Positions 1-64,000 of a stretch of 64,000 bases of DNA are shown piece after piece. The translations under genes and the position numbers were made by a program. The DNA is taken from assembly GCF_045679555.1 (NCBI RefSeq), contig NC_092096.1:22165211-22229210 (forward strand), in the 5' to 3' direction. The notes under the pieces were generated by a model. It searched no databases. It was not told the DNA's origin and saw only the letters and a program-made list of their open reading frames with translations. The stretch comes from Salvelinus alpinus. Lineage: Eukaryota > Chordata > Actinopteri > Salmoniformes > Salmonidae. Position 1 is the first letter of the stretch; each line of letters begins with the position of its first letter.

Positions 1-621
1 GGACATGACCCCCCCATCCTGGGAAAAATATGATTTGTCCGACCCAATATATTTGTAAACATAACTATGTAATTTCAATATTATTAATAATACGCAATGA
101 ATGCACTTATGCTGATTATAGACACTTAATAGCGCGTTTTTAAGTTTCAAAAGATTGCGACCACCGCCCTTTTCCTCACAATGGTTTGATCCACTGCCAG
201 TTCCTTAGCTGGCAAGGTAAAAGAGGGTTCGTATCTACTGTGTGAAAGGCACTCAATGCACGTAACTGACATGAGGTTTATCTAGTCAATCGGCCATTGC
301 AATGTTTTTTTTTATGTTGGCAGGGTTCACACACACACACACTAGCTGAATTTGCAGAGCTAGCACGCAAACTAAAGCAAACACTAACCATCAAGCTAGC
401 TAGTACCTATTCCATTTATGTGGCGTCGTCAAAGATGGAATCTTTGCTATCGTCAGTTTATTCCAAGATCAGCATGCAGCTGTAGTGCTTCAAAGTTCCT
501 GTGATAAGGTTAGCGATAAACTGAAGTCCAAACTGAACAGAACAGAACTACACTCTCTTCTACCATTGTCTTAAATATATTTAATGGTCTCGTTGCAAAA
601 GCTAAATTGTCGCTAGTGAAG

Positions 622-657
622 TTTTTTATTTTATTTCACCTTTATTTAACCAGGTAG
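622..657 (-). mobile_element. Very short L2-type LINE tail
   Basis: About 35 bp is the reverse complement of the 3' tail of the L2-type LINE at 23825-26757, which ends in the same CTGGTTAAATAAAGG motif followed by an A-rich end. It is best read as an extremely 5'-truncated insertion in minus orientation. The matching place in copy 2 is 11277-11312, so it predates the duplication. Confidence 0.6.
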
Positions 658-2519
658 CAAAGATTTTAGCAAACACCACAGAAACGGAATTGGTGCTCGC
701 TAGCTTTGCAAATTCAGCTATTGTTGGAAGCCAGCCAATATGAAACAAACTATATTAAAATTACGAAAGGTTGCAGCATATGTTGTGTAAATGGTGAACT
801 CATACAGCTGTCAACTCTTGTCACTGCAATCCGTTTCACATTTGCTAGCTACTGTGAACGCTGCGTGTAACACATCCGGTGTCAGGATAAATAAAAAGCA
901 AGGTCTGCTAACTTTCTTTAATTATGTTTAATTACCGCAAACAATGAATGGCAAATGCAATTTTCGTATATACGGGTTCGCTGTATCACCGCGCAGGGTA
1001 AACAGGGAACTGGCAGGAAGTACGTAAACAGCTGTTCTTATACTGTGATGACGTAGTTCCAACGCGCCTGTTGGCCTATCACAGTAGAGGCTGAGCGCGG
1101 ACTCTTGCTCCGCCTTTGGGGGCACCCGAACTTGTCCAAGCCCCTTGGCGCTTTTCTTTGTCCACATCTGGTTGCTGGGTAGAGTAGCTCCGTCTTGTGT
1201 CTCCCCTTGATTCTTCACCCAAACAATTCCTAATATGGTACTGAACAGTCTCTCAACCTCCCTGGTTGGCCTAGAGTGATGCACCCCTCCCCTCTCCAGA
1301 CTGACCACAGCTTTTATGGCCTGTGTTGGTCAGTCCTTACACACCTACACACACACACCCATCTGTATTGTTTGTGTGTGTGTGTAACAAAACAATATTC
1401 ATCTTCAAACAATATGCTAACAGGCTATAGTGCATAAACATAAATCCTAACACTACCTTTTAGATCGAAACACATATAGAATGATAGAAGATAAGATGAT
1501 AGAAGCCCATCTCCTACTGTAAATAACCTACACACTGTGTGTGTGTGTAGCCAGCCAGCCAGGTAGAAAAATGGCAGAAAAAATAAAAAAGATCAGAGTA
1601 TTTTTCAGTACACCAAAACGCAAAGTAAGAACCCTAGTAGCCTAATATCTCAAAGACTAGTTGATAAAATGTTCATAAGAAAGAAGTGAAATGCTAATGG
1701 AAATGTTTCACAATGATGTCAATAGGCAGAGCAGGCAACAGATGGCACACAGACAGCAGAGTTGGGGACAGATATGCAGGGACAGACTGGCAGAGACAGG
1801 GAGTCTCAGGTAAGTTTGTTGAGTCTTTGTTTGGCAACATTATGAAAGGTTCTCAAAATTATTTTTTGTAAAATAGGGACATAATTGGAAAATGCATGGA
1901 CACCCCCACTCTCAACTTAAACTGGTGACTGAACTAAGATTTGTTTAAGGCAATTGTATTGCTGTTGTGACTAATTGTGTAGTTTTGGGTACCGGTAGTT
2001 ATGAGTACGGCAAACACCTTATTTCTTTTCTAGGAGACAAACTGTGAGTCAGTGAGAGTGGTGAAAGGGAAAGAGCCAGGGAGAGAGACTTCAGAGAACA
2101 ATGTCACAGCCACGGCAGGACCAGGTGTCACCCTTGTTGCCAGCACCACCTGTATAGGGGACAGTGGCACAGCATTGTTCAGTTACAGAGAGAATAAAGT
2201 AGACGGCGCACGTCAAATGTTTGATTTATGACCCTATGTCATGATGACGTGTGCATGCCCATATTTGGGCATCCGGTCAGGACATCCTGGCGGGAAGGGA
2301 TCACGTGGTTATCCTGTTGCTGTTCTCACGCCTTAGAGCGAGTGCGAAAATATGTATATAATGCCTTTGAAATTGTCATGATGATTGACGTCTAGGGACC
2401 TCTTTGAACTGGGGGGGATGTGTTTTAACATTTCAAAGAGTATGACCCCCCCCCCCCCCCCCCTATTTTAATGCCCTTAGGGTTGTTGTCTATGAAACAG
2501 GAATGTCTGGGAGGGGGCT

Positions 2520-2550
<31 letters not shown>

Positions 2551-2701
2551 GTGTGTGTGTGTGTCTCTACCGGAGTGTTAGAAACAAGGTCCCTTCTCAG
2601 TGTGTACATTTCAAGCTTTTAACAACAATAAAACAGCCATCTAAATAATGATTCTCAGCCCACCACACTGTCGAGATTCCTATTTTGTTCTCTTTTTTAT
2701 T

Positions 2702-2758
2702 TGTACATGCACCGAGCTTCCAGGTGGCTCCAGCCTATGGATGTTCGGTGCATGTACA
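2702..2758. repeat. Perfect 14-bp inverted repeat
   Basis: TGTACATGCACCGA at 2702-2715 is matched by its exact reverse complement at 2745-2758 across a 29-bp spacer, so transcripts could form a stable hairpin. The same structure is kept in copy 2 at 13345-13401. Function is unknown; it may be a piece of a transposon end. Confidence 0.85.
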
Positions 2759-3019
2759 CCGGGGGGATTTTGAAACAGGTAGATTACAACCGGTTAAGAA
2801 AAGATCATAAAGTTAATTTCAGATTCAGGTTTAGGGGGTAATAACTTTAGGGAAACCGCATTTCACACTATGTACAGTCATAGAGAGCCAACAAATCAAG
2901 GTGTAACAGGGATGAATGGATATTAAATGTACAACAGTAGTCTTCTGTAACAAGCAATACGTGTTAAATATGTGTCACAGTCAATCATGACAGCCTCTTT
3001 TTGAAAGGCCTTTACTTAT

Positions 3020-5242
3020 TGTAACGATTCTCCTCTTCGTCTGAGGAGGAGTAGGAAAAGTCAGACCAATGTGCAGCGTGGTAAGTGTCCATAATTAGAT
3101 TTTTAATAAATCAAATGAACACAGAACAAAATAACAAAAACACGAACAAAAAAACGAAACAGTTCTGTATGGTGAAACACAGAAATTAACTACCCACAAC
3201 CCATAGTGGGAAAACAGGCTACCTAAGTATGATTCTCAATCAGAGACAACGATCGACACCTGCCTCTGAGAACCATACTAGGCCAAACACATAGAAATAT
3301 AACACACAGAACAAAACATAGAATAACAACATAGAATGCCCACCCCAACTCACGCCCTGACCAAACTAAAATAAAGACATAAAAAAGGAACTAAGGTCAG
3401 AACATGACAGTACCCCCCCCCCCCCCCCCAAAAGGTGCGGACTCCGGCCGCAAAACCTGAACCTATAGGGGAAGGTCTGGGTGGGCATTTCACCGCGGTG
3501 GCGGCTCTGGTGCGGGACGTGGACCCCACTCCACCATAGTCTTGGCCCACTTATGTGGCACCTTTGGAGCGGCGACCCTCGCCACCGACCCCGGATTGGG
3601 GACCCTAACAGCGGGCCCCGAATAGACGGGAGACTCTAGCAACGCCGGAGTGAAGGGTGGCTCTGGCAGCTCCTGACTGACGGGCGGCTCTGGCAGCTCC
3701 TGACTGACGCGCGGCTCTGGCAGCTCCTGACTGACGCGCGGCTCTGGCAGCTCCTGACTGACGGGCAGCTCTGGCAGCTCCTGACAGACAGGCAGCTCAG
3801 GACAGACGGGCGGCTCTGGCAGCTCAGGACAGACGGGCGGCTCTGGAAGCTCAGGACAGACGGGCGGCTCTGGCAGCTCAGGACAGACGGGCGGCTCTGG
3901 CAGCTCAGGACAGACGGGCGGCTCTGGCAGCTCAGGACAGACGGACGGCTCTGGCAGCTCAGGACAGACGGACGGCTCTGGCAGCTCAGGACAGACGGGA
4001 GAACCTGGAGGGAGGAGACGGAGAGACAGCCTGGTGCGTGGGGCTGCCACAGGACCCACCAGGCTGGGGAGACCTACAGGAGGCCTGGTGCTTGGAGGAG
4101 GCACCGGAAGGACCGGGCTGTGGGGGAGCACTGGAGCTCTGGTGCGCAGCCTTGGCACCACTCCTCCAGGCTGGATGACCACTTTAGCCCGGACCCTCCA
4201 GAGTGCAGGCACAGGTTGAACCGGGCTGTGGGTGAGTACTGGAGATCTGGTGCATACCACACGCACCTCTCCCTTAGGCTCAATGCCCACATTCGCCCGG
4301 CATGGGCGGAGCGCAGGCATAGGACGCACTGCACCCTCCCAGCGCCCCGGAGACACAGCACGCAGAGCCGGCGCAGGGTACCCTGGGCCGAAACGGCGTA
4401 CCGGAGACCAAACACGCTGGGCCGGCACAATACGCCCTGGCTGGATGCCCACACTCGCATGGCACTTGCGGGGGGCTGGCCTATAGCCCACCGGGCTATG
4501 AGCGCATACTGGCGACACCGTGCGCTTGACCGCATAACACGGTGCCTGACCAGTACTGCGCTTCTTCCGGTGAGCACGGGGGGTTGGCTCAGATATATCA
4601 CCTGACTCCGCCAATCTCCCCGTGTGCTCCCCGCAAATTTCTTTTTTTGGGGGGGCTGCCTCTCGTGCCTGTTGCGCTGCCTTACCTCATACCGCCGCCG
4701 CTCAGCTTTCGCTGCCTCCAGTTCTTCCTTGGGGCGGTGATATTCCCCAGCCTGTGCCCAGGGTCCCTTACCGTCTAGTATCTCCTCCCAAGTCCAGGAG
4801 TCCTGAACCCGCTGCTCCTGGGTGCCACGCTGCTTGGTCCGGTTGTGGTGGGTGATTCTGTAACGCTCGTCTTCCTCCTCTTCTGAGGAGGAGTAGTAAG
4901 AAGGATCGGAGGACCAATGCGCAGCGTGGTAAGTGTCCATATTTTAATAAAGAAATAGAACACTGAACAAAAAAGTGAACGAACGAAAACGAAACAGTCC
5001 CGTATGGTGAAAACACAGACACAGGAACAATCACCCACAACACACAATGATAATCAGGCTACCTAAATATGGCTCCCAATCAGAGACAACGTCTGACACC
5101 TGCCTCTGATTGAGAACCATATTAGGCCAAACACATAGAAACAGAATAACATAGAAAAAGGAAAATAGACTACCCACCCAACTCACGCCCTGACCATACT
5201 AAAACAAAGACATAACAGCAAAACTAAGGTTAGAACGTGACA
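3020..5242 (-). mobile_element. Short LTR-retrotransposon fossil, copy 1
   Basis: Two related direct repeats of about 390 bp (3020-3409 and 4859-5242) flank a 1.45-kb interior. A purine run lies beside the left repeat when read on the minus strand, which gives minus orientation. No recognisable reverse transcriptase, integrase or protease was seen, so this is a broken or non-autonomous (LARD/TRIM-like) element. The interior has open minus frames of unknown function, one with a 9-residue proline/glutamate repeat from a 27-bp array at about 3660-3990. The two LTRs differ clearly, so the insertion is old and predates the duplication. No clear target-site duplication was found. Confidence 0.75.
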
Positions 5243-6670
5243 TAATCCCAGTAAAAATTCCCTGTTTTAGGTCAGTTAGGATCACCACTTTATTATATGA
5301 ATGTGAAATGTCACAATAATAGTAGAGAGAATGATTTATTTCAGCTTTAATTTCTTTCATCACATTCCCAGTGGGTCAGACGTTTACATACACTCAATTA
5401 GTATTTGGTAGCATTGCCTTTAAATTATTTAACTTGGGTCAAATGTTTCGGGATAGCCTTCCACAAGCTTCCCACAATAAGTTGGGTGAATTTTGGCCCA
5501 TTTCTCCTGACACAGTTGGTGTAACTGAGTCAGGTTTGTAGGCCTCCTTGCTCGCACACGCTTTTTCAGTTCTGCTTTCAGGGCTTTGTGATGGCAACTC
5601 CAATACCTTGACTTTGTTGTCCTTAAGCCAATTTGCCACAACTTTGGAAGTATGCTTGGGGTCATTGTCCATTTGGAAGACCCATTTGCGACCAAGCTTT
5701 AACATCCTGACTGATGTCTTGAGATGTTGCTTCAATATATCCACATAATTTTCTCTCCTCATGATGCCATCTATTTGTGAAGTGCACCAGTCCCTCCTGC
5801 AGCAAAGCACCCCCACAACATGATGCTGCCACCCGTGCTTCACAGTTGGGAAGGTGTTCTTCGGCTTGCAAGCCTCCCCCCTTTTCCTCCAAACATAACA
5901 ATGGTCATTATGGCCAAACAGTTCTATTATTGTTTCATCAGACCAGAGGACATTTCTCCAAAAAGTACGATCTTTGTCCCCATGTGCAGTTGCAAACCGT
6001 AGTCTGGCTTTTTTGGGCGGTTTTGGAGCAGTGGCTTCTTCCTTGCTGAGCGGCCTTTCAGGTTATGTCGATATAGGACTCGTTTTACTGTGGATATAGA
6101 TAATTTTCCTGAACAGTATGACGGCTGCGTGGTCCCATGGTGTTTATACTTGCGTACTATTGTTTGTACAGATGAACATGGTACCTTCAGGCGTTTGGAA
6201 ATTGCTCCCAAGGATGAACCTGACTTGTGGAGGTCTACACATTTGTTTTGGAGGTCTTGGCTGATTTCTTTTGATTTCCCCATGATGTCAAGCAACAAGG
6301 CACTGAGTTTGAAGGTAGGCCTTGAAACACATCCACAGGTGCACCTCCAATTGACTCAAATGATGTCCATTAGCCTATCAGAAGATTCTAAAGCCATGAC
6401 ATCATTTTATGGAATTTTCCAAGCTCTTTAAAGGCACAGTCAACTTAGTGTATGTAAACTTCTGACCCACTGGAATTGTGATGCAGTGAATTATAAGTGA
6501 AATAATCTGTCTGTAAGTAATTGTTGGAAAGATTACTTGTGTCATGCACAAAGTAGATATCCTAATTGACTTGCCAAAACTATAGTTTGTTAACAAGAAA
6601 TGTGTGGATGGTTGAAAAACAAGTTCTAGTTACTCCAACCTAAGTGTATGTAAACCTCTGACTTCAACTG
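5243..6670 (-). mobile_element. Sleeping Beauty-type Tc1 transposon fossil, copy 1
   Basis: The right end carries the salmonid Tc1 inverted repeat (CAGTTGAAGTC on the minus strand) next to a TA at 6671-6672. The left end is missing where the LTR element abuts. The minus-strand transposase relic runs from about 6283 to 5420 and matches the Sleeping Beauty protein from its MGKSKEIS start through the paired-like helices and the MDNDPKHTS catalytic block. About 37 codons are deleted between the second DNA-binding region and the [12 protein letters not shown] stretch, and there are further frameshifts, so it is dead. Confidence 0.92.
5420..6283 (-). pseudogene. Tc1 transposase pseudogene, Sleeping Beauty family (copy 1)
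   Basis: Recognisable pieces in different frames include the N-terminal helices ([18 protein letters not shown]), the catalytic-domain start (FWRN then WSDE in the sister copy) and the C-terminal CGKLVEGYP region. An intact family member has about 340 residues and a DDE triad. Here an internal deletion, frameshifts and a changed third catalytic region remove function. Confidence 0.88.
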
Positions 6671-6731
6671 TACATATAGACATATTAAACATCTGACTTA
6701 TTATTTACATTATGTTCCTCATGTCATTTTT

Positions 6732-7195
6732 AGACGGCCAAAGGAATGGACAGCTGGAGCTGGGCACTCAACTAACAGGACGCTGAACAGCTTCTACCTC
6801 CACGTCATAAGACTGCTAAATAGTTAGTTAGCCAATAGCTACCTGGACTATCTGCATTGACCCTTTTTGGACTAACTCTTTTGACTCATCACCTACGCTG
6901 CTGTTACTGTTTATTATCTATCCTGTTGCCTAGTCACTTTATCTCACCTATATGAACATATCTACCTCAATTACCTCATACCGCTCCACATCGACTCTGT
7001 ACTGGTACCGCGTGTAACGTTACATAGCCAAGTTATCGTTACTCATTGAGGATTTATTCCTCCTGTTATTATCTTTCTATTATGTCTCTTTCTCTCTGTA
7101 TTGCTGGGAAGGCCAGTAAGTAAGCATTTCACTGTTAGTCTACATCTGCTGTTTACGAAGCATGTGACATAACATTTGATTTGATGATCAGGTTC
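6732..7195 (+). mobile_element. Rex1/RSg-type LINE 3' fragment, copy 1
   Basis: This 5'-truncated fragment begins near the end of the reverse-transcriptase frame (an AACAGCTTCTACC block is shared with 44880) and ends in the salmonid LINE tail with GTAAGCATTTCACTG and a TTTGATTTGAT end. Around 6915-7010 it contains single copies of the two segments that form the 68-bp and 38-bp arrays at 45-52 kb, so it shows the unexpanded state. Confidence 0.8.
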
Positions 7196-7334
7196 ACACA
7201 ATGTCTACAAATATACACAAGTTGTCAGAGAACACAAAAGATTAGACATACCCTTACATATGACCTAAAATGACAGACTAATTCAAAAGCCATTCAATAA
7301 CCTTTCAGTTTGAGAAAATGGCAGCTCAACTTAC

Positions 7335-7426
7335 CCAGCTCATCCTGTGTGAAGCTGTCGGGAGGGTTCACATACTGCATAGTTGAGACGTTCAGCTTCC
7401 AGTAGTGTTTTGTACATCGGACCGTC
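7335..7426 (-). CDS. cmah: cmah coding exon 2, copy 1 (CMP-Neu5Ac hydroxylase)
   Basis: A 92-nt exon on the minus strand lies between a CAG acceptor (7429-7427) and a GTAAG donor (from 7334). It joins exon 1 in phase 2 and leaves in phase 1. It encodes RTVRCTKHYWKLNVSTM and continues through VNPPDSFTQDEL, which matches vertebrate CMAH closely. C73 and H76 of the CxxH motif complete the Rieske [2Fe-2S] ligands begun in exon 1. CMAH converts CMP-Neu5Ac to CMP-Neu5Gc in the cytosol using cytochrome b5. Later exons would lie left of the window. Confidence 0.9.
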
Positions 7427-7485
7427 CTGTATCAGAAAAACCTTTCAGTCCCATTGAATAGATATGTTATATCTAAGCCTCGGTA

Positions 7486-7649
7486 TTAAAGTGGAAGTTC
7501 AGGATTTTACAACTTGATGTTAGATGGTTCCTCAGCCTGAAAGTCGTCTATGGGCCAGGAGAAACTGTAATCCATGGTTCGGTATTCTCTAAACAGCCGC
7601 TACAAACTCCAGCTATCTTTAGTTGTAGAGTCCTGAACTTCCCCTTTAA
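7486..7649. mobile_element. Short MITE with TTAA ends in cmah intron (copy 1)
   Basis: Terminal inverted repeats pair GGAAGTTCAGGATTTTACAAC-like sequence on the left with its near complement on the right, with TTAA at both edges, as in piggyBac-like non-autonomous elements. The right edge is only about 10 nt from the cmah exon 1 splice donor. Copy 2 carries it at 18067-18230. Confidence 0.75.
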
Positions 7650-7659
7650 GTCTACTTAC

Positions 7660-7886
7660 CTTCCATCTAAGTCCTCTATGTCTTTGATGAACAGGCCTCC
7701 TTGGTGTTTGCATTGGTTCTTGCAGGCTTTCAGCTCTCCATTTTCTTTGTATATGATGTAGCACTTGCCATCATCTGGGCTCCTCTTAAAGTTGATGCCA
7801 TCTTTGAGTGAGAACACCGCCTCAGAGTCCAGCGACAGAACTGTCTTTGAAGACTGGGCTGTCATTTGAGTGGTGGAATTGAAGTG
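7660..7886 (-). CDS. cmah: cmah first coding exon, copy 1
   Basis: The start ATG is at 7865-7863, and translation runs 68 full codons to an AG|GTAAG donor at 7660/7659. About 21 nt of 5' UTR precede it after a likely acceptor (TTTTCTCATCAG, minus strand), so a non-coding exon probably lies upstream. The product contains FSLKDGINFKRS, then CKHQGG with C52 and H54 (first half of the Rieske cluster), then FIKDIEDLDG; all are hallmarks of CMAH. Both copies encode the same peptide here. A complete CMAH is near 570 residues, so this is only its amino end. Confidence 0.9.
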
Positions 7887-8320
7887 CTGATGAGAAAAGT
7901 AGAGGAGTATAAGTGGATGGTACTCGTAAGAAGAATTTACAGGTGAACAAAACAGTCAAAACAGTCATAGATAAAGGCAACAAAAGGCAACAAAAAATCT
8001 ATCAACCAGAGAAAATGTCTAACTGGCCTTATATCCTAATCAGCAGACAACTGTTCTGTAAACATCAGCCCCAGAGGCTTGTGGGAAGTCCAAACAAAAG
8101 TAAGTGACATTGCTACAGAATCACAGTGTTCAGACAATACAATAATAATCAGTGTGTCCTCGGTCCTTGTATCTCCAGTCTGGCATCAAACACTATCAAC
8201 AGATGTGAGTTTAATCCATAACATACAGCATCGAGGCAAGTGACCATCAACTCGAGTATCACAAACAAAACACTGGAAATCGTGTATTACAGAAAGGGGA
8301 AATATATGAATATGCGGTAC
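7887..8320. other. Upstream/intron DNA of cmah, no feature seen
   Basis: This is AT-rich DNA with a short CAAAAGG-type tandem near 7975-7995, which is longer in copy 2 (18557-18588). Copy 2 also holds about 50 extra bases near 18597-18645. No gene or promoter motif could be supported. Confidence 0.5.
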
Positions 8321-8827
8321 CACTTTACTTGACACCTAGTGTCATAACACGTTATGACACGGTCATAATCATGTCATACTATGTCATAACAGCTGACATA
8401 ACTTGTCATAACCTGTCATAATATGCTCATAACACTGTTACATATGTTAGACCTGTTGTGACATATATTACGATATTTTATGGGTGGTTATGACACATAA
8501 GAGTTTCAAAACCCACAAAACCTACCACACAAGGCAAAACATTCCATTACACCATAGCCTACGTGTCAACAGTATTTAAAAAAATTGACTATATTAAATT
8601 ATCATTGTAATTGCACACAAATTGATATCAGACATGCACTTACCCCAATACTCTGTTTCTGATGACTGGGATGAATGCAAGAGCAGAAGCAGGACAAGAC
8701 ACCTTCTTTTTGACAGATGACTGATATAAGGGCATGTACGTGACAGGCCTATCTGGCGTATATGATTATGATGGTCATAATGCTTCTTGACAGTGTCAAA
8801 GTGTATTTTCTTAGTCCAAGTAAAGTG
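8321..8827. mobile_element. Non-autonomous DNA element rich in GTCATAAC motifs (copy 1)
   Basis: CACTTTACTTG at the left is matched by CAAGTAAAGTG at the right. The interior repeats GTCATAAC/GTTATGAC-type words in both orientations, as in a known type of fish MITE. The minus frame at 8594-8842 is a by-product. A GA run follows at 8887-8911. The copy 2 counterpart is 18953-19460. Confidence 0.7.
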
Positions 8828-9096
8828 ACACAGGATGGTCACAGTGTCATAAAGTGTATTTTCTACAAGTTGTTTAAAATATGATAGAGAGAGAGAGAGA
8901 AAGAGAGAGAGACCTGAACCTACATTTTAGACAATAGCACAGATTCAAAGAACGAAACATTATACCGTTATATTTACATGTTCTTGGTTAGTTCAAATGA
9001 TTAATATCTAAATTCAAACAAATGTCAGTTCCTCATAGAGTACTGTGACACTTTGGGAACTAAATATTACATTGCAATGTATGGAATTATCAGGAG

Positions 9097-9464
9097 CAGA
9101 CCTGGGTACAAATACATGCGTATTTATATTTTAAATACTTATTTTATGTGTGAATATGAGTTGTGGTCAAAATTCACTACCTCTTTTAACATTTCCTACA
9201 AATAGCCTACTATCTGAAAACAATTTTCAAATATTGTTTCCAAACACATTCTTGCAAATACCCTAGGAACAAACAGAAAGTGGGTTCAAATGCGTAGAGT
9301 ATTTAAATATTTTTATATTTCAATCATTTCAAATGCAGAAAAATGCTTTCCAAGTGTATTTCCAAATACATTTCGATATTCAACTACATGTATTTTCAAG
9401 TAAATACTTACTTCGAAATGTCTTTGAAAGTTAATGAAATAACCCAAATTTGAACATGGGTCTG
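9097..9464. mobile_element. hAT-like MITE with 8-bp target duplication (copy 1)
   Basis: It starts CAGACCTGGGT and ends ACATGGGTCTG as inverted ends. It is flanked by ATCAGGAG (9089-9096) and ATTAGGAG (9465-9472), an 8-bp duplication with one mismatch, as hAT transposases make. The interior is AT-rich and has no gene. Copy 2 (19730-20478) is interrupted by a solo LTR. Confidence 0.8.
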
Positions 9465-9659
9465 ATTAGGAGACATTTTTTTTGGTTGTAAGAGCAATCA
9501 TCCTCAATTCATTGTTTTTTATTTCAGCTCATATGACTGAAATTCATCCAAAGTTAACTTGTAAACTTCAAATTCAATTAACAGTTTCAGCAAACCCTTT
9601 CTTTCAGGACTTGACAAATAAAAACAATGTAGAGTTATATTTGGTATGTTCAGGGATTT

Positions 9660-9779
9660 CCGGGATCCTTGGGACGTCCCTACCCTAAACCCTAACCCTA
9701 ACCATAACCCCTAACCTTAACCTCGACCCTATTCCTTAACCTGAACTTCTATGGGGTAGGGAAATTGCAAGGATCCCGG
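9660..9779. repeat. Inverted-arm element with telomere-like core
   Basis: Perfect 12-bp arms CCGGGATCCTTG (9660-9671) and CAAGGATCCCGG (9768-9779) enclose degenerate CCCTAA repeats (about 9681-9742). A second inner pair, TACCC and GGGTA, extends the symmetry. It is present only in copy 1, because copy 2 lacks roughly 360 bp here (junction near 20603). It may be a MITE or a healed-break remnant. Confidence 0.75.
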
Positions 9780-10377
9780 ATAACATAAATATTTGGTGTA
9801 CAGCACACCGATACAGGCAGAAAGTGGTAAATATGATTCAAGGATAGATAAGTAGAGCACAAAATAATGTTTTTCAGTCAATTTTCTTTTACATTCATCT
9901 TTTGAACTGTTATTGTAATTCGATGTAATTCTTCTGCATTTTAATCTTTTGAGAGTTCACAGAGCTTAATTTATGTAAACTACCATGAGCAAAATATATA
10001 AATTAGCTAAATGTTTTAATGCTATTAAGTGCTATCCTCTGGGAATACAATGTACATCTCGCTGTATATGTTTGTAGCGAAATAAATGAAATTCAATATT
10101 ATAATGTATTTATCTGTTAAACAACTTTTGCCTGTCATCTTTAAACAATGTACAGATCTTAATAGTCACAACATAGCAAATATTAAGAGAGAAGCATAAA
10201 TAATAAAGAGCATTACCTTGTGCAGACTGTTATGTTGACTTGACACTTTGGAATTTGAAGTTTAGACCCAGATGAGTCTTTCTTTGTGCATTTGCATTGA
10301 GCAGTGAACAAATTGTTGGTGCTTAACAAGAAGAAACAAGTGTTTGCCTCAGGAAATCCACTCGAAAGAAAAGAGGT

Positions 10378-10655
10378 TGTCGTGGCTGAATCAGAATTAG
10401 TTAGGTAACATATATAAATAAGATGTTTTAGATATCTTTATGCTTGTCATTAGAATGTCTTCTTTTGAACTATACTGTTGGCAGTTGAATTTTCCTTTCT
10501 CTTTAGGGAAAAGTCACTTGGGGCCCAGAGAGGGGAGGTCAGGCTAGTCTTTTACATGTCTGGTAATATGTGAATCATCTGTGAAACCATGTGAAGGGCT
10601 CCATTATGTCTGTAATCCAGTCACTCATAGGCGGAAATCCCAGGGGGGACGGGGG
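10378..10655. other. Single-copy spacer between the duplicate copies
   Basis: This 278-bp stretch has no partner at the end of copy 2. It holds the sequence leading into the C- and G-rich start of copy 2. If the original unit includes it, a matching piece should precede base 1 of the window. Confidence 0.7.
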
Positions 10656-13600
10656 GGACATGACCCCCCCATCCTGGGAAAAATATGATTTGTCCGACCC
10701 AATATATTTGTAAACATAACTATGTAATTTCAATATTATTAATAATACGCAATGAATGCACTTATGCTGATTATAGACACTTAATAGCGCGTTTTTAAGT
10801 TTCAAAAGATTGCGACCACCGCCCTTTTCCTCACAATGGTTTGATCCACTGCCAGTTCCTTAGCTGGCAAGGTAAAAGAGGGTTCGTATCTACTGTGTGA
10901 AAGGCACTCAATGCACGTAACTGACATGAGGTTTATCTAGTCAATCGGCCATTGCAATGTTTTTTTTTATGTTGGCAGGGTTCACACACACACACACTAG
11001 CTGAATTTGCAGAGCTAGCACGCAAACTAAAGCAAACACTAACCATCAAGCTAGCTAGTACCTATTCCATTTATGTGGCGTCGTCAAAGATGGAATCTTT
11101 GCTATCGTCAGTTTATTCCAAGATCAGCATGCAGCTGTAGTGCTTCAAAGTTCCTGTGATAAGGTTAGCGATAAACTGAAGTCCAAACTGAACAGAACAG
11201 AACTACACTCTCTTCTACCATTGTCTTAAATATATTTAATGGTCTCGTTGCAAAAGCTAAATTGTCGCTAGTGAAGTTTTTTATTTTATTTCACCTTTAT
11301 TTAACCAGGTAGCAAAGATTTTAGCAAACACCACAGAAACGGAATTGGTGCTCGCTAGCTTTGCAAATTCAGCTATTGTTGGAAGCCAGCCAATATGAAA
11401 CAAACTATATTAAAATTACGAAAGGTTGCAGCATATGTTGTGTAAATGGTGAACTCATACAGCTGTCAACTCTTGTCACTGCAATCCGTTTCACATTTGC
11501 TAGCTACTGTGAACGCTGCGTGTAACACATCCGGTGTCAGGATAAATAAAAAGCAAGGTCTGCTAACTTTCTTTAATTATGTTTAATTACCGCAAACAAT
11601 GAATGGCAAATGCAATTTTCGTATATACGGGTTCGCTGTATCACCGCGCAGGGTAAACAGGGAACTGGCAGGAAGTACGTAAACAGCTGTTCTTATACTG
11701 TGATGACGTAGTTCCAACGCGCCTGTTGGCCTATCACAGTAGAGGCTGAGCGCGGACTCTTGCTCCGCCTTTGGGGGCACCCGAACTTGTCCAAGCCCCT
11801 TGGCGCTTTTCTTTGTCCACATCTGGTTGCTGGGTAGAGTAGCTCCGTCTTGTGTCTCCCCTTGATTCTTCACCCAAACAATTCCTAATATGGTACTGAA
11901 CAGTCTCTCAACCTCCCTGGTTGGCCTAGAGTGATGCACCCCTCCCCTCTCCAGACTGACCACAGCTTTTATGGCCTGTGTTGGTCAGTCCTTACACACC
12001 TACACACACACACCCATCTGTATTGTTTGTGTGTGTGTGTAACAAAACAATATTCATCTTCAAACAATATGCTAACAGGCTATAGTGCATAAACATAAAT
12101 CCTAACACTACCTTTTAGATCGAAACACATATAGAATGATAGAAGATAAGATGATAGAAGCCCATCTCCTACTGTAAATAACCTACACACTGTGTGTGTG
12201 TGTAGCCAGCCAGCCAGGTAGAAAAATGGCAGAAAAAATAAAAAAGATCAGAGTATTTTTCAGTACACCAAAACGCAAAGTAAGAACCCTAGTAGCCTAA
12301 TATCTCAAAGACTAGTTGATAAAATGTTCATAAGAAAGAAGTGAAATGCTAATGGAAATGTTTCACAATGATGTCAATAGGCAGAGCAGGCAACAGATGG
12401 CACACAGACAGCAGAGTTGGGGACAGATATGCAGGGACAGACTGGCAGAGACAGGGAGTCTCAGGTAAGTTTGTTGAGTCTTTGTTTGGCAACATTATGA
12501 AAGGTTCTCAAAATTATTTTTTGTAAAATAGGGACATAATTGGAAAATGCATGGACACCCCCACTCTCAACTTAAACTGGTGACTGAACTAAGATTTGTT
12601 TAAGGCAATTGTATTGCTGTTGTGACTAATTGTGTAGTTTTGGGTACCGGTAGTTATGAGTACGGCAAACACCTTATTTCTTTTCTAGGAGACAAACTGT
12701 GAGTCAGTGAGAGTGGTGAAAGGGAAAGAGCCAGGGAGAGAGACTTCAGAGAACAATGTCACAGCCACGGCAGGACCAGGTGTCACCCTTGTTGCCAGCA
12801 CCACCTGTATAGGGGACAGTGGCACAGCATTGTTCAGTTACAGAGAGAATAAACTAGACGGCGCACGTCAAATGTTTGATTTATGACCCTATGTCATGAT
12901 GACGTGTGCATGCCCATATTTGGGCATCCGGTCAGGACATCCTGGCGGTAAGGGATCACGTGGTTATCCTGTTGCTGTTCTCACGCCTTAGAGCGAGTGC
13001 GAAAATATGTATATAATGCCTTTGAAATTGTCATGATGATTGACGTCTAGGGACCTCTTTGAACTGGGGGGGATGTGTTTTAACATTTCAAAGAGTATGA
13101 CCCCCCCCCCCCCCCCTATTTTAATGCCCTTAGGGTTGTTGTCTATGAAACAGGAATGTCTGGGAGGGGGCTTGTGTGTGTGTGTGTATGTGTGTGTGTG
13201 TGTGTGTCTCTACCGGAGTGTTAGAAACAAGGTCCCTTCTCAGTGTGTACATTTCAAGCTTTTAACAACAATAAAACAGCCATCTAAATAATGATTCTCA
13301 GCCCACCACACTGTCGAGATTCCTATTTTGTTCTCTTTTTTATTTGTACATGCACCGAGCTTCCAGGTGGCTCCAGCCTATGGATGTTCGGTGCATGTAC
13401 ACCGGGGGGATTTTGAAACAGGTAGATTACAACCGGTTAAGAAAAGATCATAAAGTTAATTTCAGATTCAGGTTTAGGGGGTAATAACTTTAGGGAAACC
13501 GCATTTCACACTATGTACAGAGCGTAGAGAGCCAACAAATCAAGGTGTAACAGGGATGAATGGATATTAAATGTACAACAGTAGTCTTCTGTAACAAGCA

Positions 13601-13663
13601 ATACGTGTTAAATATGTGTCACAGTCAATCATGACAGCCTCTTTTTGAAAGGCCTTTACATAT
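10656..13663. other. Unclassified repeat-rich DNA, copy 2
   Basis: Counterpart of 1-3019 with the same open minus frame (11583-11963), the LINE tail at 11277-11312 and the 14-bp inverted repeat at 13345-13401. The TG and C microsatellites are shorter than in copy 1. No host gene is recognised. Confidence 0.4.
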
Positions 13664-15832
13664 TGTAACGATTCTCCTCTTCGTCTGAGGAGGAGTAGGA
13701 AAAGTCAGACCAATGTGCAGCGTGGTAAGTGTCCATAATTAGATTTTTAATAAATCAAATGAACACAGAACAAAATAACAAAAACACGAACAAAAAAACG
13801 AAACAGTTCTGTATGGTGAAACACAGAAATTAACTACCCACAACCCATAGTGGGAAAACAGGCTACCTAAGTATGATTCTCAATCAGAGACAACGATCGA
13901 CACCTGCCTCTGAGAACCATACTAGGCCAAACACATAGAAATATAACACACAGAACAAAACATAGAATAACAACATAGAATGCCCACCGCAACTCACGCC
14001 CTGACCAAACTAAAATAAAGACATAAAAAAGGAACTAAGGTCAGAACATGACAGTACCCCCCCCCCCCCCCCCAAAAGGTGCGGACTCCGGCCGCAAAAC
14101 CTGAACCTATAGGGGAAGGTCTGGGTGGGCATTTCACCGCGGTGGCGGCTCTGGTGCGGGACGTGGACCCCACTCCACCATAGTCTTGGCCCACTTATGT
14201 GGCACCTTTGGAGCGGCGACCCTCGCCACCGACCCCGGATTGGGGACCCTAACAGCGGGCCCCGAATAGACGGGAGACTCTAGCAACGCCGGAGTGAAGG
14301 GTGGCTCTGGCAGCTCCTGACTGACGGGCGGCTCTGGCAGCTCCTGACTGACGCGCGGCTCTGGCAGCTCCTGACTGACGGGCGGCTCTGGCAGCTCCTG
14401 ACAGACAGGCAGCTCAGGACAGACGGGCGGCTCTGGCAGCTCAGGACAGACGGGCGGCTCTGGCAGCTCAGGACAGACGGGCGGCTCTGGCAGCTCAGGA
14501 CAGACGGGCGGCTCTGGCAGCTCAGGACAGACGGGCGGCTCTGGCAGCTCAGGACAGACGGACGGCTCTGGCAGCTCAGGACAGACGGGAGAACCTGGAG
14601 GGAGGAGACGGAGAGACAGCCTGGTGCGTGGGGCTGCCACAGGACCCACCAGGCTGGGGAGACCTACAGGAGGCCTGGTGCTTGGAGGAGGCACCGGAAG
14701 GACCGGGCTGTGGGGGAGCACTGGAGCTCTGGTGCGCAGCCTTGGCACCACTCCTCCAGGCTGGATGACCACTTTAGCCCGGACCCTCCAGAGTGCAGGC
14801 ACAGGTTGAACCGGGCTGTGGGTGAGTACTGGAGATCTGGTGCATACCACACGCACCTCTCCCTTAGGCTCAATGCCCACATTCGCCCGGCATGGGCGGA
14901 GCGCAGGCATAGGACGCACTGCACCCTCCCAGCGCCCCGGAGACACAGCACGCAGAGCCGGCGCAGGGTACCCTGGGCCGAAACGGCGTACCGGAGACCA
15001 AACACGCTGGGCCGGCACAATACGCCCTGGCTGGATGCCCACGCTCGCATGGCACTTGCGGGGGGCTGGCCTATAGCCCACCGGGCTATGAGCGCATACT
15101 GGCGACACCGTGCGCTTGACCGCATAACACGGTGCCTGACCAGTACTGCGCTTCTTCCGGTGAGCACGGGGGGTTGGCTCAGATATATCACCTGACTCCG
15201 CCAATCTCCCCGTGTGCTCCCCGCAAATTTTTTTTTTTGGGGGGGCTGCCTCTCGTGCCTGTTGCGCTGCCTTACCTCATACCGCCGCCGCTCAGCTTTC
15301 GCTGCCTCCAGTTCTTCCTTGGGGCGGTGATATTCCCCAGCCTGTGCCCAGGGTCCCTTACCGTCTAGTATCTCCTCCCAAGTCCAGGAGTCCTGAACCC
15401 GCTGCTCCTGGGTGCCACGCTGCTTGGTCCGGTTGTGGTGGGTGATTCTGTAACGCTCGTCTTCCTCCTCTTCTGAGGAGGAGTAGTAAGAAGGATCGGA
15501 GGACCAATGCGCAGCGTGGTAAGTGTCCATATTTTAATAAAGAAATAGAACACTGAACAAAAAAGTGAACGAACGAAAACGAAACAGTCCCGTATGGTGA
15601 AAACACAGACACAGGAACAATCACCCACAACACACAATGATAATCAGGCTACCTAAATATGGCTCCCAATCAGAGACAACGTCTGACACCTGCCTCTGAT
15701 TGAGAACCATATTAGGCCAAACACATAGAAACAGAATAACATAGAAAAAGGAAAATAGACTACCCACCCAACTCACGCCCTGACCATACTAAAACAAAGA
15801 CATAACAGCAAAACTAAGGTTAGAACGTGACA
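13664..15832 (-). mobile_element. Short LTR-retrotransposon fossil, copy 2
   Basis: Same element as 3020-5242, with LTRs at 13664-14053 and 15449-15832. It was duplicated with the segment rather than inserted anew. It is broken or non-autonomous, with no recognised pol. Its 27-bp interior array is 54 bp (two units) shorter than in copy 1. Confidence 0.75.
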
Positions 15833-17259
15833 TAATCCCAGTAAAAATTCCCTGTTTTAGGTCAGTTAGGATCACCACTTTATTATATGAATGTGAAATG
15901 TCACAATAATAGTAGAGAGAATGATTTATTTCAGCTTTAATTTCTTTCATCACATTCCCAGTGGGTCAGACGTTTACATACACTCAATTAGTATTTGGTA
16001 GCATTGCCTTTAAATTATTTAACTTGGGTCAAATGTTTCGGGATAGCCTTCCACAAGCTTCCCACAATAAGTTGGGTGAATTTTGGCCCATTTCTCCTGA
16101 CACAGTTGGTGTAACTGAGTCAGGTTTGTAGGCCTCCTTGCTCGCACACGCTTTTTCAGTTCTGCTTTCAGGGCTTTGTGATGGCAACTCCAATACCTTG
16201 ACTTTGTTGTCCTTAAGCCAATTTGCCACAACTTTGGAAGTATGCTTGGGGTCATTGTCCATTTGGAAGACCCATTTGCGACCAAGCTTTAACATCCTGA
16301 CTGATGTCTTGAGATGTTGCTTCAATATATCCACATAATTTTCTCTCCTCATGATGCCATCTATTTGTGAAGTGCACCAGTCCCTCCTGCAGCAAAGCAC
16401 CCCCACAACATGATGCTGCCACCCGTGCTTCACAGTTGGGAAGGTGTTCTTCGGCTTGCAAGCCTCCCCCCTTTTCCTCCAAACATAACAATGGTCATTA
16501 TGGCCAAACAGTTCTATTATTGTTTCATCAGACCAGAGGACATTTCTCCAAAAAGTACGATCTTTGTCCCCATGTGCAGTTGCAAACCGTAGTCTGGGCT
16601 TTTTATGGCGGTTTTTGAGCAATGGCTTCTTCCTTGCTGAGCGGCCTTTCAGGTTATGTCGATATAGGACTCGTTTTACTGTGGATATAGATAATTTTCC
16701 TGAGCAGTATGACGGCTGCGTGGTCCCACGGTGTTTATACTTGCGTACTATTGTTTGTACAGATGAACGTGGTACCTTCAGGCGTTTGGAAATTGCTCCC
16801 AAGGATGAACCTGACTTGTGGAGGTCTACAATTTTTTTGGAGGTCTTGGCTGATTTCTTTTGATTTCCCCATGATGTCAAGCAACAAGGCACTGAGTTTG
16901 AAGGTAGGCCTTGAAACACATCCACAGGTGCACCTCCAATTGACTCAAATGATGTCCATTAGCCTATCAGAAGATTCTAAAGCCATGACATCATTTTCTG
17001 GAATTTTCCAAGCTGTTTAAAGGCACAGTCAACTTAGTGTATGTAAACTTCTGACCCACTGGAATTGTGATGCAGTGAATTATAAGTGAAATAATCTGTC
17101 TGTAAATAATTGTTGGAAAGATTACTTGTGTCATGCACAAAGTAGATATCCTAATTGACTTGCCAAAACTATAGTTTGTTAACAAGAAATGTGATGATGG
17201 TTGAAAAACAAGTTCTAGTTACTCCAACCTAAGTGTATGTAAACCTCTGACTTCAACTG
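15833..17259 (-). mobile_element. Sleeping Beauty-type Tc1 fossil, copy 2
   Basis: Counterpart of 5243-6670, with TA at 17260-17261 and the same truncated left end and internal deletion. One long minus frame (16029-16925) still reads much of the transposase relic, including [22 protein letters not shown] and MDNDPKHTSK. Frame changes at both ends and altered catalytic surroundings mean it is not functional. Confidence 0.92.
16010..16873 (-). pseudogene. Tc1 transposase pseudogene, Sleeping Beauty family (copy 2)
   Basis: The relic keeps the first catalytic Asp (WSDE) and the second (DNDPKHTS). The region that should hold the glutamate (NPIENLW in intact relatives) is lost to a frame change and replaced by SRTEKACAS. 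The same deletion of about 37 codons as in copy 1 follows PSYCSG. Confidence 0.88.
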
Positions 17260-17320
17260 TACATATAGACATATTAAACATCTGACTTATTATTTACATT
17301 GTGTTCCTCATGTCACTTTT

Positions 17321-17768
17321 AGACGGCCGAAGGAATGGACAGCTGGAGCTGGGCGCTCAACCAACAGGACGCTGAACAGCTTCTACCTCCACGTCATAAG
17401 ACTGCTAAATAGTTAGTTAGCCAATAGCTACCTGGACTATCTGCATTGACCCTTTTTGGACTAACTCTTTTGACTCATCACATACGCTGTTTATTATCTA
17501 TCCTGTTGCCTAGTCACTTTATCTCACCTATATGAACATATCTACCTCCTCTTACCTCATACCGCTCCACATCGACTCTGTACTGGTACCGCGTGTAACG
17601 TTACATAGCCAAGTTATCGTTACTCATTGAGGATTTATTCCTCCTGTTATTATCTTTCTATTATGTCTCTTTCTCTCTGTATTGCTGGGAAGGCCAGTAA
17701 GTAAGCATTTCACTGTTAGTCTACATCTGCTGTTTACGAAGCATGTGACATAACATTTGATTTGATGA
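17321..17768 (+). mobile_element. Rex1/RSg-type LINE 3' fragment, copy 2
   Basis: Counterpart of 6732-7195, with the same 5' truncation and TTTGAT-type end. Small substitutions and a short deletion near 17488 separate the copies. Confidence 0.8.
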
Positions 17769-17915
17769 TCAGGTTCACACAATGTCTACAAATATACACA
17801 AGTTGTCAGAGAACACAAAAGATTAGACATACCCTTACATATGACCTAAAATGACAGACTAATTCAAAAGCCATTCAATAACCTTTCAGTTTGAGAAAAT
17901 GGCAGCTCAACTTAC

Positions 17916-18007
17916 CCAGCTCATCCTGTGTGAAGCTGTCGGGAGGGTTCACATACTGCATAGTTGAGACGTTCAGCTTCCAATAGTGTTTTGTACATCG
18001 GACCGTC
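17916..18007 (-). CDS. cmah: cmah coding exon 2, copy 2
   Basis: A 92-nt exon with the same CAG acceptor (18010-18008) and GTAAG donor (from 17915) as copy 1. The peptide is the same; one visible base difference (TAC versus TAT, the tyrosine after CTKH) is silent. The CxxH Rieske ligands are intact. On the minus strand this copy lies upstream of copy 1. Confidence 0.88.
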
Positions 18008-18066
18008 CTGTATCAGAAAAACCTTTCAGTCCCATTGAATAGATATGTTATATCTAAGCCTCGGTA

Positions 18067-18230
18067 TTAAAGGGGAAGTTCAGGATTTTACAACTTGATG
18101 TTAGATGGTTCCTCAGCCTGAAAGTCGTCTATGGGCCAGGAGAAACTGTAATCCATGGTTCGGTATTCTCTAAACAGCCACTACAAACTCCAGCTACCTT
18201 TAGTTGTAGAGTCCTGAACTTCCCCTTTAA
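18067..18230. mobile_element. Short MITE with TTAA ends in cmah intron (copy 2)
   Basis: Counterpart of 7486-7649. It lies about 10 nt from the exon 1 donor. The ends read TTAAAGGGGAAGTTCAGG and its complement. Confidence 0.75.
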
Positions 18231-18240
18231 GTCTACTTAC

Positions 18241-18467
18241 CTTCCATCTAAGTCCTCTATGTCTTTGATGAACAGGCCTCCTTGGTGTTTGCATTGGTTC
18301 TTGCAGGCCTTCAGCTCTCCATTTTCTTTGTATATGATGTAGCACTTGCCATCATCTGGGCTCCTCTTAAAGTTGATGCCATCTTTGAGTGAGAACACCG
18401 CCTCAGAGTCCAGCGACAGAACTGTCTTTGAAGACTGGGCTGTCATTTGAGTGGTGCAATTGAAGTG
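18241..18467 (-). CDS. cmah: cmah first coding exon, copy 2
   Basis: The ATG is at 18446-18444, the donor AG|GTAAG at 18241/18240, and the probable acceptor lies just above 18467. The 69-residue reading is identical to copy 1, including CKHQGG. The reading frame, start and splice sites are all kept, so this exon could still be used as an alternative 5' end. Confidence 0.88.
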
Positions 18468-18952
18468 CTGATGAGAAAAGTAGGGGAGTATAAGTGGATG
18501 GTACTCGTAAGAAGAATTTACAGGTGAACAAAACAGTCAAAACAGTCATAGATAAAGGCAACAAAAGGCAACAAAAGGCAACAAAAAATCTATCAAATTT
18601 ATTACAAGTTGCAACAGGGAGATACTTCCAGCACAGAACCAGAGAAAATGTCTAACTGGCCTTATTTCCTAATCAGCAGACAACTGTTCTGTAAACATCA
18701 GCCCCAGAGGCTTGTGGGAAGTCCAAACAAAAGTAAGTGACATTGCTACAGAATCACAGTGTTCAGACAATACAATAATAATCAGTGTGTCCTCGGTCCT
18801 TGTATCTCCAGTCTGGCATCAAACACATCAACAGATGTGAGTTTAATCCATAACATACAACATCGAGGCAAGTGACCATCAACTCGAGTATCACAAACAA
18901 AACACTGGAAATCGTGTATTACAGAAAGGGGAAATATATGAATATGCGGTAC

Positions 18953-19460
18953 CACTTTACTTGACACCTAGTGTCATAACACGTTATGACACGGTCATAA
19001 TCATGTCATACTATGTCATAACAGCTGACATAACTTGTCATAACGTGTCATAATATGCTCATTACACTGTTACATATGTTTAGACCTGTTGTGACATATA
19101 TTACGATATTTTATGGGTGGTTATGACACATAAGAGTTTCAAAACCCACAAAACCTACCACACAAGGCAAAACATTCCATTACACCATAGCCTACGTGTC
19201 AACAGTATTTTAAAAAATTGACTATATTAAATTATCATTGTAATTGCACACAAATTGATATCAGACATGCACTTACCCCAATACTCTGTTTCTGATGACT
19301 GGGATGAATGCAAGAGCAGAAGCAGGACAAGACACCCTCTTTTTGACAGATGACTGATATAAGGGCATGTACGTGATTGGCCTATCTGGCGTATATGATT
19401 ATGATGGTCATAATGCTTCTTGACAGTGTCAAAGTGTATTTTCTTAGTCCAAGTAAAGTG
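18953..19460. mobile_element. Non-autonomous DNA element rich in GTCATAAC motifs (copy 2)
   Basis: Counterpart of 8321-8827, with the same CACTTTACTTG-type inverted ends and a few substitutions. Confidence 0.7.
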
Positions 19461-19729
19461 ACACAGGATGGTCACAGTGTCATAAAGTGTATTTTCTACA
19501 AGTTGTTTAAAATATGATAGAGAGAGAGAGAGAAAGAGAGAGAGACCTGAACCTACATTTTAGACAATAGCACAGATTCAAAGAACGAAACATTATACCG
19601 TTATATTTACATGCTCTTGGTTAGTTCAAATGATTAATATCTAAATTCAAACAAATGTCAGTTCCTCATAGAGTACTGTGACACTTTGGGAACTAAATAT
19701 TGCATTGCAATGTATGGAATTATCAGGAG

Positions 19730-20478
19730 CAGACCTGGGTACAAATACATGCGTATTTATATTTTAAATACTTATTTTGTGTGTGAATATGAGTTATGTG
19801 GTCAAAATTTGCTACCTCTTTTAACATTTCCTACAAATAGCCTACTTTAACGGCTGTTGGTGGAAGAAGGAGTGGAACAAAACGCAGCGTAGTAAGTGTC
19901 CATGTTAATATTTATTTTAACTCAGAACACTAAAACAAAATAACAAAATTAGACCAACACGAAACAGTTCTGTCTGGTGCAGACACAGAGACAGAAAACA
20001 ACCCACAAACACAGGTGGGAACAGGCTACCTAAGTATGGTTCTCAATCAGAGACAACGATAGACAGCTGCCTCTGATTGGGAACCATACCAGGCCAAACA
20101 CATAGAAATACAAAAAAATACAAAGAACATAGAACACCAGACATAGAATGCCCACCCAAACTCACGCCCTGACCAACCAAAATAGAGGCATAAAAAGGAT
20201 CTCCAAGGTCAGGGCGTGACACTACTATCTGAAAACAATTTTCAAATCTTGTTTCCAAACACATTCTTCCAAATACCCTAGGAACAAACAGAAAGTGGGT
20301 TCAAATGCGTAGAGTATTTAAATATTTTTATATTTAAATATTTCAAATGCAGAAAAATGCTTTTGAAGTGTATTCCCAAATACATTCCAATATTCAACTA
20401 CTTGTATTTTCAAGTAAATACTTACTTCGAAATGTCTTTGAAAGTTATTGAAATACCCCAAATTTGAACATGGGTCTG
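19730..20478. mobile_element. hAT-like MITE interrupted by a solo LTR (copy 2)
   Basis: Counterpart of 9097-9464 with the same inverted ends and flanking 8-bp duplication. It is split by the LTR at 19847-20221, which is absent from copy 1. Confidence 0.8.
19847..20221 (-). mobile_element. Solo LTR, same family as the 3020-5242 element
   Basis: This 375-bp LTR in minus orientation is flanked by CTACT on both sides (19842-19846 and 20222-20226). Copy 1 has the empty site with one CTACT. It therefore arrived after the duplication, and its internal region was lost by LTR-LTR recombination. It is a fossil without coding capacity. Confidence 0.85.
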
Positions 20479-21028
20479 ATTAGGAGACTATTTTTTGGTT
20501 GTAAGAGCAATCATCCTCAATTCATTGTTTTTTTATTTCAGCTCATATGACTGAAATTCATCCAAAGTTAACTTGTAAACTTGAAATTCAATTAACAGTT
20601 TCACAGAGTTCACAGAGCTTAATTTATGTAAACTACCATGAGCAAAATATATAAATTAGCTAAATGTGTTAATGCTATTAAGTGCTATCCTCTTTGAATA
20701 CAATGTACATCTCGCTGTATATGTTTGTAGCGAAATAAATGAAATTCAATATTATAATGTATTTATCTGTTAAACAACTTTTGCCTGTCACCTTTAAACA
20801 ATGTGCAAATCTTAATAGTCACAACATAGCAAATATTAAGAGAGAAGCATAAATAATAAAGAGCATTACCTTGTTACCTGTTATGTTGACTTGACACTTT
20901 GGAATTTGAAGTTTAGACCCAGATGAGTCTTTCTTTGTGTATTTGCATTGAGCAGTGAACAAATTGTTGGTGCTTAACAAGAAGAAACAAGTGTTTGCCT
21001 CAGGAAATCCACTCGAAAGAAAAGAGGT

Positions 21029-21885
21029 GCAGAGAGAGGTGAACAAAGAGATTAAAAAGGTGAGATGCCTGTACAAGGATAAGGTGCAACAGATAATGTC
21101 ACAGGGAGACTCTCCAGTACAATGATAAGGTGCAACAGATAATGTCACAGGGAGACTCTCCAGTACAAGGATAAGGTGCAACAGATAATGTCACAGAGAG
21201 ACTCTGCCTGGATGGGCATTAAGAATATGGCAAATGCCCCCTTCAAAGGGAGGCAACGTATCGATCCCCGCCCGGATGAGAGGGTGTGCCTCTCTACAGC
21301 CAATGAACTAAACAAATTATTAACCCGCTTTGCAGCAGGGGGCGGCCCCGCTCCCCCTTCCCGTGTGAAGGAGGATGTCATGGCAACCGAGAGCGCCCTT
21401 GTCATCAATGAGGAAGTCATACCAGTGTTCAAAAGCACTGGAGCACGAAAGAGCCCGGGGCCTGATAACATAAGTGGTCGTGTCTTGAAACACTGTTCCA
21501 CTCAGCTGAGCGGTGTCTTCTGCAGTGTCTTCTGCTCTTCTTCTAGCGGTCCCTGGATACATTGGAAATTCCATCTCTATGGAAAAAAATCTATTGTTAT
21601 ACCTATCTCAAAAACCTCTCATCCATCTGCATCAAATGACTCCAGACCTGTCTCTCTTACCTCTATCTTGATTAAATCTCTTGAAAAGATCATCAAGACA
21701 TACATCATCAACACCACCAGACACCTTCTTGACCCCCTCCAATTTGCATACCGGTCAGAGAGAGGAACAGATGATGCCAACCTCTAGCTCTTACATCTGG
21801 TGAACATGCATTTGGAGGGCAGTAAAACCCATATGCATATCATGGTCACAGATGTCTCCTCAGCATTTAACACAGGGAAGTATTG
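21029..21885 (+). mobile_element. Rex1-type LINE reverse-transcriptase fragment
   Basis: The open frame 21176-21784 reads FKGRQRIDPRPDERV, then KSPGPDNISGRVLK (reverse-transcriptase motif 1 region), then NDSRPVSLTSILIKSLEK (motif 2 region) and FAYRSERGTDDAN; a following TDVSSAFNT stretch is past a stop. Both ends are missing. The element starts exactly at the duplication breakpoint. A 45-bp unit is repeated three times at 21072-21205 inside its coding part. Confidence 0.8.
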
Positions 21886-22425
21886 AAGGTTGTGAATTAA
21901 AAGTAGTAGTGGTAGTAATAGGGTTGGATATGGGTCATTGGCTATGTGTTAGTTAAAGTGAGTTGTTTTTGGGTGGTTTGTAGGTGTGGAGTTATTATAA
22001 TGGGCTATAATGGAGTAGTATTGTAGGCTAGAATGAGTACTATAACATTATAAGCCATAGAATGTGTTCTTAAGCTCTCAAAATGTTTTAGTTTCAACAA
22101 CCTGTAAGTTCTGTGGCAGCGATTTCAGTTAAGAATGTTGAAGACTGCATTCCATCTTTGAAATTAATGGGGATACAGCAAGCGTTATAGTGTATAAAGT
22201 ATGAATGGTAGCAAAAATCTGTGTTGAAGCAATCTAAGTTGAGTCAGTCTGCAATTTTCAGCATTTGGTTGGTATTTGTAGTTTAAATGTTTCAAGAGCA
22301 GTGACTGGATTTGTACTTGGGTGAAATTCAATATGATTAAATCATCCTGTTAAAATGTTCTAAGATATCATAATTAAACAATGTGCGATCTAGGACTATT
22401 GTTAACAAAGAAGTGGATGCACTAG

Positions 22426-22429
<4 letters not shown>
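21886..22429. other. AT-rich spacer, nothing recognised
   Basis: No open frame, repeat boundary or RNA gene could be supported here. Confidence 0.5.

Positions 22430-22520
<91 letters not shown>
22430..22520. repeat. Long TG microsatellite
   Basis: About 45 uninterrupted TG dinucleotides. The Cys-Val and Thr-His frames across it are artefacts. It is probably highly polymorphic. Confidence 0.97.
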
Positions 22521-22524
<4 letters not shown>

Positions 22525-23043
22525 CTCCAGGTCAATGGGTGGCAGTAACATTCACTAGGTTAACTCAACTACAGTAACTGAAGAAGCCGCATTAATAAAC
22601 ACATTCTCAATCAAGGAAGTCACAATAGGAGCTGTTAATCTTGCGTTTATGGTCATGTCGCAGCAGTGTGTAGGAAGGAGGCGAGTAGTAGATTTGTGCC
22701 AGCACAGAGGGATAGGCCAACGAGTGATTTATGCTTCAGTAAGGTTGGCTTCTTAGCGTTCATATCAATGGTTATCAACTGTACCGCAGAAATGAAACGT
22801 AAATCACAGAAAATAGATGTTGTGGTGGCAGCTGCAGCGATGTATTTGGCTATACGAAATTTGACTTCAGAAGAGTTACAGGGTGTGTTGAGGGGTGGTG
22901 TCCCGTCCTCCCAGGCCGTTGGCATGGTGCACGAGCAGATAGGGTCAAAGTAGTGGAATGGGGCAGTGTGTTTTTAATGAGTGTAGGTGGTGGTGTCTAG
23001 GGGTATATTTCACTTTCTTAGAGGAAGAGGACTAATGAAGGTA
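22521..23043. other. Unclassified, probably interspersed repeat
   Basis: A plus frame at 22666-22953 (95 codons, unusually open; the minus frame 22653-22925 is open too) contains TSEELQGVLRGGVPSSQ. I could not assign it to a family. It has no splice context or homology that I recognise. Confidence 0.3.
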
Positions 23044-23470
23044 ATAATATTTAAAAAATATATTAACGCACCGTGCAACGATTATCAAGATTTTACTGAG
23101 TTACAGTTCATAAAAGGAAAACAGTCAATTTAAATAAATAAATTAGGCCCTAATCTATGGATTTCACGTGACTGGGGATACAGATATGCATCTGTTGGTC
23201 ACAGATACGCCATGGGCGTGGATCAGAGAACCAGTCAGTATCTGTTGTGACCACAATTTGCCTCATGCAGCGCAACACATCTCATTCGCATCGAGTTGAT
23301 CAGGATATTGATTGTGGCCTGTGGAATGTTGTCCAACTCCTCTTCAATGGCTGTGTGAAGTTCAGCTTCCAGGAATTGTGTACTGATCCTTGTGACATGG
23401 GCCCGTGCAGTGTGATGCTGTGATGATTGTGATGATGAGGTGATGGCGGCAGATGAATGGCATGATAATA

Positions 23471-26400
23471 CACTGGTGGAAAGCTACCCAATTGTCATAG
23501 TTGAGTAAAAGTAAAGATACCTTAATAGAAAATGACTCAAGTAAAAGTGAGTCACCCAGTAAAATACTACTTGAGTAAAAGTCTAAAAGTATTTGGTTTT
23601 AAATATACTTAAGTATCAAAAGTAAATGTAATTGCTAAAATATACTTAATTATCAAAAGTAAAAGTACAAATAATTCCAAATTCCTTATAATAAGCATAC
23701 CAGATGGCACCGTTCTTGTTATTTTTATTTACCGGAAAGCCAGGGGCACACTCCTACACTCAGACATAATTTACAAATTAAGTGTGTTTAGTGAGTCCGC
23801 CAGATCAGAGCAGTAGGGATGACCAGTGAGGACTGCAAAGAACCCAAACAATTCGAGCTTCTACTTCTAAAAATTAACCTTTCCAGAAACAAGTCTCTCA
23901 CCATTGCCGCTTGCTATAGACCACCCTCTGCCCCCAGCTGTGCCCTCGACACCATATGTGAATTGATTGCCCCCCATCTATCTTCTGAGCTCGTGCTACT
24001 AGGTGACCTAAACTGGAACATGCTTAACACCCCGGCCATCCTACAATCTAAGCTTGATGCCCGCAATCTCACACAAATTATCAATGAACCTACCAGGTAC
24101 AACCCCAAATCCATAAACACGGGCACCCTCATAGATATCCTCCTAACTAACTCGCCCTCCAAATACAACTCTGCTGTTTTCAATCAAGATCTCAGCGAAC
24201 ACTGTCTCATTGCCTGCATCCGTAATGGGTCTGCGATCAAACGACCACCCCTCATCACTGTCAAACGCTCCCTAAAACACTTCTGCGAGCAGGCCTTTCT
24301 AATCGACCTGGCCGGGGTATCCTGGAATGACATTGACCTCATCCCGTCAGTAGAGGATGCCTGGTTATTCCTCACCATCTTAAACAAGCATGCTCCATTC
24401 AAAAAATGTAGAAACAGGAATAGATATAGTCCTTGGTTCACTCCAGACCTTTTTGCCCCTGACCAGCACAAAAACATCCTGTGGCGTTCTGCATTAGCAT
24501 CAAATAGCCCCTGTGAAATGCAACTTTTCAGGGAAGTTAAGAACAAATATACACAGGCAGTTAGGAAAGCTAAGGCTAGCTTTTTCAAACAGAAATTTGC
24601 ATCCTGTACTACAAACTCAAAAAAGTTCTGGGACACTGTAAAGTCCATGGAGAATAAGAGCACCTCCTCACAGCTGCCCACTGCTCTGAGGCTAGGAAAC
24701 ACTGTTACCACCGATAAATCCACTATAATTGAGAATTTCAATAAGCATTTCTCTACGGCTGGCTATGCTTTCCACCTGGCTACCCCTACCCCGGTCAACT
24801 GCCCGGCACCCTCCACAGCAACCAGCCCAAGCCCCCACCATTTCTCCTTCACCCATATCCAGATAGCTGATGTTCTGAAAGAGCTGCAAAATCTGGACCC
24901 CTACAAATCAGCCGGGCTAGACAATCTGGACCCTCTCTTTCAATCTGGACCCAATTATCTGCCGAAATTGTTGCAACCCCTATTACTAGCCTGTTCAACC
25001 TCTCTTTCATATCGTCTGAGATTCCCAAAGATTGGAAAGCTGCCGCGGTCATCCCCCTCTTCAAAGGGGGAGACACTCTAGACCCAAACTGCTACAGACC
25101 TATATCTATCCTACCCTGTCTTTCTAAGGTCTTCAAAAGCAAAGCTAACAAACAGATTACCGACCATTTCGAATCTCACCGTACCTTCTCCGCTATGCAA
25201 TCTGGTTTCAGAGCTGGTCACGGGTGCACCTCAACCACGCTCAAGGTCCTAAATGATATACTAAACGCCATCGATAAGAAACAATACTGTGCAGCCGTAT
25301 TCATTGACCTGGCCAAGGCTTTCGAGGCATTCTTATTGGCAGACTCAACAGCCTTGGTTTCTCAACTACTTATCTGATATAGTTCAGTGTATCAAATCGG
25401 AGGGCCTGTTGTCCGGACCTCTGGCAGTCTCTATGGGGGTGCCACATGGTTCAATTTTCGGGCCGACTCTCTTCTCTGTATACATCAATTATGTCGCTCT
25501 TGCTGCTGGTGATTCTCTGATCCACCTCTACGCAGACGACACCATTCTGTATTCTTCTGGCCCGTCTTTGGACACTGTGTTAACTAACTTCCAGATGAGC
25601 TTCAATGCCATACAACACTCCTTCTGTGGCCTCCAACTGCTCTTAAATGCAAGTAAAACTAAATGCATGCTATTCAATCGATCACTGCCCGCACCTGCCC
25701 GCCCGTCCAGCATCACTACTCTGGACGGCTCTGACTTAGAATACGTGGACAACTACAAATACCTAGGTGTCTGGTTAGACTGTAAACTCTCCTTCCAGAC
25801 TCACATTAAGCATCTCCAATCCAGAATTAAATCTAGAATTGGCTTCCTATATCGCAACAAAGCATGCTTCACTCACGCTGCTAAACATACCCTCGTAAAA
25901 CTGACCATCCTACCGATCCTCGACTTCGACGATGTCATCTATAAAATAGCCTCCAACACACTACTCAACAAATTGGATGCAGTCTATCACAGTGCCATCC
26001 TTTTTGTCACCAAAGCCCCATACACTACCCACCACTGCAACCTGTACTCTCTCGTTGGTTGGCCATCGCTTCATACTCGTCGCCAAACCCACTGGCTACA
26101 GGTTATCTACAAGTCTCTGCTAGGTAAAGCCCCACCTTATCTCAGCTCACTGGTCACCATAGCAGCACCCATTCGTAGCACGCACTCCAGCAGGTATATC
26201 TCAACGGTCACCCCCAAAGCCAATTCCTCCTTTGGTCGCCTTTCCTTCCAGGTCTCTGCTGCCAATGACTGGAATGAACTGCAAAAATCACTGAAGCTGG
26301 AGATTCATATCTCCCTCACTAGCTTTAAGCACCAGCTGTCAGTGCAGCTCACAGATCACTGCAACTGTACATAGCCCATCTGTAAACAGCCCATCTATCT

Positions 26401-26935
26401 ACCTCATCCCCATACTGTATTTATTTATCTTGCTCCTTTGCACCCCAGTATCTCTACTTGCACATTCATCTTCTGCACATCTACCATTCCAGTGTTTAAT
26501 TGCTATATTGTAATTACTTCGCCACCATGGCCTATTTATTGCCTTAACTCCCTTATCTTACCTCATTTGCACTCACTGTATATAGACTTTTTGTTTTCTT
26601 TTTTTATTGACTGTATGTTCTGTTTATTCCATGTGTAACTCTGTGTTGTTGTATGTGTCGAATTGCTATGCTTTATCTTGGTCAGGTCGCAGTTGCAAAT
26701 GAGAATTTGCTCTCAACTAGCCTACCTGGTTAAATAAAGGTGAAATAAAAAAAATAAGCGCGTGAATTGGACCATTTTCCTGTCCTGCGTTCAAAATGTA
26801 ACAAGTACTTTTGGGTGTCAGGGAAAATGTATGAAAGTACATTTCTTTAGAAATTTAGTTAAGTAATAATATAAATAGTAAAGTATAGATACCCCCCCCC
26901 CCCACAAAACTACTTAAGTAATACTTAATACTTTA
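23471..26935. mobile_element. hAT-like MITE carrying a LINE insertion
   Basis: The left part (23471-23824) starts CACTGGTGGAAAG and is full of AGTAAAAGT/ACTTGAGTA words. The right part (26758-26935) resumes at CGTGAATTGGACCATTTTCC and ends in TACTTAAGTAATACTT. These are the two halves of a common salmonid non-autonomous element. About a dozen bases were lost at the LINE insertion point. Confidence 0.75.
23825..26757 (+). mobile_element. L2-type LINE, 5'-truncated and inactive
   Basis: The frame 23819-25081 reads the end of an endonuclease domain (IAACYRPPSAP, LGDLNWNML) and the linker up to the start of the reverse transcriptase. The frame then changes: 25195-25290 has FRAGHGCTSTTLKVLND and FIDLAKAF, and 25370-26374 has GPLAVSMG, LYADDTILYSS and YKYLGVWL. 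The catalytic YADD box is present, but the segment after AKAF is deleted and the frame is broken at least twice. The tail ends CTACCTGGTTAAATAAAGG plus A-rich repeats. Confidence 0.88.
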
Positions 26936-27112
26936 AATTATCTTGGCAAAGGAGAAACCCCTCCTCTGTTCACTAACAGGGATTTAAACAAATGTGTGCA
27001 CAAAATTTGAGAAACTTTTTGTGCTTATGGAACATTTCAGGGATCTTTTAATTCAGCTCATGAAACATGGGACCGACACTTTACATGTTGCATATATATT
27101 TGTATCAGAATA

Positions 27113-27424
27113 GATAGGCCGTGACTGGCCTCACACTCCAGTACAATAGGTGGCGGTGTATACACCTAAAAGTTGGATGCGATCCGTCAACCAAATCCCG
27201 AAGAAGATGACGAAGAAGAAGAAGAAGAAGCAGCTGTTTATCTTCAGTCAGCACCGTTCGTATGTACCTCAATAGTCAGCACAGGATTTAAGTGGTTTTC
27301 AGCATGAAATGGCAATGAGTCAGTTTCCCTTCTGCGTAATAGCCTGGAAACGCTAAAGATTCGGTGTTGCACGTCTGGACCAAAGCCTCCGGTTGTTTTC
27401 GTCACTGTTCTGGTGCAGAAGGAT
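27113..27424 (+). promoter_or_regulatory. Putative promoter and 5' UTR of the ccdc107-like gene
   Basis: This is the 312 bp between the nested transposon block and the first exon ATG. It includes a GAAGAAGAAG run at about 27201-27230. No clear TATA box is visible. The transcription start is unknown. Confidence 0.4.
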
Positions 27425-28174
27425 ATGGTTTTCTCATCGTCCCAGCAAGTGGTGGTCGCATTTACGGCGGTGTTGTTTGCATTTGTGGTGTTCCCTAGAA
27501 TGTTCGGCGTAGGGTCCGGAGCGAAGGAAACTAGAGGTTTTGATGCACGCTACAACAGAAAAGGTAGCATGAATTTTAAAATAGTATTTGAATTGGCAAT
27601 GTGACTGTACCGTCATATTGTGTAGGCCTATGCAATGTTTTGCTCCTGCCATGGTATATTTGTTTAGTAGCCTAACGTTTTACTATGTTCAACATTGTCA
27701 AACTTATTTAAAACAAGATATCTGTCTGTTTGCAAAAGTGTGCAACATCGTAGCCTCTTAAGCCTTTAGCAATAAGACAACTGTCATGAATAGGCCTGTT
27801 CATCACCATCGTCTTCAAATTGTCTCATGTTGTTTCTCAGCGGGTCCGGGACCAGGACCAGGTGCAGTGAGAGGGCAGCCGGTCAACAAGAACACGGCTG
27901 GCTCCATGAATAAAGCTCAGACCCTGGAGAACATGCAGCAGATGAAGGTGCTGATGGAGCAGGAGATGAAGGGTGACAAATACAAAACCAACAGCAACAA
28001 GGGCTATGTGTTCACGCTGATGCCGCTCTACGCCGTCGGAGTCGGCCTCTTTGCAGCGTACAAATTTCTGAAGGTATAGAATGGAGCAGGAATTCCACCA
28101 TTGAAAAATGTTGTTGCGGTGATGATTGTGATGGGGTTGCTGGGGGATATCTAAACATGCATGCGTGCACAGCC

Positions 28175-28214
<40 letters not shown>

Positions 28215-31200
28215 GACGGACACACGTGATTGTATGAACTATGGTAATACTGGCAGTCTGAGCCTGAGTGGACTAAACACACATACGGCTCAGACTGTTG
28301 ATATCTCCCTTCTATCTCTAAGATCAAGTCTGCAGATGACTCTCAAGCCCAAAAGAACAAGGATGCCAAAGGTCCCAAGAAGTCGGAGGAGACAGGTGTG
28401 TTCTGTGTCCATGTGGTGTGCCACAACGGTCTGTTTGCATACCTTTGTTTATCTTACCCATCATGCAGATGCTTTTTTTTTTACATGGTTTTACATGGTG
28501 GTGGCTTTGTCTCTTTCTATAGAGAATCAGCTGTTTGTTTTACATGGTGGTGGCTTTGTCTCTTTCTATAGAGAATCAGCTGTTTGTTTTACATGGTGGT
28601 GTCTCTTTCCATAGAGAATCAGCTGTTTGTTTTACATGGTGGTGGCTTTGTCTCTTTCGATAGAGAATCAGCTGTTTGTTTTACATGTTGGTGGCTTTGT
28701 CTCTTTCCATAGAGAATCAGCTGTTTGTTTTACATGGTAGCTTTGTCTCTTTCCATAGAGAATCAGCTGTTTGTTTTACACGGTAGCTTTGTCTCTTTCC
28801 ATAGAGAATCAGCTGTTTGTTTTACATGGTGTCTCTTTCCATAGAGAATCAGCTGTTTGTTTTACATGGTGGTGGTGTCTCTTTCCATAGAGAATCAGCT
28901 GTTTGTTTTACATGGTAGCTTTGTCTCTTTCCATAGAGAATCAGCTGTTTGTTTTACATGGTGGTGTCTCTTTCTATAGAGAATCAGCTGTTTGTTTTAC
29001 ATGGTGGTGGCTTTGTCTCTTTCCATAGAGAATCAGCTGTTTGTTTTACATGGTAGCTTTGTCTCTTTCCATAGAGAATCAGCTGTTTGTTTTACATGGT
29101 AGCTTTGTCTCTTTCCATAGAGAATCAGCTGTTTGTTTTACATGGTAGCTTTGTCTCTTTCCATAGAGAATCAGCTGTTTGTTTTACATGGTGGTGTCTC
29201 TTTCCATAGAGAATCAGCTTACAGAGCTGGAGCAGCGGCTAGCGCAAACAGAGAAGATGCTCAACTCCATTCTCACCCAACTGGACCCATTGACAAGTTG
29301 GTAAGTAAGCCAACTGACCCATAAACCACGGAGCTCCGGTTTGTCGTCTTTTTCTGTGTAAATATTGCTCTGTAAATAATACCCCATGTAATTAAATACA
29401 TGTCTGTCGTGATTAAGACCAGTTTATCCTGACCAGGTAGTTACAGCAGTTATTAGGGGACGTTGCATGGTCTTGATAAACTGTTGACACTTTTGACCCT
29501 GCTGAATCTAAGAGCGTTTATGGAAATGGGACTCTGGGTGGGGTGTGTTGACCAGGCACCAAATGGGAGATAGTGTTTTACCGACGCACATTTCTGTATC
29601 AATTGGGTGTTGGGTGAAGTGGCCCCTAGGGCCTAGACCTTGAGTTTTGACTCTCGGTTTCGCATTTCCCAAGACTAATGGTTAGGATTGGGGAAGCTGA
29701 TCCTAGATCTGTACCTAGAGAAACTTCACCCCGGAGCTATGACCTGAACCTACGAAGGGCAACCGGTCAGGGACTGCGTGTCTCAGAGTTCTGTCCTCAG
29801 TGACCCTGCTCTCTCCTGGCCATTTCACTCCTCTCCAGTGTCAAGTCTGTGGCCCAGGAACAGAAGAACGAGATCATGTCCCAGCTCCAGTCCATCCGCC
29901 ACCTGATGAAGAAGAGAGGCATGGACTGTCCACCCCTTAACATTGAAGGTATGTGGCCCCACCTCCTGCTGGGACATGTTCATTAGGCACCAAATGGAAG
30001 AATACAGACAAATAGGGACTACTTTGGGTTTCAGTTATCAAAGGTGCATACGCACACAAAAAAGACTAAACCTTACGTTCTGCAAGTTTTCCCGCTATGG
30101 TTGGTATTTATCATATTTGAACTTGATACGCTATGGTTGGTATTTATCATATTTGAACTTGACAGGAAAGTGTGCGTATCTTCACACACATCTCAGAATC
30201 TGCCTACTCACAACTTCTTGTGGTTGAAGAATTGTATCGCAAGCAAATATTGTTATTTTGTGGAAGCTGCGTTGCTTGGTGACACCGGAATTACTGTAAT
30301 TACTAACAATGCTGATAAACACAAAGCGTAAATGATAAAACAGATTTTCCGTTGGTAAGGAGATCGCTGGGCTTGTATATTTATTATGCAAATCAATCAT
30401 ATCGCAGGACATTGTCCTTTTCTGACATGAATGGTTTATTCCTGCTACTATATGACAAATAATTACCATTCAATAGTTCAAGCTACCTGACAGGAAATAG
30501 ACCGGCAGCCTAGGCTATTTCAAGTATTTAACAGTAGGCTATGGGGTAGAGTATTACCGTGCAGGAGTGTGACCTCATAACATATTTAATTTCAGAGTCT
30601 ATACCAAGGCAGGAGATAGAAACACAATCTATTGATGAACAAAATATTGAGCAACAGTTGGTCTTTTGTTTTGAAGCGGTGTGGGCTGTAGCACTTAGTT
30701 TAACATTTCTCAAATAGACCGTCAATCTTGCGGAATTTGCAGCCAGAGTTTGGGTCTCGCATGTTTAGTTTGAAAAAGTCACTGTAAAAAGATTCAAACA
30801 TTCTGCCAACACCCACAATTTGTTGGGTACGCAGATTTTAGGATCTCCACGTGCCCAGAATTTAGTTTGAAATTCAGCACAATTGATAAATGAGGCCCCT
30901 GGATAAAAATAAACTATTTTGTTTTCCGTTGCAACAAAAAAATACACTTTTAAAATGTTTTCTGTTGTGTTCCCTATTTTATATTACTTTGGTTTTCTTG
31001 GTATGGTATCCAAAATGGGCCAGGTTGGAGCACCTCTCTCCTGAATGGTTTGGCATTCAACTCCAAAAAGTAACTTTCTGACAATTTTTATTTAATTTTT
31101 TTACTGTGAACAAACATGTATGGAAAGTTTTTTTGGGGGGGGGCAAAATTAAATTAACTTTATTTGTCTTGGGGGAAAGGAGTTGGGCAGCAAGAGTCAC

Positions 31201-31630
31201 ACACCCCATCATACATGATCCACATGAGTAGTATTGACATCATGACTCAAACACACCCATCCTGAAATGGGGTGTCTATTTGCGGCGCACGGTCGCAACT
31301 TTTGCCCTTTTCCGTCTTTCAGAGCCGCAGTGCGAGAGGAACCTGGATGACCTCATCGAGTCTCTGGCAGCCCACGGCGACACCTCGCCAGAGGTGGTCG
31401 CTCCTGCGGAGGACGATCAAAGTGGTGTCGTGAAAGAGGAGGAGCCAGTCCACCTCCAGCAGCACCGCCCTGAATCCAAGGATGAGTACTCAGCAACCGG
31501 CGCTGAGGAGGAGGACATGCCTTCCTTGGATGATTCTTGTGAGACCGACATTGAGGACATGGGCCCAGCCCAGAGCATTCCAGAAGAAAGGCCTTCAACT
31601 GGGCTCAGACGACGCAACAGGCTGGAATGA
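27425..31630 (+). CDS. ccdc107: RIC3/CCDC107-family membrane coiled-coil protein, six exons
   Basis: Coding exons are 27425-27563, 27841-28073, 28323-28395, 29210-29300, 29839-29948 and 31323-31630. All have GT/AG borders with matching phases (1, 0, 1, 2, 1) and total 317 codons plus TGA. The ATG at 27425 has G at -3 and +4. Residues 5-28 are a hydrophobic signal or anchor (SSQQVVVAFTAVLFAF). Residues about 101-121 form a second membrane segment (FTLMPLYAVGVGLFAAYKFL). Residues 149-200 are a coiled coil with LAQTEKMLNSILTQLDPL, which strongly resembles human CCDC107. An acidic tail ends in GLRRRNRLE. The layout also fits RIC3, the nicotinic receptor chaperone, so ric3-like is the main alternative. 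It probably sits in the ER membrane; function is inferred only from family. Confidence 0.75.
28178..28212. repeat. AC microsatellite in intron 2
   Basis: A run of about 16 CA units between exons 2 and 3 of the ccdc107-like gene, followed by short GACA units. Confidence 0.9.
28482..29209 (+). repeat. Minisatellite made of splice-acceptor copies, intron 3
   Basis: Sixteen tandem units of about 38-57 bp each contain TCTCTTTCCATAG followed by AGAATCAGCT, which is the polypyrimidine tract, the AG acceptor and the first bases of exon 4. Unit AGs fall near 28521, 28570, 28613, 28662, 28711, 28757, 28803, 28843, 28889, 28935, 28978, 29027, 29073, 29119, 29165 and 29208. Only the last continues as CTTACAGAGCTGG, the real exon 4. 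Units differ mainly in the length of the ACATGGTGGTGG spacer. Confidence 0.95.
29949..31322 (+). other. Intron 5 of the ccdc107-like gene
   Basis: Mostly anonymous sequence. A 37-bp unit (GCTATGGTTGGTATTTATC...) is tandemly doubled at 30093-30166. A short ATGTTCATTAGGCACC fragment near 29977 belongs to a common salmonid repeat. A T run followed by a G run lies near 31128-31143. No other coding exon was found. Confidence 0.6.
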
Positions 31631-31663
31631 ACAGAAAAAAGGGCTTGTTTTAAACTGTACATG

Positions 31664-31669
31664 AATAAA
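31664..31669 (+). terminator. Polyadenylation signal of the ccdc107-like gene
   Basis: AATAAA lies 34 nt after the stop codon, implying a short 3' UTR ending near 31690. Confidence 0.75.
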
Positions 31670-31690
31670 GCCATACATGTATTTTCTCAT

Positions 31691-32412
31691 TCTTCATGGC
31701 ACTACTGCAGTCTGTTCAATAATGCTCTTGCTTTTGGCTCGCAGTTGAATAAGAAAGGGCAGCTATCAATGTGAAAGGATTTTGTCCAAGGTTGTGTGTG
31801 ATGAAGGTGATTTTTCTGTGCCATCCCTTAAAGCATAGCAGACCCCTGGCTAGGCCTATGTGTAGGGTTAGTGCTTACTCCTGACAAATAAAATCCCCAG
31901 AAGCATAACTCCATATAACCTTTGACTTAGGTCTGGAGGTTTTCCTTGTCACCTGAGTTTTCCATCCTTGAAACAAACATTAGTTAGTATGTAAGGCACC
32001 TGTAAATGTGTTTTCGTCACGTGACTGCTGCTTGGAAACCCTGTACATCTCATTATATGCTGCCATCTTTTAGAAAGGGTCTTTACGGCCCTAAATATCA
32101 AGACTCCAAAGTGTGTGTTATGCAATCCTGCAACTGACATCCGTATGTCATAGAATAGTCAAAATAATAAAAAATGTCAAACATAGTTAACTATAAATAG
32201 CTACATTTAGGTTTTTTCTACTACGTACTCGAGTCTACAAGATACAAGTGCAACCTTGTGACGTTTGGCTTGTGGTATGATTTGCCTGTTTTCAGACATC
32301 TTATGCATGCGGTTTTCTCTGAAACTGATCTTGAATGTCCTGGTGAATACAACTGCATGAGTTATCTTACTGGAGGGAGATGCAGGACAATCATGAATGT
32401 ATTGATGACGTA
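31691..32412. other. Intergenic, nothing recognised
   Basis: No open frame, inverted-repeat element or RNA gene could be supported. Confidence 0.5.
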
Positions 32413-32420
32413 GTCTAAAT

Positions 32421-33305
32421 CAGGGCTCTCCAACCCTGTTCCTGGAGAGCTACTGTCCAGTGGGTTTCTCCAACCCTGTTCCTGAAGAGCTACTGTCCAG
32501 TGGGTTTCTCTCCAACCCTTTTCTTGGAGAGCTACTGTCCAGTGGGTTTCTCTCCAACCCTGTTCCTGAACAGCTACTGTCCAGTGGGTTTCTCTCCAAC
32601 CCTGTTCCTGAAGAGCTACTGTCCAGTGGGTTTCTCTCCAACCCTTTTCCTGGAGAGCTACTGTCCAGTGGGTTTCTCTCCAACCCTGTTCCTGAAGAGC
32701 TACTGTCCAGTGGGTTTCTCTCCAGCCCTGTTCCTGGAGAGCTACTGTCCAGTGGGTTTCTCTCCAACCCTGTTCCTGGAGAGCTACTGTCCAGTGGGTT
32801 TCTCTCCAACCCTGTTCCTGGAAGCTACTCTCCAGTGGGTTTCTCTCCAACCCTGTTCCTGGAGAGCAACTGTCCAGTGGGTTTCTCTCCAACCCTGTTC
32901 CTGGAGAGCTACTGTCCAGTGGGTCTCTCCAACCCTGTTCCTGAAGAGCTACTGTCCAGTGGGTTTCTCTCCAACCCTGTTCCTGGAGAGCTACTGTCCA
33001 GTGGGTTTCTCTCCAACCCTGTTCCTGGAGAGCTACTGTCCAGTGGGTTTCTCTCCAACCCTGTTCCTGGAGAGCAACTGTCCAGTGGGTTTCTCTCCAA
33101 CCCTGTTCCTGGAGAGCTACTGTCCAGTGGGTCTCTCCAACCCTGTTCCTGGAGAGCTACTGTCCAGTAGGTTTCTCTCCAACCCTAATCTAGCACACGT
33201 GATCCTAATAATTAGCTGGTTGATAAGGGGAATCCAGTTAGTTATAACGGGTTTGTGTGAACCTACCGGAGGCTAGCTCTTCAGGAGTAGAGTTGGAGAG
33301 CCCTG
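32421..33305. mobile_element. hAT-like MITE with an expanded internal array
   Basis: The ends CAGGGCTCTCCAACCC and the complement of GTTGGAGAGCCCTG are inverted. The flanks GTCTAAAT (32413-32420) and GTCTGAAT (33306-33313) form an 8-bp target duplication with one mismatch, typical of hAT. The left arm is tandemly repeated about 18 times in 42-bp units (32430-33180). Because 42 is a multiple of three, long open frames appear on both strands; they are not genes. Confidence 0.85.
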
Positions 33306-33313
33306 GTCTGAAT

Positions 33314-35064
33314 TAATTTGCTTTCTGTTTGGGCCTTTGTCTGGTTTTGTAGTTGAGATTAAGCACTATATGTGTATTTAGCCAACACAACCATGCATTT
33401 TTCTCTTATTTTATATTTGTTTCCTTTTTAGTATTTTATGTGAACTATCGTTGACTGTAGTTAACACAGAAGTTAGCCTCTGGTTAGCACCAACCCAGTG
33501 AAACTACAGGATAGAACAGAAATCAAATAATCTCATTGGTTTCGCCTTAAATTGCACCCTACCTATTCCCTATATAGTAGGCCTCTGGTCAAAAGTAGTG
33601 CACTATGTAGGGAATATGGTGACATGATCTGTGTAGTAATACTGTACCAGCAATCAAATAATCACGTTGTCTGTGTAGAAATGCTGTACCACAAGACTTT
33701 TCAAAACACTGACAAATATCTTGTCTTGTGATAACTATAGCTTTGGAGCAAATATTTAGCGAACACACAATTCATATATCTGGAGACTATAGAAACACTG
33801 CCATGTTTGTCTCCTGTTTGAGAGGCCATTTGTCTGCTAACTCTATTTATTTTGTATAGCTGTGCTCTTGGGTATGCATAACTGAGGAACGTTGAAAGAT
33901 GGGAGAAAATGTTCCACTCCTTACTAGAAAATAAAGGTGCTATGTGGCAACCCTTTTTTGTGAATATTTACTCCATTTCATGAATCTGTTTGATGGATTG
34001 ATTTGATTTGCAGTATCATTCATACCTCAGGCTGGCTCGTGGTTGAATGAGCTAAGCACAATAGAGCTTTAAGTCAAAAACCAACCCACAGCAGGCAGTG
34101 GATATCTACTGCTATAATTACACTGAGAGAAGAGCAGTCGGACTGCTCTGTGTGTAATGGTCCTCTGTATACAGAAGATGGCGGTAGAGGAACACAATAC
34201 TTCAACGCAATTCCCCAGCAGAATCTTTGTCAGACGCTCAATACTTCTAGACCTGCTTGTATCTGAGCAAAATCAAAATGTCAGTTCAAATGTAAAACAT
34301 GTAAACTATTGCCTCTCTACATTGAGAGAGATCACACATTGTCTGATCGTTGCCTTATAACTGTATATGCCTCTAACCAGACACTGTTATCCAAAGCAAC
34401 TTACACTGTGTATGTGATTCCCTGCAGGAATTGAACACACAACCTAATCCTGGATGTTGCTGCTTCATGCTCCAACGGAGCTGTATAGCAGTCAGAACCG
34501 CATTGCCTTGACTGAATGTCAAACACTTCAAAAATAATTGACCAGATGTTTTAGCAAGAGGGAAGACATTTTTTAAGAAACATTAAAATCCCTAAATAAT
34601 ATCCTGAAGCTATATGAGCTAGACATGTACTGTATACTTGTAGCTTAATTGTGAAGGTTCACAGTAATTCACCACAAATTAATATGCCTCTTTTAATTAG
34701 CAGAACGCACCTCAGTTTCCATCTAATCAGGTCAAAATTCACCCCAGAGATTCAACCGACTTTCACTGCAATACCCGAGCTTGTCAATTAGTTAAATAAA
34801 CTGAAATTACCCTCAGTGGCAGCAAAGGGAGTCCTTTCACATGTAACCAGTGCTGTGACACCAGGGTCATGTTCATCAGGCACCAAATGTTTTGAGTTAC
34901 ATGCCGTATTGAACCCTGTGGTTCTGCTTGTTGTGGTCCTCTTTTCCACACCCACTAAACCCTGTTAAGGAAACTACAGGTTAATAGCGCAACTGACGTC
35001 ATTTGAAATTTAGAGTTCAAATCACTTTCCAAACTTGAATAATGCATATGAATATGCTGTTTAG
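33314..35064. other. Intergenic, mostly unrecognised
   Basis: A fragment at about 33545-33620 (CACCCTACCTATTCCC then GTAGTGCACTATGTAGGGAA) belongs to a common salmonid palindromic repeat. A GGTCATGTTCATCAGGCACC fragment lies near 34865. Nothing else could be supported. Confidence 0.5.
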
Positions 35065-35357
35065 CCGAAGGCTGTGTTTACACATCCACCCTAAGAACCC
35101 AAAACGGATTTTCATCCTATATCTGGTCTTTTTTTCCGAAAGTCCACACTCAGATTTACATGTGACACATATCAGATTTGCGTATTCACACTGATGTAGG
35201 CTCTGAACCAGCACACAGATGCTGGTGCTATAAATCAGAAGTCAAAAGATCAGATTCCATGTGTTGTTTTGTTGTTGCTGTTTACACATTAGGGAGAAGT
35301 TCAAATAGGTATCAGATATGCAGAAGATATGAATTGGGCTGCCTGTGTAAACTAAGA
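35065..35357. mobile_element. Palindromic MITE, GTTTACACA-ended
   Basis: The left end TGTTTACACATCCA pairs with the right end GGCTGCCTGTGTAAAC. The interior has AT-rich CAGAT/GATCAGAT words. Non-coding. Confidence 0.55.
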
Positions 35358-35663
35358 TAGGCTATGTCACCAAACGGAAGCAAACTATACCAAAACCCTT
35401 ACTAATTTGGGTTGTGTCCAGAAGTTTATTGTGATGGTTCACTCAAACTGTCTTAGTATTTGTTTAATAGCCCACTGTTAATACGATCCCAAACAGTTTT
35501 GCATGTCAGTAGTCAAGTTTTCAAGATGGAGCACTTTCAGCCTGACGTTCAGTGGTCCTGTGCGTACACAACCTTTAATCGTTATTCCTTTGTCTGCCAA
35601 TTTACACTAAACCTGTAGTATAGGACCACTTAGACTGAGTAAAGTCCTGAATGTTTCTCAAAG

Positions 35664-35784
35664 GGCTGGTTTCCCAGACACAGATGAAGCCTAGTCCTGG
35701 ACTAACCAATTTTTATGGAGATTCTCAATTGAGCATGTTTTTTAGTCCAGGACAAGGCTTCATCTGTATCCTGTAAACCAGCAC
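35664..35784. mobile_element. Palindromic MITE, about 120 bp
   Basis: GGCTGGTTTCCCAGACACAG, AGATGAAGCCTAGTCCTGGA and so on are mirrored by TCCAGGACAAGGCTTCATCT and TGTAAACCAGC on the right. The arms make up nearly the whole element. Confidence 0.75.
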
Positions 35785-36128
35785 ATGGTGTTTGCTGAAG
35801 CTCTGTGTGGTCTAAAGACACCCATTGTCTGCCAGGGTATTGTCTGCCAGGGTATTGTCTTGGACTAGTTTGCAATGTAGTCTTTCCTTGATTCTTTGTG
35901 TCCTCTCTCCACCTTCATCGTGGAGGACAAACAGAATTGTAGATGCTTGTTCATTGGACATCTTAAATGTCAGCAAGCTAGTCTACTGGGGGAGAGAGAG
36001 AGAGCAGGGAGAGCTCATGATCTGGGATAAAATTAGGATAGGCCGAACAGGACGGCACAAAAAGTTCATGCTGAAATGACGGCAAGGAGGTTGTGTGTTT
36101 GTGTGTGTGTTCAGGAACACTGCATCTC

Positions 36129-36698
36129 TGTTATGCAGGTGAATGAGGACCCAAAAGCGACTTAATAGAAACAGAGTCTTTATTCCAGTCTTAAACAAAA
36201 ACGATACTCCTGGATATTATCTTAGGTAAATCCAAAACAGGAAAACTGAAATCCTCTCGTCAGTAGAGAGGAACGACTGGAGACGCGACCACAGACTGCA
36301 GGTCGCTTCGGGAAGGCACCGGCCGTAGCTGACATAGACACCTGCTCACACGCAGCATCTGAAGAAGGCAAAAACACGACAGGGCGGAACAAGGACACAG
36401 AACAGCAAACATCAAACAAGGATCCGACAAGGACAGAAGCGGAAAACAGAGGGAGAAATAGGGACTCTAATCAGAGGGCAAAATAGGGGACAGGTGTGAA
36501 AGATTAAATGAGGTAGTTAGGAGAATGAGGAACAGCTGGGAGCAGGAACGGAACGATAGAGAGAGAGAGCGAAAGAGGGAGAGAGGGAGGGGGAGAGAGG
36601 GATAGAAAGAGGGAAAGAACCTAATAAGACCAGCAGAGGGAAACGAATAGAAGGGAAGCACAGGGACAAGACATGATAATCAATGACAAAACATGACA
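36129..36698 (-). mobile_element. Solo LTR with 5-bp target duplication
   Basis: A 570-bp TG...CA segment is flanked by ATCTC at 36124-36128 and 36699-36703. On the minus strand an AATAAA lies near the inner end, which fits an LTR in minus orientation. Left by LTR-LTR recombination; no coding part remains. A purine-rich GAGA stretch lies at 36555-36620. Confidence 0.85.
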
Positions 36699-37019
36699 AT
36701 CTCAGCCTTCACAAGGTCACTTTCTCATAGTTCTGTGAAAGAGTTAGCTGATGTTTGAAAAGGCTTCCTATTGGCAAGGCTTTGCCAATTCAGTAAGCTC
36801 TCAGGACTTTGTATAGAATGAATCGCTTCTTAACAGCCTTCTCTATCACAATTGTAACCAATTATCTTTCATTTACATCCTCAGAGGCAAACTTGTCAAA
36901 CCCTTTTGAACAAAATGCATTTTTTTGATTAGGCTAATATCCATGAAAACCTTTTAGTTTCCTGACTATAATAATGTCTTTGGTCAAATGGGAGTAGCTT
37001 ACAGTGAACAAAACATACT

Positions 37020-37400
37020 AGTGGTCCTTATGCTGGACGTGAGCCATGTTACAATTCCCATCAAGTGGGTTAACCCTGTCGGCGCGATGTGTATGGTGTT
37101 TGCCTTTCAAGCCAGCGACCTTTCAAGCCAGCTTCCCTACCCTGCAGTTTGCTATGCTGGTGTCAGAAGTGAGATGGCGGCTTTGAAGCCATCGGAGAGC
37201 ACAGCCCGGATGTGTGAGGAGGCTGAGCAGTTGAAGCACGGGGAGGTGCCTTCCCGTTCGGAGGGGGCAGTGTAGCGATCCTCGCTATATATGAGCCATG
37301 TCACAATTCCCACCAAGTGGCTTAACCCTTTTGGCGCAATGAGTGATTGCTTTTCATACCAGCGACCCGGGTTCACTTCCCTGCCCCGCCATTCGCTACA
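37020..37400 (+). mobile_element. TRIM-like miniature LTR element with tRNA-like terminal repeats
   Basis: Two related terminal repeats (about 37020-37155 and 37271-37400) enclose a 115-bp interior. ATACT duplicates flank the whole (37015-37019 and 37401-37405). The interior begins with a primer-site-like TGGTGTCAGAAGT and ends in a purine-rich CGGAGGGGGCAG. The right repeat starts TGTAGCG and ends CGCTACA. It contains TGGCGCAATGA (37332) and GGTTCACTTCC (37370), which resemble Pol III A and B boxes. Non-coding fossil; the two repeats have diverged, so it is not recent. Confidence 0.7.
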
Positions 37401-37405
37401 ATACT

Positions 37406-38195
37406 ATGGCTCCTTGCTCTTGAAGAAAGTATCTTGTTGCCATAGCACCTTGCCAAATGTTAAATGTTAGCTAAGTGCTGCTATCTGTTCTGTTTTTGTA
37501 TCAGGCCTGATTTGACACATTCAGACTAGTGCCATTTGAATTTGTCTTAGTTGATTTGCTCTGAAAAGATTAATTTGTCTGAACTGTGTAAAATAAGCTG
37601 TGAGTACCACACAATGGAAGGTCAAACATTAGCCATTAAGCTAAGCTAGTTGAAGGGTATTTTTTAGGAAATGTCTCTACTCATATGAACCCCCTCCTAG
37701 TTTTATGAAAATGTAATCTTTCTGAAAGATGTACATTATATTGTTTATATTAGCTGCTTAAGTTATAGTTGATTCAGATGAAATATATCCATGATATAGA
37801 TATTAGGCCTACTAGACAGAGAGGGTGGGTAGACCAGAGACATATATTTAAAGAGTTTGGGCATTGTCCTTTCTGCATCTAAATGTGTCTCTGGGGTAGA
37901 CTATGGCTTAAAATATGAAAAATTGAACTTGCACTTGAACCCAAATGCATTCAAACCCAGGCTGCAAGACCCCTCCCTGGAGAAATGGCCACGCAGATCT
38001 ACATGGCTGATATGGGCAGCCTAGGAACCACCTTGGCTCTCTGAAACGTATTTTTTACCCTTCACTTCCTGATAAAGATCAGCTCTCTGGCAGTCTGGCT
38101 GTTCTATTTTTAGCAAAGCGCTGTGGTCGAGGGGGGAAATAGATAGGTGCTGCTGGTTGTTTGGTTCTTGTATTGGTCATGTGGAAGTAGACCTC
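37406..38195. other. Intergenic, nothing recognised
   Basis: No feature could be supported in this AT-rich stretch. Confidence 0.5.
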
Positions 38196-38303
38196 CCACT
38201 GGGCACACACTGGTTGAATCAACGTTGTTTCCATGCCATTTCAATTGAATTACATTGAACCAACATATGGATTAGACATTGAATTGGCATCTGTGCCCAG
38301 TGA
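38196..38303. mobile_element. Palindromic MITE ending in CACTGGGCACA
   Basis: CACTGGGCACA at the left is complementary to TGTGCCCAGTG at the right. The interior has GGTTGAATCAACGTTGTTTCC, as in a very common salmonid element. Confidence 0.7.
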
Positions 38304-38984
38304 GCTGTTTATTAGGAAAGACCCTTTCAGTCCACATGTGCTGAAGGCCATAATGATGAATGGCTCCCAATAGTATTAAACAAAACGTCAATGAAACAGA
38401 CGGTTAAACTGCTCTGATCAGAACCATCTCACAGATTGAGGCTCCATTTTGAGAAAAAGCCTAGTTATTCTCTTCTCCTTTTCTATTTACAGCCCAATAG
38501 TATATGCAGGCTATAGCCTACTCTTCTCATTGGCTACGGTTTGTAAATTGTAATTTAAATTTTTTAAAACAAATCAACTTTGAATGGGAGTGGAGTTTTC
38601 CCCCTTTGTAGATGAGAAATTAGTTTTCATTACTGTTCAGTCGAGCGTGGCACGTTTTTACGGCATGTACATCGGGGAATATGATGCGCGTAATTATAGC
38701 TATCCTCCTCTCAAGGCCTCATCCCGTTGATTGAGCTGCGCTGAGCACATCAAAGGAGACTCGCTCTCTAGTGCCACCCAACCAAGTGTAGACATTCAAA
38801 GAGATGTCACATTTTAGGCTTGAATGTCTTGATTTCACGACGTCTTTATTTAGTTTATTTTCCGCATTGGCTAATTCCCAGCACTTTTGTAGCGTATAGG
38901 CCTATAGCTATTGCGTTAGTACATAGGCCTATGCGTTATGTTACTCCAAAAAGGGCTCTATGCTTGCTTAATGTATGGCAACAC

Positions 38985-39120
38985 TTAAGGTTCTGTATAG
39001 AACCGAAATTGGTTCCATATAGAACCATTGCGTTCCATATAGGCTTCCATATTGGGTTCTATTTGGAACCAAAATAAAAAATGTTGGTTAAATCCAGAAC
39101 CTTTTTTTCTAAGAGTGTAT
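38985..39120. mobile_element. GGTTCTATATAGAACC-type repeat fragment
   Basis: Repeated GGTTC/GAACC words in both orientations end with TTTTTTTCTAAGAGTGT, the typical edge of an abundant fish non-autonomous element. It is about 1.2 kb upstream of the kcnc2 start. Confidence 0.6.
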
Positions 39121-39649
39121 TGTGGCTGATCTATTCAACAAGTTAACCAGAGAGAGAGACACACTGACCTGACCAGTTCTGTTTTGCTCTTGGCAAGTGG
39201 TCCGAATCACGAGTTATTATGAGAATGTAATTGATAGCCTATGTTGCTCGAATTAAACCACTCAGCATGCCATGTAGGCTAAATCAACGTGTTGAAATAC
39301 AACCCAACAAATGGAACCGAAAGTTTAACTATTTTCCTGCGGTTGCTGATGTCACAGATGTAAGGTGCTGAAAGGACAGCTCCCTCGCTTTGAAAGCGCA
39401 TCTCGCGTCATTGTGAAACCAGATCGAAGATAATTCCTATAAATAATTGCACAATGAAATGTAGGACCACACTCTGTGATGGAAATAGAACGGGAACCAC
39501 GTGAGACATGTTTTTCAGTCAAGCAATCTGACCTGTTGAGAACACTCACGTTCAACATCTTATTTCGGCGAATCATAAAAGCTGAAAAAAGTTGCACTAG
39601 ATATTCGTTGGCATAGATTTCAACTATTTTGATTGCCAATCCAATAATG

Positions 39650-40280
39650 AGTGATCGTTGCTACATAGCAACATGAGCACGTGTGAGAGGATCGCTAGTA
39701 ACACGGACGCACACACACACTATAGCAACAGACAACCTGTGTACAGAAAGGGAGAGGGTGTGCCCTTGACGTCGTTTCTCGTCAAAGACTCACATTTCGG
39801 AGAGAACCATATCCAGGTTTGCTTACTTGCTATTCACCACGGCATTGTCATGACCTTTAACAAAAAGGGCACAGAGCTCAAGGTTACAAATCAATAATTG
39901 GAATGGTTTCGTTTGACTTCACCTGTCCAAGTGTTGAGCGGAGAAGAGAGTAAAGACACCCCCAAGGCACACATAACCGGCGCTGCCTGTGCTTGGAGCT
40001 ACTGGCTGACAGATCCTTCGCACAAGGAGGAACTGGAGGGAGTCTGACACGCGATAAGATCCTATCTTCCAAATCACCAACAACGATGAGATTGGTAAAG
40101 CACTTTCACCAAGCGTAATGAGAGCTCCAGGCTGAATTTGGAGTGGCTGCTCTCAGCTGAATCCAAAAGGGCTTTCGTGAGATTTTCTAACCCAACTGGG
40201 TGTGTACAGCACCGTGCCCGCTGTTACTCTGGACTGCACTCGATATACCTTATTTACCAAGTCATGTCTTATACAGAGCG
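39650..40280 (+). promoter_or_regulatory. kcnc2: Putative promoter and 5' UTR region of kcnc2
   Basis: No TATA box is obvious and the start site cannot be fixed. An upstream ATG at 40264 opens a 15-codon frame that ends at TAA 40309-40311, overlapping the kcnc2 start in another frame. This could lower translation of the channel if it is in the mRNA, which is likely given it is 17 nt from the start. Confidence 0.45.
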
Positions 40281-40832
40281 ATGGGTAAGTTCGACGACAA
40301 CGAGAGGATAATCCTCAACGTTGGGGGAACCAGGCACGAGACGTACAAGAACACGCTGAGGACACTGCCGGGGACTCGGCTGGCCCTTCTTGCCTCCGAT
40401 TCTGACATCGAGTCCGTTTTGGATCAGCTGCAACAAGTCCCCGGCTTCATAGAGTACAACACGCGGAACAACGAATACTTTTTTGACCGCCACCCAGGGG
40501 TATTCGCTTATGTCCTTAACTACTATCGAACCGGGAAACTCCATTGCCCAGCAGATGTTTGTGGTCCGCTGTTCGAGGAAGAGCTGTCCTTCTGGGGAAT
40601 CGATGAGACGGACGTGGAGCCATGCTGCTGGATGACCTATCGCCAACACAGGGACGCCGAGGAGGCGCTCGACGTGTTCGACATAAACGTTGACAATGGA
40701 GACGACGACGAAGAGACGGGGAAAAGACTCGGAATTGAGGAAGTGGTTGATCCTAATATCAGCCGCTGGAAAAAGTGGCGACCTGTGATTTGGAATCTAT
40801 TTGAGGATCCCTATTCTTCCAGAGCGGCAAGG
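40281..40832 (+). CDS. kcnc2: kcnc2 coding exon 1 (Kv3.2 potassium channel N-terminus)
   Basis: 184 codons run from ATG to an AGG|GTAAGA donor. [20 protein letters not shown] matches Kv3.2 better than Kv3.1 or Kv3.4, as does KRLGIEE near residue 148. The T1/BTB tetramerisation domain spans about residues 8-118 and keeps the zinc motif H-x5-C-x20-CC (H88, C94, C115, C116). The exon ends in [11 protein letters not shown], the usual Kv3 exon 1 border just before S1. The six membrane segments are in later exons outside the window. Kv3.2 gives fast delayed-rectifier currents in fast-firing neurons. The first in-frame ATG was chosen. Confidence 0.92.
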
Positions 40833-42364
40833 GTAAGAGCGCGCGCTTGTGTGGAGAGCTCACATAACAGTCCATGCACAACAAGTTCCCCCGATTCCTT
40901 CTTTGCACAGAAAAGTGTAATTACATTAGACATCAATTCCTCCTAATAAAATAAAAATTATTACACAAATATAACATACATTATACATTATTAACATTTT
41001 TAAATTCGTTGTAAGGGACATAGGTTGTCTGCTTATTCACATTTCAGTGTGCATAAAATATGATTTCCCCACGACTGCTTTCATAAACACATTTTAAACT
41101 TGAATATAGTTCAATAATTAAACTCGATATTTTTCCTCTTTTTGTCATACACAAGTATGCATCTAAACATATCAATGCACTATACTTGTGGTGCGTAAAT
41201 ACATATTTAAGTTAAGCTACACTACCGATCCATGATAATGAGAATAAGTAGAAATATTTAACGAATTAGATGACAGTTTTTTTTCCTGATACCACCAAAT
41301 GAGTTTTTTTTCTTCTGTCGGTTGTGTTTGTTTGATATTGAGCATGACGTGTGATAGAGGGGTGATGGAATGGTCCATCGCTCAACAGAGATAGGCTAAT
41401 GTAGAACCTGTGGTTAGACACACCACCATATTACCAAATCGAGCCATTTATCTGCAGTCCTACACCAGAAACATTACGTATTTGTACCATTTATCTGCAG
41501 TCCTACACCAGAAACATTACGTATTTGGCCTTAAGCCTACATTTACGAACAAGATTCGGGCGGTTATTTATTTAAAATTATTAATTCATTTCAAAATATA
41601 AGTTTAAAACATATCAATTAATTTTAAATGTTTACCGCAGTAACTCACAACATGAGCCTAAATTCGATCATTGCAACAATGTAAACATGACCTTGAATTG
41701 ATTGCTTTTGATTGAAATGCTCATGGGCAATTTTACCTGTTGGAGTGAGATGTGCCCCGCATATTAATAGCCTGTGAGAGAAAGTATTTCAGAATCTTTA
41801 CGTATCGCAGAGGGCATTAGACCAATTGTCACTTACAATTGACTCTTTTGCATACTTGGTTATCTATCAGTTGTTTATTGTTGATTTAAGTCGAATTCTA
41901 TAGGTTGCTGTCAATCATTTGTTCATTGTACACCTGGCAAACGTGTCTTCTCTTACTGAAATGTTAGGGTGAGCCTCCTACATATATATCTACCTATCAG
42001 TCCACACCTTATCCATGCGAACTGTATGCTCACATGACCAGTGAAGGACCTGTGTTTACTGGCCTGCAGTTGTTTTGCTCAATAGGCAGTAAATAACCAT
42101 CTTATTGGCCGACTGGCTGTGGAGTCAGCGCTCCAGAGACTCCTGGCCACTGTCATGTCACAATGTGTACCCCATCCTTTTCGGAGTCTAATATGACCTC
42201 CTGTCTCATCTCCCTCCTGCCTAAACGGCCTTGTTTATATCCAGCTCATCTCTCACTGGCAGGAGGCCCATTAATAGCATATCCCTGGGGAGATTGTGCT
42301 GATGATGGTGCCTTGAAACAGACAGGTCCGTCTTGAGCTAATAGAATAATGAAGCCAGCAAAGC
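40833..42364 (+). other. kcnc2 intron 1, 5' part
   Basis: AT-rich intron without recognised elements, apart from a 44-bp tandem doublet at about 41445-41530 (CCATTTATCTGCAGTCC...). In-frame reading from exon 1 continues to a stop at about 40944 and is not coding. Confidence 0.6.
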
Positions 42365-42490
42365 TTGTCACTCAGAGTAGGAGTGCTGATCTAGGATCAG
42401 ATCCCCACTACCCATGTAATCATTTTCCATTATGATCGAAAAGGCACAACTGATCCTATATCCGTCCTGGGCTAAAGGCTAGCGCTACCG
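42365..42490. mobile_element. MITE fragment with GCTGATCTAGGATCAG end
   Basis: Resembles a common salmonid palindromic repeat. A related fragment lies at 63440-63545. The right arm has decayed. Confidence 0.55.
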
Positions 42491-42991
42491 CTTACAATGA
42501 ACGGGACATGGACATGGACTCATGCAATAAATCCCACTACGACCTCTGACGAGAGACATCAAACATGCAAAATGACAATATAGGAGGAAGGTCGCTTCGA
42601 GGAATATAACATTGTACATTGCGTGAAAGCCCATATGACTGTGTGATCTCGCTTTCCATGGCCGATGTGAGCAAAACGTTAAAACAGGTTAACAATCATA
42701 AGGCCGCCAGGCCAGATGGAATACCAGGGCGTGTTCTCAAAGCACGCGCAGACCAGCTGGCAGGTGTCTTCACAGACATTTTCAATCTCTCCTTGTCCCA
42801 GTCTGTAATCCCAACATCATTTTAATTGACCACCGTTGTCCCTGTTCCCAAGAGCTCCAAGGTAACCTACCTAAATGACAATCGCCCTGTAGCACTCACA
42901 TCTGTAATTATGAAGTGCTTTGAAAGGCTGGTCATGTCACACAACAACACCATGGCCGTGCATGACTCCAACACCATCATCATGAGTCAGC

Positions 42992-44520
42992 CTACAGGGA
43001 GGAGGTCAGAGACTTAGCAGTGTGGTGCCAGGACAACAATCTCTCCCTCAATGTCAGTAAGACCAAGGAGCTGATTGTGGACTACAGGGAGGAGGTCAGA
43101 GACTTAGCAGTGTGGTGCCAGGACAACAATCTCTCCCTCAACGTCAGTAAGACCAAGGAGCTGATTGTGGACTACAGGGAGGAGGTCAGAGATTTAGCAG
43201 TGTGGTGCCAGGACAACAATCTCTCCCTCAACGTCAGTAAGACCAAGGAGCTGATTGTGGACTACAGGGAGGAGGTCAGAGACTTACCAGTGTGGTGCCA
43301 GGACAACAATCTCTCCCTCTATGTCAGTAAGACCAAGGAGCTGATTGTGGACTACAGGGAGGAGGTCAGAGACTTAGCAGTGTGGTGCCAGGACAACAAT
43401 CTCTCCCTCAACGTCAGTAAGACCAAGGAGCTGATTGTGGACTACAGGGAGGAGGTCAGAGACTTAGCAGTGTGGTGCCAGGACAACAATCTCTCCCTCA
43501 ATGTCAGTAAGACCAAGGAGCTGATTGTGGACTACAGGGAGGAGGTCAGAGACTTAGCAGTGTGGTGCTAGGACAACAATCTCTCCCTCTATGTCAGTAA
43601 GACCAAGGAGCTGATTGTGGACTACAGGGAGGAGGTCAGAGACTTAGCAGTGTGGTGCTAGGACAACAATCTCTCCCTCAATGTCAGTAAGACCAAGGAG
43701 CTGATTGTGGACTACAGGGAGGAGGTCAGAGACTTACCAGTGTGGTGCTAGGACAACAATCTCTCCCTCTATGTCAGTAAGACCAAGGAGCTGATTGTGG
43801 ACTACAGGGAGGAGGTCAGAGACTTACCAGTGTGGTGCTAGGACAACAATCTCTCCCTCTATGTCAGTAAGACCAAGGAGCTGATTGTGGACTACAGGGA
43901 GGAGGTCAGAGACTTAGCAGTGTGGTGCCAGGACAACAATCTCTCCCTCTATGTCAGTAAGACCAAGGAGCTGATTGTGGACTACAGGGAGGAGGTCAGA
44001 GACTTACCAGTGTGGTGCCAGGACAACAATCTCTCCCTCTATGTCAGTAAGACCAAGGAGCTGATTGTGGACTACAGGGAGGAGGTCAGAGACTTAGCAG
44101 TGTGGTGCCAGGACAACAATCTCTCCCTCTATGTCAGTAAGACCAAGGAGCTGATTGTGGACTACAGGGAGGAGGTCAGAGACTTAGCAGTGTGGTGCCA
44201 GGACAACAATCTCTCCCTCAATGTCAGTAAGACCAAGGAGCTGATTGTGGACTACAGGGAGGAGGTCAGAGACTTACCAGTGTGGTGCTAGGACAACAAT
44301 CTCTCCCTCAATGTCAGTAAGACCAAGGAGCTGATTGTGGACTACAGGGAGGAGGTCAGAGACTTACCAGTGTGGTGCTAGGACAACAATCTCTCCCTCT
44401 ATGTCAGTAAGACCAAGGAGCTGATTGTGGACTACAGGGAGGAGGTCAGAGACTTAGCAGTGTGGTGCCAGGACAACAATCTCTCCCTCAATGTCAGTAA
44501 GACCAAGGAGCTGATTGTGG
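42992..44520 (+). repeat. 90-bp coding minisatellite in the LINE, 17 units
   Basis: Exactly 17 units of 90 bp each encode a 30-residue segment including VWCQDNNLSLNVSKTKELIV. The unit length keeps the frame. Variant sites mark unit types: CCAGG or CTAGG (the latter makes a TAG stop, in six units), TTAGCAG or TTACCAG, and CTCAATG or CTCTATG. Identical variant combinations recur in blocks, as expected from unequal exchange or slippage. Confidence 0.97.
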
Positions 44521-45342
44521 ACTATAGAAGAAAGAGGGGAGAGCACACTCCCATCCACATCGACAGAGCTTTTGTGGAGCGGGTCGAGAGCTTCAAGTTC
44601 CTTGGTGTCCACATCATTAAGGACTTAAAATGGTCCACACACACCCGCACAGTTATGAAGAGGGCACGACAACACCTCTTTCCCCTCAGGAGGCTGAAAA
44701 GATTTGTCATGGGCCCTCAGATCCTCAAAAAGTTCTACAGCTGCACCATCGAGAGCATCTTGACTGGCTGCATCACCACCTGGTATGGCAATATCACCGC
44801 CCTTGACAGCAAAGCGCTACAAAGGGTGGTGCGGACCGGAAAACGGTATCGAAGCGTTGGCTCTCAGACCAACAAGCTCAGAGACAGCTTCTACCCCAAG
44901 CTATAAGGCTGCTAAATAGCCAGACTGCGAAATAGTCAATTAATGTTACCTGAACTGTCTGCACTGACTCTATCTTGCCCTGACCCTGTGCACATCCACT
45001 TTATATACACACAATATACACACTCACTCACACACACTAAGCTTTTAAACCCTCACATATTCACAAACACTACACACACACACGCATACCGACACAACAC
45101 AAACACACACACACGCATACCGACACAACACAAACACACACACATACATACATACACGCACATTCACACAGACACACTTTTACACTCATTATTTGCTGCT
45201 GCTACTCCGCTCTTTATTTTACCCTTATTATTATCTATCCTGATGCCTAGTCACTTTACACTGCCTTCATGTACATATCTACCTCAAATACCTTATTATT
45301 ATCTATCCTGATGCCTAGTCACTTTTCCTCTGCATTCATGCA

Positions 45343-46947
45343 CAGTGGGGCAAAAAAGTATTTAGTCAGCCACCAATTGTACAAGTTCTCCCACTTAAAA
45401 AGATGAGAGAGGCCTGTAATTTTCATCATAGGTACACTTCAACTATGACAGACAAAATGAGAAAAGAAAATCCAGAAAATCACATTGTAGGATTTTTAAT
45501 GAATTTATTTGCAAATTATGGTGGAAAATAAGTATTTGGTCACCTACAAACAAGCAAGATTTCTGGATCTCACAGACCTGTAACTTCTTCTTTAAGAGGC
45601 TCCTCTGTCCTCCACTCGTTACCTGTATTAATGGCACCTGTTTGAACTTGTTATCAGTATAAAAGACACCTGTCCACAACCTCAAACAGTCACAATCCAA
45701 ACTCCACTATGGCCAAGACCAAAGAGCTGTCAAAGGACACCAGAAACAAAATTGTAGACCTGCACCAGGCTGGGAAGACTGAATCTGCAATAGGTAAGCA
45801 GCTTGGTTTGAAGAAATCAACTGTGGGAGCAATTATTAGGAAATGGAAGACATACAAGACCACTGATAATCTCCCTCGATCTGGGGCTCCACGCAAGATC
45901 TCACCCCGTGGGGTCAAAATGATCACAAGAACGGTGAGAAAAAAATCCCAGAACCACACGGGGGGACCTAGTGAATGACCTGCAGAGAGCTGGGACCAAA
46001 GTAACAAAGCCTACTATCAGTAACACACTACGCCGCCAGGGACTCAAATCCTGCAGTGCCAGACGTGTCCCCCTGCTTAAGCCAGTACATGTCCAGGCCC
46101 GTCTGAAGTTTGCTAGAGAGCATTTGGATGATCCAGAAGAAGATTGGGAGAATGTCATATGGTCAGATGAAACCAAAATATAACTTTTTGGTAAAAACTC
46201 AACTCGTCGTGTTTGGAGGACAAAGAATGCTGAGTTGCATCCAAAGAACACCATACCTACTGTGAAGCATGGGGGTTGGAACATCATGCTTTGGGGCTGT
46301 TTTTCTGCAAAGGGACCAGGACGACTGATCCGTGTAAAGGAAAGAATGAATGGGGCCATGTATCGTGAGATTTTGAGTGAAAACCTCCTTCCATCAGCAA
46401 GGGCATTGAAGATGAAACGTGGCTGGGTCTTTCAGCATGACAATGATCCCAAACACACCGCCCGGGCAACGAAGGAGTGGCTTCGAAAGAAGCATTTCAA
46501 GGTCTGGAGTGGCCTAGCCAGTCTCCATATCTCAACCCCATAGAAAATCTTTGGAGGGAGTTGAAAGTGCGTGTTGCCCAGCAACAGCCCCAAAACATCA
46601 CTGCTCTAGAGGAGATCTGCATGGAGGAATGGGCCAAAATACCAGCAACAGTGTGTGAAAACCTTGTGAAGACTTACAGAAAACGTTTGACCTCTGTCAT
46701 TGCCAACAAATGGTATATAACAAAGTATTGAGATAAACTTTTGTTATTGACCAAATACTTATTTTCCACCATAATTTGCAAATAAATTCATAAAAAATCC
46801 TACAATGTGATTTTCTGGATTTTTCTTTCTCATTTTGTCTGTAATAGTTGAAGAGTACCTATGATGAAAATTACAGGCCTCTCTCATCTTTTTAAGTGGG
46901 AGAACTTGCACAATTGGTGGCTGACTAAATACTTTTTTAACCCACTG
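45343..46947 (+). mobile_element. Tc1-like transposon, decayed copy
   Basis: Ends are CAGTGGGGCAAAAAAG and its complement, with TIRs of roughly 200 bp. The right flank is TA (46948-46949); the left flank is CA, a decayed TA judged from the host 68-bp unit (ATGTACATATC). The element is 1605 bp and close in sequence to the one at 49091, but its gene is broken. Confidence 0.93.
45709..46731 (+). pseudogene. Tc1 transposase pseudogene
   Basis: It starts [20 protein letters not shown]. An extra A in the A run near 45942 shifts the frame, a TAA replaces the codon after WSDETKI, and another shift follows KHFKV near 46502. The sister copy at 49457 is open throughout, which makes these changes clear. 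Confidence 0.92.
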
Positions 46948-49090
46948 TACATATCTACCTCAAATACCTTATTATTATCTATCCTGATGTCTAGTCACTT
47001 TACCTTGCCTTCATGTACATATCTACCTCAAATACCTTATTATTATCTATCCTGATGCCTAGTCACTTTACCCTGCCTTCATGTACACATCTACCTCAAA
47101 TACCTTATTATTTTCTATCCTGATGCCTAGTCACTTTACACTGCCTTCATGTACATATCTACCTCAAATACCTTATTATTATCTATCCTGATGCTTAGTC
47201 ACTTTACCCTGCCTTCATGTACACATCTACCTCAAATACCTTATTATTTTCTATCCTGATGCCTAGTCACGTTACCCTGCCTTCATGTACACATCTACCT
47301 CAAATACCTTATTATTATCTATCCTGATGCTTAGTCACTTTATCCTGCCTTCATGTACACATCTACCTCAAATACCTTATTATTATCTATCCTGATGCCT
47401 AGTCACTTTACCCTGCCTTCATGTACATATCTACCTCAAATACCTTATTATTATCTATCCTGATGCTTAGTCACTTTACCCTGCCTTCATGTACACATCT
47501 ACCTCAAATACCTTATTATTATCTATCCTGATGCTTAGTCACTTTACACTGCCTTCATGTACATATCTACCTCAAATACCTTATTATTATCTATCCTGAT
47601 GCTTAGTCACTTTACCCTGCCTTCATGTACACATCTACCTCAAATACCTTATTATTATCTATCCTGATGCCTAGTCACTTTACCATGCCTTCATGTACAT
47701 ATCTACCTCAAATACCTTATTATTATCTATCCTGATGTTTAGTCACTTCACACTGCCTTCATGTACATATCTACCTCAAATACCTTATTATTATCTATCC
47801 TGATGCCTAGTCACTTTACCCTGCCTTCATGTGCACATCTACCTCAAATACCTTATTATTATCTATCCTGATGCTTAGTCACTTTACACTGCCTTCATGT
47901 ACATATCTACCTCAAATACCTTATTATTATCTATCCTGATGCTTAGTCACTTTACCCTGCCTTCATGTACAAATCTACCTCAAATACCTTATTATTATCT
48001 ATCCTGATGCTTAGTCACTTTGCACTGCCTTCATGTACATATCTACCTCAAATACCTTATTATTATCTATCCTGATGCCTAGTCACTTTACCATGCCTTC
48101 ATGTACACATCTACCTCAAATACCTTATTATTATCTATCCTGATGCTTAGTCACTTTACCCTGCCTTCATGTACACATCTACCTCAAATACCTTATTATT
48201 ATCTATCCTGATGCTTAGTCACTTTACCCTGCCTTCATGTACATATCTACCTCAAAAACCTTATTATTATCTATCCTGATGCCTAGTCACTTTACCCTGC
48301 CTTCATGTACATATCTACCTCAAATACCTTATTATCTTCTATCCTGATGCTTAGTCACTTTACCCTGCATTCATGTACATATCTACCTCAAATACCTTAT
48401 TATTATCTATCCTGATGCTTAGTCACTTTACCCTGCCTTCATGTACATATCTACCTCAAATACCTTATTATTATCTATCCTGATGCTTAGTCACTTTACA
48501 CTGCCTTCATGTACACATCTACCTCAAATACCTTATTATTATCTATCCTGATGCCGAGTCACTTTACCCTGCCTTCATGTACACATCTACCTCAAATACC
48601 TTATTATTATCTATCCTGATGTTTAGTCACTTCACACTGCCTTCATGTACATATCTACCTCAAATACCTTATTATTATCTATCCTGATGCCTAGTCACTT
48701 TACCCTGCCTTCATGTACACATCTACCTCAAATACATTGTACCTCTGCACATTGATCTGGTACTGGTACTTCCCGTATATAGCTCCACATTGATCTGGTA
48801 CTGGTACTCCCTGTAAATAGCTATACATTGATTAGGTACTGGTACTCCCTGTATATAGCTATACATTGATTAGGTACTGATACTCCCGGTAAATAGCTCC
48901 ACATCGATCTGGTACTGGTACTCCCTATATATAGCTATATATCGATCTGGTACTGGTACTCCCTGTATATAGCTCCACATTGATCTGGTACTGATACTCC
49001 CTGCATATACTGTAGCTCCACATTGATCTGGTACTGGTACTTCCTGTATATAGCTCCACATTGATCTAGTACTGGTACTCCTTGTATATA

Positions 49091-50656
49091 CAGTGAGGCA
49101 AAAAAGTATTTAGTCAGCCACCAATTGTGCAAGTTCTCCCACTTAAAAAGATGAGAGAGGCCTGTAATTTTCCTCATAGGTACACTTCAACTATGACAGA
49201 CAAAATGAGAAAAAGAATTCCAGAAAATCACATTGTAGGATTTTTAATGAATTTATTTGCAAATTATGGTGGAAAATAAGTATTTGGTCACCTACAAACA
49301 AGCAAGATTTCTGACTCTCACAACCCTGTAACTTCTTCTTTAAGAGGCTCCTCTGTCCTCCACTCGTTACCTGTATTAATGGCACCTGTTTGAACTTGTT
49401 ATCAGTATAAAAGACACCTGTCCACAACCTCAAACAGTCACACTCCAAACTCCACTATGGCCAAGACCAAAGAGCTGTCAAAGGACACCAGAAACAAAAT
49501 TGTAGACCTGCACCAGGCTGGGAAGACTGAATCTGCAATAGGTAAGCAGCTTGGCTTGAAGAAATCAACTGTGGGAGCAATTATTAGGAAATGGAAGACA
49601 TACAAGACCACTGATAATCTCCCTCGATCTGGGGCTCCACGCAAGATCTCACCCCGTGGGGTCAAAATGATCACAAGAACGGTGAGAAAAAATCCCAGAA
49701 CCACACGGGGGGACCTAGTGAATGACCTGCAGAGAGCTGGGACCAAAGTAACAAAGCCTACCATCAGTAACACACTACGCCGCCAGGGACTCAAATCCTG
49801 CAGTGCCAGACGTGTCCCCCTGCTTAAGCCAGTACATGTCCAGGCCCGTCTGAAGTTTGCTAGAGAGCATTTGGATGATCCAGAAGAAGATTGGGAGAAT
49901 GTCATATGGTCAGATGAAACCAAAATAGAACTTTTTGGTAAAAACTCAACTCGTCGTGTTTGGAGGACAAAGAATGCTGAGTTGCATCCAAAGAACACCA
50001 TACCTACTGTGAAGCATGGGGGTGGAAACATCATGCTTTGGGGCTGTTTTTCTGCAAAGGGACCAGGACGACTGATCCGTGTAAAGGAAAGAATGTATGG
50101 GGCCATGTATTGTGAGATTTTGAGTGAAAACCTCCTTCCATCAGCAAGGGCATTGAAGATGAAACGTGGCTGGGTCTTTCAGCATGACAATGATCCCAAA
50201 CACACCGCCCGGGCAACGAAGGAGTGGCTTCGTAAGAAGCATTTCAAGGTCCTGGAGTGGCCTAGCCAGTCTCCAGATCTCAACCCCATAGAAAATCTTT
50301 GGAGGGAGTTGAAAGTCCGTGTTGCCCAGCAACAGCCCCAAAACATCACTGCTCTAGAGGAGATCTGCATGGAGGAATGGGCCAAAATACCAGCAACAGT
50401 GTGTGAAAACCTTGTGAAGACTTACAGAAAACGTTTGACCTCTGTCATTGCCAACAAAGGGTATATAACAAAGTATTGAGATAAACTTTTGTTATTGACC
50501 AAATACTTATTTTCCATCATAATTTTCAAATAAATTCATTAAAAATCCTACAATGTGATTTTCTGTCATATGAAGAAAATTACAGGCCTCTCTCATCTTT
50601 TTAAGTGGGAGAACTTGCACAATTGGTGGCTGACTAAATACTTTTTTGCCCCACTG
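49091..50656 (+). mobile_element. Tc1-like transposon with intact transposase
   Basis: 1566 bp, flanked by TA on both sides (49089-49090 and 50657-50658), inserted in the 38-bp array. The ends are CAGTGAGGCAAAAAAG and the complement of TTTTTTGCCCCACTG. The right TIR has lost about 45 bp relative to the copy at 45343, which may impair mobility. It carries an uninterrupted gene. Confidence 0.95.
49457..50479 (+). CDS. Tc1-family transposase, full length
   Basis: 340 codons without interruption, the usual family length. Residues 1-110 form the paired-like DNA-binding region with two helix-turn-helix units and an AT-hook-like PRSGAPRK between. Residues 188-204 are the glycine-rich box ([17 protein letters not shown]). 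The DDE triad is D153 ([11 protein letters not shown]), D244 (HDNDPKHTA) and E279 ([11 protein letters not shown]), at the same positions as in Sleeping Beauty. It would cut and reinsert the element at TA sites in the nucleus. Expression is not shown. Confidence 0.95.
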
Positions 50657-52531
50657 TAGCTCCACATTGATCTGGTACTGGTACTCCCTGTGTATAGCTC
50701 CACATTGATCTGGTACTGGTACTCCCTGTATATAGCTCCACATTGATCTGGTACTGGTACTCCCTGTTTATAGCTCCACATTGATCTGGTACTGGTACTC
50801 CCTGTATGTGGCTCCACATTGATCTGGTACTGGTCCTCCCTGTGTATAGCTCCACATTGATCTGGTACTGGTACTCCCTGTATATAGCTCCACATTGATC
50901 TGGTACTGGTACTCCCTGTATATAGCTATACATTGATCTGGTACTGGTACTCCCTGTATGTGGCTCCACATTGATCTGGTACTGGTCCTCCCTGTGTATA
51001 GCTCCACATTGATCTGGTACTGGTACTCCCTGTTTATAGCTCCACATTGATCTGGTATTGGTACTCCCTGTATGTGGCTCCACATTGATCTGGTACTGGT
51101 CCTCCCTGTGTATAGCTCCACATTGATCTGGTACTGGTACTCCCTGTATATAGCTCCACATTGATCTGGTACTGATACTCCCTGTGTATAGCTCCGCATT
51201 GATCTGGTACTGGTACTCCCTGTATATAGCCCCACATTGATCTGGTACTGGTACTCCCTGTATATAGCTCCACATTGATCTGGTACTGGTACTCCCTATA
51301 TATAGCTCCACATTGATCTGGTACTGGTACTCCCTGTATATAGCCCCACATTGATCTGGTACTCCCTGTATATAGCCCCACATTGATCTGGTACTGGTAC
51401 TCCCTGTGTATAGCTCCACATTGATCTGGTACTGGTACTCCCTGTATATAGCCCCACATTGATCTGGTACTCCCTGTATATAGCCCCACATTGATCTGGT
51501 ACTGGTACTCCCTGTGTATAGCTCCACATTGATCTGGTACTGGTACTCCCTGTATATAGCTTCACATTGATCTGGTACTGGTACTCCCTATATATAGCTC
51601 CACATTGATCTGGTACTGGTACTCCCTGTATATAGCTCCACATTGATCTGGTACTGGTACTCCCTATATATAGCTCTACATTGATCTGGTACTGGTACTC
51701 CCTGTATATAGCTCCACATTGATCTGGTACTGGTACTCCCTGTATATAGCTCTACATTGATCTGGTACTGGTACTCCCTGTATATAGCCCCACATTGATC
51801 TGGTACTGGTACTCCCTGTATATAGCTCCACATTGATCTGGTACTGGTCTCCCTGTATATAGCCCCACATTGATCTGGTACTGGTCTCCCTGTATATAGC
51901 CCCACATTGATCTGGTACTGGTACTCCCTGTATATAGCTCCACATTGATCTGGTACTGGTCTCCCTGTATATAGCCCCACATTGATCTGGTACTGGAACT
52001 CCCTGTATATAGCTCCACATTGATCTGGTACTGGTACTCCCTGTATATAGCTCCACATTGATCTGGTACTGGTACTCCCTGTATATAGCTCCACATTGAT
52101 CTGGTACTGGTCTCCCTGTATATAGCCCCACATTGATCTGGTACTGGAACTCCCTGTATATAGCTCCACATTGATCTGGTACTGGTACTCCCTGTATATA
52201 GCTCCACATTGATCTGGTACTGGTACTCCCTGTATGTAGCTCCACATTGATCTGGTACTGGTACTACCTGTATATAGCTCCGCATTGATCTGGTACTGGT
52301 ACTCCCTGTATATAGCTCCATTCTTGTGTATTTTATCATATTCCTCTTGTGTTAGTTACTATTTTATTTTGTATTATTATTTTTAAACTCTGCATCGTTG
52401 TGAAAGGTTCGTAAGCAAGCATTTCACTGTACAGTCTACACCAGGTGTATTCAGGGCATGTGATAAATACAATTTGATTTGATCAGCATGCCTTCTCTGA
52501 GACTCTTTATGAATAAAGGACCTGGCCACTC

Positions 52532-53325
52532 TCCCTTTTGCTATTGATACATAGCTACACTGGCCACTCTCCCTTTTGATACATAGCTACACTGGCCACT
52601 CTCCCTTTTGATACATAGCTACACTGGCCACTCTCCCTTTTGATACATAGCTACACTGGCCACTCTCCCTTTTGATACATAGCTACACTGGCCACTCTCC
52701 CTTTTGATACATAGCTACACTGGCCACTCTCCCTTTTGCTATTGATACATAGATACACTGGCCACTCTCCCTTTTGATACATAGCTACACTGGCCACTCT
52801 CCCTTTTGCTATTGATACATAGCTACACTGGCCACTCTCCCTTTTGATACATAGCTACACTGGCCACTCTCCCTTTTGATACATAGCTACACTGGCCACT
52901 CTCCCTTTTGCTATTGATACATAGCTACACTGGCCACTCTCCCTTTTGATACATAGCTACACTGGCCACTCTCCCTTTTGCTATTGATACATAGCTACAC
53001 TGGCCACTCTCCCTTTTGATACATAGCTACACTGGCCACTCTCCCTTTTGATACATAGCTACACTGGCCACTCTCCCTTTTGATACAAAGCTACACTGGC
53101 CACTCTCCCTTTTGCTATTGATACATAGATACACTGGCCACTCCCCTTTTGATACATAGCTACACTGGCCACTCTCCCTTTTGCTATTGATACATAGATA
53201 CACTGGCCACTCCCCTTTTGATACATAGCTACACTGGCCACTCCCATTTTGATACATAGCTAGCTGGCCACTCCCTTTTGATACGAAGCTACATTGGCCA
53301 CTCCCCTTTTGATACATAGATACAG
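52532..53325. repeat. 32-bp minisatellite
   Basis: About 24 units of TGGCCACTCTCCCTTTTGAT plus ACATAGCTACAC. Some units carry a 6-bp insertion (CTATTG before ATACAT). It lies just after the LINE tail and shares no obvious source with it. Confidence 0.95.
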
Positions 53326-53423
53326 TCAGTAACAAAGTTATTTATTTATTTGATCCCTCTTTTTCTCCTGCATCTTGACATAACTTGTCAATCAAAGTCT
53401 CCATTAGATAACTGTCTTTGACC

Positions 53424-56400
53424 CCACACCAGAAGTATAGAGAGCACCAGACCAGGAGGATAGAGAGCACCACACCAGGAGTATAGAGAGCACCACACCA
53501 GGAGGATAGAGAGCACCAGACCAGGAGGATAGAGAGCACCACACCAGGAGTATAGAGAGCACCACACCAGGAGGATAGAGAGCACCACACCAGGAGTATA
53601 GAGAGCACCGCACCAGGAGGATAGAGAGCACCACACCAGGAGGATAGAGAGCACCACACCAGGAGTATAGAGAGCACCACACCAGGAGTATAGAGAGCAC
53701 CACACCAGGAGTATAGAGAGCACCACACCAGGAGTATAGAGAGCACCGCACCAGGAGTATAGAGAGCACCACACCAGGAGTATAGAGAGCACCGCACCAG
53801 GAGTATAGAGAGCACCACACCGGGAGGATAGAGAGCACCACACCAGGAGTATAGAGAGCACCACACCAGGAGGATAGAGAGCACCACACCAGGAGTATAG
53901 AGAGCACCACACCAGGAGTATAGAGAGCACCACACCAGGAGTATAGAGAGCACCACACAAGGAGGATAGAGAGCACCACACCAGGAGGATAGAGAGCACC
54001 ACACCAGGAGTATAGAGAGCACCACACCAGGAGTATAGAGAGCACCACACCAGGAGGATAGAGAGCACCACACCAGGAGGATAGAGAGCACCACACCAGG
54101 AGTATAGAGAGCACCACACCAGGAGGATAGAGAGCACCACACCAGGAGTATAGAGAGCACCACACCAGGAGGATAGAGAGCACCACACCAGGAGTATAGA
54201 GAGTATAGAGAGCACCACACCAGGAGTATAGAGAGCACCACACCAGGAGGATAGAGAGCACCACACCAGGAGTATAGAGAGTATAGAGAGCACCACACCA
54301 GGAGTATAGAGAGCACCACACCAGGAGGATAGAGAGCACCACACCAGGAGGATAGAGAGCACCACACCAGGAGGATAGAAAGCACCACACCAGGATTATA
54401 GAGAGCACCACACCAGGAGGATAGAGAGCACCACACCAGGAGTATAGAGAGCACCACACCAGGAGGATAGAGAGCACCACACCAGGAGTATAGAGAGCAC
54501 CACACCAGGAGGATAGAGAGCACCACACAGGGAGTATAGAGAGCACCACACCAGGAGGATAGAGAGCACGACACCAGGAGGATAGAGCGCACCACACCAG
54601 GAGGATAGAGAGCACCACACCAGGAGTATAGAGAGCACCACACCAGGAGGATAGAGCGCCCCACACCAGGAGTATAGAGAGCACCACACCAGGAGGATAG
54701 AGAGCACCACACCAGGAGGATAGAGAGCACCACACCAGGAGTATAGAGAGCACCACACCAGGAGGATAGAGCGCATCACACCAGGAGTATAGAGAGCACC
54801 ACACCAGGAGGATAGAGAGCACCACACCAGGAGTATAGAGAGCACCACACCAGGAGGATAGAGAGCACCACACCAGGAGGATAGAGAGCACCACACCAGG
54901 AGGATAGAGAGCAATACACCAGGAGTATAGAGAGCACCACACCGGGAGGATAGAGAGCACCACACCGGGAGTATAGAGAGCACCACACCGGGAGGATAAA
55001 GAGCACCACACCAGGAGGATAGAGAGCACCACACCAGGAGGATAGAGAGCACCACACCAGGAGGATAGAGAGCACCACACCAGGAGTATAGAGAGCACCA
55101 CACCAGGAGGATAGAGCGCATCACACCAGGAGTATAGAGAGCACCACACCGGGAGGATAGAGAGCACCACACCGGGAGTATAGAGAGCACCACACCGGGA
55201 GGATAAAGAGCACCACACCAGGAGGATAGAGAGCACCACACCAGGAGGATAGAGAGCACCACACCAGGAGGATAGAGAGCAACACACCAGGAGTATAGAG
55301 AGCACCACACCGGGAGGATAGAGAGCACCACACCGGGAGTATAGAGAGCACCACACCGGGAGGATAAAGAGCACCACACCAGGAGGATAGAGAGCACCAC
55401 ACCAGGAGGATAGAGAGCACCACACCAGGAGGATAGAGAGCAACACACCAGGAGGATAGAGCGCACCACACTAGGAGTATAGAGAGCACCACACCAGGAG
55501 TATAGAGAGCACCACACCAGGAGTATAGAGAGCACCACACCAGGAGTATAGAGAGCACCACACCGGGAGTATAGAGAGCACCACACCGGGAGGATAGAGA
55601 GCACCACACCGGGAGTATAGAGAGCACCACACCAGGAGGATAGAGAGCACCACACCAGGAGTATAGAGAGCACCACACCAGGAGTATAGAGAGCACCACA
55701 CCAGGAGTATAGAGAGCACCACACCAGGAGTATAGAGAGCACCACACCAGGAGTATAGAGAGCACCACACCAGGAGTATAGAGAGCACCACACCAGGAGT
55801 TTAGAGAGCACCACACCAGGAGTTTAGAGAGCACCACACAGGGAGGATAGAGAGCACCACACCAGGAGTATAGAGAGCACCACACCAGGAGTATAGAGAG
55901 CACCACACCAGGAGTATAGAGAGCACCACACCAGGAGTATAGAGAGCACCACACCAGGAGTATAGAGAGCACCACACCAGGAGTTTAGAGAGCACCACAC
56001 AGGGAGGATAGAGAGCACCACACCAGGAGTATAGAGAGCACCACACCAGGAGTATAGAGAGCACCACACCAGGAGGATAAAGAGCACCACACCAGGAGGA
56101 TAGAGAGCACCACACAGGGAGGATAGAGAGCACCACACCAGGAGTATAGAGAGCACCACACCAGGAGTATAGAGAGCACCACACCGGGAGGATAAAGAGC
56201 ACCACACCAGGAGGATAGAGAGCACCACACCAGGAGGATAAAGAGCACCACACCAGGAGGATAGAGAGCACCACACCAGGAGTATAGAGAGCACCACACA
56301 GGGAGGATAGAGAGCACCACACCAGGAGTATAGAGAGCACCACACCAGGAGTATAGAGAGCACCACACCGGGAGGATAAAGAGCACCACACCAGGAGGAT

Positions 56401-56668
56401 AGAGAGCACCACACCAGGAGGATAAAGAGCACCACACCAGGAGGATAGAGAGCACCACACCAGGAGGATAGAGAGCACCACACCGGGAGGATAAAGAGCA
56501 CCACACCAGGAGGATAGAGAGCACCACACCAGGAGTATAGAGAGCACCACACCAGGACGATAGAGAGCACCACACCAGGAGTATAGAGAGCACCACACCA
56601 GGAGGATAGAGAGCACCACACCAGGAGGATAGAGAGCAACACACCAGGAGGATAGAGAGCACCACACA
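53424..56668. repeat. 23-bp minisatellite, about 140 units
   Basis: 3.2 kb of the unit GAGAGCACCACACCAGGAGTATA or its GGAGGATA variant. Other variants (CGGG, TAAAG, GCGC, TTTA) cluster in blocks repeated at higher order. No stop occurs in any minus frame of the unit, which produces false open frames up to 680 codons rich in LSILLVWCSLYSWCGALY. Confidence 0.97.
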
Positions 56669-57431
56669 AGGCCATAAAACGTCTGGACCATTGATCCAGT
56701 CAATAATTAAATAATTAAAGCTCTGTCTGCCAGCCTTCAACTACAGTATTGCTGTAATTGCGTTCATAGAGGTCGCTCCCCCATGCTCCTCTGATGATGC
56801 TCATGGTAATCTCATGTCTCAGTGTGGTGGAGGAGGCTGCCTGACTGCTTCACTTTGATGCCTAAGCCCCTCTGTCATGTTATTCCTGTGCTCCTGGGCT
56901 TTACTTCTCCCCTGAGTGCTGCGAGCCTGAGATCTCTCACCTCCCCAGACTGTGTGTGCTAGAGAACCCACAGGCTCCTAATCCTCCCTTGACAGGGTGT
57001 TAAAGTAGAATAATGGGGACTTATTCCCATGGAAATTAGATGGCTGGTTGGCGTTGCTGCAACTCCAGCCACCACCGCCGTCCCCTCAGACACTGTTATA
57101 CCAGGGAACGACTGATGCCAGTGGGCATTATCTTAAATTAGTTCCACGGATCAGACAGTGAAAAATGCACTTGGCTTATTCTACTAGCACTGACTATCAC
57201 CAAGACAAGAGAGCATGTCTATAGCAAACACTTAGCGGAGGGACCAAATCCCCACATCTCACATGCCTTTCAGCAATGACGGATGAAAGCGAGGACAGGT
57301 CCCAGAACACAGGCCCTGTCCCCTATCCTGGCTTTGTTTTCTGTCACATATAAATGCTAAAGCTTGAGAAGTTATCTCCAGTTTGAGGTAGTCATATTAT
57401 GAGTTCTCTCAACGCCATCTAGAGTCTTCCG
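56669..57431. other. kcnc2 intron 1, non-repetitive stretch
   Basis: No repeat or gene is recognised. It is one of the few array-free parts of this intron. Confidence 0.5.
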
Positions 57432-57555
57432 TGCTCCTCAACTTTGGCCTCTTCCTTGCCTCTCAACTTTGACCTCCTCCGTGCTCCTCAACTTTGACCT
57501 CTTCCGTGCCCCTAAACTTTGACCTCCTCCTTGCCCCTCAACTTGGACCTCTGCT
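57432..57555. repeat. 25-bp minisatellite, five units
   Basis: Five imperfect units of GCTCCTCAACTTTGACCTCT plus TCCGT-type endings. Confidence 0.8.
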
Positions 57556-57805
57556 AAACCAGACAGGAAGACCACAACACCACAGTCAGGAGCTCAGTCT
57601 GGGATTTGCTGTAGGGAGGATAATGTGTTCTGAACAGTGCTGCTTCTGTTTACAAGGCAGTGTGGTGCATGGTTATGATGGTGATGGTGACAATGACAAC
57701 AGTAGTTGGGGTGGTGATTATGATGATGATACGTATATATGGATACTACAAGCATTTCGTTACACCAACAATAACATCTGTATCTGACCAATAAAATTAG
57801 ATTTT

Positions 57806-57947
57806 ATATGGTTGCGTCCCAAATAGCAGCCTATTTCCTGGCAGCCTATTTCCTGGCAGCCTATTCCCTGGCACCCTATTCCCTGGCACCCTATTCCCTG
57901 GCACCCTATTCCCACAGCATGTAGAGAATCTGGTGCCATTTGAGATG
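57806..57947. mobile_element. Palindromic repeat fragment with 15-bp array
   Basis: GTTGCGTCCCAAATAGCAGC at the left and TGGTGCCATTTGAGATGCAC at the right are the inverted ends of an abundant salmonid element. Between them GGCAGCCTATTTCCT/GGCACCCTATTCCCT is repeated about five times. Confidence 0.65.
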
Positions 57948-58581
57948 CACACCATGAGTTTGTACAGTCTGTGAAGGTGCAAGAGCTACAGCTCCATATG
58001 ACTTCTCCTTTTCTGACATCATTCTACACACCATGAGTTTGTACAGTCTGTGAAGGTGCAAGAGCTACAGCTCCATATGACTTCTCCTTTTCTGACATCA
58101 TTCTACACACCATGAGTTTGTACAGTCTGTGAAGGTGCAAGAGCTACAGCTCCATATGACTTCTCCTTTTCTGACATCATTCTACACACCATGAGTTTGT
58201 ACAGTATGTGAAGGTGCAAGAGCTACAGCTCCATATGACTTCTCCTTTTCTGACATCATTCTACACACCATGAGTTTGTACAGTCTGTGAAGGTGCAAGA
58301 GCTACAGCTCCATATGACTTCTCCTTTTCTGACATCATTCTACACACCATGAGTTTGTACAGTCTGTGAAGGTGCAAGAGCTACAGCTCCATATGACTTC
58401 TCCTTTTCTGACATCATTCTACACACCATGAGTTTGTACAGTATGTGAAGGTGCAAGAGCTACAGCTCCATATGACTTCTCCTTTTCTGACATCATTCTA
58501 CACACCATGAGTTTGTACAGTATGTGAAGGTGCAAGAGCTACAGCTCCATATGACTTCTCCTTTTCTGACATCATTCTACA
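57948..58581. repeat. 79-bp minisatellite, eight units
   Basis: Eight near-identical 79-bp units begin CACACCATGAGTTTGTACAG. Only one site (GTCTG or GTATG) varies obviously, so the array is recent. It begins at the right edge of the palindromic fragment before it. Confidence 0.95.
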
Positions 58582-59502
58582 GATGTGTTCTAGTGTCTAT
58601 TTGCTCAGTGTTCATTGAAACTCTCTCTTGGAATAGGAGCTAGAACTGGCCTTAGAATGCACAGAGAATTCTGGTAGTGCTGGGAACCGATTACTGATTG
58701 GAGGAAAACCCTTAGAATTAGCTCCTTCAAATTCCCCCTGCTGACGTCACATAGCAGGCTTCCGAATGTCAATGTGCTCCTCCATCTGGGAATGCTTATG
58801 CTAGCTGATAACAACAGCAGTTGTGTGTGTGTGTGTGTGTGGCTATGTCCTACAGATTGATGAATCCATACTGTTCTCCCCATGCTGAGCAGCCTCTCCC
58901 CTTAAGCTATGCTCAGTGTGTGTGTGTGTGTGTGTGTGTTTGTGTGTTCTCCTGTGTTGCTATTCAGTTTGTTTGTCTATTCTTGTATCTCTGTAGTTGG
59001 CCGTGGCAGGATTGGGGTGGTGAAACAACTCATTACCATTATCATGTTGTTTGTGCCTGTATACAGTAACTCGAGGATGAGGTCCCCCTTCCGACGCCCA
59101 GATTCTGACCCTTTCCTACGCTTTCTTTCATTTCCCATGATCCCATCAGAGACTGACGCTTTGCTTCCCGCCACTTAAGAGGTTAAACCCACACCGTCTG
59201 GGTTGCCGCTACCGCCCGCCCGCCGCACGCCTGGAGATGCTTCCGACCCCGGCACAGGCTTGCGCTCGCTCAGCCTGTTGTCATGGCAACATGCTCGCTC
59301 TCTTCCTGTTTTCATTCAGAGCTGCCTGCTCCATGAAACCGTTTGATTTCAGGAATTCGCTCAAATATGACCCCCCCCCCCCACCACCACCACCACCACC
59401 ACTCCATAACTGTTTATGTACTTGCATATTGGATGCAAAAAGGTATTAAATGTTTTTGAGTGCCAATAGGGCCGTCGTCTTTATGCATGCGTTTTTAATC
59501 AT
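58582..59502. other. kcnc2 intron 1 with simple repeats
   Basis: TG runs at about 58821-58841 and 58915-58945, and a C run followed by ACC triplets at 59371-59402. No gene is recognised. Confidence 0.6.
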
Positions 59503-59692
59503 GTCTCCTATAGTCTGAGCAGCTCGGTGGATGAAGGAGGTTTTTAATAATGTCTCCTATAGTCTGAGCAGCTAGGTGGATGAAGGAGGTTTTCAATAAT
59601 GTCTCCTATAGTCTGAGCAGCTAGGTGGATGAAGGAAGTTTTTAATAATGTCTCCTATAGTCTGAGCAGCTCGGTGGATGAAGGAGGTTTTG
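59503..59692. repeat. 49-bp minisatellite, four units
   Basis: Units start GTCTCCTATAGTCTGAGCAG at 59503, 59552, 59601 and 59650, with minor changes. Confidence 0.93.
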
Positions 59693-60204
59693 TTTGTCTG
59701 CTTGTTTCTGTGGTGAATCGTCACAGCTACAGGTCTGTGAGAGAGAGCCTGCCTGTGTCAATGCTGGCACATAATATGCCTGTTCTGCCTTTCTATAGGC
59801 CTGTTCTGCCATTACAAGCACCTATAGGCTTATTCTGTCTAAGTTTATGAGTGCAAGGTAACCCGGTGATGTGGTAACAACTGACTGCTGTGCCTTTTGA
59901 GGGAATTCAACCTGACGTGTAAACAGCAATAGACCTGACGCTGGAAGAGGAGGAAGGGCAAATGCCTGCCTGTGCGTGGGTGGCGTCGGCACGCCGCTGG
60001 GTATGTTTGTAGCCACTGCCAGTCACGTTAATCTCTCCCGTCAATCATCCCACACTCCTCTCCTTTGGAGTGTAATAACTCACAGTATTAGAGAGAGTGG
60101 AGAGCCACGTCGTTAAGGAGCTATTATTTTGGCCTCGTCATCATCAAGTGCTCACAAGTGGACTTATTTTCCTACTGTTGCTGATGGTAGTCAACCACAT
60201 TATG

Positions 60205-60690
60205 GCAGGTGACTGATCCATGACGGGTGACTGATCCATGGTCTAGGACTGATCCATGACGGGTGACTGATCCGTGATGGTAGTCAACCACATTATGACA
60301 GGTGACTGATCCATGATGTAGGACGGATCCATGACAGGTGACTGATCCATGACGTAGGACTGATCCATGACAGGTGACTGATCCATGATGTAGGACTGAT
60401 CCATGATGTAGGACTGATCCATGACGTAGGACTGATCCATGACGTAGGACTGATCCATGACGTAGGACTGATCCATGATGTAGGACTGATCCATGATGTA
60501 GGACTGATCCATGACGTAGGACTGATCCATGACGTAGGACTGATCCATGATGTAGGACTGATCCATGATGTAGGACTGATCCATGATGTAGGACTGATCC
60601 ATGACGTAGGACTGATCCATGATGTAGGACTGATCCATGATGTAGGACTGATCCATGACAGGTGACTGATCCATGACAGGTGACTGATCC
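60205..60690. repeat. 18-bp minisatellite, about 26 units
   Basis: The unit is GACTGATCCATGAYGTAG, with GACAGGT or GACGGGT variants at both ends. Seven units read TGACGTAG, a CREB-type half-site; the others read TGATGTAG. Since 18 is a multiple of three, long minus frames (MDQSYIMDQSY-type) are artefacts. Confidence 0.95.
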
Positions 60691-60709
60691 ACGCCTGTAC
60701 CCCACGCCT

Positions 60710-62451
60710 CAGAGAGTAGAGGGCGTCTTCTCTGTACAGAGCTTCACAAGGCTGCATCCATTTCTCTCTTTATCCCTCCTTTCCTGCATGCGGCATCAAC
60801 TCATGCCTTGGCCAAAAGCCATAAAGAAATATCACTACACTTACCAGTTAAAACAAAACACACTGTCTAAAGGAGCACGTGTGAAGGAGAGGCTGTGGCG
60901 TGGAGGTGCCAGGATGGAATAATGACCTCCATCATCGCTCAGGAAGGACAGGAGCCTGATGGATTGTGGGAAGTCATTCATTGCCACACAGTCTTCCCCT
61001 TGTCCTTGAGAGATTCTGACCTGTTAAAGCAAATTCCCACATAGTGTTAATGTTCAGGGGAGTGGGGGGGTTGATGCTGCACGCCCTCTGAATGAAATGC
61101 ATTTGAAATATGTATGAATGGGGCATCTCATGCATGTTATCGAAAACACATGTGTTCTAGAAATAGAAACCTTGATCTTGGAATGGAACATGTTCAGCTG
61201 TTGCGCTGAGACTCAGTGATATAACCTGAGAATAAACGGTGGCACAAACAAAGACTCTATTGAGAGGTCGTAAGGCAAGAGGCTGCCCTTGTTAGCATCA
61301 CCCACATAGGTACCTTTACGTACACTATATCTGCCCATGTGCGCAAGAGAGTGCCTCCTGCTTCATACTTGCTTTATTTGTGTCTGAAGCCGGTCATTTG
61401 TGGTAATGTCACATTGATGAATTGAGGCCGTTTCAGCTTTGGTAAGATCTTTGGTCAGAGGGGACTAGTATGGACAGAGGTTTTAATAGGAGACGTTTTG
61501 AGGTGCTGGAACCTGAAAGCTACCAAGTGGTTCTTCACATTCATATATTCTGGAATAAGCACCTGTGACCAACCGAGAGTCTCTTGTTCACCAAAGGGCT
61601 GTTTTAGCCCACCGAGCTCAAGCCTAAATATCGTCTCAGGGAGCTAACGCTAGTCTTCAGGTCTCAGGCAGTTTCTGAACCACCTCTCTTACACCAACCC
61701 ACATGTTACAGCGGAAACTGCTCTTCAGAATTGGTTAGGATAAGAGAGATACAGTATATTGCCTGTTTCATGCATTTATGGATGTGATGGTGATGGCATG
61801 CATGAGAAAGGTGTGTGTGCTCTCAGAAAGCGCTCCTTCCTCCAACGTAATGCTCCTAGAGTGCCAAGCGGGGCCCGATATGCACAGGGCCACATTAGTT
61901 TTAACAGAAATGCCATTTGTCTGGGGGTTCTGCTACATTATTGATGTTCCTACTATTCACCAAGATCGAGTGCCTCCTAAGGACAATGGGCATATTAAGC
62001 ATGACATTTTCCAGCGCCATCCCTCAACTCTTACGCTCACACATTAAAAACGTGATTAATAAAACTGATAGATTTTTTTTCTCCAAATCAAACCCCCAAT
62101 TGGCCGTCAGTGAATAATAAAACTGTGGGAAAGTTGGAGTGTTTGAGCTCTGGTAATACTAATTGTGTCTCGCATGACAGTATGTCATACTTAAGGTTAG
62201 CTTTTGTCTGTAAGGATTTAAAGGCCTTCTGGAGGTCTTTAGTCAATTGTCACACTTTTCACAGGGGCATCCATGTTGTTTAGAACTCAGACTAATGAAT
62301 CAGTGAAGTTGTCATATTTAGAGCAAGGGATATTCTGGGGACTGACTCCCCTCTCCTCCCTTCATGGCAGAAGGCCATCTTAGCAGGTCTGTGATTTGCA
62401 TATCCAATCGTTCATTTAACACTTGAAGGAGAGAGAATTTATTTCCAGAAG
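60710..62451. other. kcnc2 intron 1, nothing recognised
   Basis: No repeat array, transposon boundary or coding exon could be supported in this 1.7 kb. Confidence 0.5.
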
Positions 62452-62898
62452 CGCCTCGCCGTCAGATTCCTCGTGACCAGGGGTGGACCGTCCGCCTCGC
62501 CGTCAGATTGCTCGTGACCAGGGGTGTCCGCCTCGCCGTCAGATTCCTCGTGGCCAGGGGTGGGCCGTCCGCCTCGCCGTCAGATTCCTCGTGGCCAGGG
62601 GTGGGCCGTCCGCCTCGCCGTCAGATTCCTCGTGGCCAGGGGTGTCCGCCTCGCTGTCAGATTCCTCGTGGCCAGGGGTGGGCCGTCCGCCTCGCCGTCA
62701 GATTCCTCGTGACCAGGGGTGGGCCGTCCGCCTCGCCGTCAGATTCCTCGTGGCCAGGGGTGGGCCGTCCGCCTCGCCGTCAGATTGCTCGTGACCAGGG
62801 GTGTCCGCCTCGCCGTCAGATTCCTCGTGGCCAGGGGTGGGCCGTCCGCATCGCCGTCAGATTGCTCGTGACCAGGGGTGTCCGCCTCGCCGTCAGAT
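62452..62898. repeat. 41-bp CpG-rich minisatellite, about 11 units
   Basis: The unit GTCAGATTCCTCGTGGCCAG plus GGGTGGGCCGTCCGCCTCGCC alternates with 36-bp forms lacking part of GGGCCG. It is strongly CpG-rich compared with the AT-rich surroundings. Open plus frames of up to 130 codons come from the repeats. Confidence 0.95.
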
Positions 62899-63439
62899 AG
62901 CCACACGTTCGATTAAAGCAGCAAAAAGCCACAGAGTCCATTAATTTCTCTTCCGCCCCCTTCCAAATATAGGTCTCCGAATACTGGAGGAAGCCATTTC
63001 TTTTCCCCTATCTTTGTCAAATGCTAATTGCACGCCTGGTTATCCTGGGAAATGAACTATGTGACTTTCAACTCGCTGCACTGATCATTTCCATTGGTTC
63101 AAAGACGTGGCTTGAAAGAGGTGCCCATTATTTAATATAGCCAACCGGAGCTCGGTGGCCAATTAGACGAGAAGCGGTTAAACTTTGGACGTACAGAAAA
63201 CCGAAAGGCAGAGCGAGAGCTTGAAATGGATGATTGATCATAGCACGAAACGTTCAGCCCTCTGCAGTGTGCCAGGGTAAATGGTGTCTCTGTGATAATG
63301 GGTTCATTGAGGGCAGATGCCTTACTAATAATAAAATTATGTGATCAGTGTATGAACAGCAAAGCTGTTGTTAAAGTTGGACTTCAGTATGTGTTTGCCC
63401 ATTATTTTTAAATAAGATCTAGGCCTGTATTTACAAATC
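62899..63439. other. Non-repetitive intron segment
   Basis: No repeat is recognised. It contains homeodomain-type words such as ATGCTAATTGCA and TGATTGATCATA and an ATTATTTAATATAG stretch. It could be regulatory; there is no direct proof. Confidence 0.35.
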
Positions 63440-63545
63440 GTCCTAGAGTACTGCTCTAGAATCAGGTCCCCCTTCTTATTCATTATGACTTAAAAGTCTA
63501 AACTGACCCTAGATCAGCTCTCTTACTTTTTATGAATATGGGCCT
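63440..63545. mobile_element. MITE fragment related to 42365-42490
   Basis: GAATCAGGTCCCCCTTCTTA and GACCCTAGATCAGCTCT are the two arms of the same salmonid palindromic family. Confidence 0.55.
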
Positions 63546-63656
63546 AGGTTTATAAGACTTCAACAGGATCAGTGGTTGGGATACTGACAACCTCGCCTTC
63601 TATATTATATGTAATTGACCTGATATTGATTAATGGCACAATGCAATATTTCTATA

Positions 63657-64000
63657 CAGTGAGGGAAAAAAGTATTTGATCCCCTGCTGATTTTGTACGT
63701 TTGCCCACTGACAAAGAAATGATCAGTCTGTAATTTTAATGGTAGGTTTATTTGAACAGTGAGAGACAGAATATCAACAAAAATATCCAGAAAAACGCAT
63801 GTCAAAAATGTTATAAATTGATTTGCATTTTAATGAGGGAAATAAGTATTTGACCCCCTCTGCAAAACATTACTTAGTACGTGGTGGCAAAACCCTTGTT
63901 GGCAATCACAGAGGTCAGATGTTTCTTGTAGTTGGCCATCAGGTTTGCACACATCTCAGGAGGGATTTTGTCCCACTCCTCTTTGCAGATCTTCTTCAAG
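63657..64000 (-). mobile_element. Another Tc1-like family, cut by the window edge
   Basis: It begins CAGTGAGGGAAAAAAGTATT after a TA at 63655-63656, with an inner direct repeat ATAAGTATTTGACCCCC near 63842. The transposase reads on the minus strand. This family differs from those at 45343 and 49091. Confidence 0.88.
63874..64000 (-). CDS. Tc1 transposase C-terminus, partial
   Basis: The minus frame ends at TAA 63876-63874 and reads [20 protein letters not shown] and then [16 protein letters not shown], the normal Tc1 end. No break is seen in these roughly 40 codons. The rest is outside the window, so intactness is unknown. Confidence 0.8.

Follow-up and report, generated by a model that had tools for sequence, protein, structure and literature searches.

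A dead LINE copy of Salvelinus alpinus carries three tandem arrays, two of which recur in other copies of its family

Results

A LINE copy on the + strand of a 64-kb window of Salvelinus alpinus DNA (the whole stretch analyzed, 64,000 nucleotides) hosts three tandem arrays with units of 90, 68, and 38 bp. The 68- and 38-bp arrays, both made of 3' UTR sequence, were probably inherited as short duplications in source elements and then grew, with the 90-bp array being private to this unstable region. The original prediction had described three expansions that arose independently within a single insertion. The genome search proposed with it overturned this view: the arrays of 68 and 38 bp recur in other insertions, mostly with the same junction, and because other insertions carry them, they are not independent inventions of the window copy.

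LINE homology begins at about position 42453, ahead of the start first proposed (42617), and the proposed end at 52485 was kept. The 5'-truncated remnant of the reverse-transcriptase part (42453..42991, + strand) was delimited by translation and by blastn against nine other copies (L013, L014, L015, L018, L021, L023, L026, L027, and L028); compared with other copies by blastn, the window LINE lacks pieces at 42592, 42953, and 42982. Behind the 90-bp array, single-copy LINE sequence resumes (44525..45224, + strand; translation and comparison with other copies) with the last portion of the reading frame, which extends to 44906, and the CA-rich start of the 3' UTR; 2.6 copies of a 31-bp repeat lie at 45072-45151. 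The 3' tail (52321..52485, + strand; comparison with other copies) follows the other two arrays and ends in TTTGATTTGAT. The window LINE is a dead, 5'-truncated, internally deleted copy. The RVT_1 profile matches the copy L018 with an E value of 2.5e-4 and 21.3 bits, under the cutoff of 29.6, in a frame that has FADD, and the window copy with an E value of 0.02. That dispersed copies share a 3' part fits a non-LTR retrotransposon, presumably of the L2 type. Searches of viral_contigs, genome_contigs, and phages found no relatives, and solved structures gave chance-level matches only. An exon (40281..40832, + strand) that encodes the BTB/T1 domain of a presumably Kv3-like, voltage-gated K+ channel is followed by GTAAG; the LINE copy lies downstream of it, apparently in the intron.

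The arrays are real, with TRF scores far above chance, and stand in LINE order, as first described; their units consist of LINE sequence in + orientation, each found once and in LINE order in other copies. The 90-bp array (42992..44524, + strand; TRF: 17.0 copies, 98% match, score 2898) has 17 units, and translation identifies the unit as 30 codons of the reverse-transcriptase reading frame. These units vary at five sites whose combinations are shuffled, with all four combinations present at three site pairs. The 68-bp array totals about 28 units of 3' UTR sequence, with about 1.8 in a left part (45225..45345, + strand) and the others in a right part (46948..48735, + strand; TRF: 46946-48735, 26.3 copies, 95%, score 3230) with two-unit periodicity, an analysis that used 25 of the 68-bp units. 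The 38-bp array, also from the 3' UTR, totals about 53 units, in a left part of about nine units (48736..49093, + strand; TRF: 48748-49090, 8.9 copies, score 473) and a right part with duplicated multi-unit blocks (50657..52320, + strand; TRF: 44.2 copies, score 2908). In the 38-bp array, multi-unit blocks recur more than under permutation (P = 0.016), while the arrays of 68 and 90 bp show no such blocks. The left 38-bp units are more divergent on average, which weakly suggests that the left block is older than the right one (P = 0.002; 7 of about 9 left units used). The claim is weak because a seven-unit stretch on the right, in which two 32-bp units score 7 mismatches each, is nearly as divergent (2.71 versus 3.0).

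Each of the two 3' UTR arrays is interrupted by a Tc1-type transposon that had been overlooked. Transposon 1 (45346..46947, + strand) entered a 68-bp unit at a TA, the left TA now being CA, and its reading frame is broken. Transposon 2 (49094..50656, + strand), in the 38-bp array, has TA on both flanks and an open transposase frame of 340 amino acids (49457-50479). The domain scan, which covered element 2 only, found HTH_SB (6.2e-24), HTH_Tnp_Tc3_2 (7.9e-24), and DDE_3 (4.6e-14). The inverted repeats are about 200 bp long and shorter at one end of element 2. With HTH and DDE domains (element 2), inverted repeats, and a TA target, the two inserts belong to Tc1/mariner. The interval 42617..52485 has 9,869 bp, of which 5,457 bp are arrays and 3,165 bp transposon, leaving about 1.25 kb of other LINE sequence by subtraction. 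The reported growth from about 2 kb to nearly 10 kb is thus not due to arrays alone.

Arrays in other copies were sought with each unit; 68-bp matches of fewer than 40 and 38-bp matches of fewer than 20 aligned bases were ignored. Among 13 other loci fetched for 68-bp similarity, 12 have at least two 68-bp units, as does L025, and the 13th, L039, has a partial second unit (lower bounds, with the best 40 of 63 genome candidates scored). Both the window and 11 of the 14 other loci that have a full or partial second unit carry the junction CAAATACC|TTATTATTATCT, and near variants of it occur in L039, L040, and L041. Outside the fetched set, two adjoining partial 68-bp matches lie at C1:91225335. 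A 38-bp dimer is matched over at least 59 of 76 bases at no fewer than 25 other places in the genome, all as unfetched matches (again lower bounds, the best 40 of 80 candidates being scored), and its junction ATAGCTCC|ACATTGATCT is shared by the window and six of seven other arrays, with variants in L039. The number of units ranges across loci from 1 to at least 66 for 68 bp and from 1 to about 53 for 38 bp. The two arrays also occur together: nine of the 13 loci fetched for 68 bp have a recognizable 38-bp segment, arrayed in six of them, versus 1 of 15 loci picked by the 90-bp segment (Fisher P = 0.004, with L039 counted, and L030 on a 15-bp match). The 68- and 38-bp arrays therefore have a unit that is a piece of a transposable element (TE), occur at several loci, and vary in unit number, as do TE-derived multilocus minisatellites.

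The 90-bp array behaves differently. All 29 other LINE copies that were fetched, from 38 other matches listed, have its segment only once; 12 of the 29 were fetched only on the 3' side of the unit, and a second nearby match is found for none of the 38 (lower bounds, from the best 40 of 2,421 candidates). Apart from a near-identical second locus, the 90-bp array is thus private to this region and was found at no further locus. The single-copy state had been read from a fragment at 6732..7195 (+ strand); this is 3' UTR without the reverse-transcriptase part and shows single 68- and 38-bp segments but is silent on the 90-bp segment. Its duplicate (17289..17781, + strand) lies in a duplicated block (1-9589 and 10656-20603, identity about 98.5%).

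Unit polymorphisms are shared among loci. Eight of 13 arrays (all except L025, L030, L035, L036, and L037) are polymorphic at site 21 of the 68-bp unit, with A instead of T as the second state in L040; the site is C in all 11 readable single-unit copies of 12 examined. With 68-bp units of <60 ignored and the second locus excluded, none of 5,000 random placements reached the observed sharing of variable sites among loci. At 12 of 13 loci, distances among the 68-bp units are smaller than the between-locus mean of 0.068, and the closest two loci differ by just 0.027. The window 38-bp units are nearer those of L029 (0.036) and L037 (0.035) than one another (0.052). This imperfect separation between loci speaks against strong homogenization, not against common descent.

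The arrays could instead have been born independently, insertion by insertion, in a LINE prone to duplicate at two 3' UTR junctions, which we consider unlikely. The copy tree has hardly any resolution, with good support for 2 of its 18 inner branches, and on it the copies with 68-bp arrays form no clade (six changes versus a shuffled mean of 6.0); it took in 21 of 43 copies, by tail coverage, leaving out the array loci L032-L034, L036-L038, and L040. Such scattering over a star-like tree is also expected if one hot junction was duplicated independently in different copies. L016 and L025 have arrays made of their own unit variants, and a CA-rich part of the 3' UTR is arrayed as well in L030 and L033, both of which favor recurrent birth. 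However, the boundaries of single copies share only about 2 to 3 exact bases, as do about 6 to 17% of random positions, and this gives no evident reason for a repeated base-exact junction; the unit polymorphism common to loci and the co-occurring 68- and 38-bp arrays point to common descent.

Two possible causes were rejected. As single-stranded DNA of either strand, the 90-, 68-, and 38-bp units do not fold more stably than shuffled sequences (z = 0.74 to 1.75). Exact junction homology is 3 bp (90 bp), 2 bp (38 bp), and 0 to 2 bp (68 bp, read by eye) and is not significant, since about 17% of random positions reach 2 bp and about 6% reach 3 bp. A 6-bp match for the 38-bp unit requires the diverged fragment at 6979 as ancestor and is in none of the single copies read. 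Junction homology and folding give no support for an obviously slippage-prone sequence; of the idea of a LINE prone to slippage, the part that fits is that 68- and 38-bp arrays are a family trait.

The near-identical second locus lies 193 kb away, at C11:22.39-22.42 Mb. Its single-copy pieces and transposon 1 are 99.2 to 99.9% identical to those of the window, with one 422-bp piece at 96.7%. Its 90-bp array has 7 units versus 17, its 68-bp array one extra two-unit block, and its 38-bp array one unit less on each side; outside the LINE, a 32-bp array has 18.5 versus 23.5 units and a 23-bp array at least 240 versus 140, the fetched stretch stopping inside the array. Counted in units, the 23- and 90-bp arrays thus differ most, the 32-bp array less, and those of 68 and 38 bp least. 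Since this locus differs at each LINE array, array turnover is recent and local. The same differences bear on the view that the duplications arose in reverse transcription, by template slippage or jumping at target-primed insertion, and date to each insertion. That process would put dimers in newly inserted copies, and retrotransposition may start such repeats, according to the available text of Ahmed and Liang 2012 (PMC3389668); nevertheless, the near-identical loci differ, which indicates later growth in DNA without new insertion, and we regard this origin as rather improbable. An assembly artifact is very improbable. The second locus and the duplicated block do allow a false haplotype duplication for the second copies, but units differ, unit-order maps of the 68- and 38-bp arrays are collinear in the two separately assembled loci, and equivalent arrays exist at many loci.

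Eight more arrays lie 3' of the LINE (52544-62898): the 32-bp array (52544..53324, + strand), the 23-bp array (53424..56671, + strand), whose multi-unit blocks do not exceed permutation (P = 0.25), and six arrays of 25, 15, 79, 49, 18, and 41 bp (57425..62898, no strand assigned). They are not LINE sequence, since a unit sample of each matches nothing elsewhere in the 64-kb window. With arrays collapsed, array density is 2.07/kb in the LINE versus 1.38/kb in this 3' neighborhood (P = 0.47) and 0.12/kb upstream. The eight non-LINE arrays fall within 5.8 kb of collapsed sequence, whereas the surroundings of 27 LINE loci lacking 68- or 38-bp arrays hold 12 in 126.8 kb (P ~1e-6). Minisatellite density here is about 15 times that of the flanks of other LINE copies, with the edges of the 5.8-kb region picked after the cluster was seen. 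The neighborhood and its LINE-like density would suit a purely regional process that made all three arrays with the LINE as a bystander, but the 68- and 38-bp arrays are also found in other LINE copies on many contigs, which makes this very unlikely. Array-bearing LINE loci, with 8 non-LINE arrays in 42.8 kb of flanks, are not significantly richer in them than the loci without (12 in 126.8 kb; P = 0.13). One of these eight flank arrays, in L033, is by sequence CA-rich LINE 3' UTR. A local repeat-generating process, as originally suggested, nevertheless fits the 90-bp array, because this is absent from 29 of 29 copies and the region is rich in minisatellites; for that array alone, a purely regional process is the best reading, whereas the other two are a trait of the LINE family.

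Discussion

In the reading that we prefer, the 68- and 38-bp segments would each have been tandemly duplicated in LINE source elements, and retrotransposition would have carried these short duplications to new sites. After insertion, the arrays appear to have expanded, contracted, and been partly homogenized at each locus, one to several units at a time, a pattern seen in the data, and unequal exchange, gene conversion, or slippage may have driven these changes. Two Tc1-type transposons of one family probably entered the 68- and 38-bp arrays before the locus pair separated, because both are present in both loci. The 90-bp array would have been born only here, in a region with a high rate of minisatellite formation, and may still turn over fast. 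A wider proposal, which falls a little short of an even chance, is that this LINE lineage disperses minisatellites: two ready-made 3' UTR duplications with fixed junctions would seed arrays at each insertion, and a coding segment would join in where the region is prone to minisatellites.

The LINE with its three arrays clearly falls within known minisatellite biology. Human multilocus TE-derived tandem repeats (mlTRs), described together with LTR12 and L1PA internal repeats in the available text of Ahmed and Liang 2012 (PMC3389668), likewise have units that are TE pieces, many loci, varying unit numbers, and growth by local duplication. Unlike them, the present case concerns a fish LINE with two 3' UTR arrays and a private reading-frame array and reaches at least 66 units. 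In the accessible part of a review (PMC9659126), the chicken HinfI satellite derives from the CR1 3' UTR and partial ORF2, so that there, too, a LINE provides tandem units from reading frame and 3' UTR; HinfI, however, is a satellite, whereas the salmonid arrays are short local minisatellites inside individual dispersed insertions. The same part of that review describes hypervariable 3' UTR repeats in Ogre elements (PisTR-A), which are similar as variable tandem repeats in a retrotransposon 3' UTR, but Ogre is a plant LTR retrotransposon and the salmonid element a LINE. In the model of Haber and Louis 1998, as summarized in the available text of a further review (PMC6947457), minisatellites are born between short flanking repeats of 5 to 10 bp. 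A short unique segment that is duplicated and then changed by slippage, conversion, or unequal exchange agrees with that model; flanking repeats of 5 to 10 bp are not seen at the present junctions (2 to 3 bp), and older homology may have decayed. Among the papers listed in literature searches, which covered few subscription papers and no preprints, no title or opening of an abstract mentions tandem arrays in a salmonid LINE 3' UTR.

The family documents minisatellite growth as a natural series, with units that occur singly, as dimers, and as long arrays at many loci and with a mostly fixed junction, and the locus pair adds arrays that differ by unequal amounts. It also illustrates that an array found within a transposon may have originated elsewhere. 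From the host's point of view, the two 3' UTR arrays are part of a dispersed, potentially polymorphic class of repeats, apparently located here in a potassium-channel intron.

Tandem arrays and Tc1-type transposons within one LINE copy

The LINE copy in the window, whose homology to nine other copies begins at ~42453, carries 90-, 68-, and 38-bp arrays, all three of which were recovered by Tandem Repeats Finder at the places claimed in the original prediction. The 90-bp array (42992-44524) comprises 17 units that differ from one another at only five sites; its unit translates as 30 codons of the LINE frame, with a stop codon within 6 of the 17 units. The 68-bp array (45225 to ~48735) is interrupted at 45346-46947, and the 38-bp array (~48740-52320) is interrupted at 49094-50656; the 9,869-bp interval comprises 5,457 bp of arrays and 3,165 bp of transposon. 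Sequence present in the nine other copies is missing at 42592, 42953, and 42982, and the FADD motif, which is present in copy L018, was not found in the window LINE translation; these two features are the grounds for regarding the copy as dead. In some copies, the CA-rich part of the LINE 3' UTR is also arrayed in units of 31 to 35 bp (L030:2017-2204 and L033:105-374 in LINE orientation, and 45072-45151 in the window), forming a fourth tandem-prone segment.

Both interruptions are Tc1-type transposons of one family, lying 3.7 kb apart, with 98.2% identity across 1,470 bp; TA flanks both of them, with one TA now reading CA. Transposon 2, in the 38-bp array, retains an open 340-aa transposase frame (49457-50479) matching HTH_SB and DDE_3, which, together with the identity to its neighbor, suggests that the family was active fairly recently. 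The unit phase of the 68-bp array runs on across transposon 1, and therefore this transposon entered a pre-existing array.

Arrays in other LINE copies

The S. alpinus genome was searched with the 90-bp unit; the best 40 of 2421 candidates were scored, giving as lower bounds at least 62 matches (17 in the window, 7 in a second locus sharing its contig, and 38 elsewhere). A search for other copies with arrays at all three segments had been suggested as the check; the 90-bp segment was single per LINE in all 29 of the 38 loci that were fetched (12 of them on the 3' side only). Among the matches listed, no second match lies close to any of the 38, and one fetched stretch, L020, contains separate LINE copies, each with one 90-bp segment. 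In these 29 loci, the 68-bp segment was countable in 12 and arrayed in 1 (L025, 8 units), and the 38-bp segment was countable in 15 and arrayed in 1 (L016, 11 units). From the search with the 68-bp unit (best 40 of 63 candidates scored), 13 other tandem-looking places were fetched: 12 hold 2 to at least 66 units, L039 holds a partial second copy, and 6 of the 13 also have arrays at the 38-bp segment. A 38-bp dimer search (best 40 of 80 candidates scored) gave at least 27 distinct places, 25 of them besides the window and the second locus, by dimer match alone. The samples were picked by similarity to the window, and the set chosen with the 90-bp unit provides the sole rough array frequency (1/12 and 1/15). 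At C8:12027455-12028685 in the genome searched (G000), relatives of the 38-bp unit, mostly 85% matching, recur at a regular 46-bp spacing, apparently reflecting a different unit length in a further LINE copy.

Origin of the 68- and 38-bp arrays

The 68-bp unit junction, CAAATACC/TTATTATTATCT, occurs in the window as well as in 11 of the 14 other loci with a whole or partial second unit (L025 and L029 to L038), with near variants in L039, L040, and L041. The 38-bp unit junction, ATAGCTCC/ACATTGATCT, is found in the window and 6 of 7 other arrays, with variants in L039. In single-copy elements, the segment borders typically read ...tactc/TTATTATTATC...CTCAAATACC/tcgtacc for the 68-bp segment and cctctgc/ACATTGATCT...ATATAGCTCC/attcttgtg for the 38-bp segment, with two or three exact bases in common; had duplication recurred independently, it would have had to strike identical bases on each occasion. 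With the second locus left out, 8 of 13 arrays are polymorphic at site 21 of the 68-bp unit, the other state in L040 being A rather than T; of the 12 single-unit copies examined, the 11 that are readable all have C there. The sharing of polymorphic 68-bp sites among loci exceeded that in every one of 5,000 random placements, and the 68- and 38-bp arrays co-occur (6/9 versus 1/15; P = 0.004) in two sets that were chosen differently. A tree built from 21 of 43 copies, those with sufficient tail, is scarcely resolved, and array-bearing copies are no nearer each other in it than with shuffled labels, which counts against common descent. Common descent, in which short 68- and 38-bp duplications would have been passed on and would later have grown locally, is the better reading, although it is not proven.

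Growth of the arrays in place

The contig carries, 193 kb farther downstream, a near-identical copy of much of the window (27136-56671; L011, L009, and L010), which is either a true duplication or a second haplotype (false duplication). This second locus, C11:22387000-22416999, matches from 27136 into a 23-bp array, both transposons included. Single-copy pieces and transposon 1 are 99.2 to 99.9% identical between the loci, except for one 422-bp piece at 96.7%, and transposon 2 is 98.8% identical, with length differences. The 90-bp array has 17 units in the window versus 7 in the second locus, only 3 of the 7 being identical in the unit alignment; in the second locus, the 68-bp array has an extra two-unit block and the 38-bp array one unit fewer on each side. 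The window and the second locus have 23.5 versus 18.5 units in the 32-bp array, 140 versus at least 240 in the 23-bp array, and 18.3 versus 17.3 in the 42-bp array, the 46-bp array being equal.

Adjacent 68-bp units resemble each other less than shuffled ones do (a share of 0.9995 of the permutations gave a distance no greater than that observed at lag 1) and next-but-one units resemble each other more (0.037 at lag 2), which makes growth in two-unit steps likely. All four combinations were seen at three site pairs in the 90-bp units, and the 38-bp array contains a repeated block of four units (P = 0.016). These site-pair combinations, the two-unit periodicity, and the repeated block are the traces that unequal exchange, conversion, or slippage leaves. 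Homogenization of the units is partial, since window 38-bp units differ less from those in L029 and L037 than among themselves, despite within-locus 68-bp units being closer than the between-locus mean in 12 of 13 loci.

Neighborhood of the LINE

Eight arrays with units of 15 to 79 bp lie 3' of the LINE (52544-62898); a unit sample of each has no other match anywhere in the window, and therefore none is LINE sequence. When every array is collapsed to a single unit (16 manually entered arrays; period of at least 10 and at least 4 copies), array density per kb is 2.07 for the LINE and 1.38 for the 3' flank, against 0.12 upstream; the first two do not differ (P = 0.47), whereas each is distinct from the upstream value (P = 0.002 and 4e-5, respectively). 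Compared with 12 arrays in 126.8 kb around 27 LINE loci without 68- or 38-bp arrays (period of at least 15), the 3' flank is ~15-fold richer (P ~1e-6), with cluster edges set after the arrays had been seen. An upstream exon (40281-40832), followed by GTAAG, encodes a BTB_2 (BTB/T1) potassium-channel domain, and because the next exon was not found within the window with the motifs tried, the LINE probably sits in a potassium-channel intron. This intron appears to contain the whole array cluster. Elsewhere in the window, a ~10-kb block is present in two tandem copies (1-9589 and 10656-20603; ~98.5% identity, the last piece 95.8%), in which a 27-bp array contains 13.1 units and 11.1 units, respectively, and a short degenerate interstitial CCCTAA telomere-like repeat lies at 9678-9746.

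According to reviews, many transposable elements have given rise to tandem repeats, with LINE reading frames and 3' UTRs among the sources (PMC9659126, PMC6947457), and a human survey describes multilocus repeats with variable unit numbers that grow through local duplication (PMC3389668). The arrayed LINE copy in the window belongs to this already described kind. Two probably inherited arrays, a private one, and two nested transposons within a single insertion make a striking combination, yet one that arises from ordinary processes.
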